Shown here: positions 1 to 64,000 of the stretch, one piece after another | Position numbering within the stretch: position 1 is the first letter of the stretch | How the letters are laid out: every line of letters starts with the position of its first letter | Assembly: GCA_963377175.1 (NCBI GenBank) | Contig: CAUJNA010000536.1 | Location: 18,501-82,500 of the forward strand | Source: Effrenium voratum | Taxonomy: Eukaryota; Sar; Dinophyceae; Suessiales; Symbiodiniaceae | Length of the DNA stretch: 64,000 nt | Reading direction: 5' to 3' | Notes under the pieces: model-generated | What the model was told of the DNA's origin: nothing | Seen by the model: the letters and a program-made list of their open reading frames with translations, nothing else | The model's database searches: none | Position numbers and translations under genes: made by a program

Positions 1-997
1 CTCTGGTTCGTGGTCAAGGACAGCTGCGTCGAGAGGCTCTTCGTGTGCACCAGCGCCTCTTCGTTGATCATGATGAGCTCGCACTGGCGCGCCCCGCCGT
101 CTCGCTCCAGGAAGACACGCGCGCTCTGATTGCCCAGCAGCCGCAGCTCCGGACCGCTGTCGGACGCCGCGCTGTTGTTGAACACTTGCACCTTGCTCCA
201 GCCCGCCCAGTTCTTCGTCAGAAGAGATCGTCCGAGAAGTCGGAGGTGTTGGTCACGGTGAGCGTGTTGGACGCGAAGAGCTGCGGCGCGGAGACCGTGC
301 CCGAGCTTGTCACGTCGCCGCACACCACGCTGCCCGTCGACACTCCGCCGCTCGTCGCAGTCCAGCGGGCCCGCGGAGGCCGCCCCGGTGATGGTCAGCG
401 TGGCGCCCGTGAGCGCCCCGGTGGCTGCGAAGCTCGCCGCCGTCGCTGCGCCGGAGGCCGTCAAGGTGCCCGTGGACACGTCGCCGACCGTGGTGAAGTT
501 CCCGGCGTTAGCCGTGTTGTTGATGGTGAGTGTGCTGCCGGTGATTTCGGTGGCCGAGGTCAGCAGGCCCACGCTGGCCGCCCCGGTGATGCTCAGCGAG
601 CTGCCCGACACGGCGCCGGTGGACGTCAGCGTGGCTCCGGACAGTTGCTGTGAGCGCTGCGCAGGAGACTGCGCCCGAGGCGTCCACGCCCGTCGTGAAC
701 ACGTCCGTGCAGTTCACGTCGTTGCACAGCAGCTGGTCGCAGCCCACGTTGCCCTGCGCGGTGAGCCCGTCCAGAGTGGCCGAGCCCGTGAGGGCCAGCG
801 AGTCGGCCAGCAGGTCCGTCACGGAGACCGACTCTCCCTCGAAGGCGCTGGCCCTGATCTGCAGGCTGTGCAGGTCCAGCGTGCCCGCCGACTGCTGCGC
901 CAGCCCGGGGAATCGACCCGCCGAAGGCGCCGAAGTGCAGCTTCGCGACTCCGCCCGGCGGCGCCGAGAAGTCCAGGCGCGCCGTGCTCCAGACTCC
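1..997 (-). CDS. repetitive Thr/Gly/Ala-rich protein, 3' part, frameshifted
   Basis: Minus-strand GC-rich coding block that continues past the left edge. From its 5' end (997, after a CAG acceptor) it reads GVWSTARLDFSAPPGG, then many short repeats of the type TGALTGATLTITGAASAG and SGSSLSITGAASVGLLTS, and finally a non-repetitive part with WAGWSKVQVFNNSAASDS and ARQCELIMINEEALVHTK. Such T-x-G-x-L-x-I repeats occur in beta-solenoid or fibre-like proteins; no enzyme motif is visible. The frame shifts by one base near 915, 645, 360 and 220, each time keeping protein-like sequence on both sides, so the gene is either a decaying copy or the assembly has indels. Function unknown; coding on this strand is fairly sure. 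Confidence 0.6.
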
Positions 998-1031
998 CTG
1001 CGCGGCGGTGCCGAGGCAGTGCTACTTTCAG

Positions 1032-1334
1032 CAATCCCGGTAAAAAGAGCTGCGGCCGCCTCGGACTTGCATTGTTTTTTTGGCAGGGCTTCTTAAAAGA
1101 TACATTTTGCCCATGTGAAACATGGCTTTTCCACCGAAATAAAGGGAAACCACCATGTACAAGGCAATGTTCAGGTGTATAATGTAAGGATCCCTGTTTG
1201 GGTGGTCTTGTTTGGGTTCAAGCTAGGAGCAGTGCAACATGCCTTAACAATCCCGGTAAAAAGAACTGCGGCCGCCTCGGACTTGCATTGTTCTTTTGGG
1301 GTTCAAGCTAGGAGCAGTGCAACATGCCTTAACC
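1032..1334. repeat. 84-bp tandem duplication
   Basis: A unit starting GGGTTCAAGCTAGGAGCAG occurs at 1214 and again at 1298, exactly 84 bases apart. The inner part, with GCGGCCGCCTCGGACTTGC, is also present as an extra partial copy at 1032-1082. It lies just upstream of the minus-strand exon. Confidence 0.8.
1083..1200 (+). repeat. dispersed 118-bp repeat, copy 1
   Basis: About 118 bases, from CAGGGCTTCTTAAAAGATAC to AAGGATCCCTGTTTG, recur with few changes at 44737-44855 in the same orientation. No coding sense; an interspersed element. Confidence 0.8.
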
Positions 1335-1439
1335 ATTCTGGCCAGGTTGGGATAATTTTGGAGGTGGCCGCTGGAAGAGGCGCTTCCCCCACTGCCGTGA
1401 GGACACCGTTGAAGCCTGGATGATGCAGTGGAGATTCCG

Positions 1440-1746
1440 ATAGTACATCTCCGCGGCGCTCCAAGGCCGATGCTGGCCTCGTACGCCACGAACGCCGTGC
1501 TCTTGCCAGCGAGACCACGCTCCAGAGCGCCCTCGACGGACGGCGCGCCGCACTTGCCGAGGACGACCTGGTCGAACAGCTGGCGGCCGCGTCCAAGCGC
1601 GTCTTCGACGCAAAATTCACGCCCAACGCCGTGCGCCAGCGGCTGCTGGCCTTGGTGGGGCAGTCGCGCGGCGGCGACAGCAATGCTCCTGCAAACTTTG
1701 CGCGTGTCCGCAATTTATGCGTTTTTTGCAATAAGAACCCCGACTA
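1440..1746 (+). CDS. exon-like GC-rich block, strand uncertain
   Basis: The plus frame from about 1440 reads ALASETTLQSALDGRRAA and LVEQLAAASKRVFDAKF, then LVGQSRGGDSNAPANFARV, and stops at TAG 1744-1746. Third positions are nearly all G or C, as in the sure exons here. The opposite strand also gives plausible protein (GLAGKSTAFVAYEASIGLG), so strand and frame are not settled. No family recognised. Confidence 0.4.
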
Positions 1747-4130
1747 GTGTGCGGTGGCGTAGGACCTCCTTGCTTTTGCCTTTGGGTGATGGCCGCTTTG
1801 TCGGTGCTTTGTGACGGCATGTGGGAAGACGCCGCCTGAGCGCTATGCTGTGTACCTGGCCTTCGGCGCCGCGCGCCCGGACTTTGGCCCCAGAAGTAGG
1901 GTGTTTTGAACATCCGATGGAGCCATTGCCGGAGATCTCCAGCAAATTTGTTTGCCCGTCGCTTCTTGGAAGATTCTTGTAGCGTGTGATTCTCGGTTTA
2001 ATCGACCGGCGAACATGCTGAAGACGGCGCGGGAAAAATATGGCCACGGGTCGCAAGCAAAACGATCTTTGCTAGCATTGCACGCGCGCACCAATATCTT
2101 GGCAATTGGTTTTGGGGCATTGTTTCAACAAAATTCAAGTGCTCTATAAACAGGCTCCGCCTGGGATGCAGAAGACGTAAGTTGAACACGCTTGTTGACT
2201 CATCTGCATTTTGGGCCACTGAGCAACGCAGAGAAAAAATGAACAGGCTAACTTAACAGGCTGCAACCCGGGCCGGTGGCGGCCGCACTGAAAGTACGCA
2301 ATTGGACCCTTTGTTCTGTTGTCCACGCAAAAAATAGATTTGACAGTCAAAAGAAAACCATTTTTTTGCGCTTGCGGCCGATGCGTAGGAGACAAAAAGA
2401 TTTGAACAGTTTGCTTGGAAAGTGTTTCGAGAAAGTGATGTGGTCACACAGCAAGCCAAAGGTTGTTGTTGTTTTTTTTTTTTTTTCGATCACAGACCTT
2501 GATGAAGAACAACTTTTCTGCTTTCTGTCCCAAAAACAATTCGTATGAACATGCCTTGTTGTTTTTTTGCTGCTGATGGATGGCAACTTGTTTTCTATTT
2601 TGGGTGACATTCAGCAGTTTTGTTGCAACAACAGCTGGTACGGCGGGCTTCGCTGCGTCGTCGCCTTCTTTACGGGCTTATCGGTGTACTTTCTGTTGGT
2701 GGATTCTGTGCTGTGCTTATCCTGAAGCAAATGCAAACTCACGCGCTGGTAAGCTTGCTGCCTGCTGAGGTTGGCTCAGCTGACGACCGTGTAGCGGCTT
2801 TATGTCAGGGTCCGCCTTTTGGTTTATTCGCTTCTGTCACTTACGCGCGTTTTGAGTGTTGTGAATGAACATTGGACATTTCAGTATGCGTTTGCATGCA
2901 GTCTTTGCCTGGATAACGTGTAGTAACTGCACAAGGTCCCTTTTCTGCAGTTCATACAACCTTCAATTTGGACCTCTTGCGTGCTTGGTTGCTGACGGCG
3001 TTTTGGTTTTGTGTGCCGCTGGGGGCTGTGAACTTGTTTGTTTTTATTTGAAATGTACATTGCAACCGTCTTCACACAGTAGCTGCAAAGTTAAAAGAAA
3101 GGACCGTTCCTGTCTTCGCTTTCTCACTGGTGGCTGGCGTCTGAATTAATTTCCTTTGGCAGGTGCATGTTGGCGTCGAACCAATGACAATTGCACTGAT
3201 GACAATGCTAGGTAAGAGCTTGGTGCAGGCGCGTAGAAATCTCAGCTTATCGGACCGGTTCGTTTTGCATTGTGCCCTGTCAGGTTTGGCGAACTGCTGC
3301 CGATTTGCTGTTCCGTGTTTTTCCTGGGTTGCCCTTCATTCCTGGTGCCGGCTTGCAGACGGCGGACTTTTGTTTACTGAACCCATTCAGGCAAACATGT
3401 ACCGAAACTCCAGAACAGTTCGGAATTGAACAGTTTGTGTCCCTGCCGCTCCGCTTACATGTTTTTTTGCTAGGCTGGGATTGACGACGAGACACCGATT
3501 GTTGTGTCGTCGGAGCGAGTTTTTGCTTCACCTGTTCGCATAATTTCAATTGGGGCGATGTGGCAAACTCAAGACTTTGGCACGGGAATTCGATGTGATT
3601 TGTCAGCCTGGGTTCGAGAAGAAGAAATCAAAACACATGACAAAGGCCTGCTCTGTTCCAAATCATTTGTTGAATATGATTGTTTTCAAAGGACGCGTTG
3701 TCATTGTTTCGCATGATCTCGTTCCGCAGCTGCGTATTTTCGCATTTCAATGTATAGACGAGGGGAGTGAACGGGCTCGGCGACAGTTGTGGCAAAACTT
3801 TCAGACTCTTGCTTTTCACGATGCGACATACCGGCGTGCAAATGCGCTGCGATTTAGTCCTTCAGATCCATGGACATCGGTGCAACTGGGATGTTTGCAT
3901 TGTCTTCAATTATGGCGTCTCGGGATTGCAGCCGTTTAGCATTGTTCATCAATCACAACATGTTCAGCCCAACTGCCAACCGCCCCCAAACCACATTGTG
4001 AGGTGATTCACTTGCCCAAATTGTTGCACTCGAACGAGCCAGGAAAACCGGGCAAGGCAAGGAAACCAAGCCAAACGAGCTGGCCTTTGCTCTTTCCCGA
4101 ACCCCGGACACGGGCAACTTTTGGATCGAT
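1747..4130. other. gene-poor stretch before the first channel gene
   Basis: AT-richer sequence with no convincing exon. A reading frame at 2620-2868 has one hydrophobic segment (LLYGLIGVLSVGGFCAVLI) but neither codon bias nor a family match, so it is not called. A T-run lies at 2467-2487. Probably intergenic or 5' non-coding sequence of the channel gene. Confidence 0.5.
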
Positions 4131-4153
4131 TAGAGCTTGGCTGAGAACCGAAT

Positions 4154-6750
4154 CATGCAATTTGGACCTGCCGAGACCTTTGAGGAGCTTCTTCGGAAGA
4201 TTGGCACCGGTCTGCAGGAGGTGAATGAGCACGTGCAGCTCGCTTGCCCGAAGCGAATTGACCTTGTAACCTTTTGGATTTCCCATGTTGGTCCATTTTT
4301 AGGTAAAGGTCCCAAGAGGTGAACCTTGTATTTGCAGCTCCTTTGGGCAAGTGAGGCAGAAACTGCAAGAGTATGGCAAGGATCCAGCGCGACTCTCGCG
4401 CACCTTCTCGAAGGCATCGTTGACGCATCTGCCTTCCCAGTCGTTGCCGCCGACAGAGGAGCTGCATGCCGAGCGCAAGGTGAACTTTCACTTGCGCTCC
4501 ACGGTGTCTACAGTGTCAGAAGAAGATGAGGGTCCGGTCGTCCGGAAGAAGCGGCCCTCCTTCTTGCAAGACTTGAAGGAGCACGCAATAACGTCCACCA
4601 AGACCCTTGCACAGATGTCTCGGCAAGTCTCCCAGCACTATGTGCCCCGGGATCCCTGGACTGAGCATGCGGAGAAAGGCAAGAACAACGACTTCCAGGA
4701 CTTCTTGGAAAATTGCGTGGAGAGATACGCGCTCAGGCGGGACACTTCTCAAGGACGTCAATCCATAGAAGAAAGCTGCTTCGAAAGCGAAGAGGCCAAG
4801 TGTTCATGCCGAAGCAGGTGCTGCTGCAACAAGAGGGCGATGATCCATCCGCAATCGAGGAGGAGGTTAATCTGGGACAGCATCAGCGTCATTATGATTA
4901 GCTTGGACATGATCATGCTGCCAATGATCTACGGCATGAATATGGAAGACATGGCGGAGATGTTAGTTCTGGAATGGATTTGCACGATCTTTTGGTCCGT
5001 GGACATGGCTATCACATTTATGACGGGATACATTCGGGGTCCAGACGTCATCATGAACCCGCAGAAGGTTGCCTGCAACTATCTGCGGACTTGGTTTATT
5101 ATCGACTTTACGATTGTGGGCTCCGAGTGGGCATCTCGCATCACAGAGTTCGTCAACGGCCTCAATGCCTTCCGCGCTGCCCGCGCCGTGCGCGTGCTGC
5201 GCGTGGTGCGCGTGGTACGCCTGATCCGCCTGGCGCGCTTCGTGAAGACCTTGCACAAGTTCACGGAGATGACTGGCTCACTGCGCCTGCTCATCCTGTT
5301 CAATGTCGCCAAGCTGACGGCGCTCCTGCTGCTCGCGGTGCACATCTTCAGCTGTGGCTGGCACTTTGTAGGCTTCTACACGCCTGGAGGCTGGGTGGAG
5401 AAGGAGAACTTCTTGGATCAGTCCGTGCTGGTGAGGTACATTGCGGCGGTTCGCTGGACGTTGGCGCAGCTGAACGGTAGAACCGATCGACAGGATCGGA
5501 CGTTCGTGGAGATGTCGTATGTGGCTTTTGCCGCGTGCTTTACACTGATCTTCATGTCCATCTTCGTGTCAAGCCTCACCTCGCGAATGCTTCAGCTGCA
5601 ACAGCTCATGGACAAGGAGTCAGGTTACAAGCGGCTCTTGCAGAGATACAACGAGGTGCACAACTTATCATGGACAACGGTTTACCTGGCAAGGCGCCAC
5701 ATTGAGGACCGCACCAATTTGGAGAGCGACATGAACTTGGAGAAGGAGCTGTTGCGTCTCTTGCCGCTGCAGACCCAGGCGGATTTGCTGTCAGAGGTGC
5801 GCTTTCCTTTGCTTGTGCATCACCCGCTCTTCCGCCTTCTTCGCGGCGAATTCTACTCGGCGATGCGCAACGTGCTGATTACCGCTGTGAAGCAGGAGCC
5901 CACCCGGCACATGGAGACAATCTTTGCCAAGGGCAGCGTGTGCCACCAGATGTATTTTGTGGATGGTCGGAAGCTGGTCTACAGCAAGGACACTGGCCTC
6001 AAAAACTGGCTGGCCATTTGTGGTTTGGACTTCGAGCTGCAAACTCGCTCTGCTGCAAACCGCATGCGGAATCTGCTACGGGGTCACAGGGCATTGCAGG
6101 CCCAAGAGGGGATTCTCAGCACCTACGAGCTTTCAGAGGGCACCTACCTTTGCGAGGCGAGCTTGTGGGTGGACAAGTGGCACAACCAGGGCGACTTTGT
6201 GTCCTTGGCCCACAGCAAACTGGTCGCCATCAACAGTGACGCCTTTGCAGAGGCCGTGGCCAAGCACGAAGACACCTTGAAGCTGGTGAGCCTCTATGCG
6301 CGGAACTATGTGGAGATGCTGAGGGCCTTGGCGGATGCGAACCAGGTGCGTAGCGACCTCCTGGATAGCGATCTCTTCACTATGCTCGGGGTAGAGAAGC
6401 CAGAGAGCCGGCCCGAGAGGGCGGGCTCCATTGACAGCTCGCAACGCCTGAGTTGGGCACGGACCAGCTTGGTGAACGTGCTGAAGGGATCGGCGCCATT
6501 CCTTCGTGGTGCCTCTGGGTCTTCTGACTCGGAGTTTGGGCAAGTCATATCCTTTACTTCGAGCTCGAAGTCATCCTTGGACTTGGGCCCTGCGCACGAC
6601 TTTCAGGCGCGACCAAGCCGTATGACAACAATACTGTCGGAAGACATGGAAGACTACAGGAGGGCTGACAAGGAGGACGGCAAGCCCAGCTCAGCCGGAG
6701 GTCTGGGCACGGAGGTGTGCTTGGAGGAGCCTTGGAGGGTATCGCTGTGA
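4154..6750 (+). CDS. voltage-gated cation channel, EAG/CNG-like, unusual pore
   Basis: A nearly intronless gene. ATG at 4154 opens MQFGPAETFEELLRKIGTG; reading continues to about 4265, then a very short GT-AG intron (4266-4302, 37 bases, or an alternative acceptor at 4337) joins a frame open to TGA at 6748-6750, about 840 residues. Visible parts: S1 (IWDSISVIMISLDMIMLPMI), S2 (EWICTIFWSVDMAITFMTG), S3 (WFIIDFTIVG), an Arg-rich S4 (RAARAVRVLRVVRVVRLIRL), S5 (LTALLLLAVHIFSCGWHFVG), pore (VRWTLAQLNGRTDRQ) and S6 (FAACFTLIFMSIFVSSL). A C-linker follows (LRLLPLQTQADLLSEV), then a cyclic-nucleotide-binding-like fold whose phosphate cassette is degenerate (LCEASLWVDKWHNQGDFV). The filter has no GYG or GFG, so K+ selectivity is doubtful. 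The exact 5' end is the weakest point. Confidence 0.9.
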
Positions 6751-6784
6751 GAAATCAACCGATTTCCTTTGCCTTAAGGACATC

Positions 6785-6825
6785 AAGCGGTTTGTGGCTC
6801 CACGTGGTGACCCGACAAACCGCTT
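6785..6825 (+). other. inverted repeat after the channel stop codon
   Basis: Arms AAGCGGTTTGT (6785-6795) and ACAAACCGCTT (6815-6825) pair perfectly over 11 bp with a 19-base loop, starting 35 bases after the TGA. It would fold as a stem-loop in the 3' untranslated RNA; a role in RNA end formation or stability is only a guess. Confidence 0.5.
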
Positions 6826-7000
6826 TGCATGTGTGAAGTTGCATACGTTGTACAAAGGTTCCGGGTTTGACACATCCTTCGGGCCAGCGCGACCCATTGT
6901 GTCAGATTGTGGAAGCTGGCTGCAAAGAGACAGCAGGCATTTGGCCAGCTAAGCTAGTCAAAATGTTTGTAAGAAGCTAATGAGAGCCCCCATGGCGGCC

Positions 7001-7129
<129 letters not shown>

Positions 7130-10100
7130 CATAAAGTAGTCAAACACGTCCAAGAACCCAAAAACATATATTCCTGGGGTTGGCAAATCTAGGATCCACC
7201 GCTGGTTTCTCAACGCCGTAGGCCGCCGCTTGGGCGCGCTTGTAGAGAGTCCACCACGCCGCTTCACAGAGTGAGCCGCGTGCTGCTGCATGAATGAAGA
7301 TGCTTTGCGCCAAAGTCTGCAATCCCACTCTTGCATCATGCCATGCGCGCGCGTGTGTGTGTGTGTGTGGTTCCGTTCGGACATTGCTGGATTTCAACCA
7401 TACTCTTGATGGCATATATGTGTATATATGTAATGTATTTATCTACGCCCCCCTCCAACACCTACATGTTAAAGTCCTACCAACATCCACTCGTTTGCTG
7501 TTTTTTTGTGTCATACTGCCCAATGTAACAAAGCTTGAAAGGCAAAGGCTAAGCAATTATTTGCTAAATCTGCAGTCTTTGCATTTGAACACCTGTATAT
7601 TCTATGTCTTGCATTCGATAGACGGTTAAGTTTAGAAAAGAACTGCTAAGCAAGCATCTGTTAAATCTGCAGTCTTTTTGTTTTGTATTCGAAACTTCTT
7701 CATCCTAAACCTTTTTATTCTGTACTGTAGTGCTCGCGGTCATGTGCAACCCGACAACTACTTGAGCAGCAGGCTTTAAGCAAATCTGTGGTCGCGGTTG
7801 GGGCCCTTGTGGCCTGGGAAGCCTTTGAAGCACCCATCCTTGAGACTGACCAAGGAGTCCCCAGCCCCCCTTTTCCCCCTCCAGTTAACCATGTTAAACC
7901 TGCGTCTTAAAACTTCTTAAGACTTGTTGCAACATGTTTTACAGGATGTTGCGCAACAGATTGTTCCCACCTTGTCCCAAAAACCGAAGAACTTTCAACG
8001 CATGGAACCAATAAACCAGTTCTCTACAGCCGGTGACATGCCCAATGACAAACTTGGAACTCGCCATGTTTTGCAGGCTGAATGCTATGCTGGGCTTCTG
8101 AAGTGTCGCCACTTGTGTTGAATCACTTTTGAGTAAGGCCCTGAACTTCTACATATGGCAGTGGCTGTCAAAACCGTTTTGGGATCCCATTTTGGTTGGT
8201 AGGTGAATTCACCACCCATTTTAGAACCTGTTTTAGTGGGATTGGAATGTTCACTGGGGGTACGGGCATGTTGAACACAAACATGACAAGAGCTGTTAAC
8301 AACGTTGCCTGGACAACAATATAAGCTTGCATCCACTTGCTGGTGCTGGTGCTAGTTTAGTTTGGATTTCACTGCAACATTGGAATTGCAGTATTGTGGC
8401 AGCACCTTAGCCATATGTGCGTACTAAGGGGACGAAGCCGGCTGAATCAGCAGTGTGAGTTTTGATAAAACTTCTGAGCTGCAGCACGGATGCAAAACGA
8501 TCATTTGCTCGTATGTCTTCATGGCATGTACTAGCATTTCTTGGATGCAAGTATGGTATACCTTGCTTGCAGCTGTAATTTGCTTGGGTATGTTTGTCGA
8601 GTGGAAGCCTTGAACTAAAAGATACTCTGTTCTTATAATTCCGAATTCACTGAATGATTTCCGAGTTGCACACAAGATCACATTCGACAACCATGTTCCA
8701 TCTGCTACATGATGTGTAAAATGACATGCTCGAGCAAGCCCTGACTTCAAGTTTTTTGTTTGTTTGGGATACATTTTAATCCATGCACGCACACATATGC
8801 ATATATATATATAGCTATGCACATTGGTGTCCGCACCAAAGGTGTTTCATGGCAGGGTGACAAGCATTGCTCGTGCGAGCTTCAGGTTCTCTTGCAACAG
8901 ACGACATGCGGACGCACGATGGCTTCTGCAGCATTGGTTCAATCGGATTGTCTATTCACCATGATGCTGCCCGCAGTTGGCTGCCCAGCACGAGACAGGT
9001 ATTCTGCAGCCCCTCTTGATGGTTTTATGACTTCTGAGAGTTTTTGTTTTTTCTCTCAGAGACCAGCCACCGGAAATCTAAGGAATCTAGATGAATACTT
9101 CTGACACAGGGTCGTCCGGTCGCCTCGTCATTCGTTGCGTCAATCCGATCCAAGATCCGACTGAGGCAAGGCCATGTGCTGTGCCTTTGGCACACAGGCT
9201 GGGGCTTGGGCTTGGGGTTCAACTCCCTGGTTACTCCACGAGAAAAAAAGACACCTCTTGTTGAAACCACCTCCTAGTTTTTGAATCATTTGTTGCTCCA
9301 CCCTTGCTCCCGTGTTTGGTGGTACCTCCAACAATCCTACGTGAGCAAGGGTCAACATTTGCTGACATCTGTAGTGAAAGGGAGACCGCGATCCATGTCA
9401 CTCACCAAAATACCATTTGGACATGTCCTAAGAAGTCCAAACAGATGGTAGTTGCAAAGTCACAGGGTAAAGTCCTCAAAAATCGGAGTCGTAAAAGACA
9501 TTTGCAAAGTCCAAAAGCGAGCCAATGTCCTGGGGCCAATGACTTCTAGATCTTCTCGGTGGCCCAGGACCGTCCGAAGGCTCCGAATGAAGTTGCACAG
9601 TGGTTTTCTCACATGGTCATATGCCATATCCTGTAGGAAGGAAAAGGCACAAGCTTGGCCAAGCAATAGATCCAAACTCAGGCAACTGTGTTGCACATCT
9701 TTCATTGCACAAGGGTATGGCTGCCACTTGTGCTTGATTGATGGATGCCCTGTTGGCATCCACTTGTGCTTGATTGATGGAGAATGCAAGCCTGCTTCAA
9801 GGATGGGGTTCAGTATGTGCTACGTTGGTTGCTTTCCACGCATATCCGCGCCTAAGATTGCCGACAGACGCCTCGCAGGCCAGCAGAGCGGGGTCGCTCG
9901 CCACTTCATGAGGCCAGCAGGCTGCGACTGAGGCTGACGCCTGATCGAAGCATCTCAGGTGCCATGGAGAGCGGCTGGAGTTGGTGTGGCTGCAGGCGAG
10001 CCATCGAGCGCTGTTTCGGAGGTCCGCAGTTTGTGGCACCCGCCTGACCTAGGTGCCTTCCTGCGCGGCAACTTCTGCAACCCTGCGGGGCACCCATGAC

Positions 10101-10450
10101 TTGCATAGTGGTTGCTTGTGACAGGGCGACTGAAGGCAAGCAACTTGCCCACATCGCAGACATTCTGTGTTGCTTATTGGTTGTCAGCTTGCTTGCTTCG
10201 TCGGGGTTGGATCAATGCGACGATGCGACTTGATGCGACAGAAGGTTTACACGCGAGGTAGTCCACACCGATTTCAGATGAAACAGCATGTCAGCCAGCC
10301 AGCCGTTTTCTCACTTGATTCTTGAAAAAAACACTGCTCACTTGACTATTAAGCAATCTCTGAACCATGTTGATGCACTTCCATGTGTAGCCTAAGAGCA
10401 TTCACATACCGTCAGCCCGAATTTCGTTTGTTTTTCTTTGCCTATCGCCG
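7130..10450. other. 3.3 kb without a recognisable gene
   Basis: No exon meets the codon bias or splice pattern of the neighbouring genes. Contents: a short GT run at 7355-7371; an imperfect duplication ending TAAATCTGCAGTCTTT at 7539-7572 and 7645-7678; an AT run near 8798; a 22-base direct repeat beginning CCACTTGTGCTTGATTGATG at 9724 and 9759; and one dispersed-element copy at 8150-8260. Confidence 0.5.
8150..8260 (+). repeat. intron-type element, family E
   Basis: Shares TGTCAAAACCGTTTTGGGAT, the motif CACCCATTTTAGAACC and TGTTTTAGTGGGATTGG with copies at 34490-34580 and, inverted, 36773-36895. The TGG(G)TCAAAACC end resembles family A. Here it is outside any recognised gene. Confidence 0.6.
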
Positions 10451-10568
10451 CCTGTGGCCTATGAAGCTCGGCTCTGAAGGCCGGGGGCTGAGCGGCTGGA
10501 GATCGGTCGCTCGCGTTCGCTTCGGACGGACATCGGCCGTGCCAGGAGCGCGGCCTCGAGGGGATTGA
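10450..10568 (+). CDS. possible orphan exon
   Basis: A GC-rich island reading RLWPMKLGSEGRGLSGW and VARVRFGRTSAVPGARPRGD on the plus strand, with its own stop. The other strand is also open. It stands out from its AT-rich surroundings the way exons do here, but nothing identifies a protein or the strand. Confidence 0.2.
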
Positions 10569-10612
10569 AGGATGGCCGGGGTCTTGGCCGAGTTTTTCAG
10601 GGATGGATCCCA

Positions 10613-10722
10613 TGTATGGGTCAAAATTGAACCACCAGGAATTGGACCACAGGTTTTAGTCATTGTTTCCATTTACCAGGGTGCCATTGTGGGGTGACCC
10701 TATTTTTGACAACCACAGCCAT
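10613..10722 (+). repeat. intron-type element, family A, copy 1
   Basis: Begins TATGGGTCAAAATTGAACCA and ends TTTTTGACAACCACAGCC, with the inner motif TTTCCATTTACCAGGG. Related copies at 16487, 29062 and 56542 have the same ends, which form an inverted repeat (GGGTCAAAA / TTTTGACCC). Confidence 0.75.
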
Positions 10723-11184
10723 GTGAGTTCTGTTTTGTGAGACTGAGAAGCAGTGATGTTCGCCACTCGTCATTTCTCCAGCTCATTGATTTGGGCATGG
10801 GGATTTACCCCATGAAATTGTACAAGACCCGAGGAAAACCAACCTGGGCCGGTACAGCTTGGGAGGCTACCTGAAAGGGACATCACTCGGGGGTGAAACC
10901 CTTCTGAAAACAGCAACCTTTTTTGGGGGTTCACCGTTTTGACCGGGGAGCTCACCAAAAATAACAGGATGTCAGGATATGAGGTTTAGTGCCACGGAGG
11001 GGGCAGGGAGGTTTTGGGAGGGACATCAGCGGGGTGGAGGGGGACGGCGTGTCCACAAGAACCCAGGAGACTCACCAATGCCCTTGCGGGAACCCGTACT
11101 TTTCACCTTTTATTATTATTATTAGGATTTTTTTTCTTCTTCTTCTATTTTGTTTTCTTCGCCTGAAGGGGTCGGTTGTGCAGA

Positions 11185-11290
11185 TGCTTCAGGTGGCCAG
11201 GGCGAAGGCAAAGGCGAAGACCTCAGCGAGCAACGGCGCCCGAGTGCGCACAGCGAAGCCGAGAACATCGGCTCTGGAGGCGGGGTGCAA
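11185..11290 (+). CDS. possible low-complexity exon
   Basis: A GC-rich patch reading either VARAKAKAKTSASNGARV or GASGGQGEGKGEDLSEQRRP, directly before a truncated family C element. Low complexity and ambiguous frame; listed only as a candidate. Confidence 0.2.
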
Positions 11291-11304
11291 TGTGTGTGTG
11301 CATA

Positions 11305-11350
11305 GGTGTCCTTTTTGGTTGGTTTGCTTAAAACGCAGAGGGCCCTGGTT

Positions 11351-11392
<42 letters not shown>

Positions 11393-11395
11393 AGT
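11305..11395 (+). repeat. 5' half of a family C element running into a GT array
   Basis: ATAGGTGTCCTTTTTGGTTG and AGAGGGCCCTGGTTTA match the left half of the intact element at 52688-52801; the right half is replaced by about 37 bases of GT repeat (11353-11389). It looks like a truncated or slipped copy. Confidence 0.65.
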
Positions 11396-11762
11396 GTACT
11401 CCCTTCACTTTGGTTGAATATTGAAGGGAACATAGGGAGCCGCTTACCTTCACTTTGGTTGTTTCTGAGCAGCTCGTAATTCTCATCCCCCCTGTGTTTT
11501 TTGTGTACGGAGGGGTCCCAAGTCGGGCCTTCTTAGAAGTGACGATATAAACGAGCCAAACGAGCCAACTGAGCAACGCATCGGGAATACCGGTGGCTGA
11601 GGAAGTGTGTTAGCTTGAGGCTGTGCTTTGTGACACTTATGCAGCCCAACAATACCTTGCTTTGCTAAACTGCAAGCACAAAAACTACCAAGAACGCAAG
11701 ACCTCAAAAGCCAGCACCTGGCCCAACAAGACAAGAACAACTGCAGTGGCGGCAGGCTGGCG

Positions 11763-12314
11763 TAGCAACTCTCAATCTCGACGGGGGGCATCACACACTT
11801 CTCCGGGCGAGCGCAAATCATCCACTTCATGAAGGAACATATGATAGACATACTTGCAGTGCAAGAAGCAAGGCTCAATAAAAGCTCATTGGAAGTACAT
11901 GATGGGTACATGTTGCGTTTCTCTGCGGATGCTACGCGTGCTCAGAAATCTCGCGCTAACCAAAAACGGGAACAACACAGACTCCAACCGCAGCAAGCCT
12001 CACGGAACTCGAGCTATGCAATCCAGATGCTGAAGAGCATGGCGGGGGAATAGTGTATTCATTCCCACAGCTAGCGAGGTACAAGGGACATGTCCAGCAA
12101 ATCAACGGCAGGAAGGGTGCTCGCAGCTTTCAACACCCGTGAAAACACATGTGGCTTTTATCGTGTGCTCCACAGGCAAAACGCAGCGAACAAGAAAAGG
12201 ACGAATTCTGCAGCCATTTTGGCGATATCGCTTCTTCACTCGCAAAGCATGAGATAAACGTCTGGAGAACTTCAGTGCGAGAGTTATGGAGCAACGAAGC
12301 CACGGACAAAACAT
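11763..12314 (+). mobile_element. decayed non-LTR retrotransposon endonuclease fragment
   Basis: Reads as a broken AP-endonuclease-type domain of a LINE: VATLNLDG at 11763, a frameshift, then HFMKEHMIDILAVQEARLN and VHDGYMLRFSADA (about 11791-11940), and in another frame GGGIVYSFPQLARYKG from 12032, an in-frame TGA near 12139, and KDEFCSHFGDIASSLAKHE. The order and spacing of ATLN, DILAVQE and GGG-I-V match LINE endonucleases. No reverse transcriptase is seen, so this is a 5'-side remnant, not a working element. Confidence 0.7.
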
Positions 12315-12599
12315 GATGGTACCCCCAAATTTTCCGTAAGAAGACTGGCAGCGCAGACCGTCTTAGCATAAAGCCACAAGACAACCCGTTTTGCTTTGCA
12401 TCTTTTTGTTGGCACCATGAGCGGCTGGCTGTCAATCCGTGGCTTGAAAAGCCGGTGGCCATGCTGACTACGCATCGCAGTGCGACAACGCTAACCTACA
12501 CCTGTTCCGTTTGCAACTGATCCGGGTTTGGGCAGATGGATATCAAACCTTGTTAGTCACAATAAGTAATTAGTTAATACCCAGGGTTTTGTTATCCCT

Positions 12600-12625
12600 T
12601 TTTAAACAAACACACACACACACAA
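12600..12625. repeat. CA microsatellite
   Basis: A short (CA)n run in AT-rich DNA before the next gene. Confidence 0.8.
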
Positions 12626-12938
12626 TATGTACATTTATACTTATTGTTTGTAAGTAATGCTATTCTCAATGAAACACGCGTCCGCCATGCGGTCAGCACT
12701 TGGATGGAACATGGACAAAGAGTAGCAACACACACTACCAAGGGTCCCAATCTCCGCAAAACTGCGGGTGTGTCTCAACATTTTGAGGACCATGTCGGGC
12801 TGTTGGTTTCCCGGTGGTCTCCCTTCTTTCACCTTCCTTTTCTTTTTTTTTTCTTCCTCACCACCTTTGGTTTCCCCTTCTCCGCCCACGGGTTTTTTCC
12901 GTTCTTTTTTTGGGGAAGACGGGCCCGGGGACTCCCAG

Positions 12939-13047
12939 CGACGCCAACTCCCCGCCGATTTCGCGCCTCGGATGCCGCGAGGTCGGGGACTCCGTGCGCC
13001 TCGTGGGGCTCGAGGCCTTCGCCGCGCTCAACGGGCGCCGGGGGAAG
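12939..13047 (+). CDS. exon with LNGRRG barrel-like motif
   Basis: Reads ANSPPISRLGCREVGDSV and then RLVGLEAFAALNGRRGK. A GT donor follows at 13048. The 5' limit is uncertain: AG sites lie at 12937, 12917 and just before the GTCGGGGAC codons. Confidence 0.5.
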
Positions 13048-16000
13048 GTCGCGGCCCGGCCGAGAAAGCGAGGGGGGGGGCGAGCGCTCGGCCCTTTGGC
13101 GGCGGCGGCGGTGTTTCTTCTTCTTTTTTTTTGGGGGGGGAGGCGAACGAACCGGCCACCTTTTTTTTGAGGGGGAAAGGTTTTTCAAAGGTTTGAAGAA
13201 GGACGCATCTGGACTTCTATGTTTTTGGGGGAGGCAAGGTTCCTATTTTTTTGGGATTCAGGCAATCACCTTTTGGTGTTGGCTATGTCCAAAGCCTTTC
13301 CATCCCCTTTTTCCCGTCTGGAGGTGTGCGTTTCGGAGGATGCCCTTCTTGGGGTGGTTGTAAAGGGAAACGCAGGGAGAACTGAAATCGGGCTTTGGGT
13401 TCCAATGCCCATTTGCGACACATGCCCATTCACCAAACTTTAAACATCTGTTTTGACAACTTTTTCAGGCTTCGTGTTGGTGAGCCGTCCTTTGTTTTCG
13501 GTTGAGCATGTGCATTTTCCCGCTCGCCAAATAGCATTCACAGGTTGTTTTTGTTTGTCGCGAATCTGTATTATGTGATGAAACACTTTCCAAAATCCGT
13601 TTCGCACCGCCTAAGAACCCCCTGGAATGATTCGATTCCCCTGAAGTTAAATACCAAGAAATGCTATGGTTTCATCCATAGTTTCGATCTGGTGCGAAAT
13701 GGATTTTGTCCATCTACAGTGGTTGTAGAGGGTAAAGTTGGGAACCCATTCACCAAACCTCCAAACCGAACCACCCAAAGGATTTGTGATCTAAATTGAG
13801 TCCACCGTTCTTTTTTAAATGGGGGTTGAAGTCCAATGTAGGTCACCCAATTGGGGTCACCTAGGAGCGAGGGGTCCCGCCTGAACTGCGACCACTCTTG
13901 TTCTCATTGGTGCTGCTTTTGCTTTCGCTACCACAAGAACCATCAACACTCTTGTTCTTCGTGCTTTCGCTGTTACCAAAGCAACCATCACCACTGTTCT
14001 CCATGCTCGTGCTTTCGCTGCCACCTAATAGGTCAACCTCTTTTTTGAAATGGTTGAAGTCCAATGTAGGTCACCCTTCATTGTCAGCTGTTCGGGGTCT
14101 TCAGCCTTCATTGGGTCACCGTATCGGGGTTGAACCCTAGGAAGCACAAGGCTGAGAAAATCGCGGGGCCCGCGGCGAAAATCCCAAAATCCCAGGTGTC
14201 CTTCGACGGAGCGCGGCAGCGGTGGCAGGTGGCTCTCGAGGCCGAACACTGTTGGACGGAGCTTTGGGACTACACTCCCTCAGACAAGTGGAAGCTCCCC
14301 CAATTGGCCTCTGTAAATGGAATGAAGTCTTCCGAAGGGGTCCGTTCGGGAGCTTCCATGTTAGCACGGGGGAGGGTACTAATGTTGACCCCACGCTAGT
14401 CAGCCCCAGCTTATTTAGGGGTCCCTGGTTTTAGTGGGGAATCATCACTTTTGGAGGGGAGCACCCCCAGATAAACTGGGGTTGATTTAATACGGGGTCA
14501 GCACTGCTCGGCAGATGGGTGCGAGTCTAAACGTGGAAACGTGGAAACCTTAAGATGGGTGTCTCTGGTTTTGGAGTTGGGAGCCATTTTACCTTGGTTT
14601 GAAGGGTAACCAAAGGAACACCACCAATCTTGGGGCCTATTTTGGGACAAAAGCACATCGGTGGTTGGCCTCTAGTTTCTTTGACACCATCCGAAGAATC
14701 GACTCAAAAAACAACACACCCGGCAATTTCAGAGGAACTACTCCCTTGATTTTCGACAAGTGCTTCAGATCTTGTGTGTGGATTCAAGGGCGAACCAACC
14801 AGAAGCCGAACCTGGCATTCGCGTCAACGAATGGGTGTTGAAAGGTTTCAGGTGTCCGAAACAGGCGTTCAAATTCCCCAGACCATTTTGTGTTTGCTCT
14901 TGTGGGTGAAGCAGTGTGGGTTAAACAGTTTCCAATAGCCTTGTTTTGGATGGAATGTGTGCTGAAAGACTTTTGGATGAAGAACGTGTGTAGACTGTAT
15001 TTGGGTGAAACTGGTGTTGAAAGAGGTTTTGATGTCCGAAGTTTCCTGAAGAAGCCCATGGGTTTAGTTGCTTGGGCTCTCTTTTCTACCTGCCCGTTCT
15101 GTCCCCTTGAAGGACGTTCTTCAGTGTTTGGAGCTTTTGGAGCTCGGAGCACGCGTCTTTCCCCAGATAGCTAAAAGCAAAAGGGGTTTCAACTTCTAAT
15201 AAAGAGGGGAAAACGATTTGCGAGATTGACGGCTCGGTGCCAAAGGGGGCATGCAGTCTGGGGTGCTGGCGCAGGGGCTGTTTTGGGACGCTGTTTGGTG
15301 GTGCTGTTTGAAGTGGTGAGCATTTTTGCGAGATTGACGGCCGGGTGCTCGGAGTGCTGTTTGGGGGTGCTGTTGTTGGGTGACTAAGCGGGCGCAATGT
15401 TGCGAGATTGATGGCAGGGTGCTAGGGGGCATGCAGTTTGGGAGTCCTTTCAAGTGCTTTTTTGGGATGCTGGTTTTGGTGTTGTTTGAGGTGCTGGTGA
15501 CGGTGCGACGCTTTGTGCTTGATGGTGGGAGTGCTGTTTGGGGCGCTGTTCCGGGGGTTCTGTTGGAGGTTCTGTGCAATCCTTGGCAGGTTTTTCGCTC
15601 TCTGCGGTCTATGCGAGTAATGTTTTTCCAGGGGTATCTTCCCCATTCTTTCCAGGGCTCCTTCTTTTCACGAAACCATCAACCACCCAGGGGAAACAGA
15701 TCCGGTTTTTGAAAAGAAGGATGGTTGAAAAGAATGGAGAAGGAATCAACCCCTGGCACTTTTTTGGGCCTTGGGCAAGGACGGGGTGAAGAACGTATTG
15801 GCCTCCAACCTGCGCAAGGCCTGCCGGGACCTGTGAGTAAACGGAGGGACCTGTGCTTTTGGGGTTTCGTCCGGAGAAGAGCTGCCGAGCCCATGCGTCC
15901 TGAAAATGGGGGGAGCTTCCCTTGTCAGTTTTTGGAGAGCAAAGCTCTTCCTGCAGACCCTTCATTTTGGGGTGCTTCTGTTGGGGGATGTAAGGGAAAT

Positions 16001-17340
16001 CAGCCAGTCTGGAGGTCCGAGTCCAACTTTTTGTCCCAAACTCGCGACACCGAGTTTGGGCTTTTCGTGCCAAGGGGACATGGAGATGACTTGAATCCAC
16101 CATTTGTGGAGGAATGGGAATGGGAGGATGTGTGGTTCCCAGTGTTTCTTAGTGCAAGGCGGCAAGGCCGAGAGATGCTTCGAATGATGCGTGGATCGCA
16201 TGGACCATGAATTCAATGAGTCGGCGTGAGAAGAACTATGGGAAAGACGAATGCTGTGGCGCAACTACTGTGGATGGCCGAAATCCATTTCGCACCACTT
16301 TGAAACCATTGGACACCATTGTTTGTTGGTATTTTCAGGGGAAACATCACCCCAGGGTTTTTTAGGTGGTGCGATTTGTGGATTTCACAACCATCTACAG
16401 TATCCCCCACGTCAGTGGTAAGTGGCTAGCCGGTGGTAAGGGAGCCGCTAGCTCAGCCACCGATCGGAGCCAATTTTGTCCAGTGGCCATATGGGTCAAA
16501 ATGAAACCACCAAGGGACCGCAGGTTTTAGTCCATGTTTCCATTTACCAGGGCAAGCCATTTTGGGTACACTTTTTTGACCCACACCCAACTGGGTCATT
16601 CTAGGCCCATTAAAGTGACATGCCTGAAGAAACAGCTCCCGCATTTTCTGCGGTTCAACCTCGCCCCCCCAAAAACATTTCGAAGCTCCTCGAAAGGCAA
16701 CCAATTCAAGAGACAGACTTGCCAGGATGATTCCCTCAGCCTACCTGGGTGTTTCCTTCTTTTAGGGGGCCCCCCAAAATGGATCTCGGTTTTTTCTTTT
16801 GGCTTCCCTTCAAGACCACCAACAAAAAAAACGGACATATCCATGTTGAGGTCACCCAAACATGTCGGCCTCTCGCTCTGGCGGCGTTTCCCGGATCAGG
16901 AGCCTGAGTCCGAGAAGCCCCAAGCTACGCCGCAACGCATGCGCCAAGTGGGCAAGCGACCTCCGATGGAGGCCTGGTTTTGGCGGACTGGGAAACCAAA
17001 GCGGTTGCATGCGGTATGGGTGAAAACAACGGACATTCTCCCCCAGATGGTGATTGTCCATTAATTTTCTCACACCAACACACCACACATGGTACTAAAA
17101 CAACAGATCCCATGTGGTCATTTGCGTTTGGTTGCCATCTCATTGCCCTTTGTAACAAGCTTATGCAACTGTTGGTTAGAAGCCATGTGGGGTGACCTGA
17201 ACAAAGGGTCCATGGCCGTTTCCCGCACTCGGCTCAGTCAGCTTCAACTTGTGCAACCCGGCCGCCTCGAGCTTGCGAACCCTGAGGATTCTTCGCCAAA
17301 GCGCAGGCGCTTGGTCGAGGACCCCACTTGCACAGCTTGA
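12939..17340 (+). CDS. multi-exon gene, putative nuclear protein
   Basis: Five plus-strand exons can be read: about 12939-13047, 14141-14228, 15780-15832, 16900-16971 and 17242-17340 with stop TGA. The first contains VGDSVRLVGLEAFAALNGRR, like small beta-barrel domains of dinoflagellate proteins (GDRVxVxGL...LNGxxGxV). The second contains SQVSFDGARQRWQ, which resembles the start of AP2-type DNA-binding repeats, though too little is present to be sure. The fourth is polar, and the last ends in a basic PKRRRL cluster that could direct the product to the nucleus. Some exons are probably missing and the start codon is not found; function is unknown. Element copies of families B, F and A fill the introns. 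Confidence 0.5.
13590..13722 (+). repeat. intron-type element, family B, copy 1
   Basis: AAATCCGTTTCGCACCGCC at the left pairs with GGTGCGAAATGGATTTTG at the right; the middle carries CCCTGGAATGATTCGATTCC. Same family as 16268, 20499, 28408, 38034, 40185 and 61338. Confidence 0.75.
13895..14030. repeat. imperfect 42-48 bp tandem repeat
   Basis: GCTTTCGCT recurs at 13921, 13963 and 14011, each followed by ACCA-rich sequence and a CTCTTGTTCT- or CTGTTCTCC-like stretch. Spacings are multiples of six. It lies just upstream of the 14141 exon. Confidence 0.6.
14141..14228 (+). CDS. exon with VSFDGARQRW motif
   Basis: CTAG acceptor, then one base plus 29 codons reading KHKAEKIAGPAAKIPK and SQVSFDGARQRWQ, and a GT donor at 14229. 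The second half looks like the first strands of an AP2/ERF-type repeat. Confidence 0.5.
15217..15575. repeat. degenerate tandem-like region
   Basis: TTGCGAGATTGA followed by a CGGGTGCT-like end occurs three times (about 15217, 15325 and 15397), mixed with many GTGCTGTTTGGG-type words. A decayed tandem array inside an intron; the long open frames on the minus strand here come from this repetition. Confidence 0.5.
15627..15762 (+). repeat. intron-type element, family F, copy 1
   Basis: ATTCTTTCCAGGG at the left and AAAGAATGGAGAAGGAATCA at the right, with GATCCGGTTTTTGAAA inside. Another copy is at 34586-34712, and an inverted one at 34930-35062. Confidence 0.65.
15780..15832 (+). CDS. short exon DGVKNVLASNLRKACRDL
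   Basis: AAG acceptor; 17 codons plus two bases (17 full residues of DGVKNVLASNLRKACRD and a split Leu codon); donor GTGAGT at 15833. Strong splice signals and clean codon use; a helical segment of the 12.9-17.3 kb gene. Confidence 0.6.
16268..16400 (-). repeat. intron-type element, family B, copy 2
   Basis: CTGTGGATGGCCGAAATCCA to AACCATCTACAG. The inner sequence (TTGGTATTTTCAGGGGAAAC) is the reverse complement of the other copies, so this copy is inverted. Confidence 0.75.
16487..16595 (+). repeat. intron-type element, family A, copy 2
   Basis: CATATGGGTCAAAATGAAAC to TTTTTTGACCCACACCC with the shared core CCATGTTTCCATTTACCAGG. Confidence 0.8.
16900..16971 (+). CDS. polar exon of the 12.9-17.3 kb gene
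   Basis: CAG acceptor, 24 codons (EPESEKPQATPQ, RMRQVGKRPPME), GC donor at 16972. Phase 0 at both ends. Confidence 0.5.
17242..17340 (+). CDS. terminal exon with basic cluster
   Basis: CAG acceptor; 32 codons (LQLVQPGRLELANPEDSS, PKRRRLVEDPTCTA) and TGA. The PKRRRL stretch resembles a nuclear localisation signal. Confidence 0.55.
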   Translation, partial: LQLVQPGRLELANPEDSSPKRRRLVEDPTCTA

Positions 17341-18368
17341 TGCATTCTCATTCGCCGCTTTCGACCTGGCGAATGCCAGGAAAGTGATGCTCAGTCGGCC
17401 AGGACGGTGTTTTGGTATTTTTTTTCGCTCCTTTTTCTCCGCCGCGATGCGTCCATGCGCGATGCGAAAGGTGTGATGCATCCATGACATCGTAACCCCT
17501 TTTTTGGGACCCGCATAAGCGCCTTGCACAGACAGGCCGACAGGCAGACAGGCATCAAGAGACTTAGTTGTGGAGTTGGCAGACTTGAAGCTTTGGTGAG
17601 GTGCTTCATTTGAGCCAAGGCCCAACATGTTTTACTATGTTTCATGCTAATTAGTCAACTGAACAGGTGAGGAGAATCCTTTTGCTTGCCACAATCCAGC
17701 TTGCAACCTTCACAGGCCCTCCGGCGATGTCACTTGGCAGCGTTCAGGGCTTCACTTGAGTTGGACTTAAACTCAGGCATCGGTGCTGGGGACAGCCACC
17801 CCTGGGTTTGAGTCTTGCTTGGGGTATTTGCAGATTAACATGGAACCAACGTGCATCCTTTGAGGAACTCCTTTCAGGAGATGGACCAACTTTTTGGGTT
17901 CCATCTGAATTTGCAGTCATCAAGCCCTCTTCTTCGCTCCTTGGCCTGGATGCGGGGTGCTTCAGGCGGGAGCAGCATCTCAGGCGCGCTTGTCAGTGGC
18001 TCCATAGCTGCCCCCCAGGGGAACGGGATGCAGAACCACTATACAGCTAATTGAAAGGGTAATGATGGTCTTCCCTGACATTAGTGGATACCTGCTATAG
18101 GGATGACAGGAGACATTGGGTGCCTTTGGAGGGTACACAGCGTGCTTGCCGCTTCAAAAGCATCGACTCAATTGATACGCCCCACCTAAGAATCTTCATT
18201 GAACCCGCATCTTCACCTCATGTTTGAATTTCGACAAACATCGCATAATTTTCCTTGAACCCCCTTCAAGTTCGTTTTGTCCCATCTCCGGACCGCAGCT
18301 TTCCTTTTGGCCCAGGCAGGGCCCTCCGCCCGCCCGAACGCGGCCGACGTCGCGCGTCGCGCGGCGCG
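17341..18368. other. intergenic stretch between two plus-strand genes
   Basis: No exon or element recognised. Open frames on the minus strand near 17391-17645 lack codon bias. Confidence 0.5.
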
Positions 18369-18497
18369 ATGGAGGCCTCGCCCACCGGGCGGCTGCGGAG
18401 CAGGTCGGTGCGGGGCTCCACGCTGGAGCTGCTCACCTTCACCAGGCAGACGTCTCCGTCCAAGCAGAGCAGCAAATCCTCCTGCGGGCGCCTTGGT
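18369..18497 (+). CDS. channel 2, first exon
   Basis: ATG in a very GC-rich island reads MEASPTGRLRSRSVRGS, then TLELLTFTRQTSPSKQSS. A Ser/Arg/Thr-rich cytosolic start. The donor is not certain (a GC or GT site near 18485-18500). It could instead belong to a separate short gene, but the next exons lie on the same strand and continue in order. Confidence 0.55.
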
Positions 18498-21400
18498 CGG
18501 AAGAACAAAGGGGGTGGTTCGGGGGTTCTTCGGTTTTGCTTCCCCTAGCAAAAAAGCAGCCTGAGGGTGAAAGCAGGTGGAACCTAGCCTTTAGACCAAC
18601 ATGCCACTTGGTTTCATGCAACAGTATGTGTTTTGCTGGTTGTAAAAAGTAGGGAATCCTGTGAGGGGTTTTGGGAACAAACCGGAACCCTGAAAGGAAA
18701 CCAACAAGGGATGGTTAGGGGTCATTCCCGAAGGGACCCTGCCGGTTCTCACCATGCCCTCTTCTTAATGGAACTCTTCTGCACTTCATTTCCCAGGCTT
18801 AAGCTGGGTTTCCCTACCTTCGGTGGATTCCAACCCCCAGCTAGGCTCTTCTTATGCTTCCCTGAAAACCGGAAGAAAGCACACCCGCAACCAAAAAGAC
18901 GAAAGACAAAGAACCACAACCAATTTTGCGGAATTCCGCACGTCAACGGGGACAGAACAGGCCAGGACGCTGACTTGACTGCATCGAGTTGATGTGTCGG
19001 ATCCGTTGGCGTGGCCAGCGATGAAAGGAATACTTTTGCAGACCGTTTGGGTATGTGTCAAAAGTGATACGGGTGCGGAGCCAACAAAAGCTACAGACCC
19101 CAGTTGGGCTTGCGTTTTTTGGAGGGTCCCTTTTTCCAGGGGTTAGTTTAAAGGGAAATCCACTTTCACACACACGCACACCCATTTGGCTATGTTACAT
19201 GTTTTTGTCGGGAACCCCCCCAAAGGTTGTTGGTGGACAAGAATCCCACCCGACTGATGTCCAAAGGGTCGCGGCAGGATAGAGGGCATGGACCTGGTGG
19301 TCCGGCGACTGGATCGCTTGGAGTCCACGCTGCAGGCAGCCTTCGGCAAGATGGAGGCAGATGAGTGGGTTCCAACTCGATTTGGACGGCTCGGCTTTTT
19401 TTCTTTTTGGGAGGTTGGTACCCCTTTTTGGTGGTTTTAAGGGAAAGAGGCATGAGTCAGGGCGATTTGGATGGCTTGCCCTTTTTTTGTGGAGTTGGTA
19501 CGCCCTTTTTTGGTGGTTTCAAGGGAAACCAAAAGGAGTGGGTCCCCCACAAAAAGACACACCCATATAGATTTGCCTGGACCAACTGAGCCTGAATGCT
19601 TTCAATTCCAGCCGCAGAATCACCAACTTCTCTTTTGGTTTCAAACATCGACCTTTAGGCCAATTTATAGTGTGTTGCCTTTGGGTCGGTATTAAACAGA
19701 CCCACCCATCTGTGTACTGGGAACCGTCCGCTAATGTCCGACCTGCTAACTTGGGTTCGGGGATCAACCTCCTCGCAGGGCACCTTCCCGTCCATGAACA
19801 TGGAACCTGACGCTTCGAGCTGGAAGACCAGTTTCCTTTAAAGTGGAACCTCTGGGTTCCATGTTCGTGGGCAGGGTACGTTGGAGAAGCGACACAATCC
19901 ATGGCACTTTGCGGAGCCGGGCCATCCCCGAAGATGGGAAGCGCGCTTCGGCTTGATTTCCCTACGCGACCCTTGCAGCTCCCAATATTTGCGTTTGTTT
20001 GCCGTATGTGTGTGTGTGTTTTCTTTGGAGTTGCTACCCTTTTCACTTCTTGATGTATATTTTGCGGGCCCCTATGACTTGACATGGACTTGACATGGAT
20101 ATGAATGCTGGGCCCAAACAACGGGTGGGTTCCCCTTTGGTTTTCGTTCAATACCCCCAAGCATACCCTCAAATCATCGGCTATGAATTTTAATGCTTGG
20201 AACAGCACGAATCTCATCCAAACCATGATGTCCACCGAAACAAGAAAAGAAAGGTAAAATAACAAGAAAACACCCAAATACAAACTCAATATGTTCACAC
20301 CGCGCTTGAACCCACTGTTTCAAGCCAGGTTTGCGCTTTTTTTCAAACATTCCAGGGTCCCTATATGGCCCTGGTTGCGTTGTTCTTGTTTGTCCCACCG
20401 GGCGTATGGTCCGTGTGGCCCTTGTTTCAAGCCAGGTTTTTGCATGTTTTTTCAATCATTCCGTGGTCCATGGCCCCTTTTTTCCTCGGGTTTTTCCTAC
20501 TGTGGATGAACGAAATTCTGCACCGCCTAAGAAGCCCTGGAATGAAGATTCCCCTGCAAATGCCAACAAATAACGGGTTTCCCATGGTTTCAAAGTGGTG
20601 CAGGATTTCGTCCACCCACAGTATGGTCCGTCCGTATGGTCCATGGCCCTCGTTTTTTTTTTTTTTTCCAGGAGAAGATGGCCTCTTGCCCGGGTGAGGC
20701 GAAGCTCCTGGAGGTCTTGAGGACCTTTCACGAGTGGAGTTTTTTTTGGATGGGCCATGGAAAATCCAGGGATTTTTCAGGGGTGTTCATGGGTTTTCAT
20801 GGGATTTTCATGGGTTGTCATGGATTTTCATGGAACTTTCGTGGAGTTTTCATGGAATTTTCATGGAATTTTCATGGTTTAGATGGGTCTGTGGTGGATT
20901 TTCATGGACTTCTCATGGAATTTTCATGGAATTGTCAGTGGTTGTCATGGATTTTCATGGAATTTTCAAGGAAATGTCATGGAAGTTTTATGGGTTTTCA
21001 TGGATTAGATGCGCTTTGTGGTGGATGTTCATGGAATGAAAGGCGGGTGGACCGTTTCGCGAGCTGCCTTCTATGGGGAATGCATCGCTTTTGGCGTCCT
21101 GATTACTAGGGAGGTGCGGAATCCCTCCCAGGGAACCCCCTGCTGTGGATGGATCCACAGTATGAATAAGCTAGGGTTTGTTTGTCCGGGGTTCCCATTA
21201 GATTAGTTTGATTTCATTTACCAGGGCCATCTATTTCTTACCAAAAGGTCACCTACAGAAATGTTCTCATCCTCGCGTCCCTTTCGAATGGCAAGATGCT
21301 ATATTTGTAAAGCCGCAGCAATCAAAAGGACACCTTCAAGGGTATTCGAGGGATCTCCTTTTGGTGGAACCCCGATTGGGGATTCTGTGTCGATGTGCAG

Positions 21401-24400
21401 AGCAGTTGGTTGGAACCCGTTCAGGGTCGGCGCGAACCAGCCCTTGGATCGTATTCACAACGGGACCTCTGGGGAACTTTGGGTGTGGCTGTTTCATTTG
21501 AGGTTAAAGGCACCCTTTTTAAAAGTGCGGTTTCCTTGCATCCGAATGAAGACCACGAAAACACGTGGAGTCATCCCCATTTTGAGGCACACCGAAAGAA
21601 GAACAAACAAACACACAACAACTACATCTCTCTTTCCTTCTGGGGCTCCTCTTCCCTAAACAAACAAAAAGCAAAAATAATTATCGAAACAGAAACAAAA
21701 AAACACAGACAACAAGAACAACACCCAAGAACAAAAGCCACGTTTGACGCCTGGCTTCCCCGCGGTCCGCGAGCCCGCTTCGTTTCAGGACGCTGGAGGA
21801 GACCCTGGACTCGCTGCGGCGAAGTTCCGCCTCGGAGGCCCTGGCGGAGGCCACGGAGCGGAAGCCCCCGGAGGTGTCGCCGCGCTTCGCGGAGCTGCCT
21901 CGGTCCCCGGGCTTCGGCGCGGAGGCCTCCGCGCCGGTGGGCGTCGCTCCGGTGGCGTTGGTTGATTTGGTTGGGGGGCGTCGGTGTGGCCAAGGGGGTT
22001 GAGTTGGGGTGTGGGGGGGTGTTTCGGGTGAAGTGGCGGGTATTTTTTTCTGGGACAAGCGGAGGTGACAGGTAGAAAAGGGGGGAAGGGGGAAGAGGTG
22101 GGTAGGGAAAATGAGGAGAAAGGAGAGAGTTTAGGGTAAAAAAAGACGGGAAAGGATCCCCTGCAAGTTCACATGGAACCTGAAACCAGGTGGAAGAGAG
22201 CAGTACAAGTCTCCGCCTGGCTTTCGCTTCACTTTATGGAGGCTTTAGCAACCCTCAGGCAATGCATATCAAACAGGAAAGAGTTGCAGGAGCTTAAAGG
22301 CGCAACTGCAACCGGTGCGGAAGTTGCAGCTGGTTGGCAAAGACAAACCAGCCTTTCAGATGCGTGTCCAAATTTGTGCTGGGGACGTCACCACTAGGGA
22401 GTCAAATCGCACCGCCTTGTGGTTGTCCCAGAATGTTCTCCTGACAGGATGACAACAGCCGTGGCTCCGAGCGGACGTCCCATTGGTCCTCGGACAGTTT
22501 GCCGGATCCCATTGATAAGGCAGCCAGTGGCCGAAGCGAGTCCGAGGGGAACAAGTCTCAGATGGGTCGCGTGCTGTCGGTCTCCGTGGGCAAAAAGATT
22601 TACCAGCGCCATTATTTGAAGCGCCAGATCTGGGCTTGCCTGGAAGACAGGGACTCCTCGTACACGGCATGGTGCTATGGGTTCAGTATGAATCCTAGCA
22701 ACCACTGGATTTTGCTCAGCCTTTTCCCTTCTCCCGTGGCAAACCAAGCCAACCCAACTCTTTTTGCGAACCGGACCAAGACATGGTGGCCCTTGTCCCA
22801 TAAGAAACCCACCGATCAATTTATTTTTGTCCGCGGTCGCTAAAAAACCTGGAACAAGTTTGGGAGGGTGGGTGGGTGGGTGGGTGGTTGGGCCGTTTTT
22901 ACTTTTACATTCAGCCGAATGCTTTGCTTTTTTCTTCGAAATCCCGAGGAACTGCTTGATCCTGCTCTCCGTCTTGTTGTCTCTGCACCATTGACAGACT
23001 CAACGGTGTGTCTTTTGTTAGGGAACCTCCCTGTAAACGGCTGTTCTACATCTAGTTTCCCCTTAACACCCACCAATAAAGGGGTTCCCTCAAAAAAGAC
23101 ACACCCTTATCTCACCTTTTCGCTCTTTTGCGTTTCCGGGTTTCCTTACTTTCCCATTCGACCTCGAAACATTTTGCTAGTGGGCGTGTCTTGTAGGAAT
23201 CGGACCTCCAAGATGGATTTCGGACTTTGTTTGGGTTTCCCTTTAGAACCACTGCAAAAAGGAAAAAGACACGCCCATTTTTCCCTGACCACTAAAGTGT
23301 TTGACCTTTTGGTAGGTCCTGGCCTTCAAGGTATCAGGCATCCAACTTGCACGAGAAGGACTTCGTGGGGTACTTGGACCTGGGCTTCGACCTTGTCTTC
23401 GCCCTGGACCTGCTGGTGCCCCGTTTTCACTCTTTTTTTTTGTATCTCCCAGTGGCGTTTAGGGTAGCCTTGGTGGGTTTGGAGGGGAAACCAAGCCACA
23501 TTTTTTTTGGGGCCCCCCCGATTTTTTTCGGCGGTTGGGGGGAACGAGAAACATGTCTTCTTCCGATCCCCAAGTCGCCTTTCCTTCTTTTCTCCAGTTC
23601 GCGTTTTGGTTGAAGAGGGCCTGCAAAAAGGGGCAACCACGAAGAACAATTTTCCCCTTGGTTGGCACATTTGGAGAAATGGCTCTTTGACCATCCAGAC
23701 ACCGAAATTACTTTTGAGGCTTGTGGACAATGGAGCGTTCTTCACTTGCCAGAAGCGCAAGTCTCGGACTAGCATCTCTACCAGAATGCTGGAGCAACAA
23801 GTTGAACTTTTTGCCGGAAGATAAAGGAACCATAACTTTTGCTGGCCTAACGGACCAGGTCGAAGACCAACTTTTGGCAGATCTTGCCCCACAAAAAGCG
23901 TCACTCTTTGGAGGGACAAGCCCAACCGCATCCTGTGGTGTGACTGAGTTGTCCCCTAGACCCTTTGGAAAAATGGCTTTTCCATGAATCCCTGCGAAAA
24001 ATGATGGATCTTTTGCTTGTTCGAGGGGCTTAGAGTAACCCGCAAAGAGACCCACCAACTTTTGAAGGTGCCGAGTGTTTTTTCTCATCGACTGCATGCT
24101 TTTGGGTCTTCCAACTAGGGTTATGATTTTGACCACTTCTATGAATCAATGAAACTGGTGGGTGGTTTCCCTTTCACCTGCCACTTGGGGGGTGACTTTC
24201 ATAGAACATCAAAAATGGGTCCCGAAACCGAACTTAGCGAACTGGTTGGTTTCCCTTGAATCTACCACTTGAGGGGTGACCAAAGGTGCCGAGCTTTTGG
24301 CCCTGAGGTACGGCTTTTGGCCTGGCCCACGATGTCTCACTTCTGCCTGGACGCCTACAACATTATTGACCTCTCGGTGGTGCCCTCGCTGATGATTCGC

Positions 24401-27400
24401 TGGGCGGTGGGCGTTGAGTCGAGCTCCCAGGCTCGAGCCGCCGAAATTTTCGGGGGGATTTGGAGGGGGGCGGGGTGCGTCACCCTGTTGTGAAATATTT
24501 GGGGTCAATATGAATTCTAAGGGCGGCTCAAAACAATGACCACACCACAAGGATGTGTCTGTTTTCGAGGGGACCCCCTTTTGGTTGGTTTTGAAGGGAC
24601 ACCAAAAGGAACAAGCCCTATTTTGGGATCCCCCTAAGAATACACACCCACAAGCTCTAGACCAAACATGGGTTGAGCGACCTAGAAGCTGCCATTCTTA
24701 TCCCGTTGCGGCCATGACGAACACGCTAGTAGTAGCCTGCGTCAGGTGGAGGCCGGGGTCTGGAGCGCTATCCTCTTGTGCTTCTTCCCTGTGCTGCGGC
24801 TGCTCAAGTTGCTGAGGCCTAAATGGGTTTGGACACTTTTCTCTTGGTTTTCCGAAAAAAAGCGGACCAACAGCGGGTTCCCTCAAACAAGTTACAACCA
24901 AATGTGTAGCGACCAGACCTTTGGCCCACTTTAAAGGGAAGGAGGTTGTTTGAAACAGCCATTTTGGAAGTTTCCGCAAAGAAGGGTAGGTGGGGTACCT
25001 CAGTGTGCACAGGGTTCCAGTATCCTGAGTGATGCAGGATGCTGTCCCCCATTAGCTGCATCTGACGGTCTCTGTGGGGGCACACTTTTGGACCCCTGTG
25101 AATAGGGGGTTTCCTTAGATGCAACTCTATTGGACGTCGTTTTGAGGCTTCGGGGCTTGTTTCAAAGGAACGTCAAGGTAATTTCCACCCTATGAATTCA
25201 TACTCGGGGACTCTTGGGACATCATTTGGGGGTGTGGGGGTTCCACACAGTTCATATGTGGGTTTTTCCCTTAACCCTTATCACATGCTTCACCAAATGG
25301 TGAGCCCAGTGTTTTTCTCCTTCAGCCTCAAACAAAAAGCTTGGTTTTCACCTGACATGGCAATGGGTCATAACCAATGCCTCCATTTTGGGGCGGAACA
25401 CCCATGTACCACCTATTTTGATGCTCACCAGGGGCACAGGGTTTTGACCCACAGCCACATGTCCAGTTCTCCGGGTTTTCAAAACCCGGTTTTGCACGGG
25501 TCCAACTCGCGCCCGCTTGTCCCCGTGCTTTTGGCGCGGCGGTCCCAACGAGGCGCTTCCAAACCTTCCAAGTGCTCCTCTCGGCCTGGTCCGCGGTCTT
25601 CGAAGCCCTGCCGATGCTGCGCCTCGTTTTTTGTTTTGTTTTTCTGCTTCGAAAGCCTGAGGGGGGGGGTTCTTGGAGCCAAAGGCGGGGCTTTGAAGGG
25701 GAAAGGATTCCTTACAATGGAGAAAGGGGTGCCCGGTGTGGAGTTTCCGCCGATGCTTTTGCTGCTGCGATTTCCGTACAGATGAGTCGGTGTAAAAATT
25801 ACTCATGTTTTTTTGGCACTTTTGGGATCTTCTCTCGAAGTCGTACATCTATCGTTTCGTTGAGAATTGCCAAAGGCATTGGAGCCAAAGGCGGGGCTTT
25901 GAAGGGGAAAGGACACAATGGATTTTTTGAGACCCCGCTTAGCGTAGAAAATTTCCCCTGGAACGCCACAGGAGATGAGGGGATTAGCAACTTCCTCCTC
26001 TTTCTCCAGACAACTTATTTAGTTTGTAGGTTGTAAGCATGGTTATAGGTCAGAACCCATGCCATTTACAACAACTATATATATATACATACATACATAT
26101 TATACATATATAACGATGGTTGCAAACAACTGACCGAATACCTTGAGCATCTTCAGCATCGTTTGCTTGTGCCGCCGTCAAGGAAAAGTGGCCAGCAACA
26201 CGTCGCTGCGATGCTTGATCAGGGTGTCGAATTTGCTAGACAGCATTGCCACATTTTGAGGGCGGTCGAGTTTGGAGGGATAGAGCAGCGCGTTTTGCAG
26301 TCCTTTTAGACTGACTCAGAACCAGCCACCTTAGTTATTCGCAACCATCAACCTCTCACAGGGAAACCCTTGCTTCTTGGATAGGATGTTTAGGGATATG
26401 TTCCGAGCCAAACAGCAGACACATGTTGTTGAGAGTTGTCTTGCCCCTTTTGGACAGCCAAAGCCAACAAGCACACCATTAATCCATTTTTTTGCCGCAA
26501 CAAATCTGGGTCAATATTTTTGGTATCACCTTACATCTTGCGGAAAGGAGAAAAGACAAGGTTGGTCTCCTGTTAGGGTTGATGGACTCGGACAATGGCC
26601 TGCACGTGGATTGGCAGGCAAGGGTGCATGTTTTGTTCTCTGAGTTTCTCTTGAAGCATAAAACAGAGGATAGCCAAGAGTTTTCAGAGAAGCAAATTCC
26701 CGATGCGAGGATCTACGTGTTGGCCGTGATCACCATGACCTTTGCCTCCCTGCTCTACGTCTGTGAGCCCAGGACCTTCGCCAACTTCACTTCACGCAGA
26801 GAGCTCGGTGTTTTGGAGTACGTATCTCCATTCCCCCTTGGTTGATCTGCCAGACTAGATCCCCCAGAAATGTGCCCTTTCTAACCCGTTTCTTTTTTGG
26901 TTGGGAGGGTTCCCCGACAAAAATAGACTACAGAAAAAGGGCACCCTTATTCCAACCTCACTGGAGGACCTAGCAGATCTCCAGTAGCTTGGATAGAAGG
27001 AAGGTAGGCACTTTTGTTTCAAGCAATCTTGTTTCAGGGGCCCAGTCCAATGAAAGGGCTTTCAGCTCCGGGGTCAGTACTTCCGGCTGGGGGTGGGGGG
27101 GTTTGATTCCAGTCCTACAGTGTGCTGCCCTTTGCTGTTTTTGTTTGTGCGGGTTTCCCTTCAAACTCCACCAACCCGAAAAAATGCGGGCCCCTGCTTT
27201 TCTCATGGCCGTCTGTTTTTGCCAGCAACAAGGGTGGCCAACCAGAAGAGGTCCTTGCACGAACAAACGAGCTTCGGAACTTGCCAAAGGTTGGGAGGGA
27301 GCAAACGCGTCTTCTCATTTTTGTATTTTTATTTTTATTTTTAAATAATGAAAGGAAGTGTTGGCCTCATCGCGGTTTGGATTGGTGGGGGGTTGAACCC

Positions 27401-30215
27401 CCCACCCTGGAACACCTCCAAACCACCGATTCGGCCACACCCCAAGCCACCGGGCCCCCAAACCACGCCGAAGATGATGATTTCCAGGTAGCCCTTGTCT
27501 TGCTGGCGTGATAGGCAGGAAATGAGGGAATGTACTCTGGGGTTGCCCAAGGAAGCCACAAGGGATGGTTGATAGGGGTCATTCCCATAGGTGTCCTTTT
27601 TGGTTGTTTTGATAGAAAAAGAGATGGCGATTCCTGGTTTACCTGGTGGTTGAATCATCTACCAGGGAAACCCATCTATTTCCCCTAAAAGGACACCTAT
27701 GGAGTCATTCCTTCTCCCTTTTTCTGAGCCAGTAAGTGGTTTGGGAGGAGCAACATCCCAGACTGGCCCACCGCGCTGTGGCTCACTGTGGTCTCCATGA
27801 CCGGCCTGGGCTATGGGGATCTCACCCCCCAGACCGCGCTGGGCAAGGCCTTTGTGCCCTTCGACGTGGGGAGGGACGTGGGGGGGGACACTGCATTCTC
27901 CACAAAATCTAGGGAGGTGGTTGGGGAGGTGGTTGTGGTTGGGGAGGTTTTGTTGGGGAGGTGGTTGGACTTTCCCATGCCCGTTTTGGAAACTGCTGGT
28001 TCTGGGGTTGAGTCAATAATCCGTTCGGCTCCCAAATGACCATGGGTAACTTTTCCCATTTAGTGGTTGAAGTATCATTATTTTAGTGGTTCTCCCCAAT
28101 GGTCGTCCCACGCAAAGGACCTTTTGATCAACTTCCAGGTGAGTCACGTCCTCAAAACCAGGGTAGATTAGATCCGGCTTTTCAATTCTTGAAGCATGGT
28201 TCTGGGTAGACCATTCTAACACCGGGTTTTGATTGTGACTCACGTGGTTGCCTTTTGTTTGCCTGTGTCCCCTTACCATCAGACCCCTGTTCTGAGAAGC
28301 AAAAGGAAGCCATTGCGTTCCAAATCTCCTTCTGACACACACCCTTCGGCCCTTTTTGGTGGTCTCCAGCACCAGCTTTTGGGACGCAAGGTGAGTTTCC
28401 TTTGATACTGTGGATGGTTGCGAAATCCGTTTCGCACCACCGTTCACAGACCCTGGAATGATGATTTCCCTGTAAATACTAACAAACAATGGTTTTCAGT
28501 ACTTTCAAAGTGGTGCGAAATGGATTTCGCAACCATCCACAGTAGGGGTGATGCTGCAAGTGGGAAGCATAGGGAGCGTCGCAGGCCGAGGGCTTCTGAA
28601 AGTGAAAGAACTCCCGGTTGATCCTTTACATCCAGCTGCCTTCCGTCTCATCTGCTCGCCCGAAGGTGTGCCACATTCGCTTCTAAATCAGCGGTCAACG
28701 TTAGAACCCAGTGGATTTATAGGGTTTCAACGCAGTGGGTTCCCGTTTGAACGGGTTGCACGATGACTCAAAATCAACAAGTTCACTTCTCTTGGGTTTC
28801 TATCCTGCTCCGAAGTGACTCAACCAGTCACTCACAAAGACTTTGTTACGACTTTTTTTCGCTTGCGGCGTCTTTTTGGAAGCTCGCTCGGTTCGAGCGA
28901 CTCAGGTCCATTCTGATCATCGCGAGCCTCCTGTATCTCACCGCATGCCCGAAGCCGACTTTTTGAACCTTTTGGTTTCCCTGATTTGGTCCGTATTTTG
29001 TCAAGGCTCCAAACAAGGTGATCGCCTTCTAGTTTCAAGGTCCGTTGCTGTGGTGAGGTGGGCATGGGTCAATTGAAACCACCAGCGGACCGCAGGGTTT
29101 GGTCCATGTTTCCACTTACCAGGGCAACCCATTGGGGTACATAGTTTTGACCCACAGCCAAATGATTCATTTCCTCAACCACGTTCTTTTTTCTCAGGAT
29201 GATTCCCTCCTTAGCCCTTAAAGGTGAGCTTATTTATACTGGTCAGGTATCTTTGAACCTTCTGGTTTCCCTGATTTGGTCCGAATTTTAGTCAAGGCTC
29301 CAAATAAGGTGATCATCATTTGTTTGAAGGTCCGGTTGCCGTGGGTGAGGTATCTGTCCATCCCGCAGGTTTGGTCCATGTTTCCAGGTTTTGGTTTTGG
29401 TTCCATTTCGGGTGAGGTATCTGTCCATCCCACAGCCAGGTATTTGTCCGCGTTGAGTCAAGGCTCCAAAAGGTGATCATAGGGCATCTCATTTTGACCC
29501 ACGAGGTATCTGTCCATCCCCTTCGGCATCTTGGGCAGCGCGTTCACCTTGGCCTGGGGCCAGAGGAGCGCGGTGCTGGCCGTGCGGAAGCTGCGGAAGC
29601 ATCTGGCCAACCATGGCTTCACGGCCAAGGACCTGTTTCCAATACGGAAAGCCAGCAGAAACCGATGGAACCCTATGGAAGCCTATGGAAACCTATGGAA
29701 ACCTATGGAAACCGATGGAAACCGATGGAACCAATGGTGTCCAATACAATTGTAAAGCATTCTACAAGAGGATTGGCCCACCTGAGATGGAAGGAGGCCT
29801 CCTTCTGGTTGTACATGATGCTCCTTTTGTCGCCCCCCAAAATGGCAAGGGTTTCATTTTGGTCACCTGTTTCACACAGGTACCCTCACAAAAAAACAAA
29901 AACAAAAAACAATTAACACAGCCATTTTTTGGTGTTTTCGTTTTTCCCCAACTCCAGGATGTGCCGAAACTCTTGAAGCATTTCGACTTGAATCACGATA
30001 GCGAGATTTCGCTGGTGGAGTTTCGTACGATGATGAACCATGTGATGATCGGTTTGAGAGACAAGGAGGTCATCGAGCTCTTCCAATCTTTGGACTTCGA
30101 GCAGCAGGGGGTCATCGCGGCATCATCTTTCCTCTCAATGATCTTTCCCAGGGCCTATGAGGAGGAGATGTATCAGGTGCCCATCATCACTAGAAAGCCT
30201 CGCTTGCTGGTGTGA
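18369..30215 (+). CDS. voltage-gated K+-type channel with EF-hand
   Basis: At least 14 exons. The N-terminal part is polar with a coiled-coil-like helix (exons 18369 to 22671). Then come a tentative S1 (22949), S2 (23338-23415), S3 (24308-24406), S4 with few charges (24746-24816), the S4-S5 region (25553-25618), S5 (26710-26772), the pore (27748-27855), S6 split over 28906-28932 and 29506-29629, and an EF-hand exon from 29958. The filter is SMTGLGYGDLTPQ, close to the K+ channel TxGYGD signature but with an extra-Gly GLGYGD form. S6 joins as ASLLYLSIPFGILGSAF. The EF loop DLNHDSEISLVEF has all Ca2+-ligand positions; a second loop is degenerate. TGA at 30213 ends the last open frame, but a GT donor at 30177 leaves open further exons. 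Likely role: membrane K+ conductance tuned by voltage and Ca2+. Confidence 0.85.
19278..19356 (+). CDS. channel 2, coiled-coil-like exon
   Basis: CAG acceptor; reads IEGMDLVVRRLDRLESTL and QAAFGKME with Leu/Ile at heptad-like positions; GC donor at 19357. Phase fits the next exon. Confidence 0.6.
19479..19566 (+). repeat. intron-type element, family D
   Basis: Family D ends are GGGTGTGTCTTTTT and AAAAAGACACACCC, with GGTTTCAAGGGAAACC-type cores. Clean copies: 23180-23278, 24552-24650, 61652-61757, 62009-62112 and 63364-63471. Partial ones lie near 19360, 23033, 35640, 39775, 43070, 45985, 51365, 53655, 58518 and 63605. This is the commonest family in the window. Confidence 0.7.
20499..20622 (+). 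repeat. intron-type element, family B, copy 3
   Basis: ACTGTGGATGAACGAAATTC to GATTTCGTCCACCCACAG; inner AAGCCCTGGAATGAAGATTC. Lies in the intron before channel exon 20672. Confidence 0.8.
20672..20733 (+). CDS. channel 2, exon 3
   Basis: Long T-tract and CCAG acceptor; reads EKMASCPGEAKLLEVLRTFH plus two bases of a Glu codon completed by the next exon; GT donor at 20734. Confidence 0.65.
20785..21040. repeat. 11-bp minisatellite (ATTTTCATGGA)n
   Basis: About 250 bases of imperfect 11-bp units (ATTTTCATGGA/G) in the intron right after channel exon 3. The period is about one helical turn. Confidence 0.85.
21205..21255 (+). repeat. 3' half of a family C element
   Basis: TTTACCAGGGCCATCTATTT and AAAAGGTCACCTA match the right half of family C; the left half is missing. 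Confidence 0.6.
21789..21936 (+). CDS. channel 2, exon 4
   Basis: TTTCAG acceptor; reads TLEETLDSLRRSSASEAL, AEATERKPPEVSPRFAEL and PRSPGFGAEASAP; GT donor at 21937. Polar N-terminal cytosolic region. Confidence 0.65.
22448..22671 (+). CDS. channel 2, pre-S1 exon
   Basis: CTGACAG acceptor; reads DDNSRGSERTSHWSSDSL and then LKRQIWACLEDRDSSYTAW, the conserved stretch just before S1 in Kv-like channels (compare IWxxLExPxSSxxA). The last codon is split; GT donor at 22672. Confidence 0.75.
22949..22990 (+). CDS. channel 2, tentative S1 exon
   Basis: After a GAG acceptor the frame completes the split Trp and reads NCLILLSVLLSLHH, a hydrophobic run of S1 type. Its 3' limit is unclear and the run is shorter than usual, so part of S1 may lie in an unseen microexon. 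Confidence 0.35.
23180..23278 (+). repeat. intron-type element, family D
   Basis: GTGGGCGTGTCTTGTAGGAA to AAAAAGACACGCCCAT, ends in inverted repeat, with GGTTTCCCTTTAGAACCAC near the middle. Sits 50-60 bases before the S2 exon. Confidence 0.8.
23331..23415 (+). CDS. channel 2, S2 exon
   Basis: Reads ASNLHEKDFVGYLDLGFD and LVFALDLLV, an S2 helix with acidic residues at usual places; GT donor at 23416. The acceptor is AAG at 23330 or CAG at 23337. Confidence 0.8.
24308..24406 (+). CDS. channel 2, S3 exon
   Basis: GAG acceptor; continues S2 as VRLLAWPTMSHFCLDAYN and IIDLSVVPSLMIRWA. The NIIDL core is the S3 signature. Donor GT at 24407; a GC donor at 24432 would add a few residues. Confidence 0.8.
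24552..24650 (+). repeat. intron-type element, family D
   Basis: GATGTGTCTGTTTTCGAGGG to CCCCCTAAGAATACACACCC in the S3-S4 intron. Confidence 0.7.
24746..24816 (+). CDS. channel 2, S4 exon
   Basis: CAG acceptor; VEAGVWSAILLCFFPVLRLL then KLL and a split Arg; GC donor at 24817. Only Arg, Lys and the following Arg-Arg are basic, fewer than in a classical S4. Confidence 0.75.
25365..25476 (+). repeat. intron-type element, A/E-like
   Basis: AATGGGTCATAACCAATGCC to GTTTTGACCCACAGCCAC, with GCACAGGG in place of the usual ACCAGGG core. Ends form the same inverted repeat as family A. Confidence 0.6.
25553..25618 (+). CDS. channel 2, S4-S5 exon
   Basis: GAG acceptor; RFQTFQVLLSAWSAVFEALP and M plus a split Leu; GC donor at 25619. 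Matches the S4-S5 linker of K+ channel relatives (FQxLLxAxxxxxEALPxL). Confidence 0.75.
26065..26115. repeat. AT/ATAC simple repeat
   Basis: TATATATATATACATACATA and neighbours in the S4-S5 to S5 intron. Confidence 0.85.
26710..26772 (+). CDS. channel 2, S5 exon
   Basis: GAG acceptor; IYVLAVITMTFASLLYVCEP plus split Arg. The donor that keeps the frame and gives the expected EPRSNIP junction is GA at 26773; a GTGAGC at 26763 would break the frame. Confidence 0.75.
27587..27703 (+). repeat. intron-type element, family C, copy 1
   Basis: ATAGGTGTCCTTTTTGGTTG to AAAAGGACACCTATGG, flanked by GTCATTCC at 27579-27586 and 27704-27711, an 8-bp target-site duplication. It ends 44 bases before the pore exon. 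Confidence 0.85.
27748..27855 (+). CDS. channel 2, pore exon
   Basis: GAG acceptor; SNIPDWPTALWLTVVSMTGL then GYGDLTPQTALGKAF. The T-G-L-G-Y-G-D filter marks a K+-type pore. The GC donor at 27856 keeps the frame into S6. Confidence 0.9.
28408..28544 (+). repeat. intron-type element, family B, copy 4 (best copy)
   Basis: CTGTGGATGGTTGCGAAATC at the left pairs with GATTTCGCAACCATCCACAG at the right over about 28 bases; inner CCCTGGAATGATGATTTCCC. The most intact member of the family. Confidence 0.9.
28906..28932 (+). CDS. channel 2, S6 microexon (27 bases)
   Basis: CAG acceptor, then V/SILIIASL and a split Leu; GT donor (GTATCT) at 28933. Needed to join GKAFV to the YLSIPFG of the next exon. 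Confidence 0.7.
29062..29162 (+). repeat. intron-type element, family A, copy 3
   Basis: GGCATGGGTCAATTGAAACC to AGTTTTGACCCACAGCCA in the intron that splits S6. On either side (28965-29020 and 29245-29315) lies a direct repeat with TGGTTTCCCTGATTTGGTCC and AGTCAAGGCTCCAAA. Confidence 0.8.
29345..29520. repeat. threefold copy of the S6b exon start
   Basis: AGGTATCTGTCCATCCC occurs at about 29348, 29415 and 29504. Only the last begins the real exon; the first two lie in the intron, so the splice acceptor and first exon bases are duplicated upstream. Confidence 0.85.
29506..29629 (+). CDS. channel 2, distal S6 and linker exon
   Basis: GAG acceptor; YLSIPFGILGSAFTLAWGQR, then SAVLAVRKLRKHLANHGF and TAK. 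A GA donor at 29630 joins to DVPKLL of the EF-hand exon in frame. Confidence 0.8.
29656..29736. repeat. 10-bp minisatellite (GGAAACCTAT)n
   Basis: About eight units right after the S6b exon. The same unit family forms the array at 62579-62755. Confidence 0.85.
29958..30215 (+). CDS. channel 2, EF-hand exon
   Basis: CTCCAG acceptor; DVPKLLKHFDLNHDSEISLV, then EFRTMMNHVMIGLRDKEV and so on to MYQ. First loop has D1, N3, D5, E7 and E12; the second (DFEQQGVIAASSF) lacks the ligands. The frame stops at TGA 30213, or splices at GT 30177. Confidence 0.85.
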   Translation, partial: DVPKLLKHFDLNHDSEISLVEFRTMMNHVMIGLRDKEVIELFQSLDFEQQGVIAASSFLSMIFPRAYEEEMYQVPIITRKPRLLV

Positions 30216-30859
30216 TTCCGAGTTGACTCAAGCTTATGGCTATGGGCCAAAGAAGAGCGGTAGGTGACCAATTTGCGGCAGGCCCGCTCACTCGTTCCTG
30301 GCCCTGCCTCCTGGGTCCACAAACTGGCGTGCTCAAAACGTTTCGTGAGGGGTGCTTCTCTCGAAAGCGCCAGGTCAAGGGTAATTTTGAGGATTTTGAA
30401 CGGCACCAGTATTTTATTTTGGAGCCAATGCAATCTGCATGGTGCTCTCGTGAATTGATGAGAGACATCGCTTTGCTGTCCTGGACAGACCCGGCCAGGG
30501 CGGGGTTTGAAGTTTCACTATGCCCAAGGCATTGTGCGGAAGAGGAGTGGTGGGCTATGCATGTGTGAAAAAGGATGCCGCGTTGTAGCATGAGAGAAAG
30601 GGATGAGAGCAAGCATTGCGAATGGGGACATGACTCAAAATGACCAAAGTTTTTTGCTATGACAGAGGGCCAGACATGTCGCAAAGCAGGCTGAATTTCA
30701 AGTTCAAAAGCTACCCGGTTTGGGTCCAACGGAACCCTTCCCGTCCCATTCTTGCGCTTCCCGGCCGACACCTTGGTTTTTTTTAAAGCTTTTTGGGTTT
30801 TCCGTTTCGCCCCAGAAAAAACAGGTCACTTTTAGCAGGGAATCAGACACCGGACAGCC

Positions 30860-30951
30860 CAGTTCAACCAAACCCGAGCGGCTTCGAAGAGACCTCGGCA
30901 GTGAAACTCGGAGCTTTCCGAGATCTTTTTGCGGGTCTTCAAGACAGGGGA
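30860..30951 (+). CDS. possible exon, PSGFEETSAVKLGAFRDLF
   Basis: A protein-like plus frame (SGFEETSAVKLGAFRDLFAG, LQDR). It could be a further C-terminal exon of channel 2 or an early exon of the helicase gene. Confidence 0.35.
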
Positions 30952-31260
30952 CCGCATGGGTGTTAGGGGACCTCCAAAGTGGCTGGTAAGGGTTACCAAA
31001 AACGGCAGGGCCGTGAATGAAAACGGATGTGGATGCTTCCCATCCAAATCCTTTAAAGGGAAACGAGGATCTTTTGTGCCAAGGTCCCAAAAAAGGCCAT
31101 ATTTCAGACAACCGTATGCGTGTCCTAAATTGGGGCACCCCAAAAAAGAGGTTGGTCTCTTTTTGGCTTCCCTTTATACCAAAGGTACCACCTCAGAAAC
31201 TGATAGACCCCCCGAATGGAACCCGCTAGGTTTTCAGCCTGGCCCATCCTTTCCCTTCAG

Positions 31261-31334
31261 GCGAAGCCTCAGGTGAAGCCGAAGGAGCGATCGGGAGATC
31301 GGGAGATGGGCGAAAGTCTGACTGGAGGCTCCAG
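31261..31334 (+). CDS. possible charged exon
   Basis: TTCAG acceptor; AKPQVKPKERSGDREMGESL and TGGS, GT donor at 31335. Good splice signals and codon bias; gene assignment open. Confidence 0.45.
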
Positions 31335-31959
31335 GTTCTTTTGGGTCAAAGTGTTTCCCAGGGGGTTCAGTTACCACCATCAAAAAGAGTGGTTGGGTTA
31401 ATAGAACCATCATTCTTTGCCTCAGGATTGTCAGCATCTAAATTGGGTCCCCTTGGGCCATTCTTGCAATGCGGGTTGAACATTACATTTTGTGGTGTTG
31501 GGAAGTTTTTTTTGGAAAACCTGTCGGGGGGTTTTGAGGATGGGCAACCAGCTCTGACGCCCCTTTTGATCCGGGCAGGACGAGGGGCCCTTCTTGAGGG
31601 GTGAGACGACTTGTTTTGAGTGGCCGGAGGAAAGTGGAGCGAGCTCTTATCAGCGTCCTCTTAATTGGCGGTTTGGATTTGTGGCTTGGGATTTGAACCC
31701 CCAGTTCCTTTTGAAGCCAAATGAAGATAGCCCCGAACGTCCAAATTATCAAGCCAAACCACCAGGTAGTGGAAAGCTGATCTGACACTTTTTCAAGTCC
31801 TTGCCGTTTTCCTCCAATGCCAAACCCCCCCAAAACCTGTGATACCGCTGACGGGAAGAGGGGTTGGCTGGGAGGTGTAGCCTGAGTGCAGCAAGACGGA
31901 AAGATGAACAAACGGCCCCATTCAAAGATGTCATTCACATGGGGTCATGTCATGTTCAA

Positions 31960-32290
31960 AATGGCTGAACCAAGCATCGTTTGAAATGAACACACATGAT
32001 TGACACCTTCGAACATGATGTAAACAATGGTCCATTTTGACGGGACACATGAGAACAACATGCCATTGACACTGGTGGATTCAAGGAGTGTTCACAGGTT
32101 CTGGCGTGTTGCTCCTTTTTCCCAGTCGCACCTTCTTGTTTGACAAGAGCTGGTGGCTTGGCTTCCTTGCCACACTTGTAGAATGACACCCGATTTTCCA
32201 TGTTGGCTGTGGTGCCTTTCCGGGCTGTTTTTCAGACTTGGGCATGCAGCATGGGCAACCGCAATATTATTATTATTTTTTTGGGGGGGA
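31960..32290. other. intergenic or intronic stretch
   Basis: No exon or element copy recognised; ends in a short GT run at 32300-32312. Confidence 0.4.
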
Positions 32291-32573
32291 GGAAGGGTGT
32301 GTGTGTGTGTGTGCTACTTGTTTTTCTTCTTTTTTTTTTCTTCTGAGACCGCTGTTTATATTTGTTTTTTTCTCCGACCATGTCTTAGGCCCCCCACTAC
32401 TGGGCGGTTTGTTTTGGTGGTTTGGGGATTTGGAATTGAACTTTTGGTGCGCAAATGAGAAACCAACCTTCTCGCTCCAAACCACCCTCAATCCAATTGA
32501 GGTGACTGAAGGAGCGGCCACGCGCAAGTGACCCTGTTTCGCTTTCCCCAAAGTTTCGGTCGATCGATTCGAC

Positions 32574-32690
32574 ATGGGAGGAGCCCAAGAGGCCAAAACC
32601 GCCGAAGGCTCCGAAGCCGCCGAAAGCGGCGGCGCAGACAGGCGGGCTTCGGAGATGGGTTCGCAGGGAACAGGAGATGGGTTTATTTCT
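32574..32690 (+). CDS. possible first exon of the helicase gene
   Basis: GC-rich island; one frame starts with ATG (MGGAQEAKTAEGSEAAESGG), another gives a Lys/Pro-rich string (PKRPKPPKAPKPPKAAAQ). Both are low complexity, so the frame is undecided. Confidence 0.3.
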
Positions 32691-32871
32691 GTTTAATTTT
32701 TTTTCAGGGGAGGGGGCCCACCAAAATTTTGGTGTTTTTCCCGTTGGTTTCCATTTTTCTCCACCAAAAAGGGGGGGGGACCAGGCAAGCCACCCATGCG
32801 CCTTTTTTTGCGTCAGGCCATGGACGACTCGAAACGGTTTCTTGGCATCCAACCCTTCAAAGCTCAATACC

Positions 32872-32980
32872 ATAAGCGTCCTTTTTAGGTTAGTTTGATT
32901 AAAAATAGACGGGTTCCACTGGTTTAGGTGGGGCTTCTTCCATCTACCAGGGCCATCTAGTTTTCCAAAAGGCCACCTAT
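32872..32980 (+). repeat. intron-type element, family C, copy 2
   Basis: AGCGTCCTTTTTAGGTTAG to AAAAGGCCACCTAT, flanked by a perfect 10-bp duplication GCTCAATACC at 32862-32871 and 32981-32990. Confidence 0.9.
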
Positions 32981-33661
32981 GCTCAATACCCTACGGTTGC
33001 ACATCAGACACGTTCCGGGCTGTATTCACTTCCCCCTGAGTTTGGTTGTCCACTTCGAGCGTGCCGTGGGAAGCGATCTTGCGCCGAGTGAATGTCGCGT
33101 GCGGATCCGGAGTTGGCCGAAAACTGTTGAGACGTCATAGCTTCTTGCCACAGGTGGCGTTAGGGACTGGAGCGAAACCTGGAAGTTGTTTTTGGGACCC
33201 TAGGGTTCAAAGACATCTTCCGAGAAAACCCGATCTAGACGAAGAGGATTCCTTAGGTAAGCAAAAACGGTGGTCATATGAAGCCCCATGAAAACCAAAT
33301 GGCGGCTTGAACTGGGCAGATGTTGTTTTTTCGGGGAATGCGACCTGCGGGTGCGAATCGAAGCCCATGGGGCCCATGGCAGGAAAAGCGCAGAGTTTGG
33401 ACGAGGCCTTGGGAACCCGCTGGCATTCAGGTCGCTTTGGGCACCGATTTGGAGAAACGAAAAGCCCAAGGCCTTGGTTTCAGGTCTACGTGGTTCGGAT
33501 TGGTTTGGGACATTTGGAGTTGAAGGCTCTTGTGAACGGGAATCGCGAAAGCTTCCAAGCCACGATGCTGAAGCAGATGCTTTGTGGAGACTGGACATAT
33601 TGCGAAGAGTGGCGGCTGCAAGACTGGTTTGGGTTTGGGCCATGCGGATTTTCCGAGAGCT

Positions 33662-33741
33662 CGACTGAACGAGGACGACGACGACGAGCTCTTCGACGTC
33701 GAGGAGTTGGAGGGTGAAGAGGAGGTCGCGTGGCGTCCGCG
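33662..33741 (+). CDS. acidic exon, possible helicase N-terminus
   Basis: Reads ARLNEDDDDELFDVEELEGE and EEVAWRP; GT donor near 33742. Strongly acidic. Confidence 0.45.
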
Positions 33742-34219
33742 GTGGGTGGAGACCGAGTTTTGTTGCCGCAGGTCTCTGACTCCTCCGAGGAAGGCGGGTG
33801 GGAAGCAGGGAAGGAAGACATTCTATTGTTGACCCCATACTAATCAGCCAACCAGTTTATTCGTAGAAGGGTGGTTTTTGGCCCCTCCAAAAGTGATTCC
33901 TCACCATTCACCCAGGGACATTTCCCTATTAATAAACCGGGTCAACATTAGAGGTAACTCTTCGATTTCTTTCCAGGCATCCTTCCTTTTGGCAAAAACG
34001 TACCCTCTCTCCCACTATCATGTCACGTCCCGTGCAAGAGGAACCTGATCTTCCAGTATGCCACCCCTGCCATGCTGGGTGGAAGGGTAAGAGATCGAGC
34101 TCCTGCCGGAGCCAAAGTTTGGTTGACCTTGAGAGGAGCCATCCAGAAATGAGGTTTCCCTGGGAAGGACACATCTCAGACCAAGAGGCGAGCAAGAGCG
34201 GTGTGTGCTTGTTCTGCAG

Positions 34220-34270
34220 AAGACGCCGCCGATGAAGATGACGAGGAGGAGGCAATTCTCTTTGAGCCAT
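34220..34270 (+). CDS. acidic exon, possible helicase N-terminus
   Basis: TGCAG acceptor; EDAADEDDEEEAILFEP; donor GTGAGA at 34271. Both signals are strong. Confidence 0.5.
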
Positions 34271-34489
34271 GTGAGAGGGAGCCCAGGTCATTCCAGTTGC
34301 AATTGGCGATCAGCTGGTTTTGGAGGGTTGGTCCCATGGCAGACGGGTATGTGTCAAAATGGTGGTTCGTCAAGCCTCCAAAACAAGAGACACCTAAATG
34401 GAGCTCACGCGCAGTTTGCCTGGGAACCCGTGGGAGCTCTACAGATGCCTCAGGCGCGACAGATGGTGCAGCGGGCCAACATTTTGTGT

Positions 34490-34712
34490 ATTTGGCTGTG
34501 GGTCAAAACCAATAGTACCATTTTGGGGTAGGTGCACCACCCATTTTAGTCTGTTTTAGTGGGGATTGGGATGTTCACTAGGGGACACTTCGATTTTCAT
34601 TCTTTCCAGGGATCCGAATCTTTCCAGAAAACCTCCGGGAACCCCAGGAGAAACAGCGATCGGTTTTTGAAAGAACGATGGTTGAGAAGAATGGGGAATC
34701 AACCCTTAGATT
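34490..34712 (+). repeat. adjacent family E and family F elements
   Basis: 34490-34580 repeats family E (TGGGTCAAAACCAATAGTAC, CACCCATTTTAGTCTGTTTT); 34586-34712 repeats family F (ATTCTTTCCAGGGATCC, AGAATGGGGAATCAACCC). The two stand side by side in one intron. Confidence 0.7.
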
Positions 34713-34929
34713 ATTGAAGAGTTGGCACCCGCCTCAAAAGGGGTAGCCTGACCTTTTCAGCCCCCACTTGACTTCCGTCTACCATTGCGGGTCCCGACAA
34801 TTGTTCACTTCGTGCGGCCAGGAGAAAGCACGTTCCCAACAGAAGGACATCCTTTCTGAAAACCATGTGAATCAACCAGAGGTTGAAGACAGGGTCGATA
34901 TTATTTTCTATCCCCGAAAGCTCCATATT

Positions 34930-35062
34930 TTCTTTTTTTGGTAAATACCGATCCCTTTCTTAGTAGAGGGTTGACAGGATGCCCCAAAAGAAGAGCGGGT
35001 ATTTGGAGTAGGGGGGAAGGGTTGATTCCTTTTCTATTCTTTTCCCCCATCCTTCTACTTGC
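34930..35062 (-). repeat. family F element, inverted
   Basis: AATACCGATCCCTTTCTTAG to TTCCTTTTCTATTCTTTTCC; ends directly at the acceptor of the 35065 exon, so the element supplies the polypyrimidine tract. Confidence 0.6.
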
Positions 35063-35064
35063 AG

Positions 35065-35137
35065 AAATTACCAATCTTCCCGGCGGCGTGGAAGCCCCAA
35101 CTTTTGTTCGAAGAAGTCCCCAAAGAGAATGGGGAAG
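35065..35137 (+). CDS. exon KLPIFPAAWKPQLLFEEVPK
   Basis: TTGCAG acceptor; KLPIFPAAWKPQLLFEEVPK, ENGE; GT donor at 35138. If unspliced the frame runs on to TAG at 35219 (TTRIILDSEGRRPPKLLTQH), also protein-like. Probably an N-terminal exon of the helicase gene. Confidence 0.45.
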
Positions 35138-36249
35138 GTACAACTCGAATTATACTTGATTCGGAAGGACGGAGACCGCCCAAACTCCTCACCCAGCATC
35201 TGAGAGATGGGTTGATCTTCTAGGGCAGGTCCTGGCGGTTTCACCAGCCAAGTAAAGTAGGACAGAACCCTTCAGTTCCTGCCTGGCTTCATGAGGGTCA
35301 TGGTAAGGGAGTCTACACTTCGCAATCAGAGCAGAACCAAACGTCAGCCTGGGTTTTAGGCTCTGCTCAAGTGGTGGACAGCACTACTACATCTCTCGCT
35401 CGATGTGGGTCCTAAGACGTACCGACGGATCCATGGTGCGCAGAAGAAACTTTTGGACGACGAAACCCTTCCAAAACTAGAAGGCTTTGTCTATGTACCA
35501 ATGTGAACCATGAAACCCGGCACGTCCGGGTTCTCACCAAACAGGATACCGATCGGTTTTGATGGTGAGTGGCCAAGATTCGGGTGGGGATTTATGTCCA
35601 CCAACCACTGTGAGCGGGTTGTGAGAACAAAAAGCGATGGCCAAATGTGTGTGCATGTGTCAAAATAGGAAGTCGCACCGTGGGTTTCCCTTTGACTTTC
35701 CGTGTTTGCCGACACCAAAAAGGGCAACCTCCCAAGAAAACTCCTGCCTCGAACTTTGCAGGTGTGGTCCGGTGCGCACAAGCCCGGAGAGAAGGCGGGG
35801 CGGTAGCTTTTTCGTGAGAAACGCAAACAGCACCTCTCCGGGGTCTCCGCAACGTTCTTTTATGGGTCGAAACATATGAACGTATCAAACATCAGAAGAC
35901 AACGTTTATTTCAAGTACCCGAAATGTCTGTGGGCCGAGTTATGTAAAAAAGCTGTAGACCGGTATCAATATATCTGATTTTCAGTGTCCAAGATTCAGA
36001 GTGGGATTGGAGTTTCCCAATAAGGGAACCGTTTTCGCGTTTCGCGGTTGGAGTGGCTTGGAGGTTTGTGCTAAAGGGACCCCTGGTTTGTGCGTTGCTT
36101 AGCTGGACCTATTATATAAGGGTACGATTCTCCGCCAAGATCTTTGTTTTGCTGCAGGCAAACCAACAAAGACGTTTTGAGGCTTGAGCTGTCCTTTGGA
36201 CTCCCAAGGCCTACAGTGCATCGGTGTTCGCGCTTGCGAGTTCTTTTGC

Positions 36250-36470
36250 ATGTAACGGGGCCCACTGAACTGCCCGCCAAGTTCAGCTCGTTTCGAAACG
36301 AGCCATGGACGCTCAAGGTGTCAGGGGTGCAGGGGTGCCAGGCTTTGTCTCAAACCGGCAGAATAGCAGCCGCTTTGGTTCAATGTGGGGCCAAACCGAG
36401 GGGCGTGATCTCCTTTGTTCTGGACACCAAAGTGAAGCCAATGTTGGAAGTTTTGCCCAGGTTAAGTTGC
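36250..36470 (+). CDS. possible exon
   Basis: An open frame containing RIAAALVQCGAKPRGVISFV and LDTKVKPMLEVLPRL. Protein-like but with no clear splice sites; weak. Confidence 0.25.
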
Positions 36471-36942
36471 TTCAACCACAAAACACTAAAGGGACTCACA
36501 CTCATTTTCAAATGGGCTTGTTTTGAAATGATGCACGCCCCACAATGGGTGTTTTCTATGCTGCTTCCATTCAAGCAAATCCAACAAGGGGTTCCCCAAA
36601 AAAGGACAGACTCAAATTTGAGGGTAACCCTTTTTGTGTGGTCATTTTTTTGAGGGGCCCCTAAGAACATACCACGCTCAGTTTTGCGAGCCGCAGCCTC
36701 AAATGGCCATGGGTCAAAATCCCGTACCAGTGAGTTCATCCCACTCCAAGCACAAAAATAGGAAGCCTAGAATGGGTGGTGAGTTTCACCTACCAACCTC
36801 CAACCACAAACATAGGTTCTAAAATGGGTGGGTGAAGTTCACCTTCCCACCAAAATGGGATCCCGAAACGGTTTTGACAACCACAGCCAAATTTGAGTCT
36901 TCGGCATGGCGACCGCTTTTTTTTTTTTTGCGTGTCGACGAG

Positions 36943-37004
36943 GCCTTCGCAGCCTATGCCTCCAGATGCCTGGCGCGGGGTCCGAGAGAGACAGTTCTCG
37001 ACGG
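36943..37004 (+). CDS. helicase gene, upstream exon
   Basis: GAG acceptor; AFAAYASRCLARGPRETVLD, GT donor at 37005 (or GA just before). Helical and polar. Phase to the next exon is not resolved. Confidence 0.45.
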
Positions 37005-37270
37005 GTGTCGGTAAAAATGGGCCGCTCATGTGCGTGTGTGTTTTTTTTTGGGGGGGAACTGCTTGTTGGGTGGGTGAAAAAAAGGGGGAGCCACAAGGAA
37101 AACCTATTTTTGTTGGCACTCTTTTCAGGTTGGTTTAAATGGGAGCCCCAATCTTGCTTTGCCTTGCCTTGCCTTGCCTTGCCTTGTCTGCTTGCTTGCT
37201 ATTTTTTGTTGGAAGGGTGCCCTACTCTTGAAGGGGCGAAGGAAGACTCCCACTCCATCTGTCCCCTCAG

Positions 37271-37333
37271 GCCAAGGCGGGGCTGGGAACTGCGGACAGC
37301 CCCTTCGCCGGCTTGAAGATGCGGCTCCACCAG
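37271..37333 (+). CDS. helicase exon before motif I
   Basis: CTCAG acceptor; AKAGLGTADSPFAGLKMRLH and Q. The GA donor at 37334 joins Q to ESASFLLHPE in frame. Confidence 0.65.
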
Positions 37334-40300
37334 GAGAGGGCCGCGTCTCGTTTTTTTTTTTTTTTTTTTTGTTGTGTGTGTTTCTTTCGGGTTTCGACCT
37401 CCCGAGGTGTTCCTTCAGATCAACCCGAACCCTCAACAGAAGTCCAGACGCATTTGTGTGTGGCTTTTTTTTGTTGGGGGTTGTTCAGTCCAGACAAAGT
37501 CGTTGTTTTCTAGGCCTAGATTGGTGGGACCCCCCGCAAAAATGGTGGACATGATTCTAGGTGGCTGTTCAGTCCTCCAACCACCAAATGGGTGGCTCGT
37601 GTTTTTCCAGGTTTTCCTTTCGGTTTCTTTCCCGAAAAACAGTAGAGCCGCCTGGGCCATTTCCTGGGGGTCTGTCCTCCTTTTGAGTTGGCACCCTCTT
37701 TTTCTTGGCGGGTTTCAAAGAGGGAACACCGAAATCCATCTTGGAATTGAACCACCCAAAAAGGAGACACGAGAAGCCTGCTTTGTGTATCATCACATTT
37801 ACAAAAAGAACAAAGTGTTTTTTTTGGCTGCTGAAGCTCCTTTTACACAAATAACCGAGTGTCCCTTTTTAGTTGCCTAAGAGTTTTCCAGTTAGAGACC
37901 CCCCAAGATTGGAGCTGCAGGAGTCTGCGTCCTTCCTGCTGCACCCGGAGAGCCCCGTCACCCGGCTGCTGGTGGACCACGCCACCGGCACTGGCAAGGC
38001 GGGATCGATGGAGTCCCGAGCCTCTCATGCATACTGTGGATGGACGAAATCCATTTCGTACCACCGTTCAGAAACCCTGGGTTCTGGTGATTCCCCTGCA
38101 AATACCAACACAGTAGGGAGGCGTCCACATCAAGAAACCATGTTCCATGGTTTATCCCGGGTAAATTGAGAACTTGCGTATACAAATATATGTATATATA
38201 TATATATATATGGTGGACGCCAGAGTTCAGTGGGGGATAACAAGGTGCGCCAACATCTCGTGTAAAGCCCACTCAAATTCATTCCTTCTCAACAGGGGGG
38301 CCTTCATTTTCAGCTGGCGCGACTGGTTTTGGGACCTCTTTAGGTAATGAAATAACTGTAATGAAGGTGGCCCCTGAACCCTTGCGTGTGTGTCTGGTAT
38401 TGTTTTTTTGAGTTGTTTGAAGGGACGGCGACGGACACCGGCCGCTTTTTCTTTTCTTCTCCCAGGTCCTTGAGACAAACCCAGGCCCCAAGCTTCCCAA
38501 GACCGCGCAGCGAGCTTTCGAGAAAGGCATCGGTGGATTTGAGGAACTCGGAAGCTCATCGGAAGGTGGCTCCTTTCCAGTTTCCCCAAAGCACCAGTTC
38601 AAAATCGAGCGAGTCAAATACCCACCCCCATTTTTTTTTAAACATATCCTCGTGACATTTTTCAGGGAACCTGACATGGTGAGCGAGGCATCGTCTCCTT
38701 CCCCCAACTGTGCACCTCGCGCGGAAGGTCGAAATCACACTCGTTTTTTTTTTCTTCTTCTTTTTTGTTCTTCTCCTTTTTCTTTTTTTTTCTTCTCGGA
38801 TTTGAACTCCCGAAGATGGCGGGGTTTGGCCGTTGGCTTTCCGATTTCAAAAGCCGACACTGAAAGGGGTGACCAACTCCAAACAACGACTCATGTTCCA
38901 GTCCAAGCAGTCGTGGGGGAATGCGGAGAACGTTTTTCTCCCCCCCCCCCCCCCGTTTTCCACCCCCCCGTTCCTCCCCCCACGATTTCCCCCCGTTTCG
39001 GTTCAGTTCGCTCTGTCAGACTCTCATCATGCTCCGAATCCTCGACAACTACTTCGACGATGCCAGGCCGAAGGCAGGAGATGGTGAGCGAAGGGCTCTG
39101 GAGCACTCGATCTTCTCCGATTCATTTTCCTGAAATCGAAGCTTTGTGTTTAATAACGCCGTCATTTGAAGAGGAGTTGTGTGTTTCTTCCTTTCGTTTT
39201 AGCGCCGTCATACTTTCGAATCCATTTTCTTCCATTCCTGTCCGTTCTGTCGCCAATTAATGGATTGGGAAAGAGGTGCCACAGCATGAAGAGAGAAGGA
39301 ATGGACTGGGGAAGCGACGGGCCCTTTCTAGAGTATTCATCGGGTCACGCCCGTCACTCTCTGTCTCTCCTCCTCACTCTCGTTCCAAATCCATTCCTGC
39401 ATCTGGGGTTTTTGAGAGTGAGAAGAGAGGTCTATTTTCTCATCTCCAAGTTACTGGTAGAATAGAGAGGGGTAGATGGAGAGGGAGAGCCAGAATCTCA
39501 TTCCATTCCCTTTACCTTGGACAAAATGAAGGTAGATTTTGAGTGGATCCCGGGTTTTCTGGACACCATCTACTGACTTGGGAAGCGGGTTTCAGACGAG
39601 CCTGGTTTCAGAAGAGCCATAAAAAAGAGTTTGGGGGAAGGCATCATGAGGTATACCGAAGGGGTTTTCTTGTGACTTGGTGACTGGAACTGGGCCATGC
39701 TCTCTGTAGGCATGGGAACTGTCTTTGGGGGCCATGGGGGCATGGCCCCATAGTTCGGTGCGGGGGCCAGTTGGACGAGTGCTAGTTGAGTATGTCTGGT
39801 TTTGAAGGGGAGACCGAAGGAAAACCCTGCCATTTTGGGGTCCCTCGAAAAAAGACGCACCTCGTTGGGTGTGGCCGGTTCGCCAGGTTGTGATCTTCCC
39901 GAAAGACTCGGTGTGTGACAACTTCTACCAGGAGATTGCGTGGTGCACCTACCCCAAAATGGGATGCCATTGGTTTTGACCCACAGCCACTTGACAACTC
40001 GCCTGGAATCCCGGAAGGAACAAGAAAGGAAGGTTCCTCTCCCGAGAAAACCAACCAAATAGGGAAGACGTGAGGAAAAGTAGAGGGCTTCCGTTCCAGC
40101 CCCTAATCAGCCATTTTGATTCTTAGCCATTGGTTTTGAAGGGGAGACCTCTGCAAAGCCCTGGTTTTGAAAACATGACATACTGTGGATCGGCGAAGTC
40201 CATTCGCGCCACTTTGAAACCATGATGTTTGTTGTTTCCGAACGTGCGATTTCTGGATTTTGCGCCCATCTACACTAAGGTCCGCATTTCAGTTGTTTTT

Positions 40301-43300
40301 TCTTTTCCGGGCCCCAGACACCCAACAACCTGCTTGCCGAAATGAGTGGCAAAGGGCGATTGATTGGACCACAGGGACACCTTCTACGGACGTTTCTGAA
40401 CCTAGGATGACCAAGGATAAGACTCCTTTTTTTGGGATAAGGGACATAGATTCCGCAAACCAACCGTGCCCGATGTTAATACCGAGGTGGGTGCGCCATT
40501 TCTTGGAAGGTACCCTTTCCGGGTCAAATTGATTGAAAACCACAACCAACTGGGACCTGAAGAATGGGTCCCTTTGTTTTCCTTTTTGTTTCCCCATTGA
40601 AGGCAGGAAAAGGTGGGTGCCAGCCCAAAGACAGGCCCTTTAGGCACACGCGAGAGAAGCCCATGCCGCCGCAAGCGAAGACCAGGAACTCTTGAAGTGG
40701 CCCACGCGCTGGCGCCACTTCTTTTGCTTCCTGCGACCGGCGGAGGCGAGGCCTCGCCATTCCCTGCGCGCGTCACTGAACTTCCAAAAGCGGCCGCGGC
40801 CAGTAAATTGATCAGCGTTTGAAGGGAAATCCAGTCATCCATGCAGAATTCTGGGCAGGTGGTTTGTTTGTTTTCTACGCTGGGGGGGGTGCCATATGGA
40901 TTTGGACGGTCCACAATTCGTGGCTGGTTTGCGGGTTCTTGTCAGGGGTGGTTGCCTATAACGGGTGTGTCAACTTCCCAGTAAAGCAGCCACCACAAGG
41001 GTACCCTCAAAATCACACACACACACACGTGGAGAAGATGTGGAGATGTGGAGAGGATTTGAAGGGCGCCCCAAAAAGGTGACTCTTCAGACAGCCTCGC
41101 AGGTAGAGCTTTTTTCCCCCGAAGGTTTCGTTGACATATCGGCTATGAATCAAAGCAACTGGCTGGGTGAAATGAGCCCTTTGAGAGACTCATGCTACTC
41201 ATATCACTCGGTTCAGTGGCAACAGCTGTTCATAAACCGTTCATTTCTCCAGTTCCAAAAACATATGCTCTAATTCCATTTCCCTGTCTTGTAGGTAAGC
41301 AAGGGAACCGCCCTTAAACCAATAGGAAAATGGCCTGTTGCCTGCTACAGTGGTGGCTCTAAATGGGGCTTCGATGGACCAAAGAGCAATTTCGCGAGAC
41401 AGATGAGACCTAAGTCAGCAATAAAAATACCTTACTCAATACCTAGGGAGTAATTGCCAGTAAAAAAATGGCCCAAGAGGGAGTCAAATTAGATGATGAT
41501 TGCTCCTGAAGGGTATATCAACCCAACCATCGTTGTAATGGTGGTTTGAACCCTAGGGCAATAATTTGTTTGGACAATCTCCCCTCATGGCAAATGGCGG
41601 AGGATTCATGCCTCCAGAATCCATCAAGAACTGGCGAACATGGAGGGCCCCCAACTTCTTGAAGGACCCCGATTTCTTGGGCTTCTCCGTTTCTTTTCTG
41701 GGATTCCCCGAACCCCCCCCCCCCAGTAACAATGGGCTTCTCCGGTTTTGGGCTTCCCCTTTTTCCCCAAAGTTCCTCTATCTCATTTTCTTCGAGGTGC
41801 CCAGGCGGTAATTTCGGAACCCGGGGCCCTCGCGGCGCGCGCTGAAAGCTTCTTCGCGCGGCAGGCGTCCCTGGCCAGCGGCGCAAAGGACTGGCGCCGG
41901 AAGAGGTTCGAGGCCGAAGGCTCAAGCCGCCGCTCGAAAGGGCGACTCTGTCTGGTGGTCCAAAACCTCCGGCGCCTTTGGGTCGTTGTGAACTTGGTTA
42001 GTTGGGTTGCCCAAGATGGGGTGTCATTTTAGAATAATTAGGGCCTCAACAAGAGTACAGACGCGTTTGGGCGCGCCTTTCTTTTTAGGGCCTTTGTTTC
42101 GTGGTTGTCCTTTCAGTTTGTGCTTCAAAAAGCCCACCAACAAAGGGGGTTCCCTTCGTCTTGCCCATTTGAGTTTGAGGTCTGGGACCTCAACAATGAC
42201 CGATCTCGAGCAGAGGTGCCGACTTTGGACGAATCGATCGAAGCACGCAGAGCGAGGTGTACCATGAGCCACGGGGGGGTCGAAACACGTCGTGTTTTGA
42301 GCATAGCATGCTCGCCGCTGTGCTCTCGAATTGAGGCTTAAGGAATATCCTGCATTGCGAGGCTCGGATACATGAGTGCGAGCTACAAGGCAGGCAAGGC
42401 AGACTGCTTTCTGCAATTCGGTTCTCAGGTTCTCAGCGTTATTGCCACTTGGTTCCAGAGGGCCCTTGCTGGAGCCATGGAGCACGTGGTTTTCAGTCAG
42501 CTGAATGCGCTGGATGATGCCACCTTGGCGTCTTGTCGGCGTGTCCCCAAAAAACCAGGGGACCCGGCCCCGATTGTCCTATTGTTGGGGACAGGTTTGA
42601 TAATTTTGGCCGTTGCTATGAGAAACGCAGCGGCTAGTTTGGCAGGGGCGCGGGGCCCAACACGAAGCTTCAATTACGAATTCTCTATTCTCTCTCATGT
42701 GTGTGTGTGTGTTGCGGGTAGCACCTTTGCGCCATGTTGGGTGTCCACAAACGACAGTCACCGATGCATCCTTGGAGCCAAAGTTGCATCTCCGAGATGT
42801 TCGGAATTTTGGGGCGGATGGCCTTCCGCCGAACGCCTTCCGCTTAGGCGACCATCATCACAGACTTGGTGCGCGACAAGCCTGAGCTGGCACCGGCGCT
42901 GGTGAGCTTAGCAGTTCCCGCCCCTTCTCGGGATGGACTTCTCATGACCCATTTGTTCGTTGGTTCAATTCGTTACCCGGTTTGTGACCATCGATTTGTC
43001 AAAAAAAGAACGGCCTGGGGGTCGAAACATGGTGTTCGGGTCCGAGTAAAAAACACATCATACACACTAGCTTGGTTCAAAGGGAAGCCAAAAGGACAGC
43101 TGTCATTTGGAGGGGGTCCCTTTGAGACACAGCGCCGTTGCGTCCCGCACCCGCCCATTCGAGTGATCAGATGGGAAAGCTTGGATGCTCAGGATCTGAC
43201 CTTTGCACCGACCAAAGCTCTGATCGGCGAGGGCGCTCGATGTACGGGCACCATCAAGAAATCCCCGGCAGACTCTTGAATGACATATAGATATGGCGCA

Positions 43301-46300
43301 AATGAGCTATGGTCAGAATTAACAAAGCCAAAGGGACACACCATTTGTCCTTTTTGAGGCTCCTCAAAATGGGCAGGCCCATGTGTGTGGTCAAAAGCTT
43401 GTTACTTGTGGGTAGGGATGATCCTCCACCTCGTGAGTGGGCTCTAGACAGCCAATATAAAGTTGCCTAAGGGACACACAAGGAGCTTGAACCACGGCAT
43501 GAGCGCCAAAAGAGCATCCTGATTGTTGCTAGTGAGGCCAGCCTCTTTACGTCCAAAATGGGCGGAAGCACATTCCACATTCATCACCGACTCCTACAGA
43601 TGGAGTTGATACGGGGAAGAATGTCGACCCCGCAACTGGGAGAATGTCGACCCCGAACCTGGGGTCGATTTTTTTCTGGGGTTCCCACAGGAACTGGGCT
43701 TCGGGTTTATCGACTGCCCCGATCTGAACTCGGTCTTCGGCTGCGATGTGGTGGTCTTCCCGCAGCAGGCATCTGAAAGCCAGCGCGCCTTATTCTTGGA
43801 ATCGGGCGGAGGAATCTTGAGGCTTCCAACCCCCCGGAAATTTTCGTTCCGGAGGGTTCCATTCTCTTGGGCTGTTGGGGATTCCTCCTGGGCTTATATA
43901 TATATATATACACATACATGGTATGTTTGTTGGGGGGGTATGGTTCCCCTAAATTTCAACCGATTCTCATTAAAAGAAGGGCCCAAGGGGAGGCCAATTC
44001 TAAGAGTCGGAAGGCATTTGTGGACGTGAATCGCCAAATTTTGATGATTTCGGGTCCCTAAGCACAAATCATGCCCACATTTTGAGAGTGACTCCGATTG
44101 GTTCGAGAGAAAACGTCTGATTTCGGCCTTTGCGGCCTTTGCTGCCAAATTTTCTTGCTTTGAAATGCTTAAATCACTGAGGCCGAGGCTTCATCAGAAG
44201 GGGCCTGAGCACACACACGGCTTTGGGGCATATTTTGTCTGGCCTTTTAACGGCCGTGGCAGAAAGGCTGCAAACGGATTGCTCCGGTGGCTCGCGAGGT
44301 GTTTTTGGGAGGTCGAGCTTGGCGGTTCCGATGGGACTTGAAGCATTCTGTTCATCCTCTCCAATGGGAAGGAAGCTGACTGAGGTCAGGTACAGGAAGG
44401 AACGGGAGCGAGCGCGCCATGGTGGGGACCCGGGAAGGATGTTTCAGCATTGACTATCATGGGAAGCCATTCAACCGGAATTGGGGGGCAGGGTGGGGTG
44501 GGTTGCCACTTTTCTTGACCCGTGAGTTGGTCAACAAGGGATGCACCAAAACATGGTAACAAGAGGATGCTGGTTGGACAGTGAGTGAGAGAAAATGCTG
44601 AACGACAAGCAAGCCGGTGTAGATGTGCTGTGAGGCCACAGCCTGCTTTGTCCATCGTAAGCTACGGTCAATTTGGTAGGGACATTGGGGGGACTCACTA
44701 AATTCCCTACAGCGAAGCTAGTTTCGAGAGAATTTGACAGGGCTCCTTAAAAGATACATGTTGCCCATTTGAAACATGGCTTTTTCCACCAAAATGAAGG
44801 GACACCACGATTTACAAGGCAATGTTCAAGTGCATAATGTAAGGATCCCTGTTTGATTTGTCTGCGTCTCAAGTGAAGATCATTCCCTACCGCTCGCAGG
44901 TCGGCACGTTGACCGAGGGTCAACGTGTGAATTTTGTCCGTGCCTTATGGCCCAGCGTGGCAATAGTGCCCGGTGGGCAATTCGAGATGTGGCGGTGAAA
45001 CTTGACAGGGCATGCCTTCCCAAATGCTTGGTGGACAAAATCCCCGCCAAGATGATGTCCACAAAAGGGTCTCCAATTGAACTTTGTACTCCTATTAGCC
45101 ATGATCAAAAGTCTCAGTTACTTGGGGTTAGGGGCTGGTCATGGACTCGGAAGGGGTTTTGGACAATCGTTAGACGGGTTCTTAAGGGAGCCATGACTCG
45201 ACCAGAGCCATCTTTGTCATGTGTCGCGGCCTTGACACTGTCGACTCTGAGGCTGTTACACTGAATGAAGAGAACAAGCCGCAAGCCTTTGATTTGGCGG
45301 AAGAGGAATCTCAAGATGCACTAAAAATTCCTTGCTCCGCATGCGGCTTGCCGCATGTTCTTTGAGTGGCCTCTCTTGAGGCGCTTTCTTTGCTTTTTTT
45401 TCCGACTCAGGAGCCCAAAGGCATGATGATGATGAATCCCATGGGTGGCTGCTCTATGGGCTCCATGGGTAGTATGGGCATGGGCATGGGCATGAATGGA
45501 GGGGGCATGGATGCCACTGCTGCTATGGCGAAGTCTGCCGCGCGGCCGCCCCCGCGCCTTTTATGCAAGACCGACGCAATCCCATGGGTGTGACACGTGT
45601 TTGGGTGTATGTTTGTGTGCGTGTGTGAACGTGTGTATGTGTGTATGGGTGTATGGGTGTGTGTGTGTGTGTGTGTGTGTGCGTGTGTGTTTGTTTTTGG
45701 CGGGACCCGAAGTGGTGAACATCGTTCACGTGGGATTTTGTCCGCCGACCACCTTGAGGGTTCCAATTTCAAGCTCATGCGCATATGGGGTTGTCTCAAA
45801 ATAGACACGCCCATACTTTCGTCAATTTCTTTCGGGCTGCTCTTGGCTTGGAAACCACGGCCTGCATCCCTGGAGAGGCTTTAAAAGGAAAGTACAACTT
45901 GCTTGCAGGGTCTAACTGGGTGCATGCATGTTTTGAGGCTCAGTACCCTTGTCAGGTTGGTTTCATGAGAAACCAAGAGGAAATCCGCACATGGTCTCTT
46001 TTTGAGGGTGCCCTTTTTTGGTGGTTTTGAAGGCAAACCAGAAGGACATCCGCCCATTTTGTGGGTCAATTTCCTAAAAACCGACGAGCGACGCATATCC
46101 AATTCGATTTCTGCTGCAGTGCCGCGAGTCCAGCGTTGAAAGCTGCGACTGGGACTCAGGAGCCAAGACTTTGGGCCTCCTGATCAAGAGCTTGGAGTCT
46201 TCGCCTTGCACTGAGTCGCATTGCTGGAAGGCGTCAGTTGGAGGTGTCCTTTAATTCTTGGGCGTTTTGGGGGGTGGTTAAACGGATTGAAACCCCGCCT

Positions 46301-49300
46301 TTCTTAAGGGGCCCCCCTCGATTTCTGAGACACACCCTGTTGGGGGAGTTTTGTTGCAGCGCCGGCTTGTCCCTTGGTTGGAATCCGTTTGATTGTGACC
46401 CGTATCAGAGCGTCCCAAGAGGGAAGTTGTCTTCCGGGCCCCGCCCCCAGTCAGGTAGGTTGGTGGGAGGGTTGTGGTGTTTGTTTAGGGAGGATATGGG
46501 CCCGTGCAGATTTCCCCATCTGCTGGACACCAGCTCATTTGCGTCTCATGTAAAGGATGGTGCAAGAACGGTTTGTCATTGGCCTGCTGGGTTTGCTCAG
46601 CAAGCAACTTCCCTGAACGGATGGTGGGTTGTGATTGGCTTCCGTAGGGATTTGTTGCAATGTGTTTTTGATGGTTTGCATGAAATAGCGGCAACACAGA
46701 CTGAGATGGAAGGAATGTTTGACCCTGAGGGGAGTTCATCGACTCTCATGTGGCAGCTGCTGCTTCGAGTCGCTCCAAAGGATGACCAGCTTGAATGGCC
46801 CTAAGCTCTCTTGTTCAAAGCTCATGCCGGTTTTTCCCTTTTGGGGGAAATCATGTTGCACCCAGAATCAGGCCGTTGGCCACCCGAAAACCGCCGCTTT
46901 TTGGCGAAACCCGCAACGCCGCTTTGGCCCGAAACGTGTGCCATGCGCTTTCGCTAAAGCGCTGAGGTCGGACACTTCAAAGTCTGGCAGGCTGAAAAGG
47001 GCACCGGCCGCCGGGCGGCAGTCGGATGTCGAAGGGGGTGCCTCCCACTGCCGGGTTCCACTTTTGGATTGTCACAAGACAGACTCAAACCCAGGGATGC
47101 ATCTTCCTAAAGGGAAAACCTTGGCAAGTCTTCCTTGGGGTAGGATTGTGACAAGGAAGACTCAAAAGTCAGGGGTTCATTTTCCCCGCAACAAAAAACC
47201 GTTGATTTTTAGCCTTCCTTGGGTAATCCAAGAGTGGAGCCCTTGTCCATGGATTTTTCGGGCTTTAAAAGCAGCGCCCCCCCTCCCCCCGCAACACTGG
47301 TGTTGCAGATTTCCGCGCTTGCCGATGTCTGGCGGTGCAACGCCGCACGGTCGAAGCGTGATGGCATCAACATCGATTTTCTGGTGCCTGGGGGGGTACC
47401 CTAGTTCTAGTTTGTGGACGTCTAAAGGAGTCGGACCTGCATATGTTTATAAGGAAACCGCCAACTTTTGGGGTCATTGTTTCGAGGTCATTGTTTCGAG
47501 GCCCCTTGCCTTTTTGAGCGCTTCCCGTTTGAAGTGCCCTCCGCTTCATGGGGAGAACACCTCCCAATCTGCTGACAGTTCCTTGGCGGTCGAAACGCCG
47601 AGGCTTGATCATTAGCGACGGCCTGCGTGAGCAAGGCGAGAGTTGAGCAGCGATGGGTCGAATCGCCACAACCGCAGGGTAGTTGGAGTGAGGGACATGC
47701 CACTAGCTCTTGTTCAAATGCATCAATCAGTTTTAGCTGGGAGCCGAAGAGTAGCATCACTTTTGCGGCAAAGCTGTGCTTCCTACATCCGGCTTGTTGA
47801 TTTTGATATGGTGGCAAAGGTGTCCTTTGTAGGTTAGTTTGGTTGGACATAGACGTGTTCGGTTGAGATTGGTTTGTTCCATACCGGGGCCGTCTATTTT
47901 TCCTTAGAAGGTCGCCTATGTTCGTTGGTGCATCCCAGTTGTCACATTCGGCCCCGGCCCCGAAGCGGTTCCTGAGGACTCAAATGGGGGAAGCACCAAA
48001 GTGGTTGGCCGAACAGATGTCCGCAGGTTCCTCCAAGAAACTCACTTCCCGCATCGAGCTCGCAATAAGTTACCGGAAGCTTTGCCCTTAAAGTCTTGCC
48101 TTCTTGGTTTCTTTTGAACCCACCTCCCAAAAAAAGGGGTACTCCCGATTTCTTGAAGATGGAGTCGTTTCGGCAGTGGTTCGATTCGCTCACCCGCGAG
48201 TTCCCGCGAGGCTACAGCGGCGAAGTGGTGCTGCCGGCGCATCAGAGGCGGAACTTCCAGCCTGGCCAGGACTGTTGTGGATGGAGAAAATGCAAGTTGC
48301 ACCAGTTGGGATGGGTGGTTTCACGGGGACTTTCAAGGGGAGGGGCACTCCAAGTCGTACCAGGGATGGGTGGTTTACTGGGACTGTGGATAGAGCAAAT
48401 CCCGGGAGTGGCACCAGTCTTGATCCTTTCCGGCCTGAGCCACGCGGGCAAAAACGAGTCGAATCACTTGTGATACCCAAAGCCTGTGCTTCTAGTGTCG
48501 CCTTAGCTAGGTTGCACCAGCTTGGGATTGGCGGGAATTTCAAGGGTGGGATGGGTGGCTTACAGGGTTGACCCGGGAATTTCGAGGGGTCTGACTCATC
48601 CGTTCCGACTGCAGTTTCAGGTTCGCTGCTTTGTGGCCTCTTTGGTAAACGGATCCTTGGACTTTAACTTGGTCGAATCAGGTGGGATTTTCCATACCCA
48701 CAACAAGTTATGCACATCATGCAGAGGGGTCAGCAACCAAGCCACCGGGTATGGGTCAAGCCCAGCTTCTGAGCCCGGCTGACTTGGCTTTGGGGGTAGG
48801 CCTATGCTCGTGGTCACCTTGGAAACGTTGCGGAGGGGTAGGGGGTTCGTTGGGCTTCCCAGAGGCTTGATGGGGAAAATTTATGGGTTTCTGGACAGAG
48901 ATTCAGGGAAGGAGCCCCCGCAAAAAAGAGCGCGCATTGGGGGAAACTCCGAACAGGCGAGGCCTTTTGGTTCCGTGTTGATGTGTAGGGCGTGAATGGA
49001 CAAAGTGGAAACCAAACGAACAAGTACACGGGTTTGTCTCAAGATAAGACTTCGCACCTCCCAAAATGGGTTTCGGTTTCCTTCTGGTTTCACTTCCCCC
49101 CCCCCCCTCCGCCCCGAAAAAAAGAACAAAAAAGAAGGTACCCTCCAACAAAAAAAGACAACCAAACAAACAACATGGAAAGAATGTGGAAAACATGGAC
49201 CCAATTGAGAACAGCCGTTTGGAGGTGGCACCCGCCAGGCTTTCTGCTTCGTGCAAGACGGTTTCGCGCCAGGATGTTTCCTTCACAGCGGTACTTCGTG

Positions 49301-52300
49301 CCTCGGCGTGCGAAACGGGTCGCAAGGTGGCTGCGACCCATCTGCGTGTTGTTTCCCGAAAGCGTCGCGAAGGGTTCTTCCGCGCGGAGCTCTCGGGCCA
49401 ACTTGCATAGAGTCACTTGCGCAGAGTCAAATTAAATACTTAGAGCCAAGTGCATGGAGCCAAGTGCATAGAGCCGTGCATAGAGCCAAGTGCATAGAGC
49501 CAAGTGCATAGAGCCAAGTGCAAATAGAGCCAAGTTCATAGAGCCGAGTGCACAGAGCCGAGTGCGCAGAGCCGAGTGCATAGAGCCAAGTGCATGGAGC
49601 CAAGTGCATAGAGCCGAGTGCACAGAGCCAAGTGCATAGCGCTTCGGCGTTAGCAGCTATGTAAGTTAAGGTTAGGTTGCTAGGGCGCCGGGGCAGGATT
49701 TTGATCGTCGATCGGGATTGCGACCCTCTGCGAGGATCGGCGTGGTCGAGGTGCAAAAACTCGAGGTTTTTTGCGATTCTTGTGGCGCCCGCGCGACCCG
49801 GGGATCGGCGTGGTCGAGGTACAAAACTCGAGTTCTGATCTGCCCGCGCGACCCTCTGCGGGGATCGGTGTGGTCGAGGTACAAAAACTCAAGTTTTTTG
49901 ATTTCTGATCTGCCCTCGCGACCCTCTGCAGGGATCGGCGTGGTCGAGGTGTTTTGCGTTTTTGCGGTGCGCGGATGAACCCTCTGCGGGGATCGTGCGT
50001 GCCTCTGCAGAGATCGTGCGTGTCGAAGCGCTCTCGCTGTGGCGCCGTTCTTTTTTTCCTCGCGTATGGAAGTTGTCTCGCGGTTTGCGGGCGTGGTTTC
50101 GCAATGCGCGGTCGCGGGTTCGATTCCCCCCTGGTCCGCGGCAGCTCCGGCTCAAGCAAAGAAGCCGTAGTATGTGGAGTGTACTCCTGGCGGCTCCGAC
50201 CGGAAAATCGCAACCCTGAAGCGCAGACATGGAGCACCTCCACAGCTCAGCTCAGGCTGAGCATCTTGCGCACAGATACAGCGCCGAGCGTCTTGCGGAG
50301 AAAAACTTACACAGAGCAACGTGCACAGAACAGCTTGAAGACAGATGTCGAGCCACTTGCGCGCAGCAGCTTGCAGAGAGCAACTTGCGCGCAGCAGCCT
50401 GGAACAATGCAGCTTGCGCAGACACTGCCATGTTTCCTCTCGTAGGACGATGAGATGGAGCTCTCATGTGACCATACACATTGAGCATCGCCGCGTGCAG
50501 ACACGCATCGATGTAAAAAGGTGTCTCCGCGGCTAGCGCTTGGGGAAAAATGCTTTCGGGCCAATCGTCCTCTAGTTTTTTCTTCGGTCGGAAGAAGGCT
50601 CGATTCGGGGTTGGCTGAGTCATTTCGAGTAGTTCCGGTGGGTCTTTTGGTCGGTTTAAGGCTTGGGGTCGGCTTCGAGTGGTTTTAGGCTGGAGGCTTT
50701 GGGACTTTTGATTCACACCTGGATAGCCAGTTGCTGCTTTTTCCCATCCACTTTACCCCAACAACCGGCTGCAAAAACAACGGCAACTTTTTTTCTTGGC
50801 AAAGAGTTGCGTCGCGCCAAGAGTTCCTTTGGCCCCCCCAACCAACCAACCAACCCCCCCCCCCACCAACCAACCCCCCCCAACCAGCCACTCCCCCCAG
50901 AAAGCGCGGGACCCGCCCCACGGCTTTCGGCCTGCGAGCTGAGGGAACGGCCAGCTGCAGGCGCAAGAGCTGGAGAGCCCTTGGCGCCTCGGGTGGCAAG
51001 TTGCTCGCCATCTGTGTGCCGTTGCGGCCCATTCCCCAGAATTAGTTCCCCCTTTTTACTTTTTTTGTTTTCCATGAACCAGGCAAAAAAGATATTCTTT
51101 TGCTGGGGTCCTAATTCCAGCCAAGCATGTTCATGGCTTCCATGATGATGGCTTCTCAACACATGGGGATTTGCGCCGTTGTCCAGGTTCATGGCTTCTG
51201 AAAAGGCATCGGATTTTGGAGTAAGAGGGGATTTATACGTAGACACGTACATGGATTAAGCATCCGAAAAAATAATAATATTCAGGCAGTATATTTAGTA
51301 CGTATGTGTGCATGTGCAGATTTGCGGGGAGGCACATGGGTGGTGTCCACAGGAAAACCTGGGTTCAGGTGGTTTGGGCGTGTCTTTTGCAGGACCCAAT
51401 AGCTGGTTTGATTTTGGTTGCCCCGAAAATAGCTTGGGTTTTCCTTCGGGTTTCCCTTTCAAACCCACGAAACGAACGGTGCCTGCAAAAAAGGGGGGTG
51501 GGTCGCATTCGGACCTAGGATGGCTGGCTCCGGCATGGGACGGATGAACTTCGGCGAAGGCCTTTGCCTGACGCGAGCGACGTGTCGTCCAGGTGTATGC
51601 CACATGAACAACTTACAATCTTCTTGGCCGTCCAGAGTCGCTTTGGCAGGAAACAGGGGGGGGGGTTAGCACCATGCGCAAGACCCATCGCAAAGTGTCC
51701 TTGCCGACCTTTCGACAACCAATCACATAGTTGCGGTCGGGCTACTTATGGACAATTTGTTGAGACTATGGTTGCCTGGGCTCCTTCAGGGGGCCGGCCA
51801 TAGGATGACACGGATTTGGGTATATCCCTTCTGAGGGACGAAGCAAATGTGGAGTGGACAGCAAAGAACATCAGAAGCTACCGACAGCTGCGTCAAGGAG
51901 AAGTCAATCGGATTGAGCTGGGACCATTTGAGCAACTTTATCTATGAACCAACTTTGTGCTATGAGTCTTTGGCAGCTTATTTCAGGAGGATGTAGCAAA
52001 CAAGACCTGAATCTCTTTCGCACAAAAGAACAATGCAGAAACGGCAGCCAACCTTTCCTAAACCCATGCGAGGACAATTGATGCTGTGTGCTCATGTTGG
52101 ACGCCCGTTACCTTCTGACCATGTTTTACCTTTGAGCAGCCGCCTTCTGGCAGTGTAGAGACCCTTTTCAAGGACGCTGTTCAGTTCAGTGGAAAAGTGG
52201 AAACGGTAGACCTGCTTCTGACACATAACTTCTTGATGATTCAGGGATTGGAATCATTTCGAAAGGACGTCCAACAGATGTTTGTTTGTGGCGGACTTGC

Positions 52301-55300
52301 AGCAATTGCTGAACATAGCATGCCCGAAGACAGGACTACCTTGCCTTACCCTCTCACAGTTTTTCATCTAATCAATTAACATCTGGATAGTTTATATAAG
52401 GTTAGTAAGGGATAGTCCCAACCAAAGATAGGCGCGGCCGCCTTCATGATTCTTTGCTACTTTCATCTACCCTCCTTACCAGGTTTCGATTGCACGTCTT
52501 GTCACCCGCTGGGCGCGCGTTCAGAATGGTGTTTGTCGCAGGCATGCCGCCAGAGAAGAGATTCCGACCATTTTGATGTGGCGTGCTGGCTACCGGGTCA
52601 AGCCGGTGGAACGATGGCCTTAAAGGACACAGGGATTGTACATGGGGTTTGGTCGAAACTTCCGGAGGGACGCACTGAATGTCCCTTGTCCATAGGTGTC
52701 CTTTTTGGTTGCTCTGGTTAAAAAAAAAGAGGGCCCTGGTTTACGTGGTGGTTCAATCAGCTACCAGGGCCATCTATTTTCCAAGAAGGACACCTATGCC
52801 CATGTCCCTTTGGGGAAGCAAGTCATTTTGACCGTGCCTCATGTGCCTCGGAGCGAGTTGCGAGCGCAAGTCAGCCCAAGCTTCGCGGAGTCGCGCGACG
52901 GCGCGCACAATTTGCTTATATGTATCACCTTGCAGAGATGGCACGCGCGGGTGCAAAACGGGGCCGGCATAGATCTGATGATCCATAATCAAAACCCGAG
53001 TAGACGAAGGCTAAGGGAAAGTCGCAGCAAGAACTAGTTGTTGCCGCCTTCTTAATTCTTTACATGATTCTGGGTAGACCATTTTAATACCGGGTTTTGA
53101 TTGTGACTCTGATGCTCTTAGCAGCTTTGGCAGCTTGGAGTTTTGCAAAGATGGCACCTATGAGGTTTGGCCAACATGTTTCCAGTCTATGGTTCATGGA
53201 GGGACATGGGAGAACTCCCACCAGTGCCACACAAACATCGGGGACTCAAGGAAAATGGCCACTCAGGCCCTGTATTTTTGTTTTTGGTCGGGGCTCGCTT
53301 GAAGAGGGAGAGTATGAAGCGAAATCACTTTGATTGCCAATTAACAAAGCCCTCTTCGATTTGGATGCAGCACAATCTCTTTCATAATTAGGATCAATAC
53401 TACAATGTCCAATCTCTTTCAGGAAAGTTACCCCATTCAATCTCAACCGTTGGTCTTTTCAAACTGTTCCCTTTGGCTTTTGCCCCGGTTTTCCCGGCGA
53501 GGCTCGGATTTTTTTGGGTTCACTTCCTGGACGTCACATCCGCTAGGCGAAGTCGCGGGGCGCGCGCTTGGAGAAGGTCATCGCTGAGCTCACGGAGAGC
53601 ATCCGAGAGGCGGTCAAGTCCATGTAGAGTCTGCCTTTGTCTCCCGCTGAGACGTGGTTTTGCTCGGCTCCCTTTTAAACCAACTCCAAAAGAGGCTACC
53701 CTCAAAAAAGAAGACAAACCCATCGAAGGGGGAAGCCAAAGGGAAACTAGCCAGTTTGGGGGTTCCGAGACAAATCCACATTTAGCGTCTACCATTTAGC
53801 CGGTTGCTTCTCACCAACTTCCTGCGAAGACTCAAACGGGGAAAGGCGCAAGCGCCAAAACCGGTGCGTGTGGCTGAGCGAATTTTCTTAAAGGGACCCA
53901 CCTAGCTTGACATCGTGTGAGCCCAGAAATGTGCGCCTCGAACGCTTGGGGCCCTTGAGAACCCCACTCTTCAAACACCAACGGTTTAGAGGTTTGCCCT
54001 ACGTGCAATGGCCCAGCTGGAAAGGGGACCATCTCCGTGGCTTCCCTTTTTGGGTGAGGTGCGGGGGTAGCTTGGGGCCCATTTTTTCTTCTTCCCGCGT
54101 GCCGACTCCCCCCGCGCCCCCCCAAAATATGTTTTTCCGCGTGCTGAGAAAAATACATGTCTCAAAAGGCCCGGGCCTTTTGAGAAATGTATTTTTCGGC
54201 CCCCAAACATATTTTTTCCGCGTGTCGACTCCCCCAACTGCCCCTGATTTGTGGGCAACTTCGGTGGGATAAAACTCCAGAGTTTTATAGGGGGCGCGCG
54301 GGGGAACAGGCCATGTTTAAAAAACATGGGGGAGTCGGCACGCAACCTCGATAAATCTCGGTTGAATTTTGGGTGGGGCGGTTGGGGGGGCGCGGGGCAA
54401 CCGCCCCCCCCCTCCCCCTCGCGGCCCAATGTTTTTTCCCCACGTTTTTTTTTGTTTTTTTGGTTTTCAGGCGGGAGTTTTTTTCCCCCGAAAAACAATT
54501 ACATTTCTCAAAAGGCCTTTTGAGAAATGTATTCCCCCATTTTTTTAAAAATCTCCCCGCGGCCCCCCGCGCGCCTTTGCGCGCGCGCCCTCCGCGGGCC
54601 GGCTTGGGCTTCACAGGTGTCAAAGGCTCCTCACGCCTCCTGTACTGCTGGGCGTGTCATTTTTGAAGGGTAACCACTTTAGCCTTGTCGTCATAGGACA
54701 CCAAAAGGATCAGTGATGTTTGGAAGCCAGAAATACAACCACGGTTTTTGGGGTGCGGATCGCTACTTTGATACCAAGCCACACGTCGCATTACGCAGGC
54801 CTTGGAGATGAAGCACGCCATTTGCGGCGGCAAGGTGCGAGGGTGCGCGCGCTCGGTGATTTGTTTGTTTATCTTGGGCCGAAGCACCGGGTGCTGTCTC
54901 GGAGGGTTCTTGGTTTGAGGGGAGCCTTGGACACCTGTTGTTTGGCCCAAATTTCCCAAGTCGTCTTGGGGAAGCCAGTTTTTTGGTCCGGACATAGGGA
55001 CACACTGGACCTTTGAATGCATGTTGGAACGAGGGTTGGTCGCAGAGCTTGTTTAAGCAGCCAGGCCCAAAACGTGCCGTTGAGGGAAAGCGAAAAGGAG
55101 GTTGAAGCAATCGTGGTTTAAACCTGTTTCCGATGGCTGGCCAACAGCGGCTTCAAGATCTAGGTTGGAGCTTTTCAACATTGGCTAGGCCGGAAACCAA
55201 AGAGCACTTTGGGCTGTCCAAACGCCATGGGCAAGATCCTTGGGTTCTGAAAGGATTTGGCCCTGCTTTGGATTGCGCGATTTCGGCAAAAGGGGATTCT

Positions 55301-58300
55301 AGAATATCGGAGCCAACCTCTGTTGAGATTGACTTTGCGTTGCTCTCAGCATTGCCTCCAATTTTTTCCCACCTCGGCTGGCCCAAGCGTTTGGAAGAAG
55401 CGCATTCTCCAGGCCACCAGCTTGCCCCACTTTGCTCTACCGCACAGCTTTGCCGATGGATTCGTTGCTTTGCCGAGGGCCTAGACAGCTAGGCCTATTG
55501 GCTGCATATTGCCCGTCAGGTGAAAGCCAAGGTGGCCAGGGACTTCCTGGAGGCTGGGGACAGAGACCGGCCTTGGCTTTGCCGACCTCGGTTGAATCTG
55601 GCGAAGGTGCGAAGATGAATTTTGAGGCTTGGCGGCCCCTTTTCGGGGGCGGGGGGTTATTCTGAAGGTAGCGGCAAGCCCAGCTTTTGGAGTGAGACGA
55701 ACCCATGAAAACTTGCAATCGGTTCGATTGGCAGGGAGCCAGTTTCACCGACCCCGAGCTGAAGCATCGAACTGGTGGTTTTCAGGAATCGTCGGGTTTT
55801 CCCTGAGAGGCAGGTAAGAATCCTGCTGGGGAGTAATGTTGACTCCGGATTTGAGCAGAACCCGTCCTATGGGGGTTTCACCCTCCGCAAGTCATGAATC
55901 CCGCTTAAAAGGGGCACACCCCACGAGAGGGTTGCTGAATCTGGCGTTTCTACCAGGTTTTCCTCAGCATCCCCAAAGGGTTCACTCCTCAAGTTGAACC
56001 ATTTCAGAGACAAGAAACTCGACGACATTAGTTAAAGAAATTCTGGGTCTTAACAAGCACAAACACCATGATCCCTACTTCATTTCGTATAACAAGCTTT
56101 ACCACCTCATTCTATTTTCTGGGGGCTGTCGTTTTGAGTCGTTTGGGATTCTAAAACCAGGCTCACAACCCTTAAAAAACCCCGGAGTGAAAAGACACCA
56201 TGGTTTACCGTTCAGGATTGTTGTCATGTAAATTGGGTGCCCTGCCGGCCATTCGTTTTTACAGGGTCCCAACCGAGGGAAACCAAAAAGAAAACATCGC
56301 CTTCGGGACCAAGGGGCGATGCTCAGATCCACCAGGTTCCTAAACCCCCCACCAGTGCCTCAGTGGGGCTTCCATTCTTCCACCTTGATCACTTGGGGAC
56401 CGTTGAGCGTTTGGGGTTCCAAACGCATCAAATGGATACCTTGATGAAACTCACCCTCAAGTCACCCTCAAGTCACCCTCAAGTCACCCTCAAGTCACCC
56501 TCAAGTCACCCTCAAGTCACCGAGGTGAACTTTTGATACGGGTATGGGTCAAAATTAAGCCACCAGGAATTGGACCGCATATTTCCGTCCATGTTTCGAT
56601 TTTACCAGGGCTCCATTTGGCTACATCTTTTTGACCCACAGCCACGTGGAGAACGTCAGTTCCAATCGACTCAATGTTTGAGCCCCTGAGTTATAGAGTT
56701 ATGCTGCCTCGGAAGTGGTTGGACATAAAGCCCCACCATGATGGACAACCATACCAAGCTCATCAAATGCAGTTCCTCAGCTTGAGGCGCACCCGGACGC
56801 CCCCATGCCCCGTGCGCCACTGCGCGCCTTCCGCTACACCACGGCGGGAGGGGGCGCCGCGGCGCTCGGCAGGGTGGGGGAAGCCCAGAAGCCTGGGGAT
56901 CGGGCACTGAGCGCTCGAAAAGGCAACAAAGTCGCAAAAGGCCAAAAGACGGCACTAAAACGTTAACAAAGGCACGAAAAGCCCAAGCGCATGCACAATA
57001 AGGCAAACTAAAGGCACAACAAGGCCTAACAAGAATCAACACATGTCTAAAACACTGCCACAAGATGCATGAACATGCCTAATAGGCTTCAACCACGCCT
57101 GAACCAGGCACAACAAATCCTCAAGAGGCACACAGTGTGTGTGTGTCTGGTTTTCGAGTGCTCGTTGTTCTCTATAACCGGAACCCGCAGGAAAAGCCAC
57201 GGAACCCTTTGGCGGGGTGCTCTCCCGAGTTTTGGGAGAAGCCGCCTGGGACTTGGCGCCGATCAATCGACTTAGGATGGGTGGCCCAAGAGCCCCATCC
57301 TGAAGATGGGCTTCGACGTGGCGGAGCCCGGGCCCCAGATCTCAGATCCAAATGGGTTTGGAGTGGTGAAGGAAAAGCCTCAAGAAGGGGTTCAAATCCC
57401 CCAGTCCCCACCAATCCAGGCCGCCAACTAGGGGCAACCTGCTGATTGGGGGTAGAAATGGATGTCTCATCCTCCATGAATTGTAGGTGTGAGTTGTACG
57501 CGAATCGACCTCTTCACCTGGTTTTGCCCCTTTTGGTCTATTTGTCCAGGTTCAGAAGGTGATCACCTTTTCTTTCCAGTTGCCCTTTGGGCAAGTGAGA
57601 AATGTACCATTGGTACTTGGATGTTTGGCCAAGTAAGTGGTTCGCCACTTGGGGCTTTTGACCCCCCTAACCCCCCTAAGAACAAGGTTCACCCCAAAAA
57701 TCACTGGGAACGCAATTTAAGGCTCCCACCAACAACTTACTCACTTGGCGACTTGAGCACCCAGGTGAGCCACTTGATAACTGTTCGACGAATCTCCGCC
57801 TTTATAGTTCTTTGCGTTGGTTTGCTGGTGGGCCATTTTTGATAGGGCTGTTCAGGGAATCCCACTTTTTGCAAGTGGCCAATGTGGGCACGGTTGTGGG
57901 AATTGGGGGGGGGGGGGGGGGGGGCGCGATCGGTGTTGTGACCCAGGTACAGTTCGTTGCTGATTTTTTTCGCCCTCGCTCGGCTGCATCTCTGAGGCTC
58001 AACCCCTATTCTGGCAAGGCGCATGGGAGCGACTGACTCTTTGATGGATTGGGGGTCGGCTCGTCTGCCTTTCTTGGGGGGATTTTTGGAGCCCCAAATG
58101 GTGGCTTGCCTTTGAAATTTCCTGGCAACGGACAAAAGAAGGGGAGGTGCCGAGCCCCAGAACAGATGCACCCAGTCATAGGAGGGACTTTTTTCAGAGA
58201 CGATGGGGTTGACATCGCGCCATGCCAGGTCGTGATCATGGACGAATGCCATAACCTCGTCAGACCCAACCAGATGTACGAGGAGCCATTTGCGTGGGTT

Positions 58301-61300
58301 GATCAAAAGGTCTGTTAGATGGGATGACCTGTGGTTGGAAAACCACAAAAAAGGATAGTATGCCTAAAAGGGGAAAGTTAGCCATGGTCATTCGGAGGCA
58401 AGGGCAGCAAGGTGATGTCTGGAGCTTGAGAAACACTGATGATCCTCTTTTGAAAATCCAGATGCCCGAGCCACCTGTTTGCGGAATTTCTCAACCGCCG
58501 CGTTTCGGGTTCCAAAGGTGTCTGTCTTTTGGCTACCCTTTTTGGGGGTTGGTTGCCAGGGAAGCCAAGGGGAAACCGGAAACCATTTTTTTGGGTCCCT
58601 AGTTAGACGCGCCCATCCTCCTTTTACGAGAGGTTGGAGTCTCAGGACCAGCTCGGACATCTCCGAAATCTTCTGGTCCGTTCCTCACAAAAAGTGACCT
58701 GAGGGCAGGCAGCTGGGACCCCCGCTTTGCAACTATGGAAGTGGACAGCCGGGTTCTTTTGAATGCTCGGATTGTTGGCTTTGTTGGATGTTCGGATTTT
58801 TGGAAGTGGAAAGTTGGTCAAATTCCCCCCCCCCCCCCCCCTATCCCAAAAAGGGGCACCAAAATCCAAAAATGGCCATATCCACCCCTCACCATTCTTG
58901 TTTTGAAGACTGGCATCCTCTGAACAGGGCCCCTAACAATTCCAGGATTTGGAGAAGGCTATCATTCTGGCAAAGAGTCAAAGAGCCACACGTGGATCGC
59001 GTGCTGCAGTCACATTTTCGCAGCGGCCCGAAACAGGCCGCGCCAATTTGGCATTGTCTTTCAATGGGGGTGTCTTTTGTTGCGCCTCAGGCACTGGCAC
59101 ACCCAAATGTGGCAAACTTTTCGCAGAAGTATTTATTTCCGTTTTGGTTTTCCACTGGACCAGGCCCCAAAGAGGTTCCCTCCAAACTCCTCCACCCCCC
59201 TCCGCCCCGATCTGCAGCCCTCCGAGCGAGCGCCGGTCTCTCGCAATCGCTTTGCCAGCACGATGCGACTCGGACCGTCCTGGCCGGATTCACCGGGACG
59301 CCGGCCGGCGCCTCAGTGAAGGGGATGATAATTTTACATGACCCCAAATGGGGGTGGGGGTTGTTTGTTGTGGTGGTGGCGGTTGTTGTGGTGGTTGTGG
59401 TGGCGATTGTTGTGGTGGTGGTTGTTGTTGTGGTTGTTGCGGTTGTTGTGGTTTTTGTGGTGATCAATATTCCCTTCGGCCCAAGCCACCATGGGTCACT
59501 TATTGAGGCCGAACAGAAGTCCCCACATGTCCAATCAGTCCATGTCCCACTTGAAAGCCAGAAGGTCAGCGCTCCTAGAGTGTCACTTGGGCCAAGCCGG
59601 GCTGCCAGGTGGGCAACGATGCGGCAGAAGGCTGGAGATATGCCAGTTCTGGGTCCTAAGCCACAAAGTTTCCTGATGCAACAAGAAAACAAACGCTTCT
59701 TGCCGGCAATAGTGCGATTCTCCTGTGATTTCTTGAGACAGGCAGGGCGCTTCTTGACATCATCAAGGCGGGGTGAGGGTCAGATTCGCTTTGCCCCGTT
59801 TCAAAGCAAGGCGCCGATGAGGTGCTTTCCCCTGGGTCTGCTCTTGGGGCTGTGGCTGGTGGCTTGGTTTGAGCCAGCATCCTCAGCATGTCCAGCATCA
59901 TTTGGACGAGTTTGGTGCTGACCCACCTGGACAAATTGATCAGGGCCAAACGGGTTCAAATGATGCTGGTGATGCTGAAGATGCGATCCACCCTGTTGAT
60001 TTAATGTGCAACTGTCAGGAGCATATGCATAGATATAGAAACATGAAAATGGAAGCTATGCTTGAGAACAATTGGAGAACAATTGCACGTTCGAAAGATT
60101 GCAAGTCGTGTTTCAATATCATACATGAGGCTCCATATTGGTACAACACTACTGGAAGATGCCGGGAAGGCAACGACGCCTACCGTTGAGTTTCCTCAGA
60201 TAGATCGCAGCTTGTTGATCCATGCAGGTTCGGTCCCCTGCTTTAGGATGGCTGTTTTCACTTGCCGCGCGGAGCTCAGGGGAAGCACTGCGACGCGGGG
60301 GACGAGGCGCGGGTCGCTTCTTGGACTTGAGACGGTCCCTTGAAGCATGAAACCACCAAATCGTTTGACCTCCGGACATCTTCCCTCACATCAAACCACC
60401 TGAAGCAGCCGCTGGCCTTTTCCCGGAGGGCGCGGCCGTGCGGTTTTTGCGGCGCCGAGTTTTTGCCTCCGTCGCTTCCCTCGCGAGGGCTTCATCTCGT
60501 GCTTCCACGCCCGGGCGAATGAGGACTTCCCCAGGGAGGCGCTTCGGTGGCACATTCGTTGGCCCCCCTTCGTCCCCCACTCAGACTGCAATGGTGGTGG
60601 AGGGTAGGCGGGAAGGTTTCTGGGTCTAGGGTAGTTCCATTTTGGGTTTGTGCTTTTTTGGAGGTTTGGTACCCTTCTTGGAGTGGTTTCAAAGGGATAC
60701 ACACACAGGATACAGCACCATGTTTGGCATTTGACTCGTTTCTCGAAAAAGAATAAGCTCAGGTAACATCCCCAACAGCATGCGGTGCTCTTTTTAGTGC
60801 TCGCACCACCCCGCAGCCTTTGCAGAACCTCGTGGCGGACCACCCCGGAAAGCTTTCAGCTGTTGGGGAAGGAGAAAAAACAACTTTTGGGGCGATTTCC
60901 TTTTTGAGGGTCCGCGACGGACCCAGTTTTTGAGGAAGTCGAGGGCTTAACTTGCCCGCAATGTTGGCTGAAACGGCAGGTGCCGGTGCAGGGAATCCCG
61001 GATGGTGTGCTGCACGACGAGATGTTGCCGGACCTGACCTCAGAAAGGGTGACGGTTGTTCGAAGCCACCGATTGGTTTTGCAGCTCCGTTTTTCTTGGT
61101 GCGGTAATGAGGGAATGACCCCTATAAACCATTCTTTGTGGTTTCCAAAGAATTCCCCAGGTTCATTCGTTCCCTACCTATCGCACCAGCAAGTTATGCC
61201 CAGGGTCGAAAAAGACGACTCCTGCGAAGGCTAAGAGGCTGGGCCCCAATTTGGCCGAGGATCTGGTGAGGATGCACTCTCTTCATGGAGAGGCAGAGCT

Positions 61301-64000
61301 ATGCTCAAAGAGTCCAAGATGGCTATGATACTGGGGATGGTGGCGAGATCCACTTCCCACCGCCGTTCAGAAACCCTGGTTTCGGATTCGATTCCCCTGT
61401 AAATACCAACCAACAATGGCTTCAACCATAGTTTCAAAGGGGTGCGAACGGAGTTCGTCCATATGGTCGAACCAGGTCTCGGACCGCGAATTCTGTCCGA
61501 CCGCTAAGCCGACTCACGCCGCATATTCGTTTCCTCTTCCGGAGGCTCTGAAGCGATATCTGCTCAAGGAGGTGGAGTGCCAACCCGAGAGATGCCTCGG
61601 GCGTGCCAGATGCCGTGCTGAATCACTGGTGGCCCCAAGGCGACCGTGTAAATGTGTCTGTTTCTAGGATCCGGACCCCCCCAAACCGGATCTCGGTTTT
61701 CCTTGTTTCCCTTTAAGGCGACCGAAAAGGGGTACCCTCAGAAAAAGACACGCCCGTGTTGAACCGCTGGGACTGCCGAGGTTTATGATCACTCCAAGAC
61801 TCACTCGTCTGCCTGAGGACCGTTAATCAGTTGGAAGTTGGAAGCGCTAAGGATTCCATGTCAGCGAGGAGCCTTTTTGGCCCTGACAGGAGAAACGGCT
61901 CGCGAGATTGTCGAACTACTGCAACCTCCACGTCTTCCACGGCCGGGCGGTTCGTTCGCAGCTTTGGAAGCTACCGTGGATGCCGCAATTTGAAGCTGGA
62001 CCCCCTTCGGGTGTGTTTTTTGTTTTCGGGGCCCCAACAAAATGGTGGTTTTCCTTTGAGTTGTCCTTTAAAACCACCGAAAAAGGGGCACGCTCAACAA
62101 AAGACACACCCCTTTGAAAGTGCTTGGAGCTTTCTGGTGCCAGTTTCACGGAACCAGCACCTTTTTAGTCCCCATGTCCACCAAAGCCCCCCATGTTTGT
62201 TTCATTCCCATCCACAAACTCAGACGTTGTTGCCGTCGCGCGATTTCTCGCGCCAGGTTCCTACACCGGCGCAAAGCGCACGGCATTGCTGTCGAATGTG
62301 AAGGACCCATCTGTCCATCGCGTTGAATGGTAAGGGGGAACCCAAAAGGGTGTCGTTTTTTTTTTTTGAATATAAGGATATGGAGCGGCAAACAAAAGGT
62401 GCGGTTTCCTTCTTTTTCTTCGCCCCGTCCACTCGATCGGAGGTTTGAGTTGGCGAGGTACCCCCTACAAGGGGCTCTTGGCCAGGATCACGCCCCCAAG
62501 TTCCACGGTGTGGCCAAAGCGATCGCCAAGAGGGCCGAGAAGGCGACGAAGCCGCGAGCACGGCGTTGCCACCTGGGACACCAACGGAAACCAACGGAAA
62601 CCAACGGAAACCCATGAAAACCAAGGGAAACCAACGGAAACCTATGGAAACCTATGGAAACTTATGAAAACCAATGGAAACAAATGGAAAACAACGGAAA
62701 CCAACGGAAACCTATGGAAACCAATGGAAACAAATGGAAAACAATGGAACCGCCGAAGTGAGCTGTGCGTCGAAACCAGCACCTTGGGGCGCTGGAAAGC
62801 CAGAACATGCAACCGACCTGTGACTTTTGACTCCTGGCTTGGGGGTGGGATTTGGCGGTGGCCCGGTTTAGGTCTCCATGCGGGGATTTAGGTATACCCC
62901 AAATCACCTTTGAACCGAAATAGGCGTGACAACGGACTGTCTCTGCGTTTTGTCCGGTGCAGGCTCAGTTTTTGGACACACACACACACACACGATATAT
63001 CACCTGTCATCTTCCAGAATGCCGGTACCAGTTGCCTCGGTGCTTCCAGTTCCCGCTATAGTAGGCAACCAGGGTATGGTGATTTGCTTTTGGTACTTCC
63101 TATTACTGGAAGCACTGGGCATACCATACGAAAACTCCAGGGAACCAGTAGCCAGGATGGTTTCCTTTGGTTGCTATGGCAACTGGTCACTGGGTACCAT
63201 ATATCACATGATACACCATATGTCAAGTACAACCTAATTGGTGGTGTAGATTGGTGGTTTGGGATTTGAACCCTTGGCTCTTGTAGAGGGTAAATGGGGT
63301 TTACGCCTCTTTAACCGGGCTTTAAACCACCAATTGGAGGGAAGCTGAATATGCCAAATACCGTATGGGTGCGTCTCTTTTTAGGGGACTCCCAAAGAAA
63401 TGTTTTTGCTTTTGGTTTCCCTTTAAACCACACCCAAAAAGTGGTACCACCAACACAAAGACGCGCCCATATGATCTGAATGCCATGGCCATTGCCCCTC
63501 CGCTGCGCCATTTTGGAGGCCGTGGTGATGTTGTCCCGGCAGACGGGGTACAAGACCTTGCTGGAGGCAGGACTCGGCCTTGATCGCTAGGACGCTCAAA
63601 GTGGCTACATGGGTGTGTCTCAAAATCAGCCCCCCCCCCCCAAAGAAAAGGGGCTGGTTTCCGCTTGGTTTCCCTGTTTGAGACAGGCCCACGTGTTGAG
63701 GGTTTCTCAAAATGGCTGTTTCGTTTTTTTTTAGGGCCTTTTTGGTTGGTTTTAAATGGACACCAAAACCAAACCCACCATTTTGGAGGGGTCCCTAAAA
63801 AGGAAAAATAACACATTTTTTCGGGGGTGGTTTCCCTTCAAACCACGCTTTGGCTCAGGTAAATTTGAGGATGTCTTTTGTGGATAGATGCAGCAAACAT
63901 CTACTGCGATGATCGTATGGACGCTATTGAGTGATGGACGGACGGAGGGAGAGAGGGGGAAGGAGGGATGGAGGGATGGAGGGATGGATGGAGGGATGGA
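37271..64000 (+). CDS. SF2 helicase-like ATPase, very long gene, 3' end outside window
   Basis: Conserved SF2 blocks appear in order on one strand: motif I ATGTGK-T (37921-37998 joined to 39020), ILDNYFDDARPK, FPKDSVCDNFYQ, ELLKWPTRWRHFF, KDWRRKRFE-VWDLN, VKAKVARDFLE, APLRAFRYTTAGG, PILKMGFD, motif II VVIMDECHNLVRP (58229), motif III VLAGFTGTP (59218), GFISCFHARANEDFPR, VPVQGIPDGVLHDEMLP, LSNYCNLHVFHGR, DHAPKFHGVAKAIA and VVMLSRQTGYKTLL (63519). This is one helicase of a family abundant in dinoflagellates; the last motifs (V and VI) must lie to the right. Most junctions keep phase. The gene is over 26 kb, or over 31 kb if the acidic exons from 32.6 kb belong. A cold-shock domain lies between Ia and II. 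Expected role: ATP-driven nucleic-acid remodelling in the nucleus; substrate unknown. Confidence 0.8.
37921..37998 (+). CDS. helicase exon, motif I (Walker A), first part
   Basis: CTGCAG acceptor; ESASFLLHPESPVTRLLVDH then ATGTGK. The GC donor at 37999 falls inside the Walker A motif; the essential Thr comes from the next exon. Confidence 0.8.
38034..38112 (+). repeat. intron-type element, family B, 5' part
   Basis: ACTGTGGATGGACGAAATCC to TTCCCCTGCAAATACCAACA, then it breaks off. Only 36 bases after the motif I exon. Confidence 0.75.
38188..38212. repeat. TA microsatellite
   Basis: ATATGTATATATATATATAT in the motif I intron. Confidence 0.85.
39020..39073 (+). CDS. helicase exon, completes motif I
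   Basis: CAG acceptor; TLIMLRILDNYFDDARPK (18 codons). The first Thr completes GTGKT. GC donor at 39074. The only well-placed exon here that does not start with G. Confidence 0.8.
39775..39865 (+). repeat. family D-like element
   Basis: GGTTTTGAAGGGGAGACCGA followed by GGGTCCCTCGAAAAAAGACG, the right half of family D, ending some 20 bases before the next exon. Confidence 0.5.
39887..39931 (+). CDS. helicase exon, motif Ia region (45 bases)
   Basis: CCAG acceptor; VVIFPKDSVCDNFYQ. The GA donor at 39932 gives NFYQ-ELLKW across the junction. If unspliced, EIAW follows and then a loss of similarity. Confidence 0.8.
39945..39996 (-). repeat. family E half element
   Basis: GCACCTACCCCAAAATGGGA and TTGGTTTTGACCCACAGCC, inverted relative to 34490. 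Confidence 0.6.
40185..40276 (+). repeat. intron-type element, family B, short copy
   Basis: ACTGTGGATCGGCGAAGTCC to GATTTTGCGCCCATCTACAC, with an internal deletion. Confidence 0.65.
40686..40745 (+). CDS. helicase exon ELLKWPTRWRHFFCFLRPAE
   Basis: ACCAG acceptor; exactly 20 codons, ELLKWPTRWRHFFCFLRPAE; GC donor at 40746. Matches the (L/W)P-N/T-R-Y/W-R-x-FF block of this helicase family. Confidence 0.75.
41805..41912 (+). CDS. helicase exon
   Basis: CCCAG acceptor; AVISEPGALAARAESFFARQ and ASLASGAKDWRRKRFE; GC donor at 41913. Phase 0 at both ends. Confidence 0.7.
42180..42256 (+). CDS. helicase exon
   Basis: TTTGAG acceptor; VWDLNNDRSRAEVPTLDESI, EARRA plus two bases; GT donor at 42257. 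RFE-VWDL is typical of the family. Confidence 0.65.
42461..42542 (+). CDS. helicase exon
   Basis: CCAGAG acceptor completes an Arg; ALAGAMEHVVFSQLNALDDA, TLASCRR; GT donor at 42543 (or GC at 42528). Confidence 0.55.
42848..42901 (+). CDS. exon ATIITDLVRDKPELAPAL
   Basis: CTTAG acceptor; 18 codons; donor GTGAGC at 42902. Very good splice signals. Leads in phase into the cold-shock exons. Confidence 0.65.
43193..43267 (+). CDS. cold-shock domain, exon 1
   Basis: CTCAG acceptor; DLTFAPTKALIGEGARC and TGTIKKSP. The GxxxxGTIK start is the first beta strand of a cold-shock domain. GC donor at 43268. Confidence 0.65.
43691..43768 (+). CDS. cold-shock domain, exon 2
   Basis: CACAG acceptor; ELGFGFIDCPDLNSVFGCDV then VVFPQQ. 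GFGFI and the DVxVF strand are the RNP-like motifs of cold-shock domains; in dinoflagellate versions FGCD-V is common. GC donor at 43769. Confidence 0.8.
43893..43920. repeat. TA microsatellite
   Basis: TATATATATATATATACACA inside the cold-shock intron. Confidence 0.85.
44737..44855 (+). repeat. dispersed 118-bp repeat, copy 2
   Basis: Same element as 1083-1200, same orientation, ending 44 bases before the third cold-shock exon. Confidence 0.8.
44900..44948 (+). CDS. cold-shock domain, exon 3
   Basis: CGCAG acceptor; VGTLTEGQRVNFVRAL. L-x-EGQ-x-V-x-F is the last strand of the fold. The 3' limit is uncertain (GT after NF or GC after VR); the frame stays open to a TGA near 44998. Confidence 0.65.
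45411..45590 (+). CDS. Met/Gly-rich exon
   Basis: CTCAG acceptor; EPKGMMMMNPMGGCSMGS, then MGMGMGMNGGGMDATAAM and AKSAARPPPRLL. Met/Gly-rich linkers next to cold-shock domains are common in dinoflagellates. The donor is not fixed. Confidence 0.6.
45597..45700. repeat. GT-rich microsatellite
   Basis: About 100 bases of imperfect GT/GTAT/GGTGTAT repeats directly after the Met/Gly exon. Confidence 0.85.
46120..46196 (+). CDS. exon CRESSVESCDWDSGAKTLGL
   Basis: TGCAG acceptor; CRESSVESCDWDSGAKTLGL, LIKSL and a split codon; GT donor at 46197. Part of the cold-shock/helicase gene by strand and position. Confidence 0.5.
47309..47375 (+). CDS. possible exon
   Basis: TTGCAG acceptor; ISALADVWRCNAARSKRDGI, NID. 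Protein-like; donor unclear. Confidence 0.4.
47816..47924 (+). repeat. intron-type element, family C, copy 3
   Basis: AAAGGTGTCCTTTGTAGGTT to TTAGAAGGTCGCCTATG. More diverged; no clean duplication at the ends. Confidence 0.7.
47945..48085 (+). CDS. possible exon, two frames open
   Basis: One frame reads GGSTKVVGRTDVRRFLQETH, another MGEAPKWLAEQMSAGSSKKL. Both look like protein; one is an exon just before the 48159 exon. Confidence 0.35.
48159..48275 (+). CDS. exon MESFRQWFDSLTREFPRGYS
   Basis: AAG acceptor; MESFRQWFDSLTREFPRGYS, GEVVLPAHQRRNFQPGQ. Clear codon bias; the donor could lie at GTGCTG inside. Between cold-shock and helicase motif II, function unknown. Confidence 0.5.
49395..49645. 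repeat. 14-bp tandem array
   Basis: Units of CATAGAGCCAAGTG with CACAGAGCCGAGTG variants, about 14 in 250 bases. Degenerate relatives (GAGCCACTTGCGCGCAGC) continue at 50230-50430. Confidence 0.85.
49725..50030. repeat. 57-70 bp tandem array
   Basis: GACCCTCTGCGGGGATCGG with TGGTCGAGGTACAAAAACTC recurs at about 49733, 49801, 49861, 49931 and 49988. Confidence 0.8.
50060..50150 (+). other. tRNA-like B box between satellites
   Basis: GGTTCGATTCC at 50117-50127 is a perfect RNA polymerase III B box, with CGCGG/CCGCG words around it. No complete cloverleaf or CCA-side stem could be drawn, so this may be the head of a tRNA-derived SINE or a decayed tRNA. Confidence 0.4.
50230..50430. repeat. degenerate short tandem array
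   Basis: Repeated AGCTTGCGCAGA / AACTTGCGCGCAGC words, decayed from the same stock as the 14-bp array. Confidence 0.6.
52483..52620 (+). CDS. exon-like frame VSIARLVTRWARVQNGVC
   Basis: CCAG acceptor; VSIARLVTRWARVQNGVC, RRHAAREEIPTILMWRAG and on to TAA at 52621. Good codon bias; may be spliced earlier (GC site after GVCR). Unknown function. Confidence 0.45.
52688..52801 (+). repeat. intron-type element, family C, copy 4
   Basis: ATAGGTGTCCTTTTTGGTTG to AGAAGGACACCTATG, flanked by ATGTCCCTT at 52679-52687 and 52802-52810, a 9-bp duplication. Confidence 0.9.
52845..52990 (+). CDS. possible exon
   Basis: SELRAQVSPSFAESRDGAHN, then RWHARVQNGAGIDLMIHN. The RWxARVQNG string is similar to the 52483 block, hinting at duplication. 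Confidence 0.3.
53547..53609 (+). CDS. helicase-region exon
   Basis: CTAG acceptor; AKSRGARLEKVIAELTESIR, E; GC donor at 53610. Without splicing it stops at TAG 53625. Helical. Confidence 0.55.
54095..54600. repeat. cluster of perfect hairpins
   Basis: 54148-54197: two 25-base arms with one mismatch, centre CCCGGG. 54268-54287: ATAAAACTC/GAGTTTTAT. 54312-54331: CCATGTTT/AAACATGG. 54375-54408: GGGGCGGTTG/CAACCGCCCC. 54501-54530: a perfect 30-base palindrome around AGGCCT. The first hairpin is flanked by direct repeats with TTTTTCCGCGTG; GTGCCGACTCCCC near 54098 has an inverted partner near 54330. Confidence 0.85.
55520..55552 (+). CDS. helicase microexon VKAKVARDFLE
   Basis: GTCAG acceptor; 11 codons; the GC donor at 55553 joins to AHPDAPMPRAPLRAF. 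Reading on without splicing gives AGDRDRPWLCRPRLNLAK, also open. Confidence 0.65.
56451..56521. repeat. 11-bp minisatellite (TCACCCTCAAG)n
   Basis: Six and a half perfect units in the intron between helicase exons. Confidence 0.95.
56542..56648 (+). repeat. intron-type element, family A, copy 4
   Basis: GTATGGGTCAAAATTAAGCC to TTTTTGACCCACAGCCACG, 21 bases after the 11-bp array. Confidence 0.8.
56787..56873 (+). CDS. helicase exon APLRAFRYTTAGG
   Basis: TTGAG acceptor; AHPDAPMPRAPLRAFRYTTA, GGGAAALGR; GT donor at 56874. The APLRAxRYTTAGG block precedes motif II in this family. Confidence 0.8.
57291..57317 (+). CDS. helicase microexon SPILKMGFD
   Basis: AAG acceptor; nine codons; GT donor at 57318 (or GC at 57321). 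A K-x-G-[FY]-D block stands just before motif II in relatives; a further tiny exon probably lies before 58229. Confidence 0.5.
57905..57925. repeat. poly-G run
   Basis: About 18 consecutive G; many similar homopolymer runs occur in this window (38941, 58826, 63630). Confidence 0.9.
58229..58285 (+). CDS. helicase exon, motif II (DECH)
   Basis: CCAG acceptor; VVIMDECHNLVRPNQMYEE. VVIMDECH is the Walker B box. The frame runs on to TAG at 58316, but a GA or GT donor inside is likely. Confidence 0.85.
58946..59030 (+). CDS. possible helicase exon between motifs II and III
   Basis: TTCCAG acceptor; DLEKAIILAKSQRATRGSRA, AVTFSQRPET. A helix with Lys/Arg; the gap between motif II and III needs such a segment. 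Confidence 0.5.
59218..59315 (+). CDS. helicase exon, motif III (GFTGTP)
   Basis: CTGCAG acceptor; LRASAGLSQSLCQHDATRT, VLAGFTGTPAGAS; GT donor at 59316. VLxGFTGTP is motif III of the family. Confidence 0.8.
59355..59465. repeat. GTT/GTG imperfect repeat
   Basis: About 110 bases of GTT, GTG and GCG triplets (poly-Val frame on plus). Simple repeat, not coding. Confidence 0.8.
59817..60189 (+). CDS. small secreted Cys-containing protein, possibly nested
   Basis: ATG at 59817 opens a textbook signal peptide (MRCFPLGLLLGLWLVAWF, then EPASSA-C). After CPASFGR the frame shifts; a 34-base GT-AG intron (59910-59943) restores it to GQTGSNDAGDAEDAIHP and DLMCNCQEHMHRYRNMKMEA, and later DCKSCFNIIHEAPYWYNTTG up to TGA. 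The product would be 112 residues, with six Cys in the mature part (C, CxC, CxxC, C) and an N-glycosylation site (NTT). Codon use is AT-richer than the helicase exons around it. It lies inside the helicase intron 59316-60487. No family recognised. Alternatively the shift is a frameshift in a decaying gene. Confidence 0.5.
60488..60535 (+). CDS. helicase exon GFISCFHARANEDFPR
   Basis: GCGAG acceptor; 16 codons; the GA donor at 60536 joins DFPR to VPVQGIPDG. Conserved block after motif III. Confidence 0.75.
60980..61048 (+). CDS. helicase exon VPVQGIPDGVLHDEMLPDL
   Basis: GCAG acceptor; VPVQGIPDGVLHDEMLPDL, TSER; GT donor at 61049. Confidence 0.75.
61230..61265 (+). CDS. helicase microexon AKRLGPNLAEDL
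   Basis: GAAG acceptor; 12 codons; donor GTGAGG at 61266. Confidence 0.6.
61338..61466 (+). repeat. intron-type element, family B, diverged copy
   Basis: GGCGAGATCCACTTCCCACC, AGAAACCCTGGTTTCGGATT, CCTGTAAATACCAACCAAC; lacks a clean right end. Confidence 0.65.
61545..61568 (+). CDS. helicase microexon ALKRYLLK (24 bases)
   Basis: GGAG acceptor; eight codons; the GA donor at 61569 leads to EKRLARLSNYCN. One of the smallest exons here. Confidence 0.6.
61652..61757 (+). repeat. intron-type element, family D
   Basis: ATGTGTCTGTTTCTAGGATC to CAGAAAAAGACACGCCCG; GTGTCTGTTTCT pairs with AGAAAAAGACAC. Confidence 0.8.
61890..61953 (+). CDS. helicase exon LSNYCNLHVFHGR
   Basis: GACAG acceptor; EKRLARLSNYCNLHVFHGRA and V plus one base; GT donor at 61954. 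The YCNL block is conserved in the family. Confidence 0.75.
62009..62112 (+). repeat. intron-type element, family D
   Basis: GGGTGTGTTTTTTGTTTTCG to CAACAAAAGACACACCCC; arms pair. Confidence 0.85.
62257..62303 (+). CDS. helicase exon SYTGAKRTALLSNVK
   Basis: CCAG acceptor, two bases completing Arg, then SYTGAKRTALLSNVK; the GA donor at 62304 joins to DHAPKFHG. Confidence 0.7.
62486..62542 (+). CDS. helicase exon DHAPKFHGVAKAIAKRAEK
   Basis: GCCAG acceptor; 19 codons; the GC donor at 62543 joins EK to AVVMLSRQ. H-APK-H-x-(VA)-x-x-I marks the start of the second RecA-like domain. Confidence 0.8.
62579..62755. repeat. 10-bp minisatellite (GGAAACCAAC)n
   Basis: About 17 units of GGAAACCAAC/CTAT/AAAT variants, 36 bases after the previous exon, in the same position relative to its exon as the array at 29656. 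Confidence 0.95.
62975..62996. repeat. CA microsatellite
   Basis: (AC)n run in the last intron of the window. Confidence 0.85.
63364..63471 (+). repeat. intron-type element, family D
   Basis: ATGGGTGCGTCTCTTTTTAG to CACAAAGACGCGCCCAT; inner TTTGGTTTCCCTTTAAACCA. Ends 47 bases before the next exon. Confidence 0.85.
63519..63566 (+). CDS. helicase exon AVVMLSRQTGYKTLLE
   Basis: GGAG acceptor; 16 codons; GC donor at 63567. Corresponds to the strand and helix around motif IV. Motifs V and VI are not in the window. Confidence 0.75.
63930..64000. repeat. GGATGGAG-type minisatellite, runs off the edge
   Basis: GGAGGGATGGAGGGATGGAT-like 8-base units to the end of the window. Confidence 0.9.

What the first reader, a model, noticed from the sequence alone, without database searches (positions are those of the whole stretch)
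42848..45590. Cold-shock domain between helicase motifs Ia and II
Three exons (43193, 43691, 44900) join in phase 0 to GTIKKSP-ELGFGFIDCP...-VGTLTEGQ, a cold-shock fold, followed by a Met/Gly-rich exon. They stand on the same strand between the helicase exons at 42.5 kb and 55.5 kb, and the preceding exon at 42848 is also in phase. Either this is a helicase with an inserted RNA-binding domain, an architecture I do not know, or a separate gene nested in the helicase.
Basis: inference. Interest (0 to 1): 0.75.

Follow-up and report, generated by a model that had tools for sequence, protein, structure and literature searches.

The report
RNA-binding gene nested inside helicase gene
In what appears to be a dinoflagellate alga, a complete gene for a cold-shock (RNA-binding) protein sits, on the same strand, inside one long intron of an unrelated helicase gene; the helicase itself probably carries no cold-shock domain, and genes nested this way are already known in such algae.

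Summary
The cold-shock exons are real, but they are very probably not part of the helicase. They belong to a complete, separate 15-exon gene (42477-52576, + strand, 275 aa, own ATG and TGA) encoding N-terminal helices, a cold-shock domain (CSD), a Met/Gly-rich linker and a second CSD. Standalone relatives match over its full length, best 67% identity, E 1.5e-111. The gene lies wholly inside one 11,331-base intron of an SF2/ResIII-like helicase gene (34 exons modelled, 33674-63566; the other 32 introns of that model are 1,308 bases or less). Eight of 18 helicase hits cover this point and none of the eight has a CSD there. An in-frame chimera (helicase exon 13 to CSD exon 2) is open on paper, but no relative found supports it. 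The helicase probably starts near 13 kb, so an ion-channel gene (about 18.4-30.2 kb) is probably nested too. Precedent: 6.5-8.4% of Polarella genes are nested in introns (PMC7245778). Unusual: degenerate RNP motifs, tiny exons, mostly GC/GA donors. RNA evidence is lacking.

The parts
42477..52576 (+). nested CSD gene, 15 coding exons, 275 aa, ATG to TGA
   Evidence: spliced alignment to P0010; same 15 exons with P0005 and P0007 apart from the 3' end of exon 6 and the last alignment end; translated
42477..42527 (+). CSD gene exon 1, start codon (MEHVVFSQLNALDDATL)
   Evidence: tblastn 30.2 bits; relatives start MEDVVFNQLN
42848..42919 (+). CSD gene exon 2 (ATIITDLVRDKPELAPALVSLAVP)
   Evidence: 43.0 bits
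43193..43270 (+). CSD gene exon 3, start of CSD1; end 43267 or 43270
   Evidence: 43.9 bits
43691..43768 (+). CSD gene exon 4, CSD1 core (ELGFGFIDCPDLNSVFGCDVVVFPQQ)
   Evidence: 57.6 bits
44900..44935 (+). CSD gene exon 5, CSD1 (VGTLTEGQRVNF)
   Evidence: 25.5 bits, near chance level alone
45252..45305 (+). CSD gene exon 6, end of CSD1 (AVTLNEENKPQAFDLAEE); 3' end 45305, 45314 or 45317
   Evidence: one tblastn hit of 43.9 bits together with exon 7
45411..45553 (+). CSD gene exon 7, Met/Gly-rich linker
46160..46202 (+). CSD gene exon 8
   Evidence: 22.5 bits, chance level alone
46967..47006 (+). CSD gene exon 9, start of CSD2 (VGHFKVWQAEKGT)
   Evidence: 29.7 bits
47603..47635 (+). CSD gene exon 10 (weak; placed by the spliced alignment only)
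   Evidence: no tblastn hit
48211..48269 (+). CSD gene exon 11, CSD2 (YSGEVVLPAHQRRNFQPGQ)
   Evidence: 49.5 bits
49273..49297 (+). CSD gene exon 12 (DVSFTAVL)
   Evidence: 22.0 bits, chance level alone
50944..50983 (+). CSD gene exon 13 (NGQLQAQELESP)
   Evidence: 28.0 bits
51519..51559 (+). CSD gene exon 14 (weak)
   Evidence: 19.9 bits, chance level alone
52542..52576 (+). CSD gene exon 15 with stop TGA (MPPEKRFRPF*)
   Evidence: 27.6 bits
33674..42215 (+). host helicase exons 1-13 of the model (Walker A 37921-37998, next exon TLIMLR 39020-39073, last exon before the gap 42180-42215)
   Evidence: spliced alignment to P0001+P0013
42216..53546 (+). host helicase intron, 11331 nt, GT donor, AG acceptor, phase 0, containing the whole CSD gene
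53547..63566 (+). host helicase exons 14-34 of the model (DECH 58229-58282, GFTGTP 59259-59303); the gene runs on beyond
   Evidence: exons 24-25 revised by hand
12982..16947 (+). probable N-terminal exons of the host helicase (12982-13050, 14196-14240, 15780-15811, 16915-16947)
   Evidence: P0001 residues 25-135: spliced score 173 against 109-124 for 12 shuffles; single pieces at most 29.3 bits against 28.0 for a shuffle
18370..30215 (+). second, probable nested gene: voltage-gated ion channel with EF-hands; start approximate, stop TGA 30213-30215
   Evidence: Pfam Ion_trans 7e-15, EF-hand_7 2.5e-7 on window-derived pieces (pieces)

Best explanation
A complete cold-shock-domain protein gene lies, in the same orientation, inside one 11.3-kb intron of a dinoflagellate SF2/ResIII-like helicase gene. 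Shown here: both gene structures and their separate relatives. Inferred: each gene makes its own mRNA. The helicase mRNA forms by cis-splicing exon 13 to exon 14, removing the CSD gene with the intron. The CSD mRNA is made from the same or a second transcript, its 5' end probably set by spliced-leader (DinoSL) trans-splicing at an AG shortly before the ATG (candidate: the AG 18 nt upstream of 42477), followed by its own polyadenylation. If both come from one pre-mRNA, the two products compete. The protein is most likely an RNA/ssDNA-binding, RNP-type protein: N-terminal helices, two CSDs with degenerate RNP motifs and a disordered Met/Gly linker, working more like a multi-CSD scaffold (Unr-type) than a bacterial cold-shock chaperone.
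For: Complete 15-exon ORF, no frameshift or stop; the same 15 exons with two further close relatives. Shuffle control 814 versus 177-207. Full-length standalone relatives, best 67% identity over 100%, 22 hits, eight of them with transcriptome labels, one of these Polarella. Helicase model with 33 of 33 introns ending AG and no stop; best relative 67% identity over 92%, E 3.7e-202. 8 of 18 helicase hits span the nesting point without a CSD. No protein scanned matches both kinds of domain (14 and 21 scanned). N-terminal helices, two five-strand CSD-like domains and a disordered linker in the predicted structure of relative P0010; top PDB matches Unr CSD456, Unr CSD1-2 and, at rank 5, CspA. Nested genes, and PF00313 among the two most enriched domains in DinoSL transcripts, are reported in Polarella (PMC7245778, passages).
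Against: No RNA data for this organism, so separate transcripts, the trans-splice site and the poly(A) site are inferred. No match to a 12-base DinoSL core within 1 mismatch in the window (about 1 expected by chance), so no relict supports it. [quoted passage not shown] The own genome could not be searched (genome search did not complete), so other copies and assembly checks are missing. CSD exons 10 and 14 are weak and exons 5, 8 and 12 do not stand out on their own. Pfam sees the second CSD only at E 1 or less. The protein searches could not see proteins longer than 861 aa, and searches scored only the 7996 and 7994 best candidates. Synteny in relatives could not be read.
Confidence: 0.92

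Rival explanations
1. One helicase with an inserted CSD: exon 13 splices into CSD exons and back to helicase exon 14, giving an RNA-binding helicase.
For: Phases allow it: exon 13 and CSD exon 2 are phase 0, and insertions ending after CSD exon 2, 3, 4, 5, 6, 8 or 11 return in frame without a stop in the exons tested (helicase exons up to 23).
Against: Phase 0 is simply the common phase here (28 of 33 helicase introns; 8 of 14 CSD introns). The complete CSD gene has its own conserved start and ends in a stop before the DECH exon. 0 of 14 helicases scanned have PF00313 and 0 of 21 CSD proteins scanned a helicase family. Helicase relatives have no such insert at this point (8 of 18 cover it). 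Fusions over 861 aa were outside the searches.
Confidence: 0.04
2. A regulated chimeric isoform besides the two normal mRNAs (so not exclusive of the best explanation): helicase exons 1-13 spliced to CSD exons 2-15, ending at the CSD stop, so that an intronic poly(A) site yields a truncated helicase with a CSD tail.
For: The joined reading frame is open over these exons and stops only at the CSD stop (stop at codon 453 of 454). Same-strand nesting makes such splicing mechanically possible.
Against: No protein of this make-up among the hits. At about 450 aa it would be within the length limits of all three; with the probable N-terminal exons (roughly 600-650 aa, my estimate) within those. It would lack the DECH motif.
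Confidence: 0.06
3. Assembly error: a CSD-gene segment wrongly placed inside the helicase, or one of the two is a dead copy.
Against: Both genes are open in every modelled exon. The helicase exons continue in order, strand and phase on both sides. No undetermined base in the window.
Confidence: 0.04

Closest known systems
Nested genes in introns of Polarella glacialis (PMC7245778; passages read)
   Same: A gene within an intron of a multi-exon dinoflagellate host; 8.4% and 6.5% of predicted genes there; hosts with up to 18 and 24 nested genes; the nested structure of an alanine-tRNA ligase example is said to be confirmed by full-length transcripts. Their pipeline allowed nested genes in introns over 10,000 bp; the intron here has 11,331.
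   Different: Here the nested gene is itself highly split (15 exons); no transcript evidence here; species not known.
Standalone dinoflagellate CSD proteins P0005-P0011 and P0016-P0022
   Same: Similar N-terminal PELAP-type segment, CSD1, Met/Gly-rich linker and further CSD(s) (own reading); 64-67% identity over 99-100% for P0005-P0011.
   Different: Some distant relatives have three CSDs (P0016 three stretches; P0017 by own reading); the window protein has two. Where their genes lie is unknown.
Canonical dinoflagellate CSPs such as LpCSP1/2 (PMC4863620, PMC8106185; passages)
   Same: PF00313 domain and a Gly-rich region.
   Different: Those carry KGFGFI and VFVHF motifs in a single N-terminal CSD; here the motifs are LGFGFI/VVVFPQ and KGTGLI/VVLPAH, with two CSDs separated by the linker. 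This order is not among the architectures in Table 3 of the review PMC12787238 as shown in passages.
Unr / CSDE1 multi-CSD proteins (PDB 6y6e, 6y6m)
   Same: Several CSDs in one chain; the top two Foldseek matches. That Unr has RNA-binding and non-canonical CSDs is recalled, not taken from a call.
   Different: No relationship shown beyond the CSD fold; TM-scores for the whole chain are low (0.19-0.30), so only the single-domain match is meaningful. RNase II and the Mpa ATPase, other OB-fold proteins, also rank in the top nine.
Dinoflagellate ResIII-type helicases P0001, P0031, P0032
   Same: Same helicase as the host: 67-80% identity in the aligned parts.

Membership tests
Same-strand intronic nested gene | whole nested gene inside one intron of the host | tested here: met
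   15 of 15 CSD exons lie in 42216-53546
Same-strand intronic nested gene | host exons on both sides belong to one gene | tested here: met
   of 18 helicase hits 8 cover the joint: P0001, P0002, P0003, P0031, P0032, P0033 without a gap, P0004 with inserts of 1-4 residues, P0012 lacking 12 residues; 9 do not cover it by this test and P0040 was a chance alignment
Same-strand intronic nested gene | nested gene has its own start and stop | tested here: met
   ATG 42477 aligned with the starts of relatives, TGA 52574-52576
Same-strand intronic nested gene | separate transcripts | not testable with these tools
   no RNA data for this organism; transcriptome relatives exist as separate proteins
CSD superfamily (PF00313) | Pfam match above the gathering score | tested here: met
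   41.1 bits against 27 for the whole protein; best stretch 58-119, second stretch only at E 1 or less
CSD superfamily (PF00313) | OB-type five-strand barrel | tested here: met
   model of relative P0010: overall pLDDT 64.8, ten-residue means 67-84 in CSD1 and 84-88 in CSD2; CspA TMt 0.74; the window protein itself was not modelled
Canonical dinoflagellate CSP | RNP1 KGFGFI and RNP2 VFVHF, said to be in all dinoflagellate CSDs | tested here: not met
   CSD1 LGFGFI and VVVFPQ, CSD2 KGTGLI and VVLPAH in the spliced protein (the CSD2 RNP1 lies in part in weak exon 10); criterion from PMC4863620, PMC8106185 and PMC12787238. Filed as a CSD-superfamily protein, not as a canonical CSP
SF2 helicase, ResIII type | Walker A, DExH and GFTGTP-type motifs in order; Pfam ResIII | tested here: met
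   ResIII 7.1e-11, 42.7 bits against 22.5; GTGK/T, DECH and GFTGTP in the model; motif names recalled
Helicase with inserted CSD | one protein with both domains in this or a related species | tested here: not met
   0 of 14 and 0 of 21; limited to proteins of 861 aa or less
DinoSL trans-spliced transcript | spliced leader at the mRNA 5' end | not testable with these tools
   no transcript; an AG lies 18 nt before the ATG

The most novel reading that the evidence does not exclude
One 50-kb host transcript encodes three proteins: helicase, ion channel and CSD protein, the latter two nested in its introns on the same strand. The choice between cis-splicing the helicase and trans-splicing/polyadenylating the nested genes, including an in-frame helicase-CSD chimera, acts as a switch. 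The nested product, an RNA-binding protein, could even bias that choice.
Probability: 0.06. Interest if true: 0.7.

Novelty: new member of a known kind. Interest (0 to 1): 0.36.

Why it matters
It replaces a seemingly new helicase architecture with a clean example of same-strand nesting in a dinoflagellate: two fully resolved, micro-exon-rich genes, one inside the other, probably with a third. How a cell keeps such overlapping splice programmes apart, with mostly GC and GA donors and spliced-leader trans-splicing, is, as far as I know, open. This locus makes it testable with a handful of junction reads. The CSD protein also suggests that dinoflagellate CSDs do not all carry the canonical RNP motifs.

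Tried and rejected
Rejected: helicase with inserted CSD (no relative found has both; own start and stop). An apparent frameshift in the helicase after 56873 and an in-frame TGA at 59774-59776 were model artefacts: exon 57276-57325, and a 15-nt exon 59807-59821 with a GC donor after 59767, give an open frame. This 15-nt exon was chosen by me to fit the relatives, not scored.

Led nowhere: Pfam scan of two raw forward frames of 40001-54999 (best TRS130_4HB 0.11) and PDB search of one (0 matches) found nothing relevant. PDB search of the early helicase composite gave 24 weak matches (KaiC, best E 0.2), and of the short CSD piece 9 weak ones, eight of them cold-shock proteins. Rfam 0 and tRNA 0 in the window. 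No DinoSL core within 1 mismatch. The blast of the flanks and of the CSD gene against the window shows dispersed short repeats and no clear insertion scar. Distant relatives P0016-P0018 place exons 1-5 identically (3' end of exon 3 varies by 3 nt) but give 21-26 exons in all, with one frameshift each for P0016 and P0018; I put this down to their extra CSD. P0040 was flagged by the script as spanning the joint (score 47); I dropped it, since the aligned part belongs to its C-terminal domain. P0023 was left out of alignment A1 and so (21 of 22 hits scanned); P0003, P0004, P0034 and P0040 were left out of A2 and so (14 of 18 scanned).


Full report
What was claimed and what is there. The exons exist. 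Single exons are too short for profile scans of raw frames (two and one forward frames of 40001-54999, gave nothing useful), so I worked with spliced models. A first composite of my own exon readings gave Pfam ResIII at 7.5e-11 for the helicase part and PF00313 at 0.0013, below its cut-off, for the CSD part.

Two families, not one. One 359-aa query containing both sets of exons returned 15 proteins that fall into two separate groups: eight helicases (P0001-P0004, P0012-P0015) and seven CSD proteins of 281-366 aa (P0005-P0011). None had both (own reading). P0001 is from Symbiodinium sp. CCMP2456, and a later hit, P0016, is labelled as a Polarella transcript, so I take the window to be from a dinoflagellate, probably of the Suessiales; the species was not determined.

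The CSD gene. I wrote a spliced protein-to-DNA aligner (introns G[TCA]...AG) and aligned P0010 to 42300-53000. The result is a 15-exon gene from ATG 42477 to TGA 52574-52576, 275 codons before the stop, without a frameshift or an internal stop. Its 14 introns all end in AG; donors are 9 GC, 3 GA and 2 GT; phase is 0 in 8 of 14. P0005 and P0007 give the same 15 exons except for the 3' end of exon 6 (45305, 45314 or 45317) and the last alignment end. The score is 814, against 177-207 for 12 shuffled versions and 161-198 in four other stretches. In a plain tblastn, exons 1-4, 6-7 (one hit), 9, 11, 13 and 15 score 27.6-57.6 bits, above the best chance-looking hit of P0010 there (25.0); exons 5, 8, 12 and 14 (19.9-25.5) do not stand out alone, and exon 10 has no hit (+ strand, 30-64 kb shown). 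The protein searched as a whole finds 22 relatives, the best at 67% identity over 100% (E 1.5e-111); eight bear transcriptome labels (P0016, P0018, P0020, P0021, P0025, P0026, P0028, P0029). PF00313 now scores 1.7e-10, 41.1 bits.

The host gene. The same aligner, guided by P0001 and P0013, gives a helicase with 34 exons from 33674 to about 63566, going on past the model. One in-frame TGA in that model disappears when the exon is ended at a GC donor and a 15-nt exon is used. The revised model has no stop, 33 introns ending in AG (19 GC, 7 GA, 7 GT donors), a median intron of 429 and a largest of 11,331; the next largest is 1,308. That one large intron, 42216-53546, holds the entire CSD gene: 261 nt separate helicase exon 13 from the ATG, and 970 nt separate the CSD stop from helicase exon 14. 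Searched as a whole, the helicase finds 14 proteins, the best P0031 at 67% identity over 92%, E 3.7e-202. Of 18 helicase hits, eight cover the nesting point: six without any gap, P0004 with inserts of one to four residues, and P0012 lacking twelve residues; none has a CSD there. Nine do not cover it by this test and one (P0040) was a chance alignment.

Is there any fused protein? Of 14 helicases scanned none has PF00313; of 21 CSD proteins scanned none has a helicase family, both at E 0.01. The searches could only see proteins up to 861 aa, so a long fusion is not strictly excluded. On paper, exon 13 can be joined to CSD exon 2 in frame, and CSD stretches ending after exon 2, 3, 4, 5, 6, 8 or 11 could return to exon 14 in frame. 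But phase 0 is the common phase in both genes (28 of 33 and 8 of 14), so agreement of phase says little.

A second nested gene, probably. P0001's N-terminal part maps to 12982, 14196, 15780 and 16915 in order (with further small pieces that I do not trust). Residues 25-135 score 173 against 109-124 for 12 shuffles, although the single pieces are not significant on their own (29.3 bits at best against 28.0 for a shuffle). Between these exons and 33674 lies an ion-channel gene with EF-hands, about 18.4-30.2 kb on the same strand (Ion_trans 7e-15, EF-hand_7 2.5e-7 on window letters). If the N-terminal exons are the helicase's, as I think likely (about 0.7), the host spans more than 50 kb and contains two nested genes.

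What the protein is. AlphaFold2 on the relative P0010 with 21 sequences gives N-terminal helices, a first five-strand domain (about 58-122), a disordered linker (128-187) and a second five-strand domain (about 190-259). Overall pLDDT is only 64.8 and pTM 0.31; ten-residue means are 67-84 in the first domain and 84-88 in the second. Foldseek's top two are Unr CSD456 and Unr CSD1-2; RNase II and the Mpa ATPase (also OB folds) follow, and CspA is fifth (TMt 0.74). Papers state that all dinoflagellate CSDs carry KGFGFI and a VFVH motif (PMC4863620, PMC8106185, PMC12787238; passages). Here CSD1 has LGFGFI and VVVFPQ, and CSD2 has KGTGLI (partly in weak exon 10) and VVLPAH. So it is a CSD-superfamily protein but not a canonical CSP. 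Weaker or altered nucleic-acid binding is an inference.

How it likely works, and what is known. In Polarella, 8.4% and 6.5% of predicted genes are nested within introns, some hosts have many, a nested structure is said to be confirmed by full-length transcripts, and PF00313 is among the two most enriched domains in spliced-leader transcripts (PMC7245778; passages). Against this, only 13.5% and 50.4% of full-length transcripts there carried the leader, and a cited title says that tandem-array transcripts are not polycistronic. The simplest mechanism is two mRNAs from one region: helicase by cis-splicing across the 11.3-kb intron, CSD mRNA by a trans-spliced 5' end and its own poly(A) site. None of these RNA steps was shown here. 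My literature searches for nested genes in dinoflagellates gave PMC7245778 as the only dinoflagellate precedent that I recognised from titles and passages; the other papers listed were not opened for this. The search for dinoflagellate, cold shock domain and helicase together (10 papers) listed no title or shown start of abstract that describes a CSD-helicase fusion; full texts were not checked for it.

Verdict. It is a new member of a known kind with a few features worth a specialist's note.

Noticed in passing
window 18370-30215 (+): Voltage-gated ion channel with EF-hands, probably nested in the same helicase host (Pfam Ion_trans 7e-15).
   Followed up: partly
window 4303-6747 (+): Single long stop-to-stop open frame of 815 codons that reads like a cyclic-nucleotide-type channel (own reading; no family search made), in contrast to the micro-exon genes downstream.
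   Followed up: no
window 33674-63566 and 42477-52576: Very small exons: mean 43-44 nt in 34 helicase exons and 55 nt in 15 CSD exons (828 nt), against averages of 101-158 bp in the first six of seven columns (578 in the seventh) of a table seen in a passage of PMC7245778 (column names not shown). Donors mostly GC or GA.
   Followed up: partly
window 28406-28544, 13591-13708, 16290-16374: Short elements with inverted ends (TACTGTGGATGG...CCATCCACAGTA in the first), MITE-like, outside the exons modelled.
   Followed up: no
window 27585-27702, 32870-32982, 52690-52798, 11297-11360: A second short inverted-repeat element (CATAGGTGTCC...GGACACCTATG); one copy starts 114 nt after the CSD stop.
   Followed up: no
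window 49397-49639: Tandem array of 'agagccaagtgcat'-like units inside CSD gene intron 12.
   Followed up: no
window 6985-7128 (+): CTG/CTN-type run reading as poly-leucine (poly-Asn on the other strand).
   Followed up: no
P0035, P0038, P0014: Distant relatives of the host helicase, two of them (P0035, P0038) on contigs of 11.8 and 13.2 kb; P0035 shows a weak NPHI_C match (0.02), which might hint at a giant-virus link of this helicase family.
   Followed up: no
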